Below, one piece after another: positions 1 through 64,000 of a stretch of DNA of 64,000 bases (the first letter of the stretch is position 1; each line of letters begins with the position of its first letter). The notes below the pieces were generated by a model. The model ran no database searches, was not told the DNA's origin, and saw nothing but the letters and a program-made list of their open reading frames with translations. This stretch comes from Macrotrachela quadricornifera (Eukaryota; Rotifera; Eurotatoria; Philodinida; Philodinidae). The translations under genes and the position numbers were made by a program. The stretch covers positions 715,868 to 779,867 of the forward strand of contig JAJEKB010021384.1 in the NCBI GenBank assembly GCA_022393335.1, read 5' to 3'.

Positions 1-1482
1 TGCTACCATGAATATTATAACAAGTCACACACAATTATAATTATATGGAATACGTATTTTGAAATAACCAAAGCCATTTCATAAGATGCACTTAATGGCC
101 TTTGACAAAACTCCATGCTTGTTTTTTCTTATCGTGTACGTTATTTTCTTTTTGTATAAGACGGACTAATATATGATCCATTGTATGAAAGAAGGAAAGA
201 ATAAATCTGATCAATATTTCAAGAAACATTAGGAAATCTTCGAAAGTATATTATCAAGCGACTCGAACACTTTACCAAGATATTTCAATTTTGTCTTATA
301 TAGTCAATGAACTTTGAGCTATTCTTCAATGTATCCATTTAACCTAAGCTGTATTGTATTTCTCATTGTCGAAGTGGCTGGCATTTATTCCTTCTGTTTT
401 TTTTTTAGCAAGAACTGCTCATGAGAGATCGAGGTGATGAAGTACAGTTTTGCGTAGTAATTGATTTTTTTCTAAATTTCTTAATGTAGTTCTTTTTTTT
501 TTATATGTTTATGTCAATCATTCTTGATGTTAAGTTTAGTCATTCCTGTGATGAGGCTATTGGTTTGTCTACTGTCATCTCAGAAATATTTTTAAAAAAC
601 AACTTTGTCTATAGATCATCAAGTCGTGGCATTAATCAACGATCTTGCCTTATTCTTTCCAGATTCTTGTTGTTCTTGGTTTTTATACAAGATTCTTTTC
701 CATTCTTTCTAGACAAATTTGGGTCGTATGCAGCGAACCAAAGAAATGTGATTCACTTCATATAGAAAAAATGAGTCTATCAAAACTGAATCCATAGTTT
801 ACCAAATTTTTTTTTCGTCTATTTTCCTCGTTATAACAGTAAATTGGTCATAGGAAGTGAATCAAATCCACTAGCCAAAGCCTTGTAAATTTTTGCAAGC
901 TATCCAAGGAGCGTAGCTTCTCAAAAGAGATGCTTTTAATGAAAAGTTCTATTGTTTAAACGAATTTTATGAATACATCAAGAAAAATAGTTCATTATTT
1001 GCTTTCTAAAACAAGACCCAAAAATAAATAGTCATTAATACGAATCACTTCACAATGTAGAATCATTCTTAAGATAATGTATTAATATATGATCTAGGTG
1101 TTGGTAAAATTATATCATCTGATAAACAAAATGATCTATAAACAGTGACATTCATTATCTTTATTAAAAAACTCATTAGTTCACCGAAGGTAAATTAATT
1201 TTTAAAGTTATGTTTTCTGTATTTAATTTAATAATCATTATTAGAACTATTTTGAATTTGATGATTTAAAGAGAGCACATTTGAAAAATTCTAAATATTT
1301 TTAGTTTTTATTTTATTTTTTCTTTTAACATAACTACTGATGATAGGTTACGTTTAAATTTTTGAGTGTTAAGTTAAAATAAAGAAGTTAAATTCCTGTT
1401 TATCTAATCGTTATGAATCATTTTGAATATCTATCTGTACACATTAATTATGCGACATTTCAAAATAAACGACAAAAAAGCA
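1..1482. other. Intergenic AT-rich DNA, no gene seen
   Basis: Long T- and A-runs and short random open frames only. The longest frame (505-765, plus) has no recognisable domain and no codon pattern unlike its surroundings. I see nothing here that supports a gene. Confidence 0.6.
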
Positions 1483-2536
1483 CAAGTAACGCTCGTCCAA
1501 AGACTCGCTCAGCTCTTTCTCGTGGAAATCGTGTTTCTAAACTACCGTCATGCTATTCATTTATAAAATTAAAAAAACCAAAGTCAGATTCAAGTTCCTC
1601 GACCCCGATTACCCTTCGGTCAACACTTATAAAAAAATTTTTTTTTGCAAAAAGTGATCCTTTGTGTAAAAAAATGAATCCGAAAAAAATTTCGAAAAAC
1701 GAACATCAGATTCGGATTCCTCGGTCCAAATTACACTTCGGTTAAGCTTTATAGAAAATATTAATAGAATGTTTTTTTGACTTTGTGCGGGCATACAAGC
1801 AACCAAGCAAGCAACCAAATAAGCAGACAAACAATTTATTCTTGCTAGACTCTTCTCTACGAGAAAGAGAATATTATTGCTCATATAGAGATAAAATTGC
1901 AGATTCCTTTCAAAGTGATAATCTCGTCAGTAATTCTACTAATAAAGTTGGTTGTACGAGTTATCATTCTCAGTTTTCATTATATATTACTGTGAAAAAA
2001 CTCTTTAATAATACAAGTAACGCTCGTCTAAAGACTCGCTCAGCCCTTTCTCGTAGAAATCGTCTTTCTAAACTATCGTCAAACTATTCACTAACAAAAT
2101 TTAAAAAGGGTAAGTCAGATTCAAGATCCTCGACTTAAACTCCTTCGATAAAATGTTATAAAACCAAATGTTTTTTTTGTTAAAAATTGGTCCTTTGTTC
2201 AAATAATTGGCCCACAAAAGTTTCTATAAAAAAACTGACCACAGATTCGAATTTCTCGACCCCGATTACCCTTCGGTCAACCTTATCAGGACATTTTTTT
2301 GTGAAAAAAGTGGTCCTTTGTCTCAAAAAATCGATCCGAAAAAAATTTAAAAAAACCAACAGTAGGTTCGAGTAAAATTGGTCTTCGATGTTTTTTTGAC
2401 CTTCCCCCCCTATTCACCCTCCCCCTCACGATGGTTACCCAACAGGCCTCAGATTCTAAGTCTCCGTATGGAAAAACCTCTAGAAATATCTTTTTCGAAA
2501 AATCGGTTTTCGATGTTTTTTTGACCCTGCGGACAT

Positions 2537-2635
<99 letters not shown>

Positions 2636-2720
2636 ATCAATCAATCGATCAATCAAGCAAGCAAGCAAGCAAACAATTTATGTTTCTAAGACTCTTCTCT
2701 ACGAGAAAGAGAACAAATAT
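1483..2720. repeat. Duplicated dispersed repeat, two diverged copies
   Basis: A block starting with 'taacgctcgtc' followed by 'aagactcgctcag' occurs at about 1485 and again at about 2014. The motif 'ccccgattacccttcggtca' occurs near 1603 and 2260. 'gactcttctctacgagaaag' ends each copy, near 1850 and 2689. Each copy carries a tetranucleotide tract just before that end: AAGC-type near 1795-1830, AATC-type in the second copy. The open frames across both copies are by-products of the repeat, since the copies are read in different frames. Confidence 0.75.
2538..2672. repeat. (AATC)n microsatellite grading into (AAGC)n
   Basis: About 28 near-perfect copies of a CAAT/AATC tetranucleotide, with isolated AATCGATC interruptions near the right end and then about 5 AAGC units. 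It translates to a periodic N-Q-S-I peptide in one frame, which is not a gene. It lies inside the second copy of the 1483-2720 repeat. Confidence 0.95.
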
Positions 2721-3689
2721 ACCATATGATGGGGGATTTAATTTTGCGACAAAATCATTATCTGCAAGGCAAAAGTAATTTGTAGAAAAATCAAAAAGCT
2801 GAAGCATTAGCAGTATTCCCAGTATTGCAGTGCTTGCGGTATTGAAGTATTGGTAGTGTTGGAGTGAAGGTGATGGTTGCAATCTATCTTTTATTTGCGA
2901 ATATGGAAAGATATATATTTTCTAAATACGAAAGAATTTTACAATTTTAATAGACTTTAAGAGAAGTTATGTATTATTTTGTAAAATGTTAACGAATTGA
3001 AAACGGAAATATTAGTAAGTGTATTTCTTTATTATTTCTTTGTTTTATCATCGGTTTTATCGATTGCAGTTTATAAGGATCAGTTTACAATTATATCAAT
3101 TAATTTGCTTTATAGCGTCTGTAATTTATCAAAATCACTTAAAATCATTACATTAGTATTTGCCATACGAACTTTTTCTTGGTTATTGGTACGTCATATT
3201 ATAGTTTGCATAATCAATATAATATAAAATAGGCAATCATGAATGATTTTGCACTATATTTGTTTTTACGAACTTCTTGCATTATAGAAGAATAAATTGT
3301 TTCATTTTGTTTCTAGTAAGATTTCCTCTACCCCATATTCATAAAAGGAGTATAAGTTTATTATGTTTTTATAACCACTTTTCACTACCAAAATATTCCG
3401 TCTTGTAAGAATTATAGTCCCCTATTATTTCAAAAAACTTTTCTGATCGTGATCTGAGATCACTTACAAGTTACAAGTAATTTGTGAGCTTTTAAATATA
3501 TACTTTCAATTCGATAGTTTAACAGTTTGTATTTCTATAAAAATTCTCGTTCATTGAATGTTCAACGAGTAGAGAAATCAAGATAACAGAACTAAACTCT
3601 TCGTTTAATAAAACATATTTGTAATACTTGAAACTTGAATTCAACTATTCAAGCATTCGAGGAGGGAATGGGGAGGGATGGAGCTTCAG
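2721..3689. other. Intergenic DNA, no gene seen
   Basis: AT-rich sequence with no supported coding region. The 76-aa plus-strand frame near 2997-3227 is hydrophobic but has an AT-driven composition (many I, L, F, N) and no family signature, so I do not call it. Confidence 0.5.
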
Positions 3690-4090
3690 AACCTCGCAAA
3701 GCCACCTGAGGGTGAGGGCGAAATCCTGGAGTAGGACGTACCAACACCGGATAGGGCTAGCTGAGGGTGAGGAGGAAAACCTGGAGAAGGACGTGTCAAC
3801 ATCACATAGGACCAGCTGAGGGTGAGGGCAAAATCCTGTGGAAGGACGTACGAACACCATACAGGGTCAGCTGAGGGTGAGGAGGAAAACCTGGAGAAGG
3901 ACGTGTCAACATCACATAGGACCAGCTGAGGGTGAGGGCAAAATCCTGTGGAAGGACGTACGAACACCATACAGGGTCAGCTGAGGGTGAAGGCCAAAAC
4001 CTGAAATAGGGCTTATCAACACCTCACAAGGCCAGCTGAGGATGAGGGTGAGGGTGGAACACTGGAAAAGGAAAGTAATTGAATAGTTTA
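3690..4090. repeat. 55-bp minisatellite, about 7 copies
   Basis: The motif 'ctgagggtgagg' recurs at 3706, 3761, 3816, 3871, 3926, 3981 and 4036, exactly 55 bp apart each time. Two unit types alternate: one with 'gtcaacatcacatagga', one with 'cgaacaccatacagggt'. The second pair at 3871-3980 is almost identical to the pair at 3761-3870, so the last expansion copied a 110-bp dimer. The unit is not a multiple of three, which explains the overlapping open frames on both strands. Confidence 0.95.
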
Positions 4091-4211
4091 TTACAGGCCC
4101 CACGATGTGCCGGAGGCTAGCCTCCGACACTTTTTTAGCGTGTCCGCGAAAATTTTCCTGCTACTTGTCCGCGAAACTTTTAGGAGCGCTCAGGTTTCCG
4201 GAAAATTTGTC

Positions 4212-4229
4212 AGAAAGCGAAAAATATCT
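4212..4229. repeat. LINE target-site duplication, 3' side copy
   Basis: The 18-bp sequence agaaagcgaaaaatatct is found here, immediately before the T8 run that is the complement of the LINE poly(A) tail. It occurs again, identical, at 9999-10016 beside the 5' end of the element. Confidence 0.92.
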
Positions 4230-4249
4230 TTTTTTTAACATTGAATAAG

Positions 4250-4255
4250 TTTATT
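4250..4255 (-). promoter_or_regulatory. Polyadenylation signal AATAAA of the LINE
   Basis: The plus strand reads tttatt here, i.e. AATAAA on the minus strand, 13 nt before the A8 tail at 4236-4229. This spacing is normal for a genuine poly(A) addition site and supports 4230 as the 3' end of the element. Confidence 0.8.
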
Positions 4256-4468
4256 GTTCCCACAAGGGGTTAACAAGAAGAACAATCTGTATAGATACAC
4301 AAGAGTCAAAGTATAGAGTTCGATATACAAATAATGGAGTCACTCCTCCTGAAAGCATCAATTAGTGAAGGAAATAATAATGAGAAAAGATGAAAGAAAG
4401 AAGGAAAAACATCAATAGAGTGAAAAAGACAAGGAAAAAGAAATCAGGTATCACATATATTACATATT

Positions 4469-6181
4469 TTACGGTGGATATAGATATTTGTGTATAAAGT
4501 CTTTAATAAAAAGAGAAGAAGAACGAAATATATCTTTCTGAGGTCCATGATCGCATAAGAAAGAGAAAAGATCTAGATTCGTATGATGAGCTTGCCGTGC
4601 CAAACGATTGGGAAATACACTATTCTTTCGAAATCCCATGGATTTATAGTAAGAACGAATTCTCTCTGGTGATGTCGCAATTAGATACGCCTCCCAAGTT
4701 TCTCTGTATGCAGACGCTTCAGGGGATACATTAAGGTGTTCTTTAAATCTCATCCAGTAGTCGTATAAATACTCAAGGAGCGCTCTCTCCCTAGTGAGAC
4801 TCAAAGTCGTAAAATCGTCCCACCCCCAAAGGCCGTATACAATTCTTAGACCTGTACAATAAACATGCTCTATATCTCTCCTTTGTTTTTCATTAAAATA
4901 AAACCACGTTGCGAATAACCAGATAAAGTGAGGAAGTGCGAACGCACAAAAAAGTTGTCTTCGAATTTTCCATTCTTGTAGCGGTATTTTTTTATATATC
5001 CTTTTCAGCGCAGCATAAACATTTCTTATCTTAGAAAGTCTTGATTTTATAAATATTCCCCAGCCAAGTTTTATACACAAAATGACTCCTAGATATTTGA
5101 AATAATTGACAAAGTCAATTTCTTGGCTTTCATAAAAAATCTTCGGATAGCTAGGAGAAACTATACTATGAACTAGCATCGCCTTTGTTTTGTCAACATT
5201 AACAGGCTGTATCGTATCTTTTGAAAACTTAGTTAACGCTTTCATAGCAATTTTCGCTTGTTCTTCTAGCCAATTAATGTTATGGGAAAACTTATTCTCC
5301 AAACAACCTTTTAAAATGAGAGCCAGATCGTCCGCGAATAAATGACAACAAAATTGAAGAAAATATTTAGGTAAAAAATGAATGTGTAAGCGAAAAAGAG
5401 TTGCAGCTAATACAGATCCTTGTGGTGCTCCAACAAAGATATTGATGGTTCGAGAGTTCGATTCACCATGATAAACAGCCATAGTTCGCCCTTGTAACCA
5501 TTGATAGATCCAACGGACAAGGGGAAGTGGCATTTCTAATTCAAGCAGAGTGGCTATTAATGCTGGATACCACATTCTATCAAACGCTGAAAGAAAATCA
5601 ATAAAAATAACTAAAGCCGGTCTATTATTTGCTGCAACAGTGAGTCTTAGGTCTTCTATAAGAGATAATATTCTTGTTTGCAGTCTTCTGTTTGTTGTAA
5701 AACCTGACTGTTCATCAACGAAAATATTTTTTTCTATGCACCAACTTGATATTTGGTCATGGATACACCTTTCAAACCATTTTCCAAGATTTGGAAGTAA
5801 AGAAATTGGTCTTAATCTATTTTTTTTAGGATATATCCCATCTTTAGAAAGACAAATTACTTTTGCATGTTTGCTAGCTTCAAAAACATTTCCTTTACTA
5901 GCACATTTATTGAAGAGAATAGCAATGATATTCATATATTCTATTGGAAGATTTTTTAACAGAAAAGCTGATGTTCCAAGGGTGTCTAAAGATTTCTTTG
6001 GTGAAAATTTTTTCCAGTTTTTATATATTTGAGTTATTGAAATTGAGCCGAGAGGAATATTAGGCAAATAAGAAATCTGCTTATATATATGGATGTATTT
6101 CATATGTATATCATTTGATGGATCGTGCACTGGAGTGGTAAAGTAACTCTCAAAAAAATCACCTAATTGATCTGTTATTTT
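4469..6181 (-). CDS. LINE ORF2, reverse transcriptase part (downstream of the MITE)
   Basis: This encodes the RT and C-terminal part of ORF2. Visible RT motifs in order are QSGFTTNRRLQTRIL (finger motif), IFIDFLSAFDRMW (catalytic Asp of motif A), GAPQGSVLAATLF (motif B), FADDLALIL (the catalytic FADD of motif C) and YFKYLGVIL (thumb side). All catalytic Asp residues are present. No RNase H is recognisable after the RT. The frame has no ATG of its own at the 5' side, because it is the continuation of the endonuclease ORF at 6796-8018. Removing the MITE and one 8-bp duplicate (622 bp) puts the two halves in the same frame. As it stands, the protein cannot be made in one piece. Confidence 0.9.
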   Translation of the reverse strand, partial: KITDQLGDFFESYFTTPVHDPSNDIHMKYIHIYKQISYLPNIPLGSISITQIYKNWKKFSPKKSLDTLGTSAFLLKNLPIEYMNIIAILFNKCASKGNVFEASKHAKVICLSKDGIYPKKNRLRPISLLPNLGKWFERCIHDQISSWCIEKNIFVDEQSGFTTNRRLQTRILSLIEDLRLTVAANNRPALVIFIDFLSAFDRMWYPALIATLLELEMPLPLVRWIYQWLQGRTMAVYHGESNSRTINIFVGAPQGSVLAATLFRLHIHFLPKYFLQFCCHLFADDLALILKGCLENKFSHNINWLEEQAKIAMKALTKFSKDTIQPVNVDKTKAMLVHSIVSPSYPKIFYESQEIDFVNYFKYLGVILCIKLGWGIFIKSRLSKIRNVYAALKRIYKKIPLQEWKIRRQLFCAFALPHFIWLFATWFYFNEKQRRDIEHVYCTGLRIVYGLWGWDDFTTLSLTRERALLEYLYDYWMRFKEHLNVSPEASAYRETWEAYLIATSPERIRSYYKSMGFRKNSVFPNRLARQAHHTNLDLFSFLCDHGPQKDIFRSSSLFIKDFIHKYLYPP

Positions 6182-6803
6182 TAGGGATGCACCAGTCCAG
6201 TTAACTGGGTACCCAGTGTCACTGGGTACCCCAGTTAACTGGGACCCAGTGTCACTGGGTATTTATTTTAACTGGATACATATTCAACTGGTTTATTATT
6301 TATAAAATCATCAGTAGTTTCCTTTGTGCTAGGTATCCATGAGTCCAGTTAACTGGGTGCCCAGTGACACTGGGTACCCAGTTAACTGGGTCCCAGTGTC
6401 ACTGGGTACCCAGTTAACTGGGTGTATATAGGATGTGTAAAAATATTTTTCCAGACGGGTAACACTATGATTTTAAATAGCATACATAAGGATTTTAATA
6501 CCAAATTAAAGTGTGTCAAAAATGGAATTTATTCATGCTAAATGTAGGGATGCACCAGTGAGTTAATAACTGATAAGTGGGTCCCAGTTAACTGGGGGTA
6601 CCCCAGTGTCACTGGGTACCCCAGTTATCACTGGGACCCAGTTAACTGNNNNNNNNNNCCCAGTTAACTGGGTACCCAGTGTCACTGGGACCCAGTTAAC
6701 TGGGTCCTCCAGTTAACTGGGTACCCAGTGACACTAGGTACCCCAGTTAACTGGGACCCAGTTACCAGTTATTAGCTGTCACTGGTGCATCCCTAGTTAT
6801 TTT
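6174..6803. mobile_element. hAT-type MITE (6182-6795) with 8-bp target duplications
   Basis: Terminal inverted repeats TAGGGATGCACCAGT (6182-6196) and its complement (6781-6795) are perfect over 15 bp. They are flanked by identical 8-bp copies of gttatttt (6174-6181 and 6796-6803), the target length of hAT transposases. There is no coding capacity. The interior is almost entirely two alternating short palindromes, CCCAGTTAACTGGG and CCCAGTGTCACTGGG. A third copy of the terminal sequence lies at 6545-6559, so part of the element may be a second, overlapping copy. It interrupts LINE ORF2. Confidence 0.92.
6649..6658. other. Assembly gap, 10 N
   Basis: Ten N bases lie inside the palindromic satellite of the MITE. 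The true number of repeat units is probably not resolved here. Confidence 1.
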
Positions 6804-8018
6804 TACTGAATCACTTTCAATATTTCCATTAACTACTAGTCCTCGAAAGGATGGAGAATATGAATGGAAAAAAGGACGGACAAAATGCCATATATTTTGA
6901 TTTTTTGAAAGAGACTCGAGATGCTTCTCACGTCTTGTTTGTTCATATTTTGCTCTTTCAGCGCAGAATACCTTTCTAATAGCTAAAAATTCTTTAAGAT
7001 GAAACAGAAAACTAGTCTTTCTATATTTTTTTCTTTTTCTATTCACAGATCGAGCAAGAGAAATAAGAAAAGGTGGCCAGGGTGGTTTGTATTTTTTAAG
7101 TGGAATATATTCGCTTGTTCTGTCCCACAAAGAAGCGAGGAAGAGGGAAAAAAGAGTGAAAAAGGTTTGCTCGTCAAAATTGTATACATATGAATTCCAA
7201 TGCATATATAAACAAGAAAGAATAAAAGTAAAAATTTTCCAATTCGTTTTTCGAAAAACACCCTTATCAGATATAGCTATAGAGGATGAGTATAAAACAG
7301 GAAAATGGTCAGCGTTTCCTTCATCTAGCACCTCACATTTCCATCCAGAACTATCGTTTGTCACCGCAAAATCAATGATGGACTCAGATTTTTTTGATGT
7401 GGGGATGGCAGAAAAAATTCCTTCACATCCATTTAATTCCATCCAATCTTTCAGTGCAAGACCACTAGTGTTGTTAGTGGAACACTTCCAATCACTATGT
7501 TTTGCATTATAATCACCAAAGATAAAAAATTTCTTATTCAAAAACTTTTCGAATTCGTGAAAGGGAGGCTTGGACTTAGGAGGAACGTACACTGCACCAA
7601 TAAGAATGGGAGAAAGTGCTACTTCGATTTCAATTAGGAGAAGGTTCTCGACCTTATGTATAACTTTCGACTTCAGTGAAGAATGTATTAATATTGCTAC
7701 TCCTCCAAAAGAATTCGTTCCTATTTGTGTATGCCAATAATAATTCGGCACGGAAGGCATTTTACGAATCAAAGATCCCACTCCGGTTAAGATTATAACA
7801 TGAGGAAGGTATGAAGAGAGTAAAATATCAAGATCTGACAAATGCGTACTCAAACATTCACAATTATATAAAACAATAAGAAGATTTTCTACTTCATTTT
7901 TTGGTCTAATCTTTTTCCACGATTCACACAGGTTGGAAATGGAAGTTTTTGTGTTCCACTCATTTAAGATGTTTAAAACCATTGTTTTTTCTTCAAAACT
8001 TCCATCAAACTTGTCCAC
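6796..8018 (-). CDS. LINE ORF2, APE-type endonuclease part (upstream of the MITE)
   Basis: This is the N-terminal endonuclease of ORF2. Motifs seen: an early N-C pair (LYNCECLS), a Y-x-P strand (GAVYVPPKSKP), the catalytic GDYNAKHSDW and the final DH motif (ADHFPVL). The motif that normally holds the metal-binding Glu (L-T-E-T type) reads ILTGVG, so that Glu appears lost. The frame can extend upstream of 8018 to about 8088 without a stop. It has no ATG near the start, so translation probably depends on ORF1 coupling or reinitiation. It runs into the MITE at 6795, which adds a few foreign codons before a stop near 6762. Confidence 0.88.
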
Positions 8019-8061
8019 TACAGAAGGAAAAACATAAGTCGGAACATACTTGAAATCAGGA

Positions 8062-8247
8062 CTATCTGTTCCCTGAAGAAAATATGGTTTTCATAGCTGA
8101 GTGATATAATTCCATTTGTTTATGCATGATAGTTGAATATTTCACCATTTCTCGTTGAAAAGAGTCTTTCAATTGTATTAGTTGAGCCATTGCTATTTCA
8201 TTTGCTTCCTTCATATTTTCTACATGTTTTTTTTTGTTCATCTCCAC
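8062..8247 (-). CDS. Likely C-terminal extension of LINE ORF1 in the +1 frame
   Basis: A coiled-coil-like, K/E/Q/M-rich stretch of about 55 residues overlaps the end of ORF1 in the +1 frame. The two frames meet at a run of nine A on the minus strand (8235-8227). It ends in TAG at 8062, inside the first codons of the ORF2 frame, which is the usual spacing between LINE ORFs. It could be reached by +1 slippage on A9, or ORF1 may simply have gained or lost an A in this copy. It could also be a chance frame; its heptad-like composition argues against that. Confidence 0.5.
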   Translation of the reverse strand: MEMNKKKHVENMKEANEIAMAQLIQLKDSFQREMVKYSTIMHKQMELYHSAMKTIFSSGNR

Positions 8248-9841
8248 ATATACATTTCACATAGTCACATAGTACTTTATTCGTTGTTGATAAATTGACA
8301 GTGCATTCCATATTCGTTGCAATGACTTGTTGCATAGAGACTAAACAGTCATTTTGTGCACGAACTTGCTGTTGTAGAATGAGCCATCCTTTTTGAACTT
8401 TTTCAATTTGCTGTTGATATATATTATTAATTTGATTTTTTTCTTCATCAAAATCTTTCTTCACCTTATTCAGTTCCTTCTCCAGTGATTTAATTGCTGA
8501 ATTCAAATATTCTTTTGCTAAAGATGTATTTTCTTCTTGTCGACTATCCCAGTAATTTTTTGTGGAAGAATGAAAAGAATTGGTTGTTGTAGTAACAGGA
8601 GGAGGAGCAGAATATCCACGTTGAGAAGTTAAAATTCGATCACGTTCATTTTGTTTTCGACAGTCAATTGGGATAAACATTCGTATATGTGCTGGTAGTT
8701 TATCTGTATTCTGCTTTAATTTATTCAAGAGTCCTTTTCGAAAATTAACTATTGTTGGACACTTGTAATCTGTTGATATATGGTTACCACTACAGTGATG
8801 ACATTGAATATGACAAGCAGAATGATCTTCACCATTTGCTTTATCTTTACCACAACGCCGGCATATAGCACAAGAAACTTGGCAATCTTTTTTAGTATGA
8901 CCGGGTGAATTACAATTCATGCAGATGAGAATCTTAGGTGGAGGTAAGTATTCATCGACTTCGAATATTAGACCTTGAATTCCAATTTTACCTTCATATA
9001 AAATCTTCTCATATTCTTCTTGCTGTTTGAAAATTGCACGAATATGACGAGCATTTGAGCGAGTTGTTCCCATCATTTCATTCACCATAAATAATGAAGA
9101 GAATCGAATTTTCATATCATTAAATATATCATCTTTTGAAATTGTTAAAGGAACAAATTTAATTATAACAGAGTTTTGTGAAGGTAGTTGTTTTGGTGGT
9201 TCAAGTTTTATTTGTACATTACCAATAACAGGTGGATAATGATTATTGTCACACAAATACATGTAAAAATCAATATCATCTGTAACACCACAAAAAATAT
9301 TTCCATCGTCCTTTAACCACCATTGATCAAAGCCAATTAAGTCTTTATGACGAGGATATTCTTTTCGAAAATTTGATTCAATATGTTTCATAAATTCTTT
9401 TATAAATTTAATACCAGATTCTTTCGATCGAAGAGAAGGATTACAATGCACCTTGATCATAGGAAGACGAGTATCAACACAATGTGCTATAGCTTGTTCA
9501 GAAATCTGAATTTGTTCAGACTGCTGTCCATCAACTATAGATTCTTGTGCTTGATACTGTTGTTGAAGATTTCTATTAAAGAAAGTTTTTCCTTTTCGAG
9601 TTTCAATTGTTCGTTGGTATTTAGGTGAAGGATGGATTATTTGATCGCTGTTAATCGTATCATTTTCATCATCGTCATCTGATCGAGTTCGTGAACTTTT
9701 TCTTCGAAGTTGTTCTACACGATTTTTCATATTTCTTAAACTAACTATATCTTCCTTTGGATCTTGGAATTCACTTGTCGTTGCATTCATATCATTAAGT
9801 ACCTTGCTTTGAGTAGAAATATTTGTAAGTTGGTCGAACAT
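8198..9841 (-). CDS. LINE ORF1, gag-like nucleic-acid-binding protein
   Basis: 547 codons, first in the element. The N-terminal third is polar and low-complexity. The middle holds a hydrophobic fold of the type found between basic N-termini and zinc knuckles in Jockey ORF1 proteins. A zinc knuckle CMNCNSPGHTKKDC (CX2CX4HX4C) follows near residue 307, then two more Cys/His clusters including CHHCSGNHISTDYKC. The C-terminal 100 residues are coiled-coil-like. Such proteins coat the LINE RNA and form the RNP. The ATG is at 9841, after a 157-nt leader. The frame stops at 8198 after crossing an A9 tract where it may shift to the 8062-8247 frame. Confidence 0.9.
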   Translation of the reverse strand: MFDQLTNISTQSKVLNDMNATTSEFQDPKEDIVSLRNMKNRVEQLRRKSSRTRSDDDDENDTINSDQIIHPSPKYQRTIETRKGKTFFNRNLQQQYQAQESIVDGQQSEQIQISEQAIAHCVDTRLPMIKVHCNPSLRSKESGIKFIKEFMKHIESNFRKEYPRHKDLIGFDQWWLKDDGNIFCGVTDDIDFYMYLCDNNHYPPVIGNVQIKLEPPKQLPSQNSVIIKFVPLTISKDDIFNDMKIRFSSLFMVNEMMGTTRSNARHIRAIFKQQEEYEKILYEGKIGIQGLIFEVDEYLPPPKILICMNCNSPGHTKKDCQVSCAICRRCGKDKANGEDHSACHIQCHHCSGNHISTDYKCPTIVNFRKGLLNKLKQNTDKLPAHIRMFIPIDCRKQNERDRILTSQRGYSAPPPVTTTTNSFHSSTKNYWDSRQEENTSLAKEYLNSAIKSLEKELNKVKKDFDEEKNQINNIYQQQIEKVQKGWLILQQQVRAQNDCLVSMQQVIATNMECTVNLSTTNKVLCDYVKCICGDEQKKTCRKYEGSK

Positions 9842-9998
9842 TTAATCAGAATTATTCAAATTAATTAATAATTAATAAAAAAAATAAATAAATAAATAAG
9901 GGTCACGCGTACACAAACGTGACACGTATGTGCACTGAGTGAGAGAAGAATAGAAAAAAAGAAAATGTGTCCGAGCAGTACGAATATAGGAGGAGGAG
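9842..9998 (-). promoter_or_regulatory. LINE 5' leader / internal promoter region
   Basis: 157 nt between the element start, given by the target duplication, and the ORF1 ATG. Full-length LINEs carry an internal promoter here. The end sequence on the minus strand is CTCCTCCTCCTATATTCG. A short (AAAT)n tract lies at 9877-9899. No defined promoter motif is claimed. Confidence 0.5.
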
Positions 9999-10016
9999 AG
10001 AAAGCGAAAAATATCT
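9999..10016. repeat. LINE target-site duplication, 5' side copy
   Basis: Perfect second copy of agaaagcgaaaaatatct. The bases before and after it differ from those at 4212-4229, so the duplication is exactly 18 bp. Confidence 0.92.
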
Positions 10017-10225
10017 GTCAATTCTAGTACACAATATTGACCGTCTGCCGAGTCTGACAGAGAGTGTAGAATATCTGTCAATTTTAATAGGTTATACTAA
10101 GTGTATATTGTCTGTCAAATCTAGCAGAGCAGATAGTGTATAGTGTCTGCCAAATCTGTTACATAAGATGGATTGTTTGCCAAATCTAGCGGACATTGTG
10201 TATATCGAATCAAATATCGCAGAGC
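10017..10225. repeat. Short degenerate tandem repeat, about 45-60 bp period
   Basis: Variants of 'tgtctgccaaatctagcaga' recur four to five times. This was the pre-insertion target sequence of the LINE; the flank at 4130-4211 contains related 'tgtccgcgaaa' units. The open frames on the minus strand here are repeat by-products. Confidence 0.6.
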
Positions 10226-10455
10226 ATGACGTACTTAATGCATCAAAGTAATTTGCGGTCATCTTCATAGAAACGAAACGAATGTACAAAATACATTTGA
10301 ATGAATGTCAGAATGAATGTGTGATCGTAATTGAATTAATTTAAAGAAACAAAACAATAAATGACGCCAACTGACCGACTAAAGACAAATCAGCCAATTG
10401 TTTTCATTGAATGTATGAATTGATAAATTCGTATCTTATTCTTGCGTATTCATAC

Positions 10456-10698
10456 ATGGCCACTATAACAGTATCTACAGAAATTATTTATCCAGATTGT
10501 GGCAAGCGAATGGCAAAAAAGAATTGGAAAGATCACGCTCGCAATAAACATACTATGACTGAAGAAACTGTTCGAAAAAAATATGCACAGTTACATCCAT
10601 CATCATTACCTTGTCCACCACACGACACACCAATACCGGTGGTTATACATCATTTTGTTTTCAACAAAAAAAAATGCCGTGACACCGTCTTATTCTGA
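10456..10698 (+). pseudogene. Possible C2H2-like zinc-finger fragment
   Basis: An 80-codon frame from the ATG at 10456 contains YPDCGKRMAKKNWKDHARNK followed by H, which looks like a single C2H2 finger whose first Cys has become Tyr. The C-terminal part is Pro-rich. The fragment has no partner exons that I can see. It is probably a remnant of a transposon-encoded or host zinc-finger protein, and it reads opposite to the neighbouring LINE. Confidence 0.3.
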
Positions 10699-10699
10699 A

Positions 10700-11036
10700 C
10701 AACAAACTCATCAAAACGACGTTATTGGTATTATTTCATAAGTGCTATTATATATTTGTCACTGTTCAATCATATGGCAGAACTTAATTATAAAAACAAT
10801 TTTGAGAAACGTCTACTGAGATTAAAAAGAGAAACAAATGTTTGCTCGCAAATACTCATAGACAACTGCATTTAGTTGCACATAAAATCTTTTGATGGCA
10901 AAAACTGTCTGCGAAAAGATATTAGCCCCTGGCACTCTTGAAAACAATCGAGAGCCCTGGTTTATTAGTTGAATGCTTGAAAACTTGAAGTAATAATTGA
11001 ATAATTGAACAATTGAACTCAAGTTTGAAGAGCTCA
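10700..11036. other. Intergenic DNA, no gene seen
   Basis: AT-rich, with a run of 'ttgaataattgaacaattga' near 10985 made of overlapping short palindromes. No coding signal. Confidence 0.5.
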
Positions 11037-11911
11037 GTCTCATTTCAGGTACTTTTTCGTTTATGTTATATGAAAAAACAATAAATATTTATTAATAAGT
11101 TTGTTGTTAAATATTTATTTGTTTTTCTTTAATATGAGTTATTTTCGAATGGAAATCATTAAATATCCATTAGAAAACTTGTTTATTGATGATATGATTT
11201 AATTGTGTTATCTAGTTTATTTCATGACAGAGATGTATTCAGAATTATTGTTAGTTATCAACATTAATAAGATACGTTTTTTACTTTGTTTAATCGAGCA
11301 TATTTGGTTAATTTTTTTTAATTGACGGAACATAGGGACATTGAAAAGCTGATAAAATTTTTAAGAAAAGTATTTTCTTGATATGAATGATTTCTTTTTT
11401 TATGTTGGGACATGGGGACATTCAACGATTGACAGAATCTTTAAAAAATATTTTTTTCTCAATCTCAGTATTTTTCTCCTACATTGCGACATATGGGACA
11501 TCGAATGAGTGATGAAGTATGAAAAATACATGTAGTTTTTTTCCGTATGAATCAGATATTTTTGCGACGTATTTATTTTTGACGATAGCGATTTAAAAAC
11601 GTATCGTTGAGTGGTAGTGTTTTATTTTTCATTCGCACCTATTATATGAATAATATATTATGTAGAGTATATAGAAGATGATACTATAGTAAAAGAAGGT
11701 CTTAATTTGAAGCAGGAAAAAATGATGATAAGGTTAAAATCGTGCTTTTTCTGATTTTTTAGATTTACGTCCGACCAAAAAAAGGAAGGACTGTCTATTC
11801 TGTTGTTTTGTTCTTATGTTTATTTGTCTAAAACAAAAAAAAGTAAATTGCTATTGATTTTCGTTTCAAGGCGCCTCTAGCGAAAAATAAATAAAGTACC
11901 TGAAATGAGAC
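11037..11911. mobile_element. Non-coding TIR element (MITE), 875 bp
   Basis: Starts GTCTCATTTCAGGTACTTT (11037) and ends with the perfect complement (to 11911), a 19-bp terminal inverted repeat. The interior is AT-rich and carries three diverged units of about 100-115 bp around 'gacat..gggacat' (11325-11510). No transposase frame. I could not identify a target duplication. Confidence 0.75.
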
Positions 11912-13527
11912 GCTCCCGTTTGAAGTTTGACACTACTACTCCAAAAGAGGGAAGTAGCTGTTTGCAGTACGCGTGGTTCCGTGAGGATTAGGATGTGAAT
12001 ATATTTATCGAGGTAGCCCTAAAAGGGAATCTATATCAACCACATTATTCTGTGAAAATCCATTATTACCGTTCAAATTTATCTTTTTTAAAAAATTATC
12101 ATTAAAGTACACTTTAAACTTAAGAACATGAATGCCAGGACTAAGTCTTCTAGTTTTTGGTTAATCAATTAAATAAAGTAAGTACTGTTTGACCTAATTC
12201 TAATATTGCAGATTTTTGAGTTTCTCCGTCATCATATTTTAAAGCATTCGATTTAAGTATTACGTTTGATTCAATGAGACATTTCTCCCATCATCAATGA
12301 TTGATAAATTAACAACGCAATAAACAATAAAATATTGTATTTCTCTCTATAAAATTAATAATTATTTAAAAATTTATTTTGATTTATCCTTTTTAATAGT
12401 GAACTCAGTTGTCATTTGTAGAACAGCAATTTTAACTTTCAAATACGTTTTTTTCATATGGATGGAAGTTATTAACAATTCTTAATTGCAAATATTTAAA
12501 ACGAATAACATTTATAAATACTGAGGGCATTGAACAAAGATCAAATTAATATTTAACTGGTCAATTAGCATGAATAATAATCGTTGCATTTGATCTGAAT
12601 GTCACCGTTCTTCTCTGAACACTGTTGCGTGATACATTTTTCGAAAGAAAACTCAAATTGTTTTTATATTAATCGAATGCATAAATACTATTTCGAAGAA
12701 AATTCAGTTTTTACAGTATTACTGTTACAAATAATCATCCAATACATGGAAGTAATAAAAGAAAGTGCTGTTAAATCAGATCTATGTGGTTCGTTGAAGG
12801 AAGAAAGTCAAAACTTAAGTACATTACACTAGCTGTATGCGGAAGCGTTCTGTTAAAAAATTAATGTAGATAATGCACATTTTCATTTTTGATTTCAATA
12901 AACAAAAACGAAAAGTGTGCATAATAGTATAATAGCGAGATAAAATAAGCTAGCAAATCATTGAATCAGAAAGAACAAGGAATACACTGTATGTAATCTA
13001 ATAAAAACTGATGCATCATTATTATAAGCTAGACAAGTCGTATACAATTGAAATCAATAAATTCTCTTAAGTAGCTATTGTATGCAAAGATTATAAATGT
13101 ATGATATTGCTATATGGTAATGAGATATACTCTACATTATATCTTTTCAGATTATTTTCTCATTTTTTTCTTGCAGACAAATGCAATAGACCATAATGCT
13201 TTATAAGATTGAATTAGTTTTTGCAGTTCGTTTTCAACCCCATATCACATCATGATGCGACATTTCTCATAATAGAATATCTAAGAAGAGCATCTGTTTA
13301 ATTTCACATGCCCATTTTTGCATGTGATATCATAATAAAAGACTATGTCACTTATAAATTATTCCCAAATAATGAAACAACTATAAACATCTATTTGTTC
13401 TTTGTGGGTATATTGTTCATTACTGATACCAACTTTGTTCACAGCGAACTTTGATTCAAGAATCTTCCTAGTTTTTGCAAAAATCATATTCCATAATGCC
13501 GCGAAGGCCGCTATACCGCAAAGACCG
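11912..13527. other. Intergenic DNA, no gene seen
   Basis: AT-rich. The 77-aa plus-strand frame at 12599-12832 has no domain signature. Nothing else is supported. Confidence 0.5.
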
Positions 13528-14389
13528 CTCTCTAAAAAAAAAGCGTGCCATACAGAACTATTAAGGGATTTAGACAAGATTATGAACCATTTTAGGTTTC
13601 GCTCGTTTATTAATAAATCATCGAAAGATTTTAGACAATTTTAAGAACCATAACATATGAAATATGGCTCTAGAGATTCAGAAAAGTTTCATCCTGAACC
13701 ATTTTTTTCGTAAAGATCCATAATAGATAAAAAACGGTTCTAGAGATTTAAAAAGGTTTCATCCCGCACCATTCATTTTTGTAGAGAGCCATAACAGATA
13801 AAAAATGATTCTAGAGATTGAAAAGAGTTCTATTCCGCACCACTTATTTTTGTAAAAAATCCTATCAGATAAAAAATGGTTCTATAAATTTGGAATGGTT
13901 CTATCTCACCCACACTTTTCGTATGAAGAACTTCCTTCACACAAATGGTTGTAGAGCAAGTTACTCGAACCTTTTTGATTGGCTCACTTATTCGTAATAT
14001 CTGATATAATTTGCTATTGGACCCCTGATTTCTTCAATACCCATACTGATCTTTTTCAAATACTGAATTTCGAATTAAATTGTATGTTGCGCTAAGTATG
14101 CAGAACTCAGAGAGCTTTACTATAGGCTTTGATTATGGCACAATGGCACGAAGTCACACTAAAATTGTCTTAATATCATAGGTTTCATATGAAAACTCCT
14201 CAAGACTTCTCAACAGAAAGATTCGCAGTGTCTCTCTTTAATTTATTGTTGACAGATAAAGATTCATAGCATTTCATATAGACATAAGGATTAACATAGA
14301 AATGAAGAATTAGATAAATAAGAAAACGAGCTAAGTATATAAATAAGATGTCAGTCCCAAACATCACGAGTTACTGACAGATGCAATAT

Positions 14390-14870
14390 ATCAAATAGAG
14401 CAACGCAGGTTATATTAGATATAACGGATTAGATATAAAGGATTAGATATAAAAGACGTTTAGAGAGGAGTACGAGGGTAAATATCGAATAAGTTGGTAA
14501 GCAAAAGAAATAAGAAGGTCAGACATAGAATTAAATGGTTAGATATATGAGTAATGGTTAACCTTATATGCTTAGCCCTTCTTCCTATATCGAACCAATT
14601 AAATCCATCCTTAATCCATTACCTCTATGCTTAGTTCCGTCATTCTGCTCTAAACCACCTGTTTCAAAATATAACCCTTTATTTGTCTTCTTCATCCCTT
14701 ATTTTTATTCTTAATCTTTTAATACCATTCGTAACCTTTTGTTTCTATATCTAAACTTGTATTTTTATAGAGATAAGAGGTTACATATAGCATTAAGTTG
14801 CTAAAGATAGACATAAAAGCTTAAGCATATATATAAGGCATTAAGGGTAGGATTAACGAGTTAAGCATAC
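14390..14870. repeat. Minisatellite block, both orientations
   Basis: Units like 'ggattagatataaa' run forward at 14400-14570, are read as the complement at 14570-14760 ('atccatccttaatccatt'), then run forward again to about 14870. The change of strand inside one block makes it able to fold. Confidence 0.6.
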
Positions 14871-15409
14871 CGGATAATCCAAAAGTTATCGAACCGTCGT
14901 TGAGTGTCCATCACTTTCGAAAGAAACGGGATATAGATCTGCAATTTTCACTTTTGAAAAGAGATGAAGAAGGTCTATCAAATCGTATATTACACACTGT
15001 TCTAATAAGTTTTCCATTCAGAGACTTGAAAATCCATGTACTATGTGCAATCGCCAAAGTGAATATTTAACTTTTAGAAATTCATTGGAATCACTAATGA
15101 ATGATCTAGAAAACTATTCATAGCCCGCATCTTTAGCTTTAGTCACTCAGAAAATAATGGAAACAGTTTATTCAGAAACTTAAATGAATTTTGTAAAATT
15201 CACTTTGATGATTACACGCAATACATTGACTAGTTCAAAATCTTAGTAGAAAAAATTTTCATAAAACTTGGTAAAAATTGCGTAACATATAATTTAATGC
15301 GCCTTTGTCTCCTCTTTTCAATGGTGAAAGGTGTAGACTTTTAAATGATTCCTATCCAAAGTTATTCGTAATCAAAGGCTTCACGATAACTTTGTGGCCA
15401 TCCTGTAAA

Positions 15410-16070
15410 TATAAAAGTTTAGATACAGAAATAAGTGTTTGAATAGATAAATAAGAACTTACGCACAGGCATAGCATTTTGAAAGCGGAATTAAGGATTA
15501 TTTATAGAAGGGCTAAGTATAGATTTAGGGGGTTAAGAACAAAAATAAGGAGTTAATGATAGATTGAGAGAAGTAAGTATAGACATGAGGAGTTAAGAAC
15601 AGATTAAGGGGAATAAGTATAGAAGTGGTTAAGGGTAGTTTTAGGGAAATAAATATAGAAATAATCGATTAACAATAGACTTGTGGGAATAAGTATAGAA
15701 GGGAATAGGCACGGAGATAAGAAGTTAAGAATAGATGTAGGGAGATAGGTATAAAAATAAGGGGTTAATGATAGATTTGGAAGGATAAGCATAGAAGTAA
15801 GGGAATGGATATAGAAATAAGGATTCAAGAACAGATTAGGGAGATAAGTATAGAAGTAAAGGATTAAGGATAGATTTAGGGGAATAAGTTTCGAAATAAG
15901 TGATTAAAAATAGATTTATGGGGATAGGTATAGAATAAGGGGATAAGTATAGAAGTAAGCGAATAGTTGTAGAAATAAGGAGTTAAGGATAGATTTAGGA
16001 GAATAAGTATAGAAGTAAGGGATTATGGATAGATTTAGGGGTATAAGTATAGAAGTAATAGGTTAGATAT
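15410..16070. repeat. Minisatellite based on 'gataagtatagaagtaagg'
   Basis: About 15 or more diverged units of roughly 30-60 bp around 'ggattaaggatagatttagg' and 'ggaataagtatagaa'. It is the same family as 14390-14870. The 74-aa minus-strand frame at 15604-15828 is a by-product (repeated Y-F-Y-I-H motifs). Confidence 0.8.
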
Positions 16071-16086
16071 GGAGTGTGAGCAGTCG

Positions 16087-16405
16087 ACAAGATACTCCAA
16101 TGTGCTTTCTTTCTATTATCAGCTGATAACCTAACCGTATTCGGGCCAAATTATCGCATTCATCGCTAAATTACTGAATTTAAAATATTAGCTGTTGATG
16201 AGTGTCTTATACGAAATTATTCAGTCCTTTGAGAGCAATGAAACACAACTTTGGGGACAAAATAATTTCGTATAAGATTTCCATTAACAGTGAATATTTT
16301 AGATTTAGTGCTTTAGCGATGAGGGTGATAATTTGGCTCGAATACGGTTGGGTTATTAACTGATAATAGAAAGAAAACAAATGAGGGTATCATGTCGAAT
16401 GCTTA
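16087..16405. repeat. Foldback element (palindrome) of about 320 bp
   Basis: The left arm from about 16087 ('gtcgacaagatactcc', 'ctttctttctattatcagct', 'ccgtattcgggccaaattat') pairs with the right arm ending about 16405 in reverse order. The central loop is near 16215-16245. The arms are about 85-90% alike by eye. No coding capacity. Confidence 0.75.
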
Positions 16406-16603
16406 TGCCTATATAGAATTAACTAAAAGTATTAGATTAAACGGGTTGAATGCACTTTTTTGCTAGGCTAGAACCATTTTTAGAAGAACAAATAAAAGAT
16501 TGGGGCTAAAGCCATTTTATGCTAGAACCTTTAAAGGATTTTAAAATGGTACCCAGATCTAGAACCCTAAAAGGTTTAGTATGACACGATTTTTTTTAGA
16601 GAG

Positions 16604-17148
16604 TAGGGCATTGTCCAGCCATCCACGATTTCCTGGCTACGCCACTAGCTTTTATCTTTAAAAGTTTCACTAGAATCCCATGAAAATAATGCTAAAATAT
16701 TAGTTTCAACATGTTCTCTCACTTGTTGTATAATACAATAGCGATAGTCAATCAAAATCATCATGGGCTGATATGGCTTCTTATTTACCTACGTCCTTTG
16801 TAAAAATTTGTCTCAAGTACGAAAAATTTCCACGATAATGATCATATGAACGAAATGCTCGTGAGTATCGATCAAAAAAAAGTTTTCGCGCAGATTATGT
16901 TTAAATACAAAGAGTCAAAATAGATTACCAGAATAAGAGGCATCTAACTCACAAGAGTTATGGATTTTCCTCTATATAAGATAACGCATATGCTACTATC
17001 ACTAGAACCTCTATGAAGTGTGTCTAGCCCGACACAGTAAACAATTCGAACAAAAAAAGCCAAGAATTTATTTCTTTACATTCCAACACTAGATGAAAGA
17101 CAAATTCTTTTAAAAAACCATTCCTCAATGCTATCAATAGTTTCATCA
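16604..17148. other. Intergenic DNA / 3' flank of the TRIM-LRR gene
   Basis: No coding signal. This is downstream of the stop codon at 17149-17151 on the minus strand and must contain its 3' UTR; I cannot point to a definite poly(A) signal. Confidence 0.5.
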
Positions 17149-17793
17149 TCAGAATTCAATTCTACTGCCAAGCGATTGAAATTTAGTACACACATCTTGC
17201 CCTATTTGATTGCTACCAACTTTCAGCTTGGTTAGTGTCTATGTGAAAAGATAACATACATAAGAAGTAACATGGTGAAGTAAAGCGGCTCACATTGTTA
17301 ATTCCTAAGGCTTCAGCGAAATGCTGTACACCCGTAGCGGTGATTTGATTGGATTGAAAATATAATGTCGTGAGTGTCTGTAAAATGAGGGATGTAATTA
17401 TATTAGAGACGAAGAGAGAATGAGAAATACCGTATTGTGTCGTAAGGTTTCAGCAATATGTTGTGCCCCTGCAGCATTTATCGAATTGGATCGAAGATCC
17501 AATGTGGTGAGTGTCTGTGGAAATGTTTAATAAAACTATAAGGAAGATGAAGATACAAAAGATAGCACTTTATTGCTTCGTAAAGCGTCAGCAAGTAATT
17601 GCGCCCCTTTATCCACAATTTGATTGTTGTACAGGTTCAGAGTGGTGAGCGTCTATGTTAAATGAGAAATATAAAAATCTCACACATAGAGAGAAAGAAT
17701 GAGTATCACCGTATTATTTCCCAAGGCATCGGCGAGATATTGTGCCCCAACAGCAGTGATTTGACAGCCTTGAAGATCTAATGTTGTCAGTGT
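17149..17793 (-). CDS. LRR exon cluster of the TRIM-LRR gene (4 full repeats and terminal repeat)
   Basis: Five exons, four of exactly 84 nt (28 codons), each starting TLTTL and ending near N-N-T, for example TLTTLDLQGCQITAVGAQYL then ADALGNNT. They are separated by introns of 57, 54, 53 and 55 nt with GT-AG ends. The last exon (17238-17149) starts TLTKLKVGSNQIGQD, loses the repeat pattern and ends in TGA. The L-x-x-L-x-L-x-x-N-x-I pattern with 28-residue length is the RNI class seen in ribonuclease inhibitor, NOD/NLRC and RanGAP. Confidence 0.92.
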
Positions 17794-20700
17794 CTGTGTG
17801 AAATGAGGACAGATACATTTAAAGCGTGCCTAGTTATTTTCTCGTCATTTCTCTTTTTGATCTAAAGTAACGAATATTCAGATCTCCCTGCTGCATAATG
17901 TCATCAATCGATGACTTTTCTTCAAAACTTGTTAATTTTACGTCAGCGGTTCAAAAAGCGATATGGAAGAATGATAAAGAAAAAAACAGAAGAATCACCT
18001 TATCGTTCCTGATTCGGATGGCAGCTCCAGCAGNNNNNNNNNNNNNNNNNNNNNNNNNNNNNNNNNNNNNNNNNNNNNNNNNNNNNNNNNNNNNNNNNNN
18101 NNNNNNNNNNNNNNNNNNNNNNNNNNNNNNNNNNNNNNNNNNNNNNNNNNNNNNNNNNNNNNNNNNNNNNNNNNNNNNNNNNNNNNNNNNNNNNNNNNNN
18201 NNNNNNNNNNNNNNNNNNNNNNNNNNNNNNNNNNNNNNNNNNNNNNNNNNNNNNNNNNNNNNNNNNNNNNNNNNNNNNNNNNNNNNNNNNNNNNNNNNNN
18301 NNNNNNNNNNNNNNNNNNNNNNNNNNNNNNNNNNNNNNNNNNNNNNNNNNNNNNNNNNNNNNNNNNNNNNNNNNNNNNNNNNNNNNNNNNNNNNNNNNNN
18401 NNNNNNNNNNNNNNNNNNNNNNNNNNNNNNNNNAGCTAAAAAGACCATTTTTCAATCACACGTTTTATTAGAGAAAAATTCACTATAGAAATCCAAACAG
18501 GACTTCTCGGTCACCCTTTATCCTTTTAAACCGTTCTTTGGTAAACTTAGGCAAGTGTTTGTGAATTGTTAATAGCGGACATACCTATGTAATGTTTTCA
18601 GTGTTTGTAGACCCTTCTGGAATGCATGAACGGAATAAACCTTTAGGCGAAAAGTTTTGTATTCTATGATTGTATTTAAAACATGCAGTAGTAAGCCTTT
18701 AATCTAAGGTTTTCCTCCATCCATATGCTTAAAGAAGGGTTTAGAAACACAGAAAACAGTACAAGGGTATATGGATTAGCAACTGATCACAGACTGTTAT
18801 CAAGGTTTATGAAAACAAAGATAGTTTAGAAGAATAGATTAGACTCATAAACTTAAGAAGGGATTATTTAATAGTAATAAAATGGATAGTAAGGATTTAT
18901 TATTCTACGCTTATTTTTATAGTGGTGTTTAAAGGTGGAATACTGTTTTTTGTGACCAAGCTGTTGATTAAAAGAGTTTTGGAAAGGCGGAAGGGATGGA
19001 CTGCTGTTCAGTTCGTCTTGGTTGATATAATGAACAAAATTGAGAAAAAGTTTTAAGATTCGTAGAGTAATGGATTTGGGTTGGACTCAATCTTTTTTTA
19101 AATTTCTATTGTGTCTAAAACACCTGTGTGAAGGAGACAGCTGAATCAGGATCTATGGCGAGTGTTATTTTAGGATCGATAGTGCTGAAAAGTGAAGGAT
19201 TTCTGCAATCTGATAGACCAACCAAAATATATGCCATGTCGCGTGACGAAATTTGCTGAGAAGGATAAAAAACAGTTGTTTTCAAGTTTTGTGTTACGTT
19301 ACATGAGCGGAGGACTCTATATTAAGTTGAAATATGCACTAAAGATTGATTTTTCGAAGAACACGTGAATTATACAGTTAGACTCTTGTTCAGAGAGACG
19401 TGTGAGTCGAAAATGGCATAGGTTGTATCGTCAATAATATCTAAAAATGTTTTTCTATATTTGTCATTTTGAGAAGGAATAAACCTTCGCTTCACATTAA
19501 CATCTTACTTTTCGACTCATTGCATTTACCACCATTCTACGTTATAGCAATTTCAAAAACGTCGACAAGCTATTGCTTTTTGAATGCTGATAAAGTTGTT
19601 AGTATCTCAATTCCAAAATCACAATTTAGAACATTGGCACAATATACTGTAAGGCTAAAGCTGTAGATGAAAAACTTTGGAGCCTCTTTTTGCTAATGAA
19701 AGTTCCATAATTTCAGTTATCGATGTTTTGCTAAGTAAAATATGAAGTCTCATTTGAAAATCAGCTCAATCTATCAACAGAAAAGCAAACTGATGGACGT
19801 GACAATCCTCGTCGCTGCAACAACTAAAAGCATCATCATCACAAAAAACGACCACAGCAAAAGAATGAAGAATGACAAAACACAAACACTCTTTTGGCAC
19901 GTGTACGTACTAAGAACTTCGAGAAATATATCTTAAAAAAGATGCGAACATCACATCAAAGAACTGTGGAAAAGTAGACCGGCGAATACAAAGACAAAAT
20001 AATGAGGATTGAGCAGCAGAACTATGACCGGTAGCGATAAACATTTGGATCGATAGATTTCTTACCGGTCAGTCTAGAATTTTTTGCGTGTTCACATGCT
20101 TGTTTTATTTCAAAACCTGACCAAAAACATGTTTTTTTCTGCATATCAAATAGTCTTTTTCTGATGTTGAAGATTAGTTCTATGAGGGGACATACATCAT
20201 ACTATTCTGTTAAGTGAAAAATCATCATAGTGCGCTTACTTTATTTTATTAACACGCTTAAGTATGAGCTTATGTTTCCAAAACAAAATAAAGTAATTAT
20301 GTAGCAAAGTAATCTGTCGTAGATTTATTTGCATATCACACTGTTTATCTATATCTATAAAGAAGAATGTTTGCCTGTTTGTCTGTTCGCTATGCATTCA
20401 TTCCCTGTAAGAGCTACGACCACCAAACTTTCCACGATGTTTCTTTAGGTCCCAGGGAAGGTCGACATGGTCATTGGGGTGTGGATGTGTGGGTGAGGGT
20501 TCGGGTGAAATCTCACCCAGATAGTACTGTAATAGCTAACATTACGAAACTTTTCACGGTGCTGTTCTGAGTGCAGAAGTAGCTTTAAAAAACACTGTTA
20601 TCATTAATAGGAGTAGTACGGGGATGTTTGGGTGAAATTTCACCCAAGCCATATGGCAATGAAATTTTCGTCAACTTTTTAGAAATTTAGCGAATTTGTT

Positions 20701-23700
20701 ATGATTCTATGATTAATCATTTCGCATCAATGGTTCTTTGGTCTAAATGTGAAAATCGAAGGTTTCGAATAGGTTATAAGAGAAAAGTGTATACGAGTGT
20801 TTCCTTGATTCAAAACTATAGTTTATCCATTTGTTTTCTATGACTTACAGACACAACGTATTTGTTCTTTTTCTTGACTTACAACGATGATATATCTATA
20901 TACTCGAAGAAGAATATTTGTCTGTTCACTATGCATTCAGTCTTCGTAATAGCTAGCCTCACAAAACTTTCCACACTACTTCCTTTGCTGTTGAAGAAAA
21001 TTGACTTGAGGTTGGAGCTACCGAGTGCGGTGCGCGGAAGAGGCTGGGTGAAATTTCATCGCGATCAATACAGATCGAGATTCTGATGAGACTGTTCGCT
21101 ATGTATTTAGTCATCGTGAGAGATAGCGTCACGAAACTATTCGCATCAGTTCCTTGAGTGCTGAGAAAAGTCGGCAGAGTGATTGGGGGTGAGAAAGGGA
21201 GGTGTGCGTGAAACTTCATCCAAGTCGTAAGAGACCGTGATTTTATTAATTTTCTAATCAAATGACGCGTTTCAATGCAAACTTGAGAGTGATCGTGTTC
21301 AAAATGGATGCGAGTGAGGATGTCAGCTCTAGCCCGATGAGAAGAGTTCCACTGAAGATGCCTGATGCACGGTGGGAAAAGCTCTGTCGCAGAGGTTCCA
21401 GGTATAGTGAAACAAATCCTATGAAAGAGATATTACGCACGGCGAGAAGAGTCCCATGACGAATACCTAATGCATAGCAGGAACAATCCTGCTAAAGATG
21501 CCTGACGCATACCGGTAAAAGTCCTGTCTAGAGATTTCAGGTGTGACGGGAAAATTTCTGTTGCAGATGGCTCAGCCACAGCAGGGAGCAGTCCTGTAAA
21601 AGACGTGTTATGTACAGCAGAAAAATTTGGGTGGAAGATGCAAAACTTTAACCATATTCTCTTTTCATCGGGTACCTCCGCTAGTTGAATATATTTCTCA
21701 CAGGCATAAGAGATAACAAACTGAATTTAATATTAGAAACAGTTTAAATATACAACTATTTATTAGTGTAGGTGTATAATAAATAGTTAACGAATGTGGA
21801 AAGCTGATACAGAATTTTTAGTCCTATGCAGTATTCTGTTCACTAACAGGTACCATGTTGGAGAAAGCTTATGGAAATAAATAGTAAAAGCATTAAGCAA
21901 AGATTGCTACAGCGTAACTGTGGTAATTGAAAGGGTGATATGACTAATCGAGAGAATGATTTGGTTGTCATAGGACCAGAAAAAAGAAGAATGACTCATG
22001 GCGATACGGTCGATTCAGTTCTGACTCGCCATTTCTAGCGGTACCGGTACGGAAAATCCCTACAGGTTCGAACTCTGCTACAAGACACATAAAACAAAAG
22101 GACAAGGAGAAAAGCTCATGGCTAGAATCATGCCAGTTAAAGATGTTAACTCACCGTATTTTCTTGTAGTGCTTGGACCAAAATCTTCACATCCGGATCG
22201 GTTAATCTTTGGCTACTTAAATTGAGCGTCGTATTTATTTGATTGTCAACAATGCGTTTTTCGAGCTGAGGATTGCGATATATTGAATCTTCGACTGTTC
22301 GACCACCATTACAGATGTTTTCTTTAAGTGTTTGCAACTGATCGAGCCCTTCTAGATGAGAGTCACTTTTGTTGGGCGGTTTCAGTCTACGCAAATCCTC
22401 CAGTGTCTTGTCCAGGTAGCCGATAAATTCAGCTTTAGCTTTCAGTAGTCTTGTATTGTCTTTGGTCCAGAGAAGTATCGCAAAATTTGCATTTTGCATG
22501 TCCAAACTTTGCTGTTCTTTTTGTAGCCGAGTTTGATAGTCTTTATATTGTGTCTTCTGGTCTGTTTCGATTGAAAGAATCTGTTGTAGTACTGTTTTTT
22601 CATGTTTATCGATGATCTGGCGCAATGATGCCATGGTTTCAGCCACTTTTTTTTTGTTTAATTCAATGTTATTATCAACATCAGTTCCCATTGCGTCCAG
22701 TTGATGCATTTTATCATTCAAAGAGGCTTGGATATTCTTTAGGTCAGCTTCTACCTAGACGATAGAAAAGAGTAATGATATAAATCAGATCTATGTCAAC
22801 TATAATGATTGAGATAAATACTGACTTTTGTTTTTAGTTTTTGTGCAATCTCATCTATCAAGGCATATGTGTGCTCTTTGTGTTGAAACAATACACAATC
22901 ACGGCAAACAAGCGTGTCACATGCTTGACACCAATATTTAAGTTTCTCGTCCGGATGTGTTCCACATGGGGTCATTTCCGGGGGCTTCTCGCTGATGGAT
23001 ACGGGCCGATGGCTTTGTAATGCGCGTGATGCATGAATAGCCTGAGAACATTCTAAACAGTAGCTGTTGACGCATTCTTCACACCAAAATGCAGCAGGTG
23101 TGGCCGAATGACAATTTGAACACTGAGTTGAGTCTGAAATTCAAATGAGTATGAACAGAGCAGCAGCAGAGCCATGATGATAAGAAGACAAAAAAGCAAG
23201 ACACTTATATCTTCATTCAAAAGGAAAACAGTGAAGGTGTTTCGTTCATTACAATAATCGTTATGCTAATATTAGTAATCTAAATTGACTTATGAGCAAA
23301 TCAAAGTCTATGGAATTCAGAGTAGATCAAATGGTATGCTCATGTGATTCTCAAATTTGATATTTATTAGCCATCTTCATACAAAATTAAATAAATCTCA
23401 TTCATACAATTTAGATCTCTCTTTCGATGAGTAGTAAGGCCTCGGCGGGACTCACTAATGACTCGACTTACCAAACAAGTTGACTGTGTCACTCACGAGT
23501 TGGTTGAGAGGTAACGAGTCGATTTGATCTTTTGCAATGTTAGTCTCATCACGTAGAGGACACGTGAACTGACCGTTGTTAGAAGAAGCCACTTTTTTGA
23601 TACAACGAAAACAGTAAGTATGCCAGCAAGGCAATAGGCGTGGATCAACAAAGCGCTCATGACAAATTGCACAATTAATAAAGTTTTTAATTGTGCCTAT

Positions 23701-23721
23701 GCCTATGTTGTTAGATGCCAT
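17149..23721 (-). CDS. TRIM-type RING / B-box / coiled-coil protein with NLR-type LRR array
   Basis: A multi-exon gene, start ATG at 23721, stop TGA at 17151-17149. Coding exons by splice sites and phase: 23721-23472 (RING), 23133-22826 (two B-boxes), 22754-22155 (coiled coil and first LRR), a partial LRR exon ending at 17999 at the edge of the assembly gap, then 17793-17710, 17652-17569, 17514-17431, 17377-17294 and terminal 17238-17149. Exon 1 ends in phase 1; all later junctions are phase 0. The RBCC order is that of TRIM E3 ubiquitin ligases, which usually end in SPRY, NHL or similar. Here the C-terminus is a ribonuclease-inhibitor-type LRR fan, as in NLR immune sensors. Likely a cytosolic ligand-recognising ubiquitin ligase; the ligand is unknown. 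Exons hidden in the 400-N gap are probable. Confidence 0.88.
17999..18033 (-). CDS. Partial LRR exon cut by the assembly gap
   Basis: Reading out of the gap on the minus strand gives AGAAIRIRNDK followed by a GTGATT donor at 17998, in phase 0 like the other LRR exons. It aligns to the second half of an LRR unit but is about three residues shorter, so it is either degenerate or slightly misassembled. Confidence 0.55.
18034..18433. other. Assembly gap, 400 N
   Basis: A run of 400 N inside the LRR half of the TRIM-LRR gene. The round length suggests an estimated gap size. Repetitive LRR exons are a likely reason for the break. Confidence 1.
20350..21250. repeat. Diverged repeat, three copies
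   Basis: A block containing 'tctgttcgctatgcattca', 'aaactttccac' and 'gggtgaaat.tca' with Asp-like 'gtgagg' tails appears near 20385, 20925 and 21088. Copies are diverged and of unequal length. Probably part of a minisatellite-bearing mobile element. Confidence 0.55.
21310..21650. repeat. Minisatellite, about 35-bp units, 8-9 copies
   Basis: Units around 'agatgcctgatgcacggtgg' followed by 'aaaagtcctgt' repeat with about 35 bp spacing from 21310 to 21650 with 20-35% divergence. The 60-65 aa frames on both strands here are by-products. Confidence 0.7.
22155..22754 (-). CDS. Coiled-coil exon with first LRR of the TRIM-LRR gene
   Basis: 600 nt, 200 codons, acceptor TCTAG at 22756-22755, donor ACG|GTGAGT at 22155/22154. 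Residues about 187-340 of the protein are heptad-rich (K/E/Q/L) as in the TRIM coiled coil that makes antiparallel dimers. The last 28 residues (TTLNLSSQRLTDPDVKILVQ then ALQENT) form the first LRR unit, so the fusion of coiled coil to LRR lies inside a single exon and does not depend on gene-model joining. Confidence 0.92.
22826..23133 (-). CDS. Double B-box exon of the TRIM-LRR gene
   Basis: 308 nt between a TTTCAG acceptor (23134) and a GTCAGT donor (22825). Two zinc-binding B-boxes are visible: QCSNCHSATPAAFWCEEC followed by YCLEC and two His (B-box 1), and CGTHPDEKLKYWCQACDTLV then CRDC and H-x2-H (B-box 2). This exon is too interrupted in other frames to appear as a long open frame and is recognised from its splice sites and Cys/His pattern. 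Confidence 0.9.
23472..23721 (-). CDS. RING exon of the TRIM-LRR gene
   Basis: 250 nt from ATG (23721) to donor TTTG|GTAAGT (23471). RING ligands: C17, C20, C32, H34, C37, C40, C54; the expected eighth ligand (CPxC) is CPLR, with Asp directly after. The RING would recruit an E2 enzyme. Loss of the last Cys could weaken zinc binding, or the Asp could take its place as in some RING variants. The LPLNQLV helix after the RING is typical of TRIM proteins. Confidence 0.9.
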
Positions 23722-23889
23722 ATCAGTGGATCGACGATGTGCAGAATGATCGAGTCTAGAACGAACAATGAAAAAGATTTATTTGCTGTGTTTTTTTAGC
23801 ACAACTCAGTATCTATTTATTGCTCATTATAGGGCTTCAAGGAATGTGGGATAGTTTTGACTGTTACACGTTCTGTGAAGCTCTGAGGG

Positions 23890-23890
<1 letters not shown>

Positions 23891-23928
<38 letters not shown>

Positions 23929-23936
23929 CGGTGACC
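23891..23936. repeat. G46 homopolymer
   Basis: Forty-six consecutive G on the plus strand (C on the coding strand), 170 bp upstream of the TRIM-LRR start codon, in an otherwise AT-rich genome. It is followed by G-rich 'gagggtgagg' sequence to about 24075. The tract could form a G-quadruplex or be of uncertain length in assembly. Confidence 0.95.
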
Positions 23937-24144
23937 GTTCATTTCGTCCTACGATCATTTCGTCTTGTTACCTTTTGTTCCACACACTTCATGAGGGTGA
24001 GGGCGAGGATGAGGCTGACGGTGAGAGTCAGGTGAGGGTGCATGAGGTTCAAAGTGGATAAGGGTTAGGGACGAATTTTGTAGGACAGAAAGTAACGAGA
24101 CGAAGTGATCATAGGACGAAACGATAGAGTACCGTTGCACTCCA

Positions 24145-24805
24145 ACGACCTCTTCTTAGTCTCTCAAAATTTACTCATTTTCTGCAGCATCTAGCATCTC
24201 TCATATTTCTATAAGATAACGATTCAATTGATTTCAAATTCGTGTCATTTGGAAGAGCAAATGATAGGCTACACGCATGTAACATTTAAGTTCATTTTGA
24301 TTATCTATCTTGAAGTGTCTAGGTTAATGTATCGCAACCTGTTGACTCTTGAAGGGTCAAAAATAGCGTGTTTTTGCAGGTATTTTGAAATTAAAAGTAT
24401 CCTTAGCTGAAGTTACCAAACTGTATGTTTCATCACAAGCAACCCCTATAGTTGTACATCTTTTGACACTAAAAGATAGGGAAAGAGCCTCAGAGAAGTC
24501 TGAGCACCTCTGACAGTGCGCACTGGCCGATGGCACCTGAGGAGCACTGTGATTATCAATCTTCGCCGTTTCAATTTAACTCTTTACCCCTGATAAGGAT
24601 TGCAGACGCGCCAGCAATAAAATTACCTCTGGAATTGAGTATTGGTGCCTCCAATGTGCTAAAAGTATGAACAAATTAATGAAGTGATTTCTTCAATTTT
24701 ACGGTGCTTTTCTGGGGAGGGGTACAGGGAAAAATTTTGCCAATTCTCTGTATCATTCAGCAAAACTGATGTAAAAAATAAATCCTAAACGACTTATTAA
24801 ATTAC
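24145..24805. other. Intergenic DNA, no gene seen
   Basis: No coding signal. Slightly higher GC at 24480-24700 without any recognised motif. Confidence 0.5.
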
Positions 24806-26300
24806 AAGATTTCATATTTGAAGATCAGCTAATATTATGTAAATTGGCAATATCATATCCCTAGAAGATACATAGTGAATACAAGATCTACCTCTGTAGC
24901 ATATAATTCTACAAAAATAAATCACATAAAGTACCACTATATCTTGACTAGAAATTAATATTGCACAATTACAGACACGATAACAGTGTAAACGTGGTGA
25001 TAATAATATTGATGATTGTTTTTCGTTCTTCATAGAACAAAAAATAGTTTAGTTCGCTTTGTATTATACAGGCCTAATTTATGTATATGGAGAACGAAAC
25101 AAACTCATCAATATTGTTATCACCACGTTTACACTGTTATAGTGTCTGTATTTGTGCAATATTAATTTCTAGTCAAGATATAGTGGTACTTTATGCGATT
25201 TATTTTTGTAGAATTATATGCTACAGAGATAGATCTTGTATTCACTATGTATCTTCTAGGGGTATGATATTGCCATTTTATATAATACTTAGGGCACTCC
25301 AAAAGTAGTGAGCCAGATATCATACTTTCCTATAGACCGATTGGAAAAATTTTCTTTTTTATGAGCAGATAGATCGTCTTTTGTTCTATCTTTCTATGTT
25401 ATTTGATCACTATTCAACTGGTCTTATAATAATAAAAATTCGATAAGAACTGTTTTTGTTAAAAATCAGCCGGTAGCATCGAGATCATAATGGGCATGAA
25501 ACTAAAATAACGCTGTGCTTTTGTATTGCATTTTATCATCACTTAATACATTGTATCGAAGAAACAAAATATACCAGAAGATGCAGCGTGAAACGCTCTA
25601 CAATTTATAAAGGACTGTTTATTGTATAGTTGCACTTTTTATTTTCAAAATGAACAAAACTCTGAGCGATCAAATTTTGATGTTGTGACAGCGAGATTAT
25701 TTATTGGTAAAGGATGAATTCGGTTTTATCTATCTCATCTTTTTATAGTTGTTCTTTGTAAATTATAGAGTTTTACACGCTGCTTCTTATAGTGTATTTT
25801 GTTTTTTAAATAAAACATATGAAGTAAGAAAAAAGATGAGATAGGGAAAATTGAATGCATCTTTTACTAAAAAACAATCTCGTTTCTGCAACGTTGAAAT
25901 TTCGTTGTTCAGAGTTTTATTCATTCTGAAATCAAAAAAAAATAACTATAGAATATACCATCCTTTATAAATTGTAGAGCTTTTCACGCTGCATCTTCTG
26001 GTATATTTTGTTTCTTTAATACACTGTGTTAAATGATAATAAAGTAGAATGTAAAAGTGCCACACGCATTATGATCTACTGCTACCAGCTGATTTTCAAC
26101 AAAAACAGTTTTTATCGAATTTTTATTATTATAAGACTAGTTGAATAGTGATCAAATAACATAGAAAGATAGAACAAAAGACGCTCTATCTGCTGATAAA
26201 AAAGAAAACCTTTCCAATCAGTCTATAGGAAAGTACGATATCAGGCTCACTACTTTTGGATTGCCCTAAGTATTAGCTGATCTTCAAATATGAAAACTTG
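24805..26300. mobile_element. Outer foldback element, interrupted by an inner element
   Basis: The arm 24811-25030 pairs with 25080-25290 in inverse orientation (both contain 'tcaatattgttatcaccac' and 'gatattgccaat'-type ends). The last part of the right arm, 'agtattagctgatcttcaaa', is displaced to 26269-26288 by the inner element at 25292-26266. Putting the two right-arm parts together restores the complement of 24811-24850. The matching 73-75 aa frames on opposite strands are simply the two arms. Confidence 0.8.
25290..26268. mobile_element. Inner Tc1/mariner-like foldback MITE (25292-26266), TA target duplication
   Basis: Ends GGGCACTCCAAAAGTAGTGA (25292) and the complement ending GGATTGCCC (26266), flanked by TA at 25290-25291 and 26267-26268. 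The arms pair along nearly their whole length (975 bp, centre about 25780). It contains two inverted copies of the recurrent 'gatgcagc' unit. No transposase. TA duplication and the GGGCA-type ends point to the IS630/Tc1/mariner superfamily. Confidence 0.8.
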
Positions 26301-27652
26301 TAAAACTGATGTATCTCAGTGAAGAAACGCTGTAAAGAGCTCAAGAAAGTTTCATTCGATAGAAAAATCTTTGCTTTATAGTGAGATATGATTGAGACAA
26401 GTTGCACATTGATTCATGGATCTTTCAGCGCCAGGATGTTACTAATAAAGTAATTCTCTAATGATCATTGCGTGTTTTATCACATCTTAGTCTTCTAAGC
26501 GTTTCTGGAAGTTCCAGACATTAAAGATATCACTAGTGGACATCTTTTTCTAAATGTACCATGCAATAGGTCGCCGGAAAATTCATAGTTTAGAAACAGA
26601 AAACTACTTTCACAGTAGATTCGTTTTTTTTCAAAATCATCGATCGTAAAAGTCACATATCCCCAAACGAGCGCAGTGAAAAATAAAGTTTTTTTACCGA
26701 TTGGTAGCCCATGAAGTTCACCACAAAAAGTATTCCTGGAGTTTCTCAATCAGATATTTCATACATTTTTCACAACTGTTCTTCCGATTTCTACTGGTGT
26801 GGATAACCAGGGGTAGAGGGTTAAATCAAAACTTGACTTCAGATTGTCGTTGAGCATGCAAAACTTAGTGCGCATGAGGTATTCCACAGCAGAGGTGACC
26901 CAAAAGTGAGCTATGCACTCAATTGATATCACGGATATTAATGAAACTGCTAGTATGTAGACCCATGTGATATGTGAGAACACCAAAAAATTCAGCTTCT
27001 AAAAAGGTTTCCTTGCCGAGGGGTTCGAATTACAACAGAGACTCTACAGGGTGACATATAAGTGTTGACATTGCTGCTCATGCATTGTATATATTTCGCC
27101 ATTTGTCAACAACAATATTTATAGACATGAAGTTTTGTGCATCTATACTGCCACACATATCCTATATATTAACACACTCAAAGTCATTTTTCGACAGTGT
27201 TAGAAGGTATGCCGGTATATCATAGATCCTAGTTCCCCCATCCCTATCCACTCTTATCATGGGATTAGAAATGCCACCTCTTATGATTGACTTATGAGCT
27301 CCTACTTTCGAATTAGGTAGTCCTCACCTCTGCTTCATTCTTGAAACCGAACTGGCCGGTCCAGTCACACTTTTAAAATCAGCAAAAACCGGTGTAGACC
27401 GGTTTGATCGTTTGTTTTTAACAAATTTTAAGGCACAAAACTAAATTAGTGTATTTTGCTCGTTTTTGTTGATTTTCATGACTTCAGATGTCAACAGACA
27501 TGAGCGTAAACGTTTTTTCATTGATAAGGTAAGAGACCAGAAATGGCTCATATGCTCGACGACAACGCGAGCCTAAAAATACCTTAGAAGACCAGTATGC
27601 ATATCTCTTAAAAACTTGACTGTATCACCATGAAAAGACAAGGGTGGATAAG
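26301..27652. other. Intergenic DNA, no gene seen
   Basis: Two minus-strand frames of 75-84 aa (26495-26749, 26759-26986) have no recognised domain and no partner exons. No support for a gene. Confidence 0.45.
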
Positions 27653-30180
27653 GACCCTTTTTTGGCCCACTATACACCGCTATCGCAGACACATTTTATG
27701 AGATTTCTAAACGACCTAACAGATGCAGCGAGAAACGGCGATTCCAACGGTACCAAATTTGACCCATGTATGATGTGTACTGTATGAGTAATACTCGGTT
27801 TTCTGAGGGGTACTTTTGCTAAAAATCGAAAAATTTGGGCAAAGTGAGGCTCCTCAGTATTTTTGTTGGAAAACAATGAAAACCTTCACTGAATTCCAAC
27901 ATTTTAGGCTCAATCGAAAGTTCTCTTCGCACTGCACAACCTAGCACCAAACTGTGGTACCAAAATGTGCTTACACAAGTGAATATCTTGCCGAAAACAA
28001 ACGGTGACAATGAAAGAAGTGAAAAAATCGCAAGTTATCCTGGCCACTTCTGACCAAAATCAAGCCTACAAGATAGAACTCTGGAATCTTGAGATCAACG
28101 TCATTTGATGCGGTTTTTCGCGAGCTACAAGATGCACTAGTTAGTTTTTATCTGAAGACCGTATTATGGGGGGCAAAAGCAAAAAATCATGAAAAAAACC
28201 GTCTTTCTCAACAAGTAGCACTACTTTTGACCGATCTGGATCAGTCAGGACTAGCTCGTCTCCATATGAATTATACCTCATTCGATGCAGTTTTTCACGC
28301 TCTACAATCCTTTGCTATTGGTTTCTCACCAACTTTCTAGCCAAAAATTTTTCGTAGTTAAAAACTTTCAAAAATACCCACTTTTAGCATACTACACACT
28401 ATTCTTGGTGCCATAGATCCGAGAAAATCTTTCTACGATCGATTCTCTGAGTAACCATTCGATGCAGTTTTTCACGCTCTACAATCCTGTGCTATCGGTT
28501 TCTCACCAATGTTCTAGCCAAAAAAACTTCCTAGTTAAAAACTTTCAAAAATACCCACTTTTAGCATACTTCTCACTATTCTTGGTATCAAAGATCCAAG
28601 AAAATCTTTGTACGATCGACTCGCTTCGTAACTATTCGATGCAGTTTTTCACGCTCTACCAAGTGAAACACCGACACTATTGAAGCTGCTGAAGTGTGTT
28701 TTTGTTGGGAGTTGATATGAAGTACCTGGCGTATGTGTTGGTTCTTTAACTTAGGTGTACTGGAATCAGTGTAGTGAAGAGATGGATCTTAGTGATATTA
28801 GAAGTGGGTCGTACTGATGGTGACATTTGGGCAACTCAAATGTCCGTACCGTGTAGCCAGTGCAATCTTTTGAAGGAACGCTTGAAGCGCATGTCACCTG
28901 CTTCCAGAAAACAACTGCAGAAAAACATGACGCTCGGAGGGTCCTCTTTCCTGCCATGTGAGAAGAAGACGTTCGAAAGATTTGCTTCGGTAGTGCAAAG
29001 CATTTCTCAATCGACATAAAATTTGAACTTTTCTTCCAGGAAAGTACCAGATCAAGCAAGGAATGGGTTGCATCGATGAACATTTTAAACCGTCATTCTT
29101 TGACGATGAAGAACTAGAATGCGTCGTTTAGCTCTATTCTGCTCACACTGATCTAGTTCGAGTTCGATTCGCCTCAAAACATTGAAGCAGGAAAACCAAT
29201 ATGGCAACCGTGCAATTGGATAAGGACGATGACACCGATACTGCACAATCTTCAACGGTTCACAATGCGTAATCTCATAGTGAATGTATATTCCACTTCT
29301 CATAAAGAAAATGGAAAACGATACGTTTAACACTCCGATAGCACAGGGTGGTGGAGCGTGAAAAACTGCATCGAATGGTTACTCAGAGAATCGATCGTAG
29401 AAAGATTTTCTCGGATCTATGGCACCAAGAATAGTGTGTAGTATGCTAAAAGTGGGTATTTTTGAAAGTTTTTAACTACGAAAAATTTTTGGCTAGAAAG
29501 TTGGTGAGAAACCAATAGCAAAGGATTGTAGAGCGTGAAAAACTGCATCGAATGAGGTATAATTCATATGGAGACGAGCTAGTCCTGACTGATCCAGATC
29601 GGTCAAAAGTAGTGCTACTTGTTGAGAAAGACGGTTTTTTTCATGATTTTTTGCTTTTGCCCCCCATAATACGGTCTTCAGATAAAAACTAACTAGTGCA
29701 TCTTGTAGCTCGCGAAAAACCGCATCAAATGACGTTGATCTCAAGATTCCAGAGTTCTATCTTGTAGGCTTGATTTTGGTCAGAAGTGGCCAGGATAACT
29801 TGCGATTTTTTCACTTCTTTCATTGTCACCGTTTGTTTTCGGCAAGATATTCACTTGTGTAAGCACATTTTGGTACCACAGTTTGGTGCTAGGTTGTGCA
29901 GTGCGAAGAGAACTTTCGATTGAGCCTAAAATGTTGGAATTCAGTGAAGGTTTTCATTGTTTTCCAACAAAAATACTGAGGAGCCTCACTTTGCCCAAAT
30001 TTTTCGATTTTTAGCAAAAGTACCCCTCAGAAAACCGAGTATTACTCATACAGTACACATCATACATGGGTCAAATTTGGTACCGTTGGAATCGCCGTTT
30101 CTCGCTGCATCTGTTAGGTCGTTTAGAAATCTCATAAAATGTGTCTGCGATAGCGGTGTATAGTGGGCCAAAAAGGGTTC
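27653..30180. repeat. 2.5-kb inverted repeat with about 0.8-kb arms
   Basis: The left arm 27653-28482 and right arm 29351-30180 are complementary with a constant coordinate sum of 57833 wherever I checked (27690/30143, 28441/29392), so no net indel. The paired open frames on opposite strands translate identically over 83, 63 and 68 residues. The spacer is about 870 bp. Beyond 27653 and 30180 similarity fades. A unit of about 185 bp ('cagtttttcacgctctac' to the next) is repeated tandemly at 28290-28657. It could be a foldback transposon or a recent segmental inversion-duplication. Confidence 0.9.
28774..29128 (+). CDS. Possible gene fragment in the spacer of the inverted repeat
   Basis: The frame 28774-29019 contains a Cys-rich start (CSQCNLLKERLKRMSPASRK) and ends near a possible GT donor (about 28991). 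After 'ttcttccag' at about 29038 comes a second stretch that reads GKYQIKQGMGCIDEHFKPSF with an acidic end and stop. The phases of donor and acceptor do not fit together simply, so the splice model is unproven. It may be a captured host fragment; no function is assigned. Confidence 0.25.
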
Positions 30181-32051
30181 TTATTCGCCCATGTCCTTTT
30201 ATCACAAGCATAGTTTTGCCTGGTCTTCGTACTGTTAGCTCCAATTTGTAAACCCTTTTAGTAAGCTATCAAACGTTTTCTGGAGACCCTCAGAAAAAAG
30301 CAAAAAATTCTGAAAGGTCAACTTATAGCCTATATAAAGTCCGACATACAATAAATCTCTCAGGGTCCAATGCCCTCTCGGTGCCAACACACAAAGGTAT
30401 CAGGTCATCATATTTTTAAAGCATAGAAAGCACCTCAAAGCCTTCCACAAAAACTTTGACATTTGGCGAAACAGCAATGCTTTCATGGGAAAGTTTACCG
30501 ACAGAAGTAACTGCTTATGAATTACACATAGGTGGCGCGAATCAATCAACATTTGAGAGGCGGAAGGAGCTCGCGAATATTTCTTGACTAAAAAGACGAA
30601 GTGTGTGCTTTTCCAGGGATGGGTGTAACATTGTTTTTGATGACAAATGAAAGAAAATTTGTGGATATTGCTGAGCAAAATCAACAAATTTTGAAGGTTA
30701 GGGTGTCACGCCTCCGGACACATTGTCCCTGCGGCTACAATTCGAGGTAATGATGAGGATCTAAGAGAGAGAGTGGAGTTAGGATATGAGGATGAAATGA
30801 GGATTCTCTGTTCACCCACACTCTCACTAAATTAAAGTCAAAGAATTTTAGAATTGAGGTTTCTAATCTAATGTGGAACGACTAGATGTTTTGCTAGCAA
30901 AACTTTCGAGAACAAAAGTGCGGAAAAGCTTTCCATTCCATGTAGAGATGTACGTAGCACGGGAAGCCCGCGATCTGGAGCGCAACCAGTTTTTCAAAAG
31001 TTCACGGGGTCGGCAGGGTGCAGGGCAGAATAGCTACAAGGCCAGATGGAGCAGAAATTTTTTAAAACTTTTTCATCTACGCGCGAAGTAGGATGATTAG
31101 CTGTCGACAACCATTACTATGGACGGGCTACAAGATACATGTAACTGATTTGTTTTTCATTCGGAAAACTAAGGACCGCTGAAGAGCAGGTTACGTTACT
31201 CTATGCCTCTGTCTATCAATAATGTTCTTTTTTGTTGAGAAACCACAGACTGGGATAATATGATTGTTCAATCTTTATGTTGATCAATGTCGTCTCCGGT
31301 TCATTGATGTCCCATATTTGTCAATTGCCACGTAATCATGTCAGATGATGGTCGTGACAAGAGCAGCACAGAATATTTGTGAGTTCCATCATGGGATCAG
31401 TGGCCTAGTTGATGTGTGTGATGCAAGTACTTGAACAAGTAGTTGAATTTACTAGCTGTAGCTGCTACAAAATGACGTTTACTATGGGCATTTCTTGCTT
31501 GAGTACATATTAGATACTCAAATCCAAGCACATCGAGGGAGATGAGGCATGGCGATACACACGATGAGACTAAGACAAGCTTACGGCGGAGCGAGAAATA
31601 ACATTTAGAAATTGACGGGCAGTGGCGGGGCATAGGGCTGGCAGCTTTACAGAAAAGAAAAAAACATGTTCCGCGTATAACTGATTATATGTCTATACAT
31701 CGCGTGAAACTACACTTTACTTTCTCAGTTGTATCTTACTGTACGGTAGAGAAAACGGATCTCTTGAAGCAGGTTCGCTCTTTTAAATGTTTTACAAGTT
31801 GAAAACATCTGAAATATATCAAGACTATAAGTACACAAAGGCACTTGTAATAGCAAGAAAAAGATAAGATAGGTGTTTGCTACAAAATTGTCACCTAACT
31901 GGTGGAGTGATGAGTGGGAAGGTAGATTATGAGGTTGGTTTGTTTTCTTTATCATCTTTTGACGGAATAAGTAGTTTCATAGGACCCCAAGCACTGTATG
32001 CAAAGTTGTTCGAATTACTACATATATCTTCATACCCAAATTAAATTGTGC
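30181..32051. other. Intergenic DNA, no gene seen
   Basis: Mixed AT-rich and moderately GC sequence (30860-31100). Small frames (30400-30687, 30873-31091, 31397-31633) lack domain signatures. No gene supported. Confidence 0.45.
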
Positions 32052-32528
32052 TACACTAAAAACAAAAAAGGTGTCATTCGAAATTCTTTTTAATACTAAA
32101 AAGGTTGCGAACTTTGCAACGAATTCAAAACTGTCCTATAGTGTCGTAAAATAACAGAAAAAGATCCCAAAGACGCTTTCTGGATACTTAGCAAGACTTT
32201 GCAAGAGTTTCATAGTATTTTGTACGAAACTTTCGAAAAATTTGAGGGTTTCGTAGTATTTTGCGGAACCATGACACGATTTAGCAAAAACCAAGGAAAT
32301 TATTTAAAGATTTCGTATGATACTGCGAAATCTTCCGTTTTTTTTAGAGCTTCGTATAAAATACTATGAAGCTCGTGCAAAGGCTTGCTAAGTGTCCAGA
32401 AAAACGTTTTTGAGAATTTTGTTAGTATTATACAAAATTAAAAAAAGGATTTCGAATTCATTGCGAAATTTGATGCTTTTTTAGCATTAAAAAGAGTTTC
32501 GAATGACACCTTTTTGTTTTTTAGTGTA
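32052..32528. mobile_element. Tc1/mariner-like MITE (32054-32526) with TA duplication
   Basis: Ends CACTAAAAACAAAAAAGGTG and its complement over about 60 bp, flanked by TA at 32052-32053 and 32527-32528. No coding capacity. The interior repeats 'tttcgtagtattttgcg'-like units on both strands. The right TA is also the first two bases of the hAT-type end that follows. Confidence 0.82.
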
Positions 32529-33668
32529 GGGATGCACCGATTCTAGCCCTGACTAGGTACTAAATCATTTATGTTTATTCCATTAACTGAATAGTACTTT
32601 TCTCTTTTCTATTATATCGTAATGAATTAATCCTAAGAGTGTTAAAATACTGATATGACCTATGACATTACAACAATTGCCTAGTCTTATATTAGTTTTG
32701 ATAAAAAATGACGAGTTAGATGATCACTAATATGATATTGTGAATCAGCCTCCAAAACTGAGTCGATTTATGTGTTCCAAATACTTCCATGAACATTGTT
32801 TCTTCAAAAAAAATTTACCTCTAGTCTCCTGCAGAGGTTTGTCAAAAACTAAATTTCATGAAAAGATTGTTTGGACAGTAGAAATCAGATTCGAAACTTC
32901 TAATATGCTCAAAAGTCAGCCTGCGCACCATTTGTATGCGTGACGTACACTAATCAGTACACGTCACGTCCGAGGCGCTCAGTGCGCGCATTTTTTGTCA
33001 CACGTACATGTAGTGCGCGCATTTACTGTCACGCGTACATGTAGTGCGCGCATTTACTGTCACGTGTACATGAAGTGCGCGCACTGAGTGTAACATAGGC
33101 ATCAAAGGTGCATCTTTAGGTAAGATCTTTGTCTGGATCATTTTTGCTCACATTTTAGTCCTGATGTGATATCAAGCGTACTAATCGCGTAGGTACGCGT
33201 ACCAAGTGTACGTCACACGCACCAATGCGCACCAGTGTGACGTGCGCACAATAATGGCGCACAGGCTGACTTGGGCTCTTAGAATCAAAATGGCAGATGA
33301 CTAAACAATAAAAACATCGTTTTGACGAAATTAATTTTTTCACTAACGCCTGAGGGAGACAAGGGTGAATTTTTTCTTGAAAAAGCAAATTTCAGGGAAG
33401 TATTTGAAACACATAAATCTACTCAGTTTTGGAATGCTGATTCAGAATATCATAGTAGTGATCATCCAACTCGTCAGTTTTCTTATCAAAATTGATATAA
33501 GACTAATCATGTGATTCAATGTTATAGCTTATATCAGAATTTTAACGACGTGAGAATTAAATCATTATCATATGTTGGAAAAGAGGAAGGTGTGATTTGG
33601 TTAACGCAATAAAAATTAAATAATTTAGCACCTAGTTCACCAGTTAGGAATGGAACTGATGCATACCT
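32527..33668. mobile_element. hAT-type foldback element with central 31-bp tandem repeat
   Basis: It begins TAGGGATGCACCGATTC, like the MITE inside the LINE, and ends with a decayed complement at 33652-33668. The arms 32540-32930 and 33290-33640 pair with moderate divergence. The centre (32945-33110) has three units of 'gtacatgtagtgcgcgcatt' type and further 'gtacgcgtacca' palindromes. A weak 8-bp target match (aattgtgc against gattatac, differences all transitions) is possible. Older than the LINE-resident copy. Confidence 0.65.
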
Positions 33669-34056
33669 GATTATACATTCAAGAGAAAGAAAAAAGGTAA
33701 CTTATACTTGTACTAATAGTTCAATATAGCTTACCTATATATGTAGATCATCGAAAGAGATGAGTTCATTTTCTCCCACCATTATCTTATTCGGTCAGAT
33801 ATAAAAGAGGCGAATCGAATATCAATATCAATATTTCATTGGTGTTGCTATGTGGAACGATTTCATCGTTTCTTCTTTTCTTTATTTTATATGCGCCAAA
33901 TGGCCTTCTTTCTTCTTTTTCCCACCACATATCCGTCCGATTAAGACGGAAGAAAAACAAAGATTAGTTACTATCTGCTTGGAGGATAAGGCCATGGTCT
34001 CATCAGTCACATTCATATTTAGCTGTTAGTAAGTAGAAGCAACTGTGTTTCCAAGT
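33669..34056. other. Intergenic DNA upstream of a hAT element
   Basis: No coding signal. It may belong to the 5' side of the older transposon whose coding remnant lies at 35610-35900. Confidence 0.4.
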
Positions 34057-34303
34057 AGAACAATTAGTGGCGTAACCACCGAAGGTGCACGGGCGTGCAA
34101 TGTCCCCTCTGTAAATAGTTTTGCCCCCCTGTAAATTTTTCGTTGAAACAGGACGGACTTTTCTATTTATCCACCGTGAGATGGTATGTTTATGACCTTA
34201 AAGAACATCTAGTTTTACGCGGACAGCAGATAAAAACTTTTTAAAACAATTTTCGTGAGCGTAGCCGCCTTCGGCGGCAAAACATTGGAAATATACAGAG
34301 GGC

Positions 34304-34545
34304 TCAAAAGTAACCCGAAATAAAGGATATCCTATAATAACAGATGATAAATTGTCCTTGATACTTTTCATACTTTTTGTTTGTGTAGAGAGCTAGAATT
34401 TTTATCATATACATATCTAATCAAGATCTTTATTCATCTGACGTTTCAGGTCTCTACACAAGCAAAAAGCATGAAAAGTATCATGAAGAATTTATTACCT
34501 GTTATCACAGGATATCCTTTATATCGGGTTACCTTTGAGCTACGC
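34304..34545. mobile_element. Nested foldback MITE of about 240 bp
   Basis: Ends GGCTCAAAAGTAACCCG and the complement GGGTTACCTTTGAGC with long complementary arms ('aaaggatatcct', 'catgaaaagtatca', 'tctctacacaag'). Sits inside the hAT-type MITE. Confidence 0.75.
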
Positions 34546-34904
34546 TGTAGATGTGTAGAATCGACTTCTGAGAGTTTGTCCGACTAAAACTGGAATCTGC
34601 TTAAAATCTTTGATCCTGTCAAAATGGTGAAGTTTCAAGAAAGATTAAATTTGAGACTTTCGAAACCTTGACATTTTTAATGAATATTCGGACAGTAATT
34701 TCATCAACTTTGCAAAACTAATATCTTAGGTGTTTTCAAAATTTCCAAGATTTTTAGATTCGAAAAAGCTATCTTTCTGACAGTTCTAGCCAACAATTAA
34801 CCCATTGAGAGCGATTCGATTTCCTTAGAAAGTAATGTATGACTCAGGGTAGATCGCTGCACTTCATATCTCATATTTTAATGTTTAAATACGTTTTACT
34901 AGAA

Positions 34905-35150
34905 AATAAAGTATACTAAAAGATGCAGCAGGATAAGCTCTACAATCTGCATAATAAAGCTTTTTTCAATAGTGTACTTTTTGTTTTCAAAAAAAAGTAA
35001 AACTTTGTGCGACCATTTTTTGAGGTTGCGAATATTGATCGCACAAAATCATGCTTTTCTTTGAAAACAAAAATTACACAATTCAAACAAGCTTTACTAT
35101 GGTGATTGTAGAGCTCTTTACACTGCATCTTATGGTATATGGTGTTTTTT
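34905..35150. repeat. Recurrent 'gatgcagc' foldback unit, full copy
   Basis: Left 'agatgcagca' + 'ctctacaat', right 'attgtagagctc' + 'actgcatctt', with complementary 'gttttcaaa' / 'tttgaaaac' interior. The same unit appears at 25558-25815, 25930-26020, 44640-44790, 57505-57765 and 57830-57955. Confidence 0.75.
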
Positions 35151-35609
35151 TTTCTAATAAAACATTTTTAGACATTAAAATATGAAATATCACGTACGAT
35201 CATTTATTCCGGTTCACCTGTTAGCTTTAAAATATAGTGAGACCCAACGATGCATCTTATCGCCGTGAACGCGTTAATGAGTTTGCACATTTTCAACTGT
35301 GATATTTTTGTGAATTTCTTGCAAAGGAAATTTTCGTATTTGAAACCCTTCAATTTTAATAATGTCGCCAGTATGGCCGATTTCGCCAGTAAAATCTCTG
35401 AGGAACTCGTGAATTTCGTGGAAAATACTCTTCTCTTCAAATATATTGTAAGGGAATTACGTAAGATTTTATGGATTTTGGTCAAGTTTGAACACTTCCA
35501 ATTCCATGAAAAAATTTTTCGTTCAGTATGTACAACTCTTGATGGGGCATTGCCCCCTCTGTAATTTTTTCCTGGTTACACCACTAAGAACAATGTTGTA
35601 CAACATCAC

Positions 35610-35900
35610 AATTATACAAAAAAGGATGACAATAAACGACAGTGTTCTATTTCCGCCTTCTTTTCTGCAATAAAAAAACCTCGAAGTCGTTCATTGTCAT
35701 CTGAATCTGAATTCCGAACGACGAACTTAGCTAGTGGAGATGTCATAGATAACGAAAATTCATCAAGTCCATCAGAAACGTCCATCAATTCAGCTAATTT
35801 GTCGACGAATATTAGTCAAGCACTGAATGATATTAGTCATATAGCAACAGACAAGCCCGCACAACCTATTCTATCTTCATTTCCAAAAACGAACCATTGA
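35610..35900 (+). pseudogene. Remnant of a hAT-type transposase N-terminus
   Basis: An open frame without ATG reads DDNKRQCSISAFFSAIKKPR followed by a Ser-rich acidic region and stops at 35900. The short basic 'SISAFF...KKPR' leader and Ser-rich linker resemble the N-termini of TTF/ZMYM-type hAT transposases; the TTF finger and RNase-H-like core are absent. The hAT-type MITE at 34065-35586 lies just upstream, and without it an in-frame stop would precede the fragment. Weak call. Confidence 0.35.
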
Positions 35901-36008
35901 TCATTTAAATCCACTTGGTATCAGGAGAAAGAGACATTTCACATCACCTTTTCATCACGATCTCCTGTAGCAGATGTTCGTTACGATTTCCAGACATAAG
36001 AAAAAAGA

Positions 36009-36749
36009 CAGGGTGTTCAGAATTAAGTATGCGAAAGTTCAAAAGGACGAAAAATCATTAAAAAAATTGAAAAATTAGGGTGTTCGTAATGAAAATTACC
36101 GGAAGATCGTAATAATTAAAACAGTGAGGTCGTAATGCAATTCAAAGCAAATAAGTGTAGCGAATGTCTGGAGATCATATTGAAGAAGACTAGATGCTCG
36201 AAACTATACGTTTATATTTGCTTTTCTTTGAGAAATGTTAAGTGACTTACCAGTTTTTCATATTGAATTGGTGCACATAGTACGTCCTCACGAACAGAAT
36301 AGTTCTTTTTCAACACAAAAATAGGAACTTATAGAAATAGAGAAATATACAAGAAATAGCATAAACAAACAAAACAACAAAATGTTTAAGGAAAAACAAC
36401 AAAAAAAGGAAGAACATAAATATCTTTTTTTCTAAAGTCAACATTTTCTTTATTTTAATTTTTTCCATCACAAGAAAAACAGAAATACGACAAAAAATTC
36501 AAACGCAAATGGTCACGAACACTCGGTCAATTTCATGACGATCTTCCGAACTTTTTTGTAAAAAATATATTCCGAGTTATATTCCGAATATCTGGTCTTT
36601 TTCATTCCGGTCTCTCGACATTACATCGCACATAGTGGTGAGCATTCTATTCTGATCTCCCTGTCTTTTCATTACGATTTCCTGTCCAAAACTTATTACG
36701 AAGTCCCGTCAAAAATTTTTTGAGGCAAAATCTCATTGCCGAACACCTG
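36009..36749. mobile_element. Foldback element with CAGGGTGTTC ends
   Basis: Starts CAGGGTGTTCAGAAT and ends ATTGCCGAACACCTG. Left-arm motifs 'ggaagatcgtaat' and 'gttcgtaatgaaa' recur in reverse on the right ('cgatcttccgaa', 'tttcattacgat'). The arms are diverged and contain multiple short 'cgtaat' repeats. No transposase. Confidence 0.6.
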
Positions 36750-36845
36750 GACATATGTCGAGTGTGAGGGATGACGTGGTGCGAAATGTTCGTCACCCAA
36801 TATAAGGACTATCCTTGGTTGGAGTACTCACAAGGAAAGCCTATC

Positions 36846-36898
36846 AACTGTCTCCTTGCTTTTGAGCTGAAACTCAGATCAAAAGCGAGGAGACAGTT
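36846..36898. repeat. Short hairpin, 20-bp stem
   Basis: aactgtctccttgcttttga (36846-36865) pairs with tcaaaagcgaggagacagtt (36879-36898), one mismatch that is G:U on one strand, with a 13-nt loop. Shape is like a small pre-miRNA or a simple inverted repeat; no evidence for transcription. Confidence 0.7.
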
Positions 36899-37162
36899 TG
36901 TTTTTATGATTGAGAAAATCTAATTGGGACGACTTAAAATAATTGGAATTCTGTAACGTGTGTGTTTGTTGTGCTATGAATATATAGTTGTTAGCATTTC
37001 GTGAAGTGGAATACGTTTTACTTTTACAAATTGTTTGAGAAGATCCTTATTTATAATCAGGGAGTTTTTTGAGGAGTTATTACGTCCGTACTTTATTTTT
37101 ATTTTTTGATCGTTTAAATAGAAAAAATAACATAGAATCTCTGGTTTATCGGATCATTACTA

Positions 37163-37648
37163 TTAATCATTAATTAAAGTTGAGTCTTCTGTTGATGAAA
37201 TAGTTAGATTTGAAAAATCTAATAGTGTTTCTGGTGAATATACTGGTGTTGCTTCATTTACTTTTGTTAATCTTGATGGTGATTTAAGCAGTATACATAT
37301 TGGACATTGAGAATTGTTACATTGTTTCCAATGTAAAATAATTTGTCGAGAAGTAATACAGTATGGTACAGGACAAGTTTTATGATCATAACACGTTGTC
37401 ATGTGTTGTAGAACATTTTTCATTGTACTACAATGTGGTAATGTACAACAGTTTCCATGTGTTGATTCATCATTGATTATTTCTTTTTCACGTTGCATAC
37501 ATTTATGTGCATGTAATAATAAAATAAGTTGTTTTTGTATTAATTGTTTTCGTTGTTCTGCACTATAGTTTTGAAATTTATTCGATACTTGTTCAATTGC
37601 TTGTTGTGATTGCCCAACAGATATGCCATTTCCTTCAGTTGCTTCCAT
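37163..37648 (-). CDS. Small TAZ-type zinc-finger protein
   Basis: 161 codons, single exon. Residues 33-118 form a TAZ domain as found in CBP/p300: three HCCC zinc sites can be read as H46-C50-C68-C73, H82-C86-C92-C97 and H106-C110-C115-C118, with the helices [21 protein letters not shown] and [10 protein letters not shown]. In CBP/p300 TAZ binds transcription-factor activation domains. Here there is no KIX, bromo or HAT region, so the protein may act as an adaptor or competitor. The C-terminal 40 residues are acidic and Ser/Thr-rich. The start is the only ATG before the domain. Small TAZ-only proteins are also known as plant BT proteins with BTB, which this lacks. Confidence 0.85.
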
Positions 37649-40600
37649 TTAATCTGTTGCTACTTAATTTATGCGTTTAATCTAATCGAAATAAGAAATA
37701 ATTAATTAATGAAGAAATTAATCCAACTGATTCCGCTCGTTTATCTTTAACCTCTAATTCTAAATACCTTTCATAAAGACTAAGAAAATCTTTAAAAATA
37801 TTCGTGATTATAATTTCTTCTTCTGAAAATACTATCGAATGTATATTCAAAAAACTATAGTTATAAAAGTTCGCTATTAATTACAACGAAGACATTAAAT
37901 CATAAGTATTGCTACTGTTTAATTTCAAGTCTTCAGTGGACTAAACTACGATGGATAGAAATTAAATGAGTAGCACTAGGAGAACCAATATAAAGATTCT
38001 AAAAGTTATATATTGATAAAATTAAACAGATACTCACATGTAGAAAATATTTAGTAATATGAAATTAAGAACTATGCTTACCAATTCATTAAATATACCA
38101 TTGTAAAATAGCTACGTTATTGTACCAAAGAAAAATTGCAAGGGCGAAAAAACCCAAGGAACATGTATAGGGAAAAACCCAACAGAACGGAAGAAAAAAA
38201 AGAGACAGTCATAATGAGTAATGAATGTGTACAGGTAGAAAGAGAACGAATTTACATTGAGTAAATAATTACATTTTTGCGTGAAGGTCCCTTTCCTTCA
38301 AAAACGTCAATTTTCGTTAGAAATTTTCAAATTGAGATAAATCCATAGAAATATAATCCGTATTCAGATTTTTGAAATACACTAGGAATTTTCTTTTAGA
38401 ATCTCGTATCCAATAAGATTTTTGTTAATTTCTGCGTTTTTCTCAGGAAAGAAAAACAAATAATACGCAAAGCGCATCTTTTGTTCCAATGATGGTTGAG
38501 GCATAGATTGTTGATTCTTTTCATTTTAATAAAAAAGCAAACAAGCAATCTCATAGAAGTATGCATACATAGAACTATTTCTCATTGTGCACCTCTCGAA
38601 CGTTACATATTAACGTATGTAAAGAAAAGAGAAGAAGTACAATAGATAACTCTTTCTCGTTAACGAAATTTATTGATTCCAATGATTGTCAGAAAGTTCT
38701 GCAGCAGGCACACATTTCATGTCAGTGTACATACTGTATCATATCAGATTTAGGATAGTTGCTCGCAACACCACTTCGATATGGATATATGAAAAAGCCA
38801 CGAAAACAATTTTAAAAAGAGCAACGGAAAGTAAAAAATAGATGAGAACTGAGAAATTTGTATATGGGTAATAGAGTGTAATGTATTTTAAGCAATTCTC
38901 GACGCCTGTATCGAAATTTCACACCAGATCATGTAGTTGTTTGTACAAAAACTCGTTTTATCCGCTTGGATTTGCACGATCTTTTATAAAAGTAAGAATA
39001 AAGATAAATGAATGAAAGGGGTTTTCTTCACCCATCCACATCGCATTTAATGATTGTCTGTTCTACAGTCGAATTTCGGAATCCAACAAGAGCTCCTCCT
39101 CTATTCAGGATAGTTTGGACATGTCACACTCTTTATGACCCCAACACACAAAATCGAACTAACTATGAGAGATAAACACTGAAGCTGAGGTATATAGAGG
39201 TGAATTTATCACGTTTCAAAATGCAATCTAATGGAAGATGATGCTACTTAATGTCATTAAGTAACCATATGATTTCCGAACAAACATCTGGTTCCTATTA
39301 TATCTACGGAAAAATCCTATCTCAAATATGAATATTTTAGTGACTTTCTAGGGAAAGCTGAGCTCCCACTGTGACGAGGGCACAGGGTTTTGTTTTATGA
39401 TTTTTTATTTTTAAAGATGAAATTACATAAAACTTTTCGATTTTAATCAAATAAAAATAGGACTAGCGGTTGCGCGAGCAGTTTCCGACACATTGTTTTG
39501 AACACCATTAGAAAATGGCATCTATGTTTTCGAAGTAAAGCCTATTAATGATAAATATGATTATTAATAGAGTTATATATGATTAATCAATAACACTACC
39601 TTTATGAGTCGAAGTACTGTCGAGCAAGATTAGAAGAGAGGAAGCAGCTGCTTCGTCATGCGCTGCCCCGATTAGAAAAGAAAATTCTTTATATTTCTGT
39701 TAAGCACACGTTGAGTTTGTGCAATAGCATCAGTCATCTATCATCTATATTTTAACTTGATGTGTGATTTGTAGAAAAAAAGATGTCGCCAAAACAAACG
39801 TATGTATTCGTTGAAATCCAATAATTAATGATTATTAACAACAAATTAATTAAAAGTAGACGTTGAAAATTATGAGCACATTATCTTAAGAGTGATTAGA
39901 AAATGATGTAAATACAAATGATTTAAATATTACTCATAAAGACTGTCGCATTTCTCGAATTACACGATCACAATAAATCGATGTTTTCAGCACTCGAAAT
40001 CAATAGAAATGCTCGTTGTGAAGCGAAATTCTGTAAAATCGACGCTTGTGCTCAAAGGAATCATTACTTGAGAGACATATTCAATACACCTCCTCTCCCA
40101 CAATGGAGTGAAATAGAAGGCCACTACGAATAAAACATAACCTTAATCAATATTTTATTTTCTTTACATTTATTTTTCTCTTTTCATTCTTTCATTCATT
40201 CATGAGAGTAAATAGTAGAAATAGAAGTTATTCCTCGACTCCGACTAGTCACTTCTTTCGTTCTGTTACTGACAGATGTTATTAAGTGAAGAGAAAATTC
40301 CGATATTCATTTTCTTTCGTTATGTTGCATCATATGACAAATGAATGTATGAATTTTCCAATTTTTAGAATAATCAGAATTTTGAAATATTTCAACTGAA
40401 TACAATTTGGCAATGATCAAAATTTTAGCATATGACAGAAATAAGAGTTTAAAGCTGTTGTGGAAGGTGTATATTTTGTTTAGGTGATAATATTACATAT
40501 CGATGTAAGAAGAAACTTCGTGAGCTGAAGGATTAATGGATACTCTCGCCAATATTTTCGGATGCCCAAACAACTTATTTGGTTTCACGAATACTTCAAA

Positions 40601-41336
40601 TGTCTCTGAGTATGTGATGTGAAGCTTGAAATAAGAGCCAAGAACTACTCTGTTTGCTTCATGTGAAATAGGCTCGATGCTGTTTGAATTCTTTTTGGAA
40701 TATCGATGGCATAGTTGACATACGTCTAGTCAATTATAAATAGTAGAAGTGAGCGAAATACAAGTCATTCATTCGGCCACTTTAGTGTATATTGTTCATT
40801 CCAGGAAATTTAGTCATAACTTGTCAAGTTAAGGATCGAAGCTCAAAAAAACATTGAACTTGTTCTGTAGCTTGCATTTATCTGGTTTTTTCTCTCATCA
40901 ATATCGTTGCCTATTTCAAAGTTGAATATAAATACACTAGCTGTTTAGAAAACGACGCTTTGAAAGCATATCATCATGGAATTTACAGATATGGATTTAA
41001 ATCATTAATAAAACATTTTATAAAAATCAAAGATGGTCATAAATTAATTATGAAATGGTATATCCGATGAAATCGTACAGTTGAATTCCTGGAGTAAAAG
41101 TTGAGAAGTGGTCGATCATGTAGCATGATAAAAAGACCATTTTATTTTGAATGTCTTTCCTTTTTTAATATAATTCAAATTCAATAGCATATGTAGTGAA
41201 AAAACCTATCATGTTTTTTCTTAATACATTTTTCTCCTATCAATTTCTATTCGATCTCTAACTGTCGTATATCAAAAGATGCAGTTGAATTTGCGCTTTC
41301 TTTCTATTCATTTGGTTTGAAAGATACTATTTCTAA
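37649..41336. other. 3.7 kb without a recognisable gene
   Basis: AT-rich, no open frame of note and no repeat that I can define. A spliced gene of short exons cannot be excluded by eye. Confidence 0.4.
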
Positions 41337-44021
41337 TCAATATAGAAATTCGTCATGTTTTCTTGTGATATCTTGACGTATTTTAATAACAGCTATTTGT
41401 TCCCAAATAATAGGATATTGTCTAATAGTTTTTATTTTATCATAAATAACTTGTAGATTATTATCCGAATGATTCAATCTCATTGCATCCATTTTTCGTT
41501 TATAATCATGTATAATATTCTTAAGTAATTGAACTAATTGTAAATTAAAATAATTAGATTGTACTCTTTCCAATATATTATTTTCTTCATCTAACATTCG
41601 AGTTAAACCAATAAGAAATGGATCATTTTTAGTAAATCGAGCAATATATTTAAGAAAATAAGCAAATTCAATAATGGCTTGAAAAAGTGTTTCAAACATA
41701 TTCGTCATTTCGTCAAAATTTGATGAATTAGTCGAAGATTTATATTCTAATATATATTCAATCGGATAATGTTGATCAGATATACATGAACATGTTTGAC
41801 ATTTATTTTTTATAATATGTATAACATTTGGTATAATCCAAAATTTTCCAATTTGAATAGGATTAGGTTTGCATAATAAACATTGAAGATGTAAATAATC
41901 AAGAGATTTTGGAGATAATTCAATAAATATATTTGATAAATCTGATGTATATAAAAGAATATTTCGAAGAATATTTCTTATTGTTTCTAATAATGGACGA
42001 ATCATATAAATAATTTCAAATTGAATTTCTTTTATTAATTTCCATTTATTTTCCATATGATATGGAATTATATTTTTACAAATATAATTAATTAAACGAT
42101 TGGATTCTTTTAATGAATTCGACCAACTATTTTCATAATTATCAAAATAAAATAGATTATCTTTTTTAAAAAATGTATTATCAGAATTAAAAAGACATGT
42201 ATGAGAATTAGTAAAACAAAAGATAAAATTTTCTCGAATATTTTCTCCAAAATGATCAATTAATTGAATAATACACGATTGATAAAATTTATTTAATTCT
42301 TCAATATTTGATTTAAATAAAAAACAAATTGCATTTATATGTGATAAATTATTAATATATTCTAAAATATGTTGAATATTATAATTATCATATTCAATAC
42401 CTCTTGTATCACCAAAATCAGGTGTATCAATAAAACGAAATTTTTTTCCATTATATTCTTTTAAATGAAATAAATAAGATTGACTAAATGAAATAGATTT
42501 ATTTGATTTAGCTATTTGAAATGATTCAAAAATAAATGAATTAATAAAAGTTGATTTACCAACACCTATTTCACCTAAGAGAAGAATATTAATTGTATCA
42601 ATATTTAAAGATAATGAAATATTTTTTTCGTTTAATGGTAATATTATCATTTCATCTAATTGAAATAAACTATAAGAAAAATCTGCATAGATTAAACGTA
42701 AAGTATTATTAATTTCATATTCTTTTATTAATTTATCACATAATTCAATTAATTGTTCAGGATTATTTGTATTTAAAGTATCATTTGTACAAAGAATACG
42801 ATCATATTGTTTATCGAGAATTAATTTTCTTTCAATAGTTTCTAAAGTATCATTTTTATCGACATTAAAATATTTAAATTGTTCGAGATTATTAATTAAA
42901 TATGCTTTATCTTCGAGATTTTTAAGATTTTCTATTAAATTATTAATAGTGTTTTCTAATAGAGAATTATGAAGTGATGTTTTAAATATGGATAATTCTA
43001 TTTGACCATGACGAACTTCAATGAATAATTTTGATAATCGTTCGATTTCATTTAGAAAATTTTTATTGATATTTAAATATTGTTTATGTGCATCATAAAG
43101 TTGTTCTTTAAGATATTCAGATAATAATTTTGGTAGATTTTCATTAATTGATATTTCAATAGTTTTTATTTTATATGAAAATTCTAATAAATGAATTTTT
43201 ATTTGATTAATAAATGTAGAAGGTATAGAAATAAATTTAGTAGATGATCCTGAATATTTTGGATATAACCATTTTATAGATCGAAGAGTATATCTCATTG
43301 GATAATATATAGTAGCATTTTTTATTTGATCTATATAACGACAAACATCCCATAATGTGGTTAATCGAGTTAATTCAGATATATTTGAATAGATTTTTGT
43401 ATCAAGAATTGTTTCAAGTAAAATTTTATCATCAGTTTCTAATGTCCAAATACTTGGATAATTTGATAATACGGTTCGAAATTTTTGAAGTATATTATCG
43501 ATTTTTGTAATAGTTTCAACTTCAGTTGGTAATTGTAAAATGGCAACTAGATGAATGCCCCAATTAATACCAGTAATAATATGAGTAGCATTTGTTTGAA
43601 TCTTTAATGAATGGATTAATTGTTGAATCTCGGTTAGATTAGTAAGTGATTCTTCACCATTTTTATAAGAATAATGAAAAATACGAGTAAATTCATTTAT
43701 TGGATGAAAATAATCAACAATTGAAGTTATGTTAGATTTTGGTGCTAAATTTAACAGTATACTTAATTGTAAATCTTCTTCAATATTAACTAATTGAGAA
43801 AGATCTATTGATTTATTTATTTCGCCCTTGATAACTTCACATTGAACAGGACCTAAAGATCGATTTAAATTTTCTATAGTTTTTAATTTTAATTGTCCAA
43901 GAACACAATCTCTATAACCATCATAAAGTGAACCAAGGCGTCCAGAAGAATCGACTGCAAAACGTTTTATTTCATTTGAAATTAAATTTTGATTAATTTC
44001 CTGTGTGTTAGATTTTGCCAT
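41337..44021 (-). CDS. Large GTPase with stonustoxin-like N-terminal region
   Basis: 894 codons, one exon. Residues 1-170 (around SSGRLGSLYDGYRD and THIITGINWG) resemble the N-terminal region of the stonustoxin/SNTX-related family, known from fish venoms but also from many non-venom proteins. Residues 250-470 are helical. A P-loop GTPase domain follows: Walker A GEIGVGKST (483-491), Walker B/G3 DTPDFGDTRG (532-541), and FTNS (603-606) where the G4 TKxD is expected. This is nearest to the AIG1/septin-like TRAFAC class. The C-terminal part has paired Cys (CLLC and CQTCSC) that may bind zinc. No signal peptide, so a cytosolic role, perhaps defence- or membrane-related, is more likely than a toxin. 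It is strongly A/T-rich in third positions. Confidence 0.8.
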   Translation of the reverse strand: MAKSNTQEINQNLISNEIKRFAVDSSGRLGSLYDGYRDCVLGQLKLKTIENLNRSLGPVQCEVIKGEINKSIDLSQLVNIEEDLQLSILLNLAPKSNITSIVDYFHPINEFTRIFHYSYKNGEESLTNLTEIQQLIHSLKIQTNATHIITGINWGIHLVAILQLPTEVETITKIDNILQKFRTVLSNYPSIWTLETDDKILLETILDTKIYSNISELTRLTTLWDVCRYIDQIKNATIYYPMRYTLRSIKWLYPKYSGSSTKFISIPSTFINQIKIHLLEFSYKIKTIEISINENLPKLLSEYLKEQLYDAHKQYLNINKNFLNEIERLSKLFIEVRHGQIELSIFKTSLHNSLLENTINNLIENLKNLEDKAYLINNLEQFKYFNVDKNDTLETIERKLILDKQYDRILCTNDTLNTNNPEQLIELCDKLIKEYEINNTLRLIYADFSYSLFQLDEMIILPLNEKNISLSLNIDTINILLLGEIGVGKSTFINSFIFESFQIAKSNKSISFSQSYLFHLKEYNGKKFRFIDTPDFGDTRGIEYDNYNIQHILEYINNLSHINAICFLFKSNIEELNKFYQSCIIQLIDHFGENIRENFIFCFTNSHTCLFNSDNTFFKKDNLFYFDNYENSWSNSLKESNRLINYICKNIIPYHMENKWKLIKEIQFEIIYMIRPLLETIRNILRNILLYTSDLSNIFIELSPKSLDYLHLQCLLCKPNPIQIGKFWIIPNVIHIIKNKCQTCSCISDQHYPIEYILEYKSSTNSSNFDEMTNMFETLFQAIIEFAYFLKYIARFTKNDPFLIGLTRMLDEENNILERVQSNYFNLQLVQLLKNIIHDYKRKMDAMRLNHSDNNLQVIYDKIKTIRQYPIIWEQIAVIKIRQDITRKHDEFLY

Positions 44022-44081
44022 TTGGTAAATACTGTACGCTAAAATTCAGATCAGTATAAATCATTTTTGTAATTACAATAC

Positions 44082-44609
44082 TATTCGCCTCAAAAGTATT
44101 GTATCACTTTATTGTTTTGGCTCGCTTTTCAAAACTATACGACACAGATTCAATTTTCTTTTTATCTTTCGATAGTACATCTCGAGTACTATATGTATGC
44201 ACATGTTTGAATATGAAGTATAAAAATAAAAAACAAATTTCAACACTAAGAGAAAAATGACGTAAAAAAGCTACAAATAGTACAATGCGAGTAATGCAAA
44301 AATCGAGTGAGACTTTTCTTTGATGTTTTTACATAGTTCGATAGATCTTAACAAACTCTATAAAACTGTTTATATAGAAAATTTGTAAATCGTATTTTGG
44401 TTTAAAAAAGTTACATGATTTAGTTGTTTTATATGAAAAATTCACAATATTTTTCATACGAAAAAGGTAAAAATATTTTTAAAATGCGACTCATACATAT
44501 ACTACTCGAGCTGTACTATCGAAAGATAAAAAGAAAATTGAGTCTATATCGTATAGTTTTGAAACGCGAGCCAAAACAAAAAAGTGGTACGATACTTTTG
44601 AGGCGAATA
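44082..44609. mobile_element. Foldback MITE (44084-44607) with TA target duplication
   Basis: Ends TTCGCCTCAAAAGTATTGTA and its near complement, flanked by TA at 44082-44083 and 44608-44609. The arms of about 110 bp contain 'ttttggctcgc' and 'tatctttcgatagtac'. It lies only about 60 bp upstream of the GTPase start codon, within its likely promoter. The 64-aa plus frame at 44424-44618 is inside the right arm and not a gene. Confidence 0.82.
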
Positions 44610-44639
44610 GGAAGATGAGATAAGAAAAAAATGATATTT

Positions 44640-44790
44640 TCGCAGCGTCGAAAATTAGTCGCACAGGATTTTGACTTTTTTTGAAAGCAAAAAGTACACT
44701 ATTAAAATAGGCTTTACTCTGTAGGTTGTAATTCTTTTCACGCTGTATCTTGTGCTTGTATATTTTGTTTTGTTTTTAAAACACAGTATT
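44640..44790. repeat. Half copy of the recurrent 'gatgcagc' foldback unit
   Basis: Contains 'ttagtcgcacag', 'gaaagcaaaaagtacact' and 'ttcacgctgtatctt', matching the right half of the full units at 34905-35150 and 57505-57765. The left half is missing. Confidence 0.65.
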
Positions 44791-46372
44791 AAGCGATGTA
44801 AAAGTGAAATGAAAAATGATTGGTTTTTTTTGTCTGAGAAAGACCCTATGATATTTTCGATAAAATTGTAATGATCCTGGAAATTTTATGTATTTAAAAA
44901 TAAAATGTTTTCTAATACTATGTGAATATTAACATTTAGTCTTTAGTATTGAAATATAAATTGAGATACTCGTCAATTCTAAAGGAGATATATTTGTTTT
45001 TTTTTTACATCATACCTTTACAACGTCAAGTGTTTGTATTCTTTCCCAATGTTGATAGCTACTGTTTTTTTTTTATTACAAAATAATGTTTATTCGACAT
45101 ACAAATTTTTCTTTTCTTTTCTTTTCTTCTCAGGTAAAGAAAAAGAAACAAAAAAAAAACATTAGAAAAATGTGAACACATTAACTATTGACAACCTTGT
45201 CTGTATCATTGATCAGAGTCAAAAATAAAGCATATATCTAATCAATAATTAAACATGTGACGAATATCTAACAGCATAGTTCGACGTTTTTTACAACTAT
45301 GATATAATATTCAATAATATTTTTCATTTTTGTACTAACAAATCGTCTGATCTTAAGACTTTCAAAACTGTTAGAGAAATAACTTGCCTTATTCGAAAAT
45401 TTTTCCGTCACTAAGATTTGTTTTTTTGATCTCTTTTGAATAAAAGACAGAAATTGAACAATCAAAACAATAACTTCAACATTAACAAGCAGTCTCTTTT
45501 TAGATCACGTTCATGTATGTGAACGTTTTCATGTCAATTACTCAATTGTTTCAGATGTTTCTACTCTTCTTCCACTCGTATTTATCTTCAAATCGAAGAT
45601 ATGAACCCAATTACCCACTTGAATATGCTGATTTGATCTTATCTAATGGTAGATGATGGACCATTACTTGCGTATTTCAAAACGAAAAGAAGGAAAAAAT
45701 AAGGTAGAGAAATGAATTAGATGTCAATCGAAAGGATGCTTTATTCTCTCGGTGGCATTCGTGTTAATAATGTTTAGTCAATCCGAAAGCGAACTGCAAA
45801 TTTTATAGAGTGAATTTCTTTTTTTCTTTGAAATAAAATTATTTTGATATTGAATAAGATTTCATTTTGTTATAATGGATTACATAAAAAAAAACATGAA
45901 CCAATTTATAGTTCATCATGCCTAGCATTGATGATATTTTCAGATATTTATCATTTTTCTGGCCTCATATCATTAATTTCACCAACGTTATCTTAAATAT
46001 GCAATATGCATTATAGAATTGATATATATGTACGCTTTATCTTTTTTTCGTTCATCTATTCGATGATATATTTATGATCTAGTATGCATTGATGTATATA
46101 GCAAAGCAAATTATTCAAATAATTCAGAAACAACAAAATTAAGCCAAATTAATCAATATTACATGTATGTCTCACTCTCATCTGCATCTTCAATTTAATT
46201 TCTCAATAAAGAAAAAAAACGAATTAGAAGATAAAATATATTAAAAATTTTGATTACAAAGTTTAATTTATTGTATTTGTCGTAATGGATTCTATAATAA
46301 ATAAACAAAGATTTATCGTTTCAATTCTTAACATATTTCATAGAGTTTTATTCTATTTCTACTAAAACTAAA
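44791..46372. other. Intergenic DNA / 3' flank of the transporter gene
   Basis: AT-rich. No gene supported. AATAAA-type motifs occur on the minus strand downstream of 46373, but which one is used cannot be told. Confidence 0.45.
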
Positions 46373-47254
46373 TTATGGTTGTTGAGATTGAACTATTTCC
46401 TTATATTGTTTTACAACTTGATAAGATCTATTATCTAATGATCCAATATTATTATCATCTTTTCTCGTCGAAAAAAGATACCAATGTATGAAACCAACAA
46501 AAAATCCGCCACCTAAAATATTTCCAAGTGTAACCGGTATTAATACACGTAAAATATATTTTTCAATAGATAACTTAGCACCAAGAATCATACCCATTTG
46601 AACTGTAAACATATTAGCAATTGAATGTTCATATCCAACAGTAACAAATAACCAAACAGGTAAATAAACAGAAATTATTTTTGAATTTAAATCACGTGCA
46701 CTTAATCCCATCCAAAATGCAAGACATGCAAGCCAATTACCAGCAATACCTTTTAAAAATAATTCATGCCATTTACTATTACCTTTTATTTCAGCTATTT
46801 TTATAATAAATGAACGATAAGGTTCATCAGAAAGAAGATTAACATGATAAACAAATATATATTGAAAAAATAGACAACCAATTAAATTTCCAAAAAAAGT
46901 TATTATCCAACAATAAATTAAATTTAACCATGTTGTTTTTCTATTTAATGTTGATATTGTTAATATCATTGTATTACCAGTAAATAAATCAGTACTACTA
47001 AGAAAAACTAAAATAATACCGACAGGAAATACACCTGCTTGAATCATTTTTTGTATACCTGATCCAACTATTTCAGATAATCGAACACTTCCACCACCAA
47101 CAATTACAAGAAAAAGACCACCAAATGATAATAAAATACCCGCTAAAAATGATTTTATTATTAAATAATCAATTCTTTCTTTCATTTTTTTAACTCCAAT
47201 AAATGTTATTATATCGATTGTTTCATGAACATTATAAGCATCATTTAGCGACAT
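46373..47254 (-). CDS. Formate/nitrite transporter (FNT) family channel
   Basis: 293 codons, one exon. Six hydrophobic segments fit the FNT fold. Signatures: the first re-entrant motif FLSSTDLFTGN (85-94), LKGIAGNWL (168-176) with the conserved Lys and Asn, and GYEHSIANMF (207-216) with the central His that lines the pore in FocA. FNT proteins form pentamers passing formate, nitrite, lactate or hydrosulfide with protons. They are common in bacteria, archaea, fungi and protists and rare in animals, so horizontal acquisition is possible. Codon use is as AT-rich as its neighbours, so if transferred it has been ameliorated. The substrate cannot be read from the sequence. N-terminal 30 residues and the polar C-tail are cytosolic by analogy. 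Confidence 0.92.
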   Translation of the reverse strand: MSLNDAYNVHETIDIITFIGVKKMKERIDYLIIKSFLAGILLSFGGLFLVIVGGGSVRLSEIVGSGIQKMIQAGVFPVGIILVFLSSTDLFTGNTMILTISTLNRKTTWLNLIYCWIITFFGNLIGCLFFQYIFVYHVNLLSDEPYRSFIIKIAEIKGNSKWHELFLKGIAGNWLACLAFWMGLSARDLNSKIISVYLPVWLFVTVGYEHSIANMFTVQMGMILGAKLSIEKYILRVLIPVTLGNILGGGFFVGFIHWYLFSTRKDDNNIGSLDNRSYQVVKQYKEIVQSQQP

Positions 47255-48203
47255 TCAAATTCACTTTTTATTAGCCTACTATCTAAAAAGATAAATTATA
47301 AACCAGAGATGTCCATCGCGTCACAGCATATTTTCAGACGAAATGTACATTTCTCATCCATTATGAATATATTCTTTCATGATATCAATTATTATTGATG
47401 TGCGTGATGGAACAAGATTTTCCACTACCCACTATTCTGTTGTGTTTCTACTGATCGAAATCATATCGGATAATTAAAAGTCTCTTTGTGATAGACCTTT
47501 CTTCTTCAAATAGTCACAATCCCAATGGATTTCATAGGGTCAAAAATGTTTATGCGATGGGACAAAATTTTCAAGGAATCACAATTCAATAGTCTTCGAT
47601 CATTCGTTGAACCCATCGTTGACTTTTTAGATTTATTTGAGTATCGACCAATTTATTTTTACAGAAAAAGTCTTCATGATTATTTTTTCTCATAAATAAG
47701 TATGAAATTATCAACCTATATTTATTAAACACTATTAATGGGAAAAACGAAATCTATCTCACCGTCGTACAACTTCATACATTGTTTTCCTTTATATAAA
47801 GAATATTCTCTGATGGCTAATAATAAATTATTAATGATGTATTTTAAATATTTTATTTACAGAGAGAATTGAAACTTTCACAAATAAAAGTTAGTTATTA
47901 TGTATACACATATAAAATAAAAACTTTGTCTGTTTACATACAGTAACATAAAAAAAAAGTAATCATTATGAATTTCTTGTCAATTATTTTGCAACACCCT
48001 TTTATGTCTTTCATGACTATTTACAGGTAAAAAGATGAAAATTTAACAAATAAAATATCTTAATTAAATATATATGTGAGAAATATTTTAATTCTCTAGG
48101 TCAAAAAAAAAAAATATAAAGTTTATCAATAACAATTTATCATCAATTATTATGAAACATACTTTTAATAAATGGATACTAAAAACAAACTGATTGAGAA
48201 AAG
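47255..48203. other. Intergenic DNA, no gene seen
   Basis: AT-rich upstream flank of the FNT gene. No coding signal. Confidence 0.5.
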
Positions 48204-49054
48204 GATGGAGGGTATTAAGAAGCGAAATTGACTCCCTCTTCAAAATCGTTTTTATCCTTCTCAAAATATTGCCAGAGATCCCAGAAATTACTAGGACCAC
48301 AGTGCATGCCGCCCATGTGAGAAGTCTTTGCATTTATGTTCTGCGCTTTCAGTTTGATTTGTATATCAGATGAAAGTTCTTTCTTTCCTTTATTGAATGG
48401 CATATAGATTTGTTAGAAAATATTGTTCCTTTGAATTCCCTGAGAGAAAGTAGGCCGAGATTTTTGACTAAAAATGAAAGTCGTTACAGAGCTTTGAAAT
48501 CCATGGATTTCAACCCATTTTGTTGTGCTGATTGCAAATCTGATGTTTGTTTTAAGAAGAAGGCTGATGATTATCGTCGAAATCCTTTAAGTACTAGCCA
48601 AAAATAGACCTTTGTAGCGTTCCTAAACATTGTTCACTTCGGTTGAGTACCTTACTCACGAAAAAACACCGATCAAATAGCACCATTTTGTAGAGCTTTC
48701 TAAGGACTATCGGACTAGGTACAATCTAGAGTGGACCACTACCATCTTGAAACCGAAGATGAGCAGCTAGAAAGTCTATATTGCCTTCAATAAGGGAAAG
48801 AAAGAACTTTCATCTGATATACAAATCAGGCTGAAAGCGCAGAACATAAATACAAAGACTTCTCACACGATCGGCATACACTGTGATCCTTTAGGATCCA
48901 GGCGATATCGATTTTCCAGTCAGTTGTGCACAACTGAAATCAAGTGAAAATATCTCAATTGACTAGGAAGTAATTTCTGAGACCTCTGATTATATTTTGA
49001 GAAGGATAAAAACGATTTTAAAGAGGGGACCAATTTCGCTTCTTAACGCGCTCC
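48204..49054. mobile_element. Foldback element of about 0.85 kb
   Basis: Left arm 48204-48405 ('attaagaagcgaaattg', 'cgtttttatccttctcaaaa', 'gcatttatgttctgcgcttt') pairs with right arm 48785-49050, which carries the complement in reverse order with an added segment near 48900-48975. The 62-aa and 81-aa minus-strand frames are in the left arm. No transposase. Confidence 0.72.
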
Positions 49055-51847
49055 CGCCCTTTTTATTTCGTTTATAACAATTATCCATCCCATAACAATG
49101 ACAATGATATTTGCTTAAATTTTATTTTATGTAATATGCTAATCTATATCATGATATGTGTATAACGTACTGTAATCTCTCCGTGTATGTGACATTTTGT
49201 AACAGGTATAATTTGAATATTCAGTTCCGACTGGCACTATGCGTAATCTTCTAATAAAAATATATATCATTGAAACATACTCATCCGAAAGCGATGTACT
49301 TCTATGAAAGCCATTTAATTCTCCAAAAGCATTGATCACTCAATCTCAAAATATTTTTGAGAATCAGTCAATATCGGTGTCAGTGTTCTGAATGAAACTG
49401 CACATTCCTAGGCAGCGATTGAACTCGTCATGCAAAAACAACGCTGGCTATCGTTAGCGATCACACCTTCTACTTCATACAGGACGCTGAATGTTGCTTG
49501 TGAGCATATTGTCTTCTACAAAGATGACGCTGAATATGGCCATTGGTCGCACCCGCTCTCGCAAAGATTACCCTGGATATCATCTTCCATGGCATTCACT
49601 CAGGTAAAGACGATGGGGCATAGCCCTATTTATGGGACGCGCCTGTTGAAAGGGCGATCCTGCATATAGGCATAGTCAATTTTGTTTTTAGTTTTTTGTG
49701 CAATTTATGCAAACTGAAAGTTAGAGTTGGTGAATAAATTTATATTTTAACTAATAATGGGTTGTCTTTGTAAGATAGTAGGCTGTTGGAGAAGTATATT
49801 TGGCAGGTGAAAGAAAATCGGATTCGAAACTGGAGTAGTACATTGTATTTTTATAGTGATTCATATTGGTTTATGTCTGTCGAAAAGGTTTTTTTCTTGA
49901 GAATGTGATAGAATCATTGTGGATAATTTAGGGGAGATAGGATTATGTTTTGATTTATTGTTGAACTCATATGTCTATAAGATACAGTAAAGAAAATTGT
50001 TTTTTTTTTCAATATTTCATTAGTTTTCTTTCCATTAATATATGAGACATGACGTGTGTATTTAATTTAAATGTAAATAAATTAATCAATTCGAAATCAT
50101 CAATTGGATCCTATGTGCGTAACTTATTCGAACCATTTGCATTACTATATGCTTGTTGTTGAATGTTTATAAATAATAGTGGCATGTATTTTCGGCCGAT
50201 ATAAGATAACAATCCAAACCATATGTTTAATGAAATACGAAAAATAAATGATACTGACACCATATAGAAAGGAATCACTCTTTTTTTGGGAAAAAGTTAG
50301 ATTTTTAAGAATAATAATCGATAACGTTGGTCGATTTGGATGAATTAATATATATCCTATCAACAGCATGAATAACAAGGATAGAGTTTACCTTTCAACA
50401 CGCCTTATAAGAGCTTAACAGGCGTGAGCTCTAATGGGAAACATTTTCTAGCAAATTTTTTTGGCCTAGACTTTCATCAGATGAGCTAAAACCTATATTT
50501 ATTAGAGTTGAAATTTAGAAATATTGAAACAATTTGCGATGAACTTATTTATGTTAAAAGAATATGCATGTTTGAAAATAAGATATTTGAGCTCATTTAG
50601 AGAATTTTTTCTGACACTTGTGCATAAAGCTTGTGCCCAACACAAACACAGCTTCCATTATAAACTTAAACCTGTATTTTAAAAACTGAAATTCAAGATT
50701 TTTCGACTTCAGAACTGCTCAATATATCGTTACAGTGATCATACTTAATTAAATGAGGAAATCATTTATCGATAAGACATAGTGGATTCAGCACAAAAAC
50801 AAAATCCGATTTTAGCAAATACAGTTCTGAAAGTTTTGCCGCGACAGAAAGATTCGTAAAGTGTCACTTCACTTTTGATTGCTTCGAAGAACAATCAATG
50901 ATAACCTCTCACAAATTTCGGTAAAAATTCTTCTCGTTATATTACTGTAAAAACGTAAAATTTTCCCGTCTTTAGCATAATTTCATGAAGAGTCGTCAAA
51001 ACTCAATCATAATAGCTCAGGAACTAAATTGCTTTCACCCTCTTTTTTCTTCTATATTACTCAACATCAATTAAACTTTGAGGCATTTCAAGTCTGTAGA
51101 ATTAATCAAAATTGGTATTGTTATGCTATTAGAAAGAGTGTCCGTTGTCCAGGATCAAAATTCTGGTTATAGATACACGAAGGAAACGCTGAAACTTTTG
51201 TTTAGGATTGAATTTATCGTCTTTTCCTGTCTGATCAATACGCACGATCTACTTTCTCTTTTGTTAGGTCTTTCTGCTCTCGCAATATATTAAACTGAGC
51301 ACATTTTGGATATTGTATAAATTTTTTTAAAATTTTATTTTTTTATCTACAAGCAATAAGATAAAGTGATATGACAGGCAAGTATCTTTGAATTAGATCC
51401 ATTTCTTTTTTTTCTCTAGGTCGGTTGAAAACTCATGATCGCTAGACTCATAAATGAGAATCAGTTCCATCTTCGGATTTTTTGAGTCTGCAAACGATCC
51501 AGATTAATGGCGCTATAATTTATCAACTTTTACATCTGCCGACAGTCTATAAACTACAAGGGCGCCTCTTGTTTTTTTCTTTTTTTTCCTCTTCTTCTAC
51601 CGCCTATCGGCGGACTACCACATCTACATTAACCGTGCGTTCTAAATCACGTTTTTTTGGCTGCTAACGAGAGTCGACTATCCTTTGATATGCCTTACTG
51701 TCCTTACCTATATTTAAAGCAGCTCAAGCGTAAACTTTCCTTCTCCTCTTCTCAATCACAGAATAAATACTCACCTAAACTATACGCATCCATTCACAAT
51801 TTAATTTACATCCATCTATCCAACTACTATAAAAACAAACAACAACC
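49055..51847. other. Intergenic DNA with promoter side of the secreted-peptide gene
   Basis: No supported gene. The 79-aa plus frame at 49430-49669 lies in a less AT-rich patch but has no recognised motif. A TATATTTAAAG sequence at about 51709 is a plausible TATA box for the gene starting at 51848. Confidence 0.4.
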
Positions 51848-52012
51848 ATGAACTCCAAATACATCGTCATGATCGTCTTTGCAATGCTTTTTATGACACA
51901 ACTCCTAACAGTATACGGCTACAGCAAGGATCAAGATGACAGTGATTCAATCGAAAGCCAAAAACATCAATTACGTGCACTTCTCCGCAGTCTCATGTTT
52001 GAAAGTCGGTAA
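51848..52012 (+). CDS. Small secreted peptide precursor (54 aa)
   Basis: The ATG at 51848 in an AACAACC context opens a 54-codon frame to TAA at 52010-52012. The N-terminus is a textbook signal peptide: MNSK, then a hydrophobic core (YIVMIVFAMLFMTQLLTV), with a likely cut after YG near residue 24. The mature part begins with an acidic patch (DQDDSDS) and ends in a basic amphipathic stretch, HQLRALLRSLMFESR. This prepro-like layout is seen in neuropeptides, hormones and antimicrobial peptides; none is recognised. A TATA-like motif lies about 140 bp upstream. Too short for usual gene calling. Its stop abuts the 176-bp satellite. Confidence 0.65.
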   Translation: MNSKYIVMIVFAMLFMTQLLTVYGYSKDQDDSDSIESQKHQLRALLRSLMFESR

Positions 52013-55000
52013 CTCTGTTCATTTATTATGTCACATCACCACAACAGACTGTCAGTGCATCTAATGATGAAACTCAGATTAGCAATGAATTATGGTATAC
52101 AATGATTCATTTCACATCTGACTTTAATCATTGGGCGCACCGCCAATCTTTGTATCCAAAGAGGATAATAACTGAAGAAAATCAGATCAATCTCGTCCAT
52201 TATTACCTCGCTTGGACTTAAAGACAGTCAATGCATCGAATCACCAAAGTCCCATAAGAAATGAATCATTGTATATAATGATTCATTCCTCTTGCAAGAT
52301 TGATCATTAGACGCAGTGCTAGCTTTTGCTTCGAACGCGGATAATAATTGAAAGGAATCAGATTAGTCTCTTCATTTATTCTCCGAGTATGACAGAAAAC
52401 ACTGCTAGTGCATCCAATAATCAAAGTCTCATGAGAAACGAATCATTCCTCACAAAGATTCATTTCTTACGTGACTTTCATCATTCAGTCCATTCGAAGT
52501 CATTATGTCCAACAACGATAATAACTGAAGAGGGTAAAACGATTCTATTCAATTATTCTTCTCCTTCGAAGCAGAGAGTGCCAGTGAATCCCATGATCAA
52601 AGCCCTGTAAGAAATGAATCGTTCTTTACAATGATTCACTTCTCATGTGAGTTGGACCAATAGATGGACTTGCAGACTTTTTCTCCGAGGAGGATAATAA
52701 CGGTAAACGGATTATGTGATTCACTTCAATTATTATCAACTTGCACGTTAAGTCGGCAAGTGCATCCAATGATCAAAGCTACATTAGAAATGCATCATTT
52801 TCTACAATAATGCGTTTCTCATGCGAATTTGGACCATTCGATGCATCGCCAATATATATGTTTAAGGGGGATAATAACTGAAGAGAATCCGATGAGTCTC
52901 ATCAGTTATGATCCTCCTCGAACACAAACACTGTCAGTGCATTCAATGATCAAAGCCATATGAGAAATGAACCATTGCTTACACTCATTCATTTCTCATG
53001 TGATATTGAGCATTGAATCCCCTACTACTCTTCGTGCACAAAGGGGATAATAACTGATGAGACCCACCTGATTCCTTACAGTTATAATCTCTCTTGGATA
53101 CAAAGAGTGTCGATGCATCCAATAATCAAAGTAACATGAAAAATGAATCATCATATACAATGGTTCAATTCTCATGGGACTTTATTCATTCGATGCATTG
53201 ACAGTCCTTGTGTCCTACTCGGAGAATAACTGACGAGATCTATCTGATTCTCTTCAGTCATTATTCCCGTTCGAAGCAAACGCTGACCGTGCACTCAATG
53301 GTCACAGCTACATAAGAAATGAATCATCGTATACAATGCTTTATTTGTCATGTGACTTTCATCATCCCATGTACTAGCAGACTTTCTGTCTAACGACGAT
53401 AATAATTGATGACAATCACATGATTCTCTTCAGTTTTTATCCCCCATGGACACAAAGACTACCATTGCATCCAATAAAGAAAGTCACATGAAAAATGAAG
53501 CATTGTATACAATAATTCATTTCTGATGCGGCTTGGAACATTGGATGCACTGGCAGCCTTTGTGTCTAAAGGGAATAATAATTGAAGGGAGTCACATAAT
53601 TCTCTACAGTTACTATCATCCTTGGACACAAAGAAGGCCGGTGCGTCTAATGAATAAAGTCGCATAAGAAATGAATCATTATTTACCATGATTCATTTCT
53701 CATATGACTTTGATCATTGGAATCACCAACAGTCTTTGTATCCATGAGGGATAACAACTGAAGAGAATCAGCTGAATCTCGTCAGTTATTATGCTCGTTG
53801 GATATAAAGTGTACTAGTGCATCTGATAATCAAATTTACAGGAGAAATCAACCATTGTATACAATAATACATTGTTCATGTGAGTTGGATCATTGGACAC
53901 ACTAGCAGTCTTTGTGTATAAGAGGGATAATAACTGAAGAGAATCAGATCATACTCGTCCGTTATTATCCCTCTTGAATATAAAGACTACCAGTGCATTC
54001 AATGATCAAAACCACATGAGAAATGAATCATTATATAGAATCATTCATTTTCTCATATGATTTTGATGGCTGAAGGCACTGGTAGTCTTTATATTCAAGA
54101 GGGATAATAACGGACGAGTATGATCTGATTCTCTTCGGTTAATCTCCTTCTTGCACACAAAAGTCAGCCATTGCATCCAACGATCGAACTCACGTAAGAA
54201 ATAAATCGTTGTATACAATGATTCATTTCTCATGTGACCTTGATCGTCGGATGCACCGATAGTCTTTCTGTCAAAGACAGATAATCACTGTAGAGGGTTA
54301 GGTAATTCTCTTCAACCACTATTCCTCTTCGACCCAAAGACTGTCAGTGCATCCAATGAACAATGTCACATGAGAAATGAATCATTATATAGAATCATTC
54401 ATTTTCTCATGCGATTTTGCTCATTGAATGCATTGTTAGTCTTTTCGTTATAGGAGGATAATAGTTGACAGGAATCAGGTGATTCTCTTCGGTTAAACGA
54501 CTTCTTGCACACAAAAGTAGCCCAGTGCATTCAATGATCAAAGTCACATGAGAAATAAATCATTGTACACAATGATTCATTTCTCATGTGACTTTCACCT
54601 TTGGATGTTCAGGTAATGTTCGTGTTCAAGGAGATTAATAATTCAATAGAATCACTTAAACCTCTTCGGTTACTATTCCTCTTCGACACAAACACTGCCG
54701 GTACATCCAATGATCAAAGTCACATGAGCAAGGAATGATTCTAAGCCATGATTCATTTGTCATGTGACTTCGATCATTACATGCATTTGTAGCCTTTGTG
54801 TCCAAAGAGATTAATAATTGAATAGAATTATTTAATTCTCTTCAGATTTTACCCCTCTTGTACACAAAGACTTTTAATGCAACCAGTGATCAAAATCACT
54901 TGAGAAATGAATTATCGTAATCAGTGATTGACTTTTCACGCGACTTTGATCATTTGATGCACTGGAAGTCTTTGTGTGAAAGAAGATTTATAATTGAATA

Positions 55001-55850
55001 GAATCATTTAACCCTTTTCAGTTATTGTCCGCCTTGCACAGAAAGACTTCCGGTGCACGAAATGATCAAGGTCACATGAGAAATGAATTATTCTACGAGG
55101 GAATGATGCATTGCTCATGTGACTTAGATTATCAAATGCACTGACAGACTTTTGTGTACAAGAAGGAGAGTAACTGAAGGGAATCACCTGATAGTTGTCA
55201 ATTATTATCGTCCTTTGATGCAAAAATTGGCAGTGCATCTAATGAGCAAAATCACACGAGAGAATGAATAATTCTCTATAATGATCCATTTCTCATGTAA
55301 CATTGATCATTGGATGCACTGACAGTCTTTGCATCGATGAGGAATAGTGATTGAAGAGAATGGCATAAACCTCTACAGTGATTATCTCCTTTGAACACAA
55401 AGACTACTAGTGTTTCCCGACGATCAAGGTCACATGGAAAATAAATGATTGTATACAATGATTGATTTCTTATGTGACTTTGATTATTGGATAGAATGAC
55501 AATTTTTCTGTTGAAGGGTGATAATAATTGAAGAGAATTAGCTGATCCTCTACTGTTATTATTCCCGTTGGACACAAAGACTGCTAGTGTCTCTGAGGAT
55601 CAAGATCACAGAAGAAATGAATCATCATATACAACCATTCAGTTTCCACGTGCCTTTGATGATTGAATGCACTGGCAATTTTTGCGTCCAAGTAAGATAA
55701 TAATTAAAGGTACTCATATAATCCTATTGAAATGTCATGCGTCTTGGACACAGAGACTGCCAGTGGAGCGAGTGGTCAAAATGACACGAAACATGAATAA
55801 TTGTTTACAGCTATTCATTTCTCGTGTGACTTCGGTTGTACTACGTTTTT
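52013..55850. repeat. 176-bp palindromic satellite, about 22 units
   Basis: The start motif 'tgcatccaatgatcaaag' or a variant recurs at 52056, 52232, 52409, 52585, 52761, 52938, 53114, 53290, 53466, 53642, 53818, 53994, 54172, 54348, 54526, 54702, 54878, 55054, 55234, 55411, 55588 and 55764; most steps are exactly 176 bp. Each unit is two hairpins: one centred on 'atcattgtatacaatgat', one on 'gaatcagatgattctc'. Units differ by perhaps 15-30% but keep length and dyad symmetry. Small frames on both strands are by-products (176 is not a multiple of three). Confidence 0.95.
53931..54141. repeat. Near-perfect 211-bp palindrome inside the satellite
   Basis: Left and right halves pair with coordinate sum 108072 (53976/54096, 53941/54131). 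Unit-specific variants such as 'gaatataaagactaccagtg' (53976-53995) have the exact complement at 54077-54096, although other units read differently. Confidence 0.85.
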
Positions 55851-57246
55851 CTTCTGTTATTCATCTATTCATTGTACAAAATATATGAATAAACAATGCG
55901 CGTAGAAGAAGGTAAGTATATTTCATTTTCAAATCCAATTCTGTTTATTCGTCGATTTTCACTCGTTTCACTTTTAGGAACGACAATTGTCATCAATCCA
56001 CTGCTTCCAATCTCCTTCCAACAAACTTCTCCATCAATAAGGACATTTTTCCAACATTCTCTATCCATATTTTTTTGTAGTTAGTTTTTTTCAACATCAA
56101 TAAACATATATAGCACTAAAAATTGTCTATTTTCTCAAAGGAAAATATCTGGAAAATATGAAAAATGATCGATAAAGTTTACAATTTCAAAGCGAATATT
56201 TTAGCAATAATTTTTTTATGCCTGAAATGATGTATTTATTGATTTTTATATTCACATAAAATCTAATCTTGCAGTATTGTAGCGATAGTTACACGAAAAT
56301 ATATGGCGTTTACTGTATTCTTTTTTGTCACATGTGCACGAAGTTATATATTGAATAGTTATTATTTGTGTGCTTCTACACGATACGCACACCTTGGAAT
56401 GTTTATATGTATGAGAGAGATAGAGGAAAGAAAAAAAAATGATTGCAGTGTTTGCTCTATCAATTATAATTGATAAAGCAGACACTGCAATCATTTTTTT
56501 TCTTTCCTCTTCTCCTTTCGTATATATAAACAAGATCATTATATTTTGATAAATCGAAACTAATCACTACATTTCGTTTTCTTTCGCCTTCTTCTTTCAT
56601 ACACATAAACAAGATTATTTTTTGATAAATCGTAATTAATCACCATTTATCGAATCTCAACAGACGAATGCATTCAAGATAAATGCGAAGAGATACGTCC
56701 TTCATATGTGTTTTCATGTTTATTTTTGAATGAAGCACAATTTTTATTATGTAGATAAATGTAAGAGAACAATATCGATAATTCTTTTTCTATTTCAAAA
56801 ATAAAAATAAAAAGATGCAATCTCCAGTTGATGTTAACTTTTTTTTGAAAAACACATTATACAAATTTGAAATGTGAAAAAAAAATAAAATGATAATTGA
56901 TGATATTCATGTTAATAAATCTAAATGATAATATCATCAAAAAAAAAGACAAGATTAATTAAAATAAGAATATATATATATATATTTAGAGAAATTATAT
57001 CGATTTGAAGTTTCTTTTTTTTTCAGTGAGCAATAATATTTAATTGTTGTTGTTGTTACTATTTCTAAATTATTTAATTGTTACATATCATTATGAACAA
57101 TACTATTATCTGATTGATAAACTAAATTGATTATGTTCAGGATCAAATATACTATTAAGAGTAACAACATAACTTGATGATCAATTTGAATGAAGTGCAT
57201 AAGTATCTATATTTATTGATATTTTGATATTAAAGATGATGATGAA
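55851..57246. other. Intergenic DNA, no gene seen
   Basis: Overlapping 62- and 67-aa frames on both strands at 55865-56084 have no recognised domain. A direct repeat of about 80 bp ('aacaagat.att', 'tttgataaatcg') occurs at 56525 and 56605. Mostly AT-rich. Confidence 0.45.
56423..56509. repeat. Near-perfect 87-bp palindrome
   Basis: 'gaggaaag' + A9 + 'tgattgcagtg' on the left is matched by 'cactgcaatca' + T8 + 'ctttcctc' on the right around the centre 'caattataattg' (56461-56472). The stem is about 40 bp with one A/T length difference and one or two mismatches. Confidence 0.85.
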
Positions 57247-58200
57247 TATAAGATGATCAATAAGCCTTGGTGCCTTTCAGAAAAATCGTTCGTTCTCTCT
57301 TATAGTAAATTGTAAAATGTCCGAACTTTGGTATATTATTCCTTGTAACATGGCGAATAACATCCTAAATTTTCACCTCTCTCTCCCGATAAATAAGAAA
57401 GATATGAAGCCTAATATTCTACCAATGTTATTTTCTGCAGGTCGCAAAATACATATAAATGAGCCATTTTTGGATTTCATTTTTCTACCATTTGATATGT
57501 GTCATTAAGGAAAGAAAATATACGAGAAGATGCAGCATGAAAAGTTCTACAACCTTCATAGTGCGGGATGCTTTATGTTATGTAATTTTTGCTTTCAAAG
57601 AAAGGTAAAGCTTCGTACCATCAGTTTTTAAATTAATCGCACAGAGTTTTGCTTTTTCTGGAAACAAAAATTACATAAATTAAAGTGTAATGTACTGTGT
57701 AGATTTTACAGCTTTTCACGCTGCATCTTCTGATGTATTTTGCTTTATTTTAATCAAATATATTAGGTCATAAATATGGTAAAAAGATGAATTTTTCATT
57801 CTCGCAGAACAAAACGTAGGGCAACAAAAATTGATCTCATACAGTTTTGCCTCTTTTGAAAGCTACAATTACGTAAATTAAAGTATTAGTACTATGTAGA
57901 TTTTAGAGATTTTCACGTTGCATCTCCTCGTATATTTTCTTTCCATAATGACACATATCAAATGGTAGAAAAATGAAATCCAAAAATGGCTCATTTATAT
58001 GTATTTTGCGACCTGCAGAAAATAATATTGGTAGAATGTTAGCTTTCACATCTTCCTTATTTATCAGGGTAAAGAGGTGAAAATTTGTGATGTTATTCCT
58101 CACGCTACAAGAGACAATATACCAAAGTTTGAATATTTTACAATTTACTATAAGAGAGAATGAACAATTTTTCTGAGAGGTACCACGACTTATGGATCAC
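57247..58200. mobile_element. Foldback element of about 0.95 kb with nested 'gatgcagc' units
   Basis: The arms 57260-57515 and 57945-58185 are inverted copies ('gaaaaatcgttcgttctctc', 'ctaccatttgatatgtgtca'). The 63- and 66-aa frames on opposite strands share the stretch GRKIHINEPFLDFIFLPFDM because they are the two arms. The spacer holds a full 'gatgcagc' unit (57505-57765) and a half copy (57830-57955). No transposase. Confidence 0.78.
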
Positions 58201-59027
58201 CCTGTAACTGTGCAGTCTAATAGATGTGAATGCAGATCGATACAGATATATAGAGACAGATTTGACGACATAGAAATAGTGGTAACGACTTAAGAATAAC
58301 TATACGGATCGAAAATACTCAACTCATCAAAATCTTGGAAAGTGACAGCGAATGCAAAGATTTCTGATATCATTAAAAAATGGTAAATTGCAGAATGAAC
58401 TGTAACAGAATAAGGTGCATAAATATATATATATACACTAAGTGAGGATAACGGCAAATGGTGAGTTAAACGTTAACAGAAAAATCTGTTTAATTTGATA
58501 GACCAGACTACATATTGCATTTTATGGAACAACGCTAAACTTCATAAGAAAATCTGAACTCAGAAAAATAATTTCAAGTATCTACGTGTGTGTGAACATA
58601 AAATCTCATTGAATAAAGTTTAGGAACGATATTTTTATCCAGTCTAAAAAAAACGCGTTGTTCGTAATCCGGAGGAAAGGGAATTAATATTTCGTGAGAA
58701 CGGTTTTTTAACGTTACTTATATACAAAAATGCTGGTTTTTTGAAGTTCTTGTCTGTCTGGATTTGTTTACTAAGTATTTTGAAGACGTAGGTCTGGGTG
58801 ATTATATCATCGCATACTCATATCCATCTACCCATTCTCTTTTTTATTAGTTTTGTCATAAATGAAATAGTAGACCAAGAAGATAAATAATAGGAAGAGC
58901 TTACACAGAAACATTCACATTAGAACATAGTCATCATATAAATAGCACAGATTGGCATAGCAAAATCAAATATTCATATATAAAAGTATATGAGTGTTCT
59001 ATAATGGTGGAATACTCTATAGAAATG
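58201..59027. other. Intergenic DNA, no gene seen
   Basis: No coding signal. A short (TA)n tract is at 58422-58438. Confidence 0.5.
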
Positions 59028-59389
59028 CTAAACACTATCTTGTTCATAAGAGTTTTCAACCATTCGTTTTATAAATGTTGTTATTTCTTGATTTTTCTCA
59101 TTAAATAAATGCGTAATAGCATGATCGATAACATCTGTACGCCATATATCAATTGTTGAATACATTGACTTTTCACCCATTGACGATTCTTTGTGTGTAT
59201 TTGTAAAAATTTTAATTGTCTCTCCGTTATCCAATACAAAATTTGATGGAAAATCAAGTACTGTTTCAGATTCATTATCTATTTGATGTGATAAACGCCA
59301 TCCAGTTAAATCAATAGTGTTATTCATTAAAGTATTTGTTAATGTGATACATCCATGGCCAAATGATATATAATCAATAATTACAGGAC
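59028..59389 (-). CDS. Last exon of a lamin-tail-domain protein (partial)
   Basis: The acceptor TTCTAG ends at 59390. The exon reads IIDYISFGHGCITLTNTLMN, then NTIDLTGWRLSHQIDNESE, a hydrophobic strand and LDNGETIKIFTN. This is the pattern of the lamin tail (LTD) immunoglobulin-like fold: strand, 'D(L)TGW.L', 'L..GE.I.I'. It stops at 59028 after 40 polar residues. In animals this fold ends nuclear lamins and some cytoplasmic intermediate filaments. The rod-encoding exons are not found upstream in the window; a foldback (59627-59830) and the MULE at 59838 lie there, so the gene may be broken or its exons lie far beyond. Confidence 0.6.
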
Positions 59390-59626
59390 CTAGAATGAAG
59401 TATTACACATTTTCAAGAAGTCTTGCAAATCCGAAACGTAGATTTGCTTAGCTCAATAATTAATCGATTGTATTTTTGAATATCATAGACTAGAAAAGAT
59501 CTAAGAAGATATGAGTCCATGATACAATATGGTTGAGATACAGAAATTTTTTAAAATTTTTCCTACGGAAGCCTGATTTTCAAATAAGACCGAAATTTTT
59601 GAGTTTTGACCTGATGTATTGCCCAC

Positions 59627-59830
59627 ATCAAAGTCTTAACTAGATTAACTTATAGGGAAATTTTCAGATTTTTAAAACGCACCATTAATAAAATACGTAT
59701 ATTTCAAAAATGAAACGCTTTTTCATTAATGTAATATAAGACAAATATCTTGAAAAACTCATATGTCATCAACAGTGCATTTTAAAATTCTGAAAATGTT
59801 TCTATAAACTAATCTAGTTAAGATCTTGAT
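59627..59830. mobile_element. Small foldback MITE, 204 bp
   Basis: ATCAAAGTCTTAACTAGATT at the left end pairs with 'aatctagttaagatcttgat' at the right end; the interior arms also pair ('gaaattttcagatttttaaa' with 'ttttaaaattctgaaaatgt'). It ends 8 bp before the MULE begins. Confidence 0.7.
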
Positions 59831-59837
59831 ATAGGCT

Positions 59838-62086
59838 GGGTCCGCTACACTTTGCCGACAATCACTTTGCCGACATATCACTTTGCCGACAGATATAATT
59901 TGCTGACAACTTGTTTTGTCACCATAGTTTGTTCATGTTTCAGTCCACCAAATCTAGTAGTTTATATGGTGCAACACGAGAAGTGAAATAACTAGTTCTC
60001 GTCTGACAGAAGGTAAATATATAGAAAGACAAAGATAACCAATACAGCGAATCACGACATAAAATCTAATTTTTTATTGCTTTTTTTACAAAATTCTTTT
60101 GCTAAAAATTAAAAATATTTATAATAAAAGATTATGAGCAATACCCCGAAGAAAATCGATAGTTGAGTTGTTGCCACGATCGGCAATAACATTTTGGATT
60201 CTGACTTCTCTGACTTCATCTTCTTTGCGCTTCTTTGGAGCTGGTCCACCACGCATTGGCCTTTCAATTTCCACTTCCACTACATTTTGTTCTTTTTGAA
60301 TTTGTTTAATTATCGTGAAAATACCAACATGAGATCGAGCAATTAATGCTTCCCAGCGTCTATGCCAAGCTTCGACTTTGTTTTGAGTTCTTGGAAATGC
60401 AAATTTCATATTATCAAAGACAGATCACATTGAAGGCGAAAATAATGGATTGTTTCTTTGAACTGATCCGTTTCTCAAGAGCCTTTTTACTTTTCCATAT
60501 ACATAATTATTTTCAAACCATTGAATAATTGGTTCAGCCTCAGATGGTAGTAAATTTTTGACTCCATCAAATGCATTAGGAATTTCTAAAGGACTTAAAA
60601 AAGCCAAAGCTGGTATATGTCTTATAAGCAGACTAAAGTTTTGGTCAGTTCCATATTTCTTGGCCAATCCTGCATCTTGAATTTGTCTATATACCGATTG
60701 TCCTAGATGGAAATGACAACCTTGGCTTTAAGCACTTGAAAACTCTGATTGCACTGCATTGATGGAACCTTTTTCAAAATCCGTTAACACAAAGTCTGGC
60801 TTTAATTCCAATTTATTTTCGTCTGCCAATTCATGAAGTTCCTGAAACAATCTTTGATATAATTCTTCGCTTTTCTTACTCATAAGTGCGTAGACCAATG
60901 GAAGAATTTGAGAATTAACATTTCCACCAGCAGGTGCGTGAACACTGTACAATTGACGAAATAAAGTTGGAACAGTCTTAAATGTACCATCCATTATCCA
61001 ATATTTTGCTTCTTGCAGCCATTTAAGATTTTCATTTGTTGTAAAAAGCAAAATCCTTTCAGTTCTATCAGTGATGTCTTTCACAAAAGGGACTCCGCTG
61101 AATGATATACAATATGCATCTGGTAATTTAAATTCGTCCAAAATTTTTGGTTCAACTTCTTCGTCACTAATGCATTTTGCTCTACTGACTTGTTGTCCTA
61201 AAGCATTTTTTCTTGGTAAACATGGTTGTATTTCACGCGATGTTGTAGCAATAACATTAGTAATTATCTGTACAGGTATGTCATTGCTAATTTGAGCCAG
61301 TTCCTTCATTTGAATGCATGCTTTCAAAGCTGAGGATTTGCTTGCTTCTGGAGCATGATTGTGCTGATTAGCATCAAATTTTTTAATCTTATGCTGGGTC
61401 CCAACACAAATTGTAATAGCTCTTGCTGTACATTTCCATGCCTTTCCACCTTTGTGCTCACAAACCCAATAATACGAATCACCGCAATTTTTGTCTTTGA
61501 TATATAAAAACCCATCAATGTTTATTTTGAACTTACCTCTTGTAGATTTAATCACTTCAGCATAGCTGCTTGAATCGCTTCCACTGTTTTGACTTGAAGC
61601 CATAATCAAATTGTAATTTAGTTCACTGGTAACAGTTTATCAACGGGATACTTGGTTTAACTGATATAAAATCAGCGTCTGATTTTATTTCGAAAAATGT
61701 TCACTATATATAGGTGAACGAATTGGAAAAATCCGGAAGATATTTCGAAATAACCATAAACGCGAAGGGTATATTCCAAAAACAGGTAAAAAACAAGAAC
61801 TGTTGGAAAATACCATATGTGAAGAGGAGGAAAGAAAGAAGAGACATGTGTATATCGTATATGTCATCTATACGATCTAATAAATGAGAAGAGCGAAAAA
61901 GAATATAATATTGAATCGTAGTATAACACAGTTGAATTTTAAAAAAATTTTTGGTACCGTACTCTAAACAAATGTCAGTTTTTTTTACTTGAAATTCTTT
62001 TCAGTAAAATAAAACCTTTCGGCAAAGAGTACCTTTCGGCAAAGTGGCGTCGGCAAAGTTATTTTCGGCAAAGTGATTGCGTCCTG
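59838..62086. mobile_element. MULE (Mutator-like) DNA transposon, decayed
   Basis: The left end GGGTCCGCTACACTTTGCCG and the right end complement (CAGGACGCAATCACTTTGCC) are inverted repeats built from tandem CACTTTGCCGAC subunits: three plus a variant on the left (59848-59895), four on the right (62015-62075). About 2.25 kb, with one transposase gene on the minus strand. I found no clear 8-9 bp target duplication. Confidence 0.82.
60119..61609 (-). pseudogene. MULE transposase with N-terminal FLYWCH finger, two in-frame stops
   Basis: One frame of 497 codons is open except for two nonsense codons: TAA at 60730-60728 and TGA at 60427-60425. The second sits where related transposases have Trp. 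N-terminus: FLYWCH zinc finger (YYWVCEHKGGKAWKC, later QHNH). The catalytic core shows MDGTFK (first Asp), LTDFEKG (second Asp), CHFHLGQSVYRQIQ (C/H motif) and NKVEAWHRRW (Glu). All catalytic residues survive, so the inactivation is recent or the element is maintained by others. The start ATG is near 61609-61603. The C-terminal tail is basic (PAPKKRKED). Confidence 0.88.
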
Positions 62087-62279
62087 TCACATTGTACAAA
62101 CATTAAACGATCATGTATTTTTTTAATTGTAAATTACTACAAGTATTTGTTATTTAATGAGATATATTTAGAAGCTGTTATTTTAGAAAATTATCGGTTT
62201 TGTAATACTATTGATTCATTCTTCATTAGATTGACAGATATTTTTAACACGTCCGGTATCATATAGTGAAAATCAACAT

Positions 62280-62440
62280 GAATGAGAAAAATAGCAGTCA
62301 TTCATTCACTCACTCACTATGAGTCACTTTTTTCCTTCTCTACGAAACACTAGATTCTCTTTTTCTTTCTGCCCATTCGAGGAGCAGAACGAAGAACGTG
62401 TCTTGCAATAAGTGAGTGTATACTGCTATTTTTCTCATTC
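62280..62440. mobile_element. 161-bp MITE with 19-bp perfect inverted repeats
   Basis: GAATGAGAAAAATAGCAGT at 62280 and its exact complement ending at 62440. The next bases also pair partly ('cactcac' with 'gtgagtg'). No coding capacity. Confidence 0.75.
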
Positions 62441-63556
62441 TTAATGAATTCTTAATGAAATATATTAGTTCAGTTCGTGATTGAATTTGACAAGCTTAGA
62501 TATACAACGATGACAATAACAAATCTATTGGTAGCCGTGGCCAATCTGTAACCAGTATGAACTGATACCCCTCCACATTTAAAGAGATTTGCTGATATTT
62601 CTAACTCGCACTGATAAATCAATGACAGTAAAGTGATAAATAAGAGTTACCATTGTATCCCCAACACAGTTTTCTTTATTAATGTGACCCTTCAATACTC
62701 TTTTATCAGTTACAAAAATATGAACTTATTTGTTTTTAATATGGCAGAAATATTCAATTTTTGGTGTGTCTAATAATTTATTGTATCTCCTATACACTAA
62801 AGTATAGATATTTGGCAAATATTATAAAGTTGATGTGAATGAATTCTAAAATGGTTTTTTTCAAATCACAACCGATAACGGAGTCGAGAGTTCTTCTGAC
62901 TTTGATGCAAATAAAAAATAATACAGATGGTGAAAGAGAATAATGTTAGAAATAAAAAGTTTTCTCAGCATCACTGCTACATCGTCAACTTCATCCCTCA
63001 ATTTTTGTTTTCAATATTTTTACTCTCCATTTTAACAATACTCGATACTTATTTCATATATGTATCATTCTTTTCGAGTTTCGATGGATGAAATAAGTAT
63101 AAGTTTTATATGAAACCCTATTTTCATTCTGAAATCATTACCTTTATACTCATATTACAGATTTGTTTAATAAGTTATAATTTGAAAAGTTCATTTTGAA
63201 TTGCAATAATGTTTCAGTATTTGCATCAGCAACGTCATATTTTTATTACTTCAGAATTTCATATAGTATTAATAAAATATCTGTGCTGCATATATCAATT
63301 ATTTTTTACAGGTTAATTCAGCTATAATAAATGATGCTTTCGAAATCGATAAAATATTCGCTTTGAAATATATTTTTTTTTGTAAAGAGAAGTACTGAAA
63401 ATATTATGACTCATCAAATTCAAACGTAATGCTGCTGACATTTAAACAATATTTTTTTATACCACAAAATTCTTTTATTGAATTGAAAAATAACGTCAAC
63501 AAAAAAAATAATGATAGTAGCAACATAAAAAGTACTATGATTTGATCACGTGTACT
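62441..63556. other. Intergenic DNA, no gene seen
   Basis: AT-rich downstream flank of the membrane-protein gene at the right edge. No gene supported. Confidence 0.5.
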
Positions 63557-64000
63557 TCAATACTCATCCCAATCGTACAAATGACCATCTCGATAAAGAT
63601 AATCATGATTATTAGGACGACGACCACGAATATTATCAAATAAAAGAACAACATAATAATAATAATAAATTGGAAGATCATGAATAAAATCACCAGCAAA
63701 ATAAAGACCACCAGTAATACCAAGAAGAAGAAGACCACCAAGAATATAAAGACAAGCATGATACTCAGAAATAGTATTACCACCATAATAAGCACGAAAA
63801 TCAGCAAGAGCATTAGCATCAAGAGAAACATAAATAAGACCAGGAACAACACCAAAAACGCCAACAAGACCAATAAGGCCAATAATCGGACCCATACCAT
63901 AATAATCAAGAAAACCAATGCGAGCAGCAAGATTAACATTAACAGAAGTAAGAACAGCAACAAAAAGACTACGAAGACAATTATAAAAAGCACCATAAAG
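63557..64000 (-). CDS. C-terminal part of a multipass membrane protein, cut by the window edge
   Basis: 147 codons open to the window edge, ending TAA/TAG-type stop at 63557. Three hydrophobic segments are visible: around LFVAVLTSVNVN, IIGLIGLVGVFGVVPGLIYV and LYILGGLLLLGITGGLYFAG. A Tyr-rich stretch (IYYYYYVVLLFD) and a charged Tyr/Asp tail (YLYRDGHLYDWDEY) follow. Codons end in T with striking regularity (GGT, GTT, CTT, GAT), unlike the A-ending use of neighbours, which suggests high expression or a different origin. I do not recognise the family. The overlapping all-hydrophobic frame at 63535-63996 is a shadow of these T-ending codons. Confidence 0.75.
   Translation of the reverse strand, partial: LYGAFYNCLRSLFVAVLTSVNVNLAARIGFLDYYGMGPIIGLIGLVGVFGVVPGLIYVSLDANALADFRAYYGGNTISEYHACLYILGGLLLLGITGGLYFAGDFIHDLPIYYYYYVVLLFDNIRGRRPNNHDYLYRDGHLYDWDEY

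What the first reader, a model, noticed from the sequence alone, without database searches (positions are those of the whole stretch)
17149..23721. TRIM-type E3 ligase fused to an NLR-type LRR array
Seen: RING, two B-boxes and a coiled coil in three exons with matching phases, then RNI-class LRR exons on the same strand. The first LRR is encoded in the same exon as the coiled coil (22155-22754), so the fusion is not an artefact of joining two genes. Known: described TRIM classes end in SPRY, NHL, FN3, PHD-bromo, MATH, ARF, filamin or TM; LRR is not a standard TRIM C-terminus, whereas 28-residue RNI LRRs are the sensor part of NLR immune proteins. Inference: a ubiquitin ligase whose target choice is set by an NLR-like sensor, possibly part of an expanded recognition repertoire in this animal.
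Basis: partly seen in the sequence, partly recalled or inferred. Interest (0 to 1): 0.82.

Follow-up and report, generated by a model that had tools for sequence, protein, structure and literature searches.

The report
TRIM-type protein with leucine-rich-repeat tail
This animal genome carries a small family of genes in which the front half of a TRIM ubiquitin-ligase protein appears joined to a stack of leucine-rich repeats like those of immune sensors; the combination looks real from gene structure and I found no description of it, but no transcript or activity has been shown.

Summary
The fusion holds at the level of gene structure. In the window, RING, two B-boxes and a TRIM-type coiled coil lie in three exons; the third ends, exactly at its splice donor, with a 28-residue LRR-like unit.

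A second, gap-free copy in the same genome (C4716; 94.9% identical DNA over 3.6 kb) has the whole order: TRIM exons, a 4.6 kb intron, 21 LRR exons of 84 bp in phase 0 and the same last exon, a 1003-residue model. Three 705-bp blocks of four LRR exons lie in tandem there. Fourteen further loci share the TRIM front end (one without a RING match); in 12 of these LRR exons follow within 1.5 kb, six of them through introns of 48-69 bp.

dN/dS of 0.14-0.31 argues for real proteins. The RING has a conserved Asp in place of its last Cys. "NLR-type" is too strong: the repeats are ribonuclease-inhibitor class and the model has no NACHT. RNA evidence is missing; ligase activity and an immune role are inferred.

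The parts
23472..23721 (-). Exon 1: start codon and RING finger (C3HC3D: Asp in place of the last Cys)
22826..23133 (-). Exon 2: two B-boxes
22155..22754 (-). Exon 3: TRIM-type coiled coil, ending exactly at the donor with a 28-residue LRR-like cap (22238-22155)
18434..22154 (-). Long intron (assembled part); no LRR exon found in it
18034..18433 (.). Assembly gap of 400 N; the C4716 copy has 3.45 kb here with 16 whole LRR exons and most of a 17th
17999..18033 (-). Last 35 bp of an LRR-type exon (...AGAAIRIRNDK) cut by the gap; same as the end of the fourth exon of the tandem block in the copy
17710..17793 (-). LRR exon, 84 bp, phase 0
17569..17652 (-). LRR exon, 84 bp, phase 0
17431..17514 (-). 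LRR exon, 84 bp, phase 0
17294..17377 (-). LRR exon, 84 bp, phase 0
17149..17238 (-). Terminal exon: last LRR-like unit and stop codon

Best explanation
A TRIM-family protein whose C-terminal recognition domain is an RNI-class LRR array. The RING would recruit an E2~ubiquitin, the B-boxes and antiparallel coiled coil would dimerise or oligomerise it, and the LRR array, started by a cap unit at the end of the coiled-coil exon, would bind the target that is then ubiquitylated or restricted. SHOWN from sequence: domain order, exon phases, recurrence of the arrangement in paralogues, coding constraint, tandem growth of the LRR array in one copy. INFERRED: splicing into one mRNA, E3 activity, target binding by the LRRs, any immune role.
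Confidence: 0.72

Rival explanations
1. Two neighbouring genes: a TRIM gene ending shortly after exon 3 and a separate LRR gene on the same strand.
For: Assembly gap and 4.1-4.6 kb interval; read-through stop VS* at the exon 3 donor; in-frame ATG two codons before the first LRR exon of the copy.
Against: The cap unit and phase-0 donor at the end of exon 3; six paralogues with 48-69 bp between the coiled-coil exon and the first LRR exon; collinear gap-free copy.
Confidence: 0.08
2. TRIM-LRR is a real protein but not an active ligase: a scaffold or decoy in which the diverged RING only dimerises, and the LRRs bind partners (pseudoligase).
For: Asp in place of the eighth RING ligand, followed in most rows by Gly (Glu in the window) and not by a basic residue; pseudoligases are known among human TRIMs (PMC11992055, passages seen).
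Against: The Asp is invariant in 17 of 17 rows, as expected of a substitute zinc ligand; Pfam RING models are passed.
Confidence: 0.25
3. A housekeeping E3 whose LRR array binds an endogenous substrate, with no role in immunity (as F-box/LRR proteins do in SCF ligases; recalled).
For: dN/dS below 1 in TRIM and LRR parts; RNI LRRs serve many non-immune roles (list).
Against: Tandem near-identical LRR blocks and differing arrays among loci suggest change of the binding part.
Confidence: 0.4

Closest known systems
TRIM family, group 1 (RING-B1-B2-CC; e.g. TRIM2/3, TRIM28/KAP1, TRIM56)
   Same: Order RING, two B-boxes, coiled coil; best solved relatives of the front end are TRIM2, KAP1 and TRIM3, TRIM56 further down; coiled coil resembles MG53, TRIM25, KAP1.
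   Different: C-terminal domain is an LRR array, which is not named in the passages I saw on TRIM C-terminal domains; last RING ligand is Asp.
NLR proteins (NACHT-LRR; e.g. NOD2, NLRPs, zebrafish NLR-B30.2)
   Same: RNI-class LRRs, here 28 residues and one repeat per exon; zebrafish NLR LRRs are each on single exons (PMC4852459, passages).
   Different: No NACHT domain in the 1003-residue model; N-terminal half is TRIM.
finTRIM and NLR-B30.2 of teleosts
   Same: Exon shuffling between TRIM and NLR families has been proposed there for the B30.2 exon (PMC2657112, passages).
   Different: There the shared part is B30.2; here it is an LRR array.
F-box/LRR (FBXL) and cullin-2 LRR substrate receptors; LRSAM1; bacterial LRR-type E3 effectors (all recalled)
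   Same: Work-alikes: LRRs choose the target of a ubiquitin ligase.
   Different: Different catalytic or adaptor modules; no RING-B-box-coiled-coil.

Membership tests
TRIM family | RING finger at the N-terminus | tested here: met
   Pfam zf-RING_UBOX 37.7 bits and zf-C3HC4 35.1, both over cut-off; in LRR-class loci a RING match in 15 of 16 (L014 has none; partial at the contig end in L019 and L020)
TRIM family | One or two B-boxes after the RING | tested here: met
   zf-B_box 48 bits, ANCHR-like_BBOX 45.7 bits; B-box match in 16 of 16 LRR-class loci
TRIM family | Long antiparallel coiled coil of TRIM fold | tested here: met
   Helices 2-97 and 100-123; TRIM coiled coils lead the fold matches, with modest scores; Pfam TRIM_CC below cut-off; dimerisation not tested
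TRIM family | Canonical C3HC4 zinc ligands | tested here: not met
   C3HC3 plus Asp at C-x3-D in 17 of 17 rows. I hold C3HC4 to be usual in TRIM RINGs, not part of the family's definition (recalled)
TRIM family | A C-terminal domain of one of the described subclasses (I-XI) | tested here: not met
   After the coiled coil Pfam finds LRR families; DUF6944 (33.7 of 32 bits) and PQQ_syn_pqqF_N_2 (29.6 of 27) also pass narrowly over the repeats, with no stretch passing alone, and are taken as chance; subclass scheme from PMC11992055 (passages)
TRIM family | Ubiquitin ligase activity | not testable with these tools
   needs biochemistry
NLR family | NACHT nucleotide-binding domain | tested here: not met
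   no NACHT in the 1003-residue model of the copy
NLR family | C-terminal LRRs of RNI class | tested here: met
   LRR_6 296.9 bits; solved relatives include NOD2, ribonuclease inhibitor and NLRPs, but also axonemal LRR proteins

The most novel reading that the evidence does not exclude
A NACHT-free recognition system: TRIM front ends joined to cap-plus-LRR cassettes with one repeat per exon, whose arrays grow by tandem duplication of multi-exon blocks (here 705 bp, four repeats), so that ubiquitin-ligase targeting is re-specified by changing the number and kind of LRR exons, much as NLR or lamprey-type repertoires change theirs. (Lowered from 0.25 in my draft: LRR exons were found near only 1 of 11 cap units outside TRIM loci, so a genome-wide cassette pool is weakly supported.)
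Probability: 0.2. Interest if true: 0.8.

Novelty: new variant of a known kind. Interest (0 to 1): 0.6.

Why it matters
TRIM proteins are sorted by their C-terminal domain, which is thought to pick the target; an LRR class would add a recognition module otherwise used by NLRs and other receptors, a counterpart to the B30.2 exon shared by TRIM and NLR genes in fish. The one-repeat-per-exon layout with near-identical tandem blocks gives a concrete, testable way in which an invertebrate could vary ligase targets between haplotypes.

Tried and rejected
Two-gene artefact: considered seriously because of the N gap; weakened by the gap-free copy and the short-intron paralogues. Further LRR exons hidden in 22154-18434: none found. 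Detection of the cap by Pfam alone: no match. Relatives outside this genome: two searches of 5.8 billion predicted proteins gave the same two TRIM proteins (517 and 410 aa), neither with an LRR family listed; that collection looks thin for animals, so absence says little. PDB search with the exon 3 profile gave only unconvincing hits. Rfam: nothing in the window at gathering thresholds. Tandem Repeats Finder did not report the 705-bp blocks in L039 (its longest period is 500). Counts of B-box and NACHT genes in this genome were not obtained. The organism was not identified. What lies upstream of the cap units outside TRIM loci could not be named by eye from 1.5 kb, and no LRR exon was found within 1.5 kb after them except in L069 (1 of 11 loci; 0 of 4 second caps of TRIM loci). 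Paper searches without a description of TRIM-LRR: (listings with abstract starts; lists cut to 20 of 66, 20 of 3,378, 20 of 34 and 15 of 16; open-licence PMC only). PMC12220480 (Adineta vaga transcriptome; passages) names a leucine-rich repeat protein but no TRIM protein in the passages shown.
Full report
Observation. On the minus strand, exon 1 (23721-23472) encodes a RING, exon 2 (23133-22826) two B-boxes and exon 3 (22754-22155) a coiled coil; the joined frame is open for 386 codons with GT/AG borders. Pfam passes its cut-offs for RING and B-box, and sees the TRIM coiled-coil model below its cut-off. Exon 3 ends with INTTLNLSSQRLTDPDVKILVQALQENT directly at a phase-0 donor. Pfam does not score this unit, but a profile of 23 genomic and four window LRRs gives 8.4 bits against a shuffled mean of -42 (SD 10; 1 of 100,000 shuffles as high), far above every other stretch of the TRIM part (next best -17.6); ordinary LRR exons of the window score 58-71. 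Four LRR exons of exactly 84 bp and a terminal exon follow at 17793-17149, all in phase 0.

The weak spot. The piece at 18033-17999 is the last 35 bp of an exon. On the window alone, two genes would be possible.

The second copy. A search of the window's own genome (450 Mb, 5,695 contigs) with the exon 3 protein gave 36 matches. One, on contig C4716, is 98% identical; its 3.6 kb locus aligns with the window at 94.9%, introns included. Adjacent stretches were fetched. This copy has no N. It aligns with window 20617-18434 (96.6%) and 18033-16594 (94.2%) in the same order, and has 3.45 kb where the window has 400 N. Its gene model has three TRIM exons, an intron of 4,555 bp, 21 LRR exons of 84 bp in phase 0 and the same terminal exon: 1003 residues. 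Pfam finds RING, B-boxes and LRR_6 (296.9 bits) in it and no NACHT. Three consecutive blocks of 705 bp, four LRR exons each, are 98.3, 94.6 and 94.3% identical pairwise; the stretch after them is 66-67%. Such near-identical blocks are a natural reason for the assembly gap in the window (inference).

Paralogues. Of the 36 matches, 30 loci (window and copy included) were examined for about 1.5 kb on each side; the six weakest were not. LRR exons follow the coiled-coil exon within 1.5 kb in 12 of 30. In the window and the C4716 copy they follow at a distance, and for L012 they were found about 4 kb on; L013, its near-copy, was not followed. In the other 14, whose coiled-coil match ends before the cap, none was seen within 1.5 kb. 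Of the 16 LRR-class loci, B-box and coiled-coil matches are present in 16, a RING match in 15. In 13 of 13 coiled-coil exons examined the cap unit is followed by a phase-0 GT donor; L016 and L020 (near-copies) and L011 (in-frame TGA) were left out. The cap's Leu, Leu, Leu, Asp, Leu are invariant over the 13. The intron to the first LRR exon is 48, 66, 66, 66, 69 and 69 bp in six loci, 130 bp in L014 and about 785 bp in L019 and L024. A tree of 27 of the 30 loci (three had no B-box match) and two outside proteins needs two changes of the LRR label (0 of 500 shuffles as low): the loci without LRR are one nested branch. If the root lies with the two outside proteins, the LRR tail was gained once and lost in that branch; long branches make the order unsure, and 'without LRR' means within 1.5 kb.

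Constraint. dN/dS between the two copies is 0.26 (TRIM part) and 0.31 (last five LRR units); between tandem blocks 0.14-0.20. dN and dS are five to six times higher in the LRR part. There is no excess of replacement changes overall. Among 47 distinct LRR units from nine loci, entropy is highest at positions 8, 15, 26, 9, 6, 11, 19 and 4; 4, 6, 8, 9 and 11 lie on or next to the strand that forms the binding face of such repeats (recalled), 15, 19 and 26 do not. The units were picked by a framework pattern, so the low entropy of Leu and Asn is partly by construction.

Structure. AlphaFold2 on exon 3 with an alignment of 13 coiled-coil exons gives pLDDT 84, a 96-residue helix, a returning helix and a helix in the cap, with no strand called there. 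Foldseek's first hit is 4nqj, 'structure of coiled-coil domain' (a TRIM69 coiled coil, recalled), probability 0.91 but E 0.49. The second-look aligner lists MG53 8.7, a Toxoplasma conoid protein 8.3, TRIM25 8.2 and KAP1 8.1; 8 of the 13 listed rows with 130 or more aligned residues are TRIMs. These are modest scores for long helices. Solved relatives of the front end are TRIM2, KAP1, TRIM3 and, lower, TRIM56; of the LRRs, MOP84A, NOD2 (entry 5irl is 'uncharacterized protein' in the listing; NOD2 is recalled), ribonuclease inhibitor and NLRPs, along with axonemal proteins.

The RING. Cys17, 20, 32, 37, 40, 54 and His34 are invariant, and the eighth position is Asp58 at C-x3-D in 17 of 17 rows: the window, 14 loci and two proteins from outside this genome (loci without a clean RING match and some near-copies were left out). 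Invariance suggests a working zinc ligand; activity is untested. Human TRIM pseudoligases warn against assuming it (PMC11992055, passages).

A wider cassette? A search with a second cap unit found in L015 gave 67 matches at E up to 1. Some are the TRIM-LRR caps; others are second caps downstream in the same TRIM-LRR loci (on C4526, C898 and twice on C4716); others lie elsewhere, attached to coding I could not name. In L015 LRR exons follow the second cap. Outside TRIM loci, LRR exons were found within 1.5 kb in only 1 of 11 loci scanned (L069), and after the four other second caps in 0 of 4. So reuse of the cap is likely, but a common pool of cap-plus-LRR cassettes is weakly supported.

Literature. 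A TRIM survey of vertebrates, fly, worm and Ciona describes few kinds of C-terminal domain (PMC2533329, abstract and passages); fish finTRIM and NLR genes are thought to have shuffled a B30.2 exon (PMC2657112, passages); zebrafish NLR LRRs are each on single exons (PMC4852459, passages). Nine searches of the open-licence library showed no TRIM-LRR in their listings. Annotated animal proteomes were not available to me, so the architecture may already sit unremarked in databases.

Verdict. The fused gene family is very likely real (about 0.9); a ligase-type TRIM whose targets are set by the LRRs is the best reading (about 0.7 with the fusion); an immune role is plausible but open.

Noticed in passing
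window 23548-23673 (RING) and loci: RING with Asp at C-x3-D in place of the last Cys, invariant in 17 of 17 rows including two outside proteins: a C3HC3D RING branch of TRIMs.
   Followed up: partly
L039 with L040 and L071 (C4716:4837336-4835222): Three tandem 705-bp blocks of four LRR exons, 94-98% identical, the fourth exon of each (NANGDC or NGAGDC ... IRNDK) departing from the LRR consensus.
   Followed up: partly
L048, L050, L053, L065 and L015 (3329-3469): A second cap unit (LNDQDMEIIAEEL or similar) about 1.2-1.7 kb after the first in TRIM-LRR loci, so one gene may carry two caps.
   Followed up: partly
L051, L059-L064, L066, L067, L069, L070: Cap units (LTDQDMEIVAYYLLRNNT or similar) with donors outside TRIM loci; upstream partner unknown; LRR exons within 1.5 kb only in L069.
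   Followed up: partly
L011 (C4202:18715-19299): TRIM-LRR paralogue with an in-frame TGA in the coiled-coil exon and at least 11 LRR units: possible pseudogene or assembly error.
   Followed up: no
window 4472-9841, minus strand: Non-LTR retrotransposon remains: ORFs with zinc knuckles, endonuclease-like and reverse-transcriptase-like sequence (names recalled); a 10-N gap at 6649-6658.
   Followed up: no
window 41340-44045, minus strand: 902-residue open frame with a GxxGxGKST nucleotide-binding motif, looks like a dynamin- or septin-type GTPase (recalled).
   Followed up: no
window 46376-47254, minus strand: 293-residue open frame resembling a formate/nitrite transporter (recalled); worth a test for horizontal transfer.
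   Followed up: no
window 60122-61636, minus strand: Frames resembling a FLYWCH/MULE-type transposase, interrupted by stops (recalled).
   Followed up: no
window 24833-25287 and 16079-16403: Two inverted repeats (202 nt, 94%; 149 nt, 82%) on either side of the gene, like small palindromic transposable elements; the C4716 copy shows another in its long intron.
   Followed up: no
L027 and L030, downstream of the coiled coil: About 170-residue cysteine-rich frame (CEGRPC.KCGKCRDWYY...) with a hydrophobic start beside non-LRR TRIM-like coiled coils.
   Followed up: no
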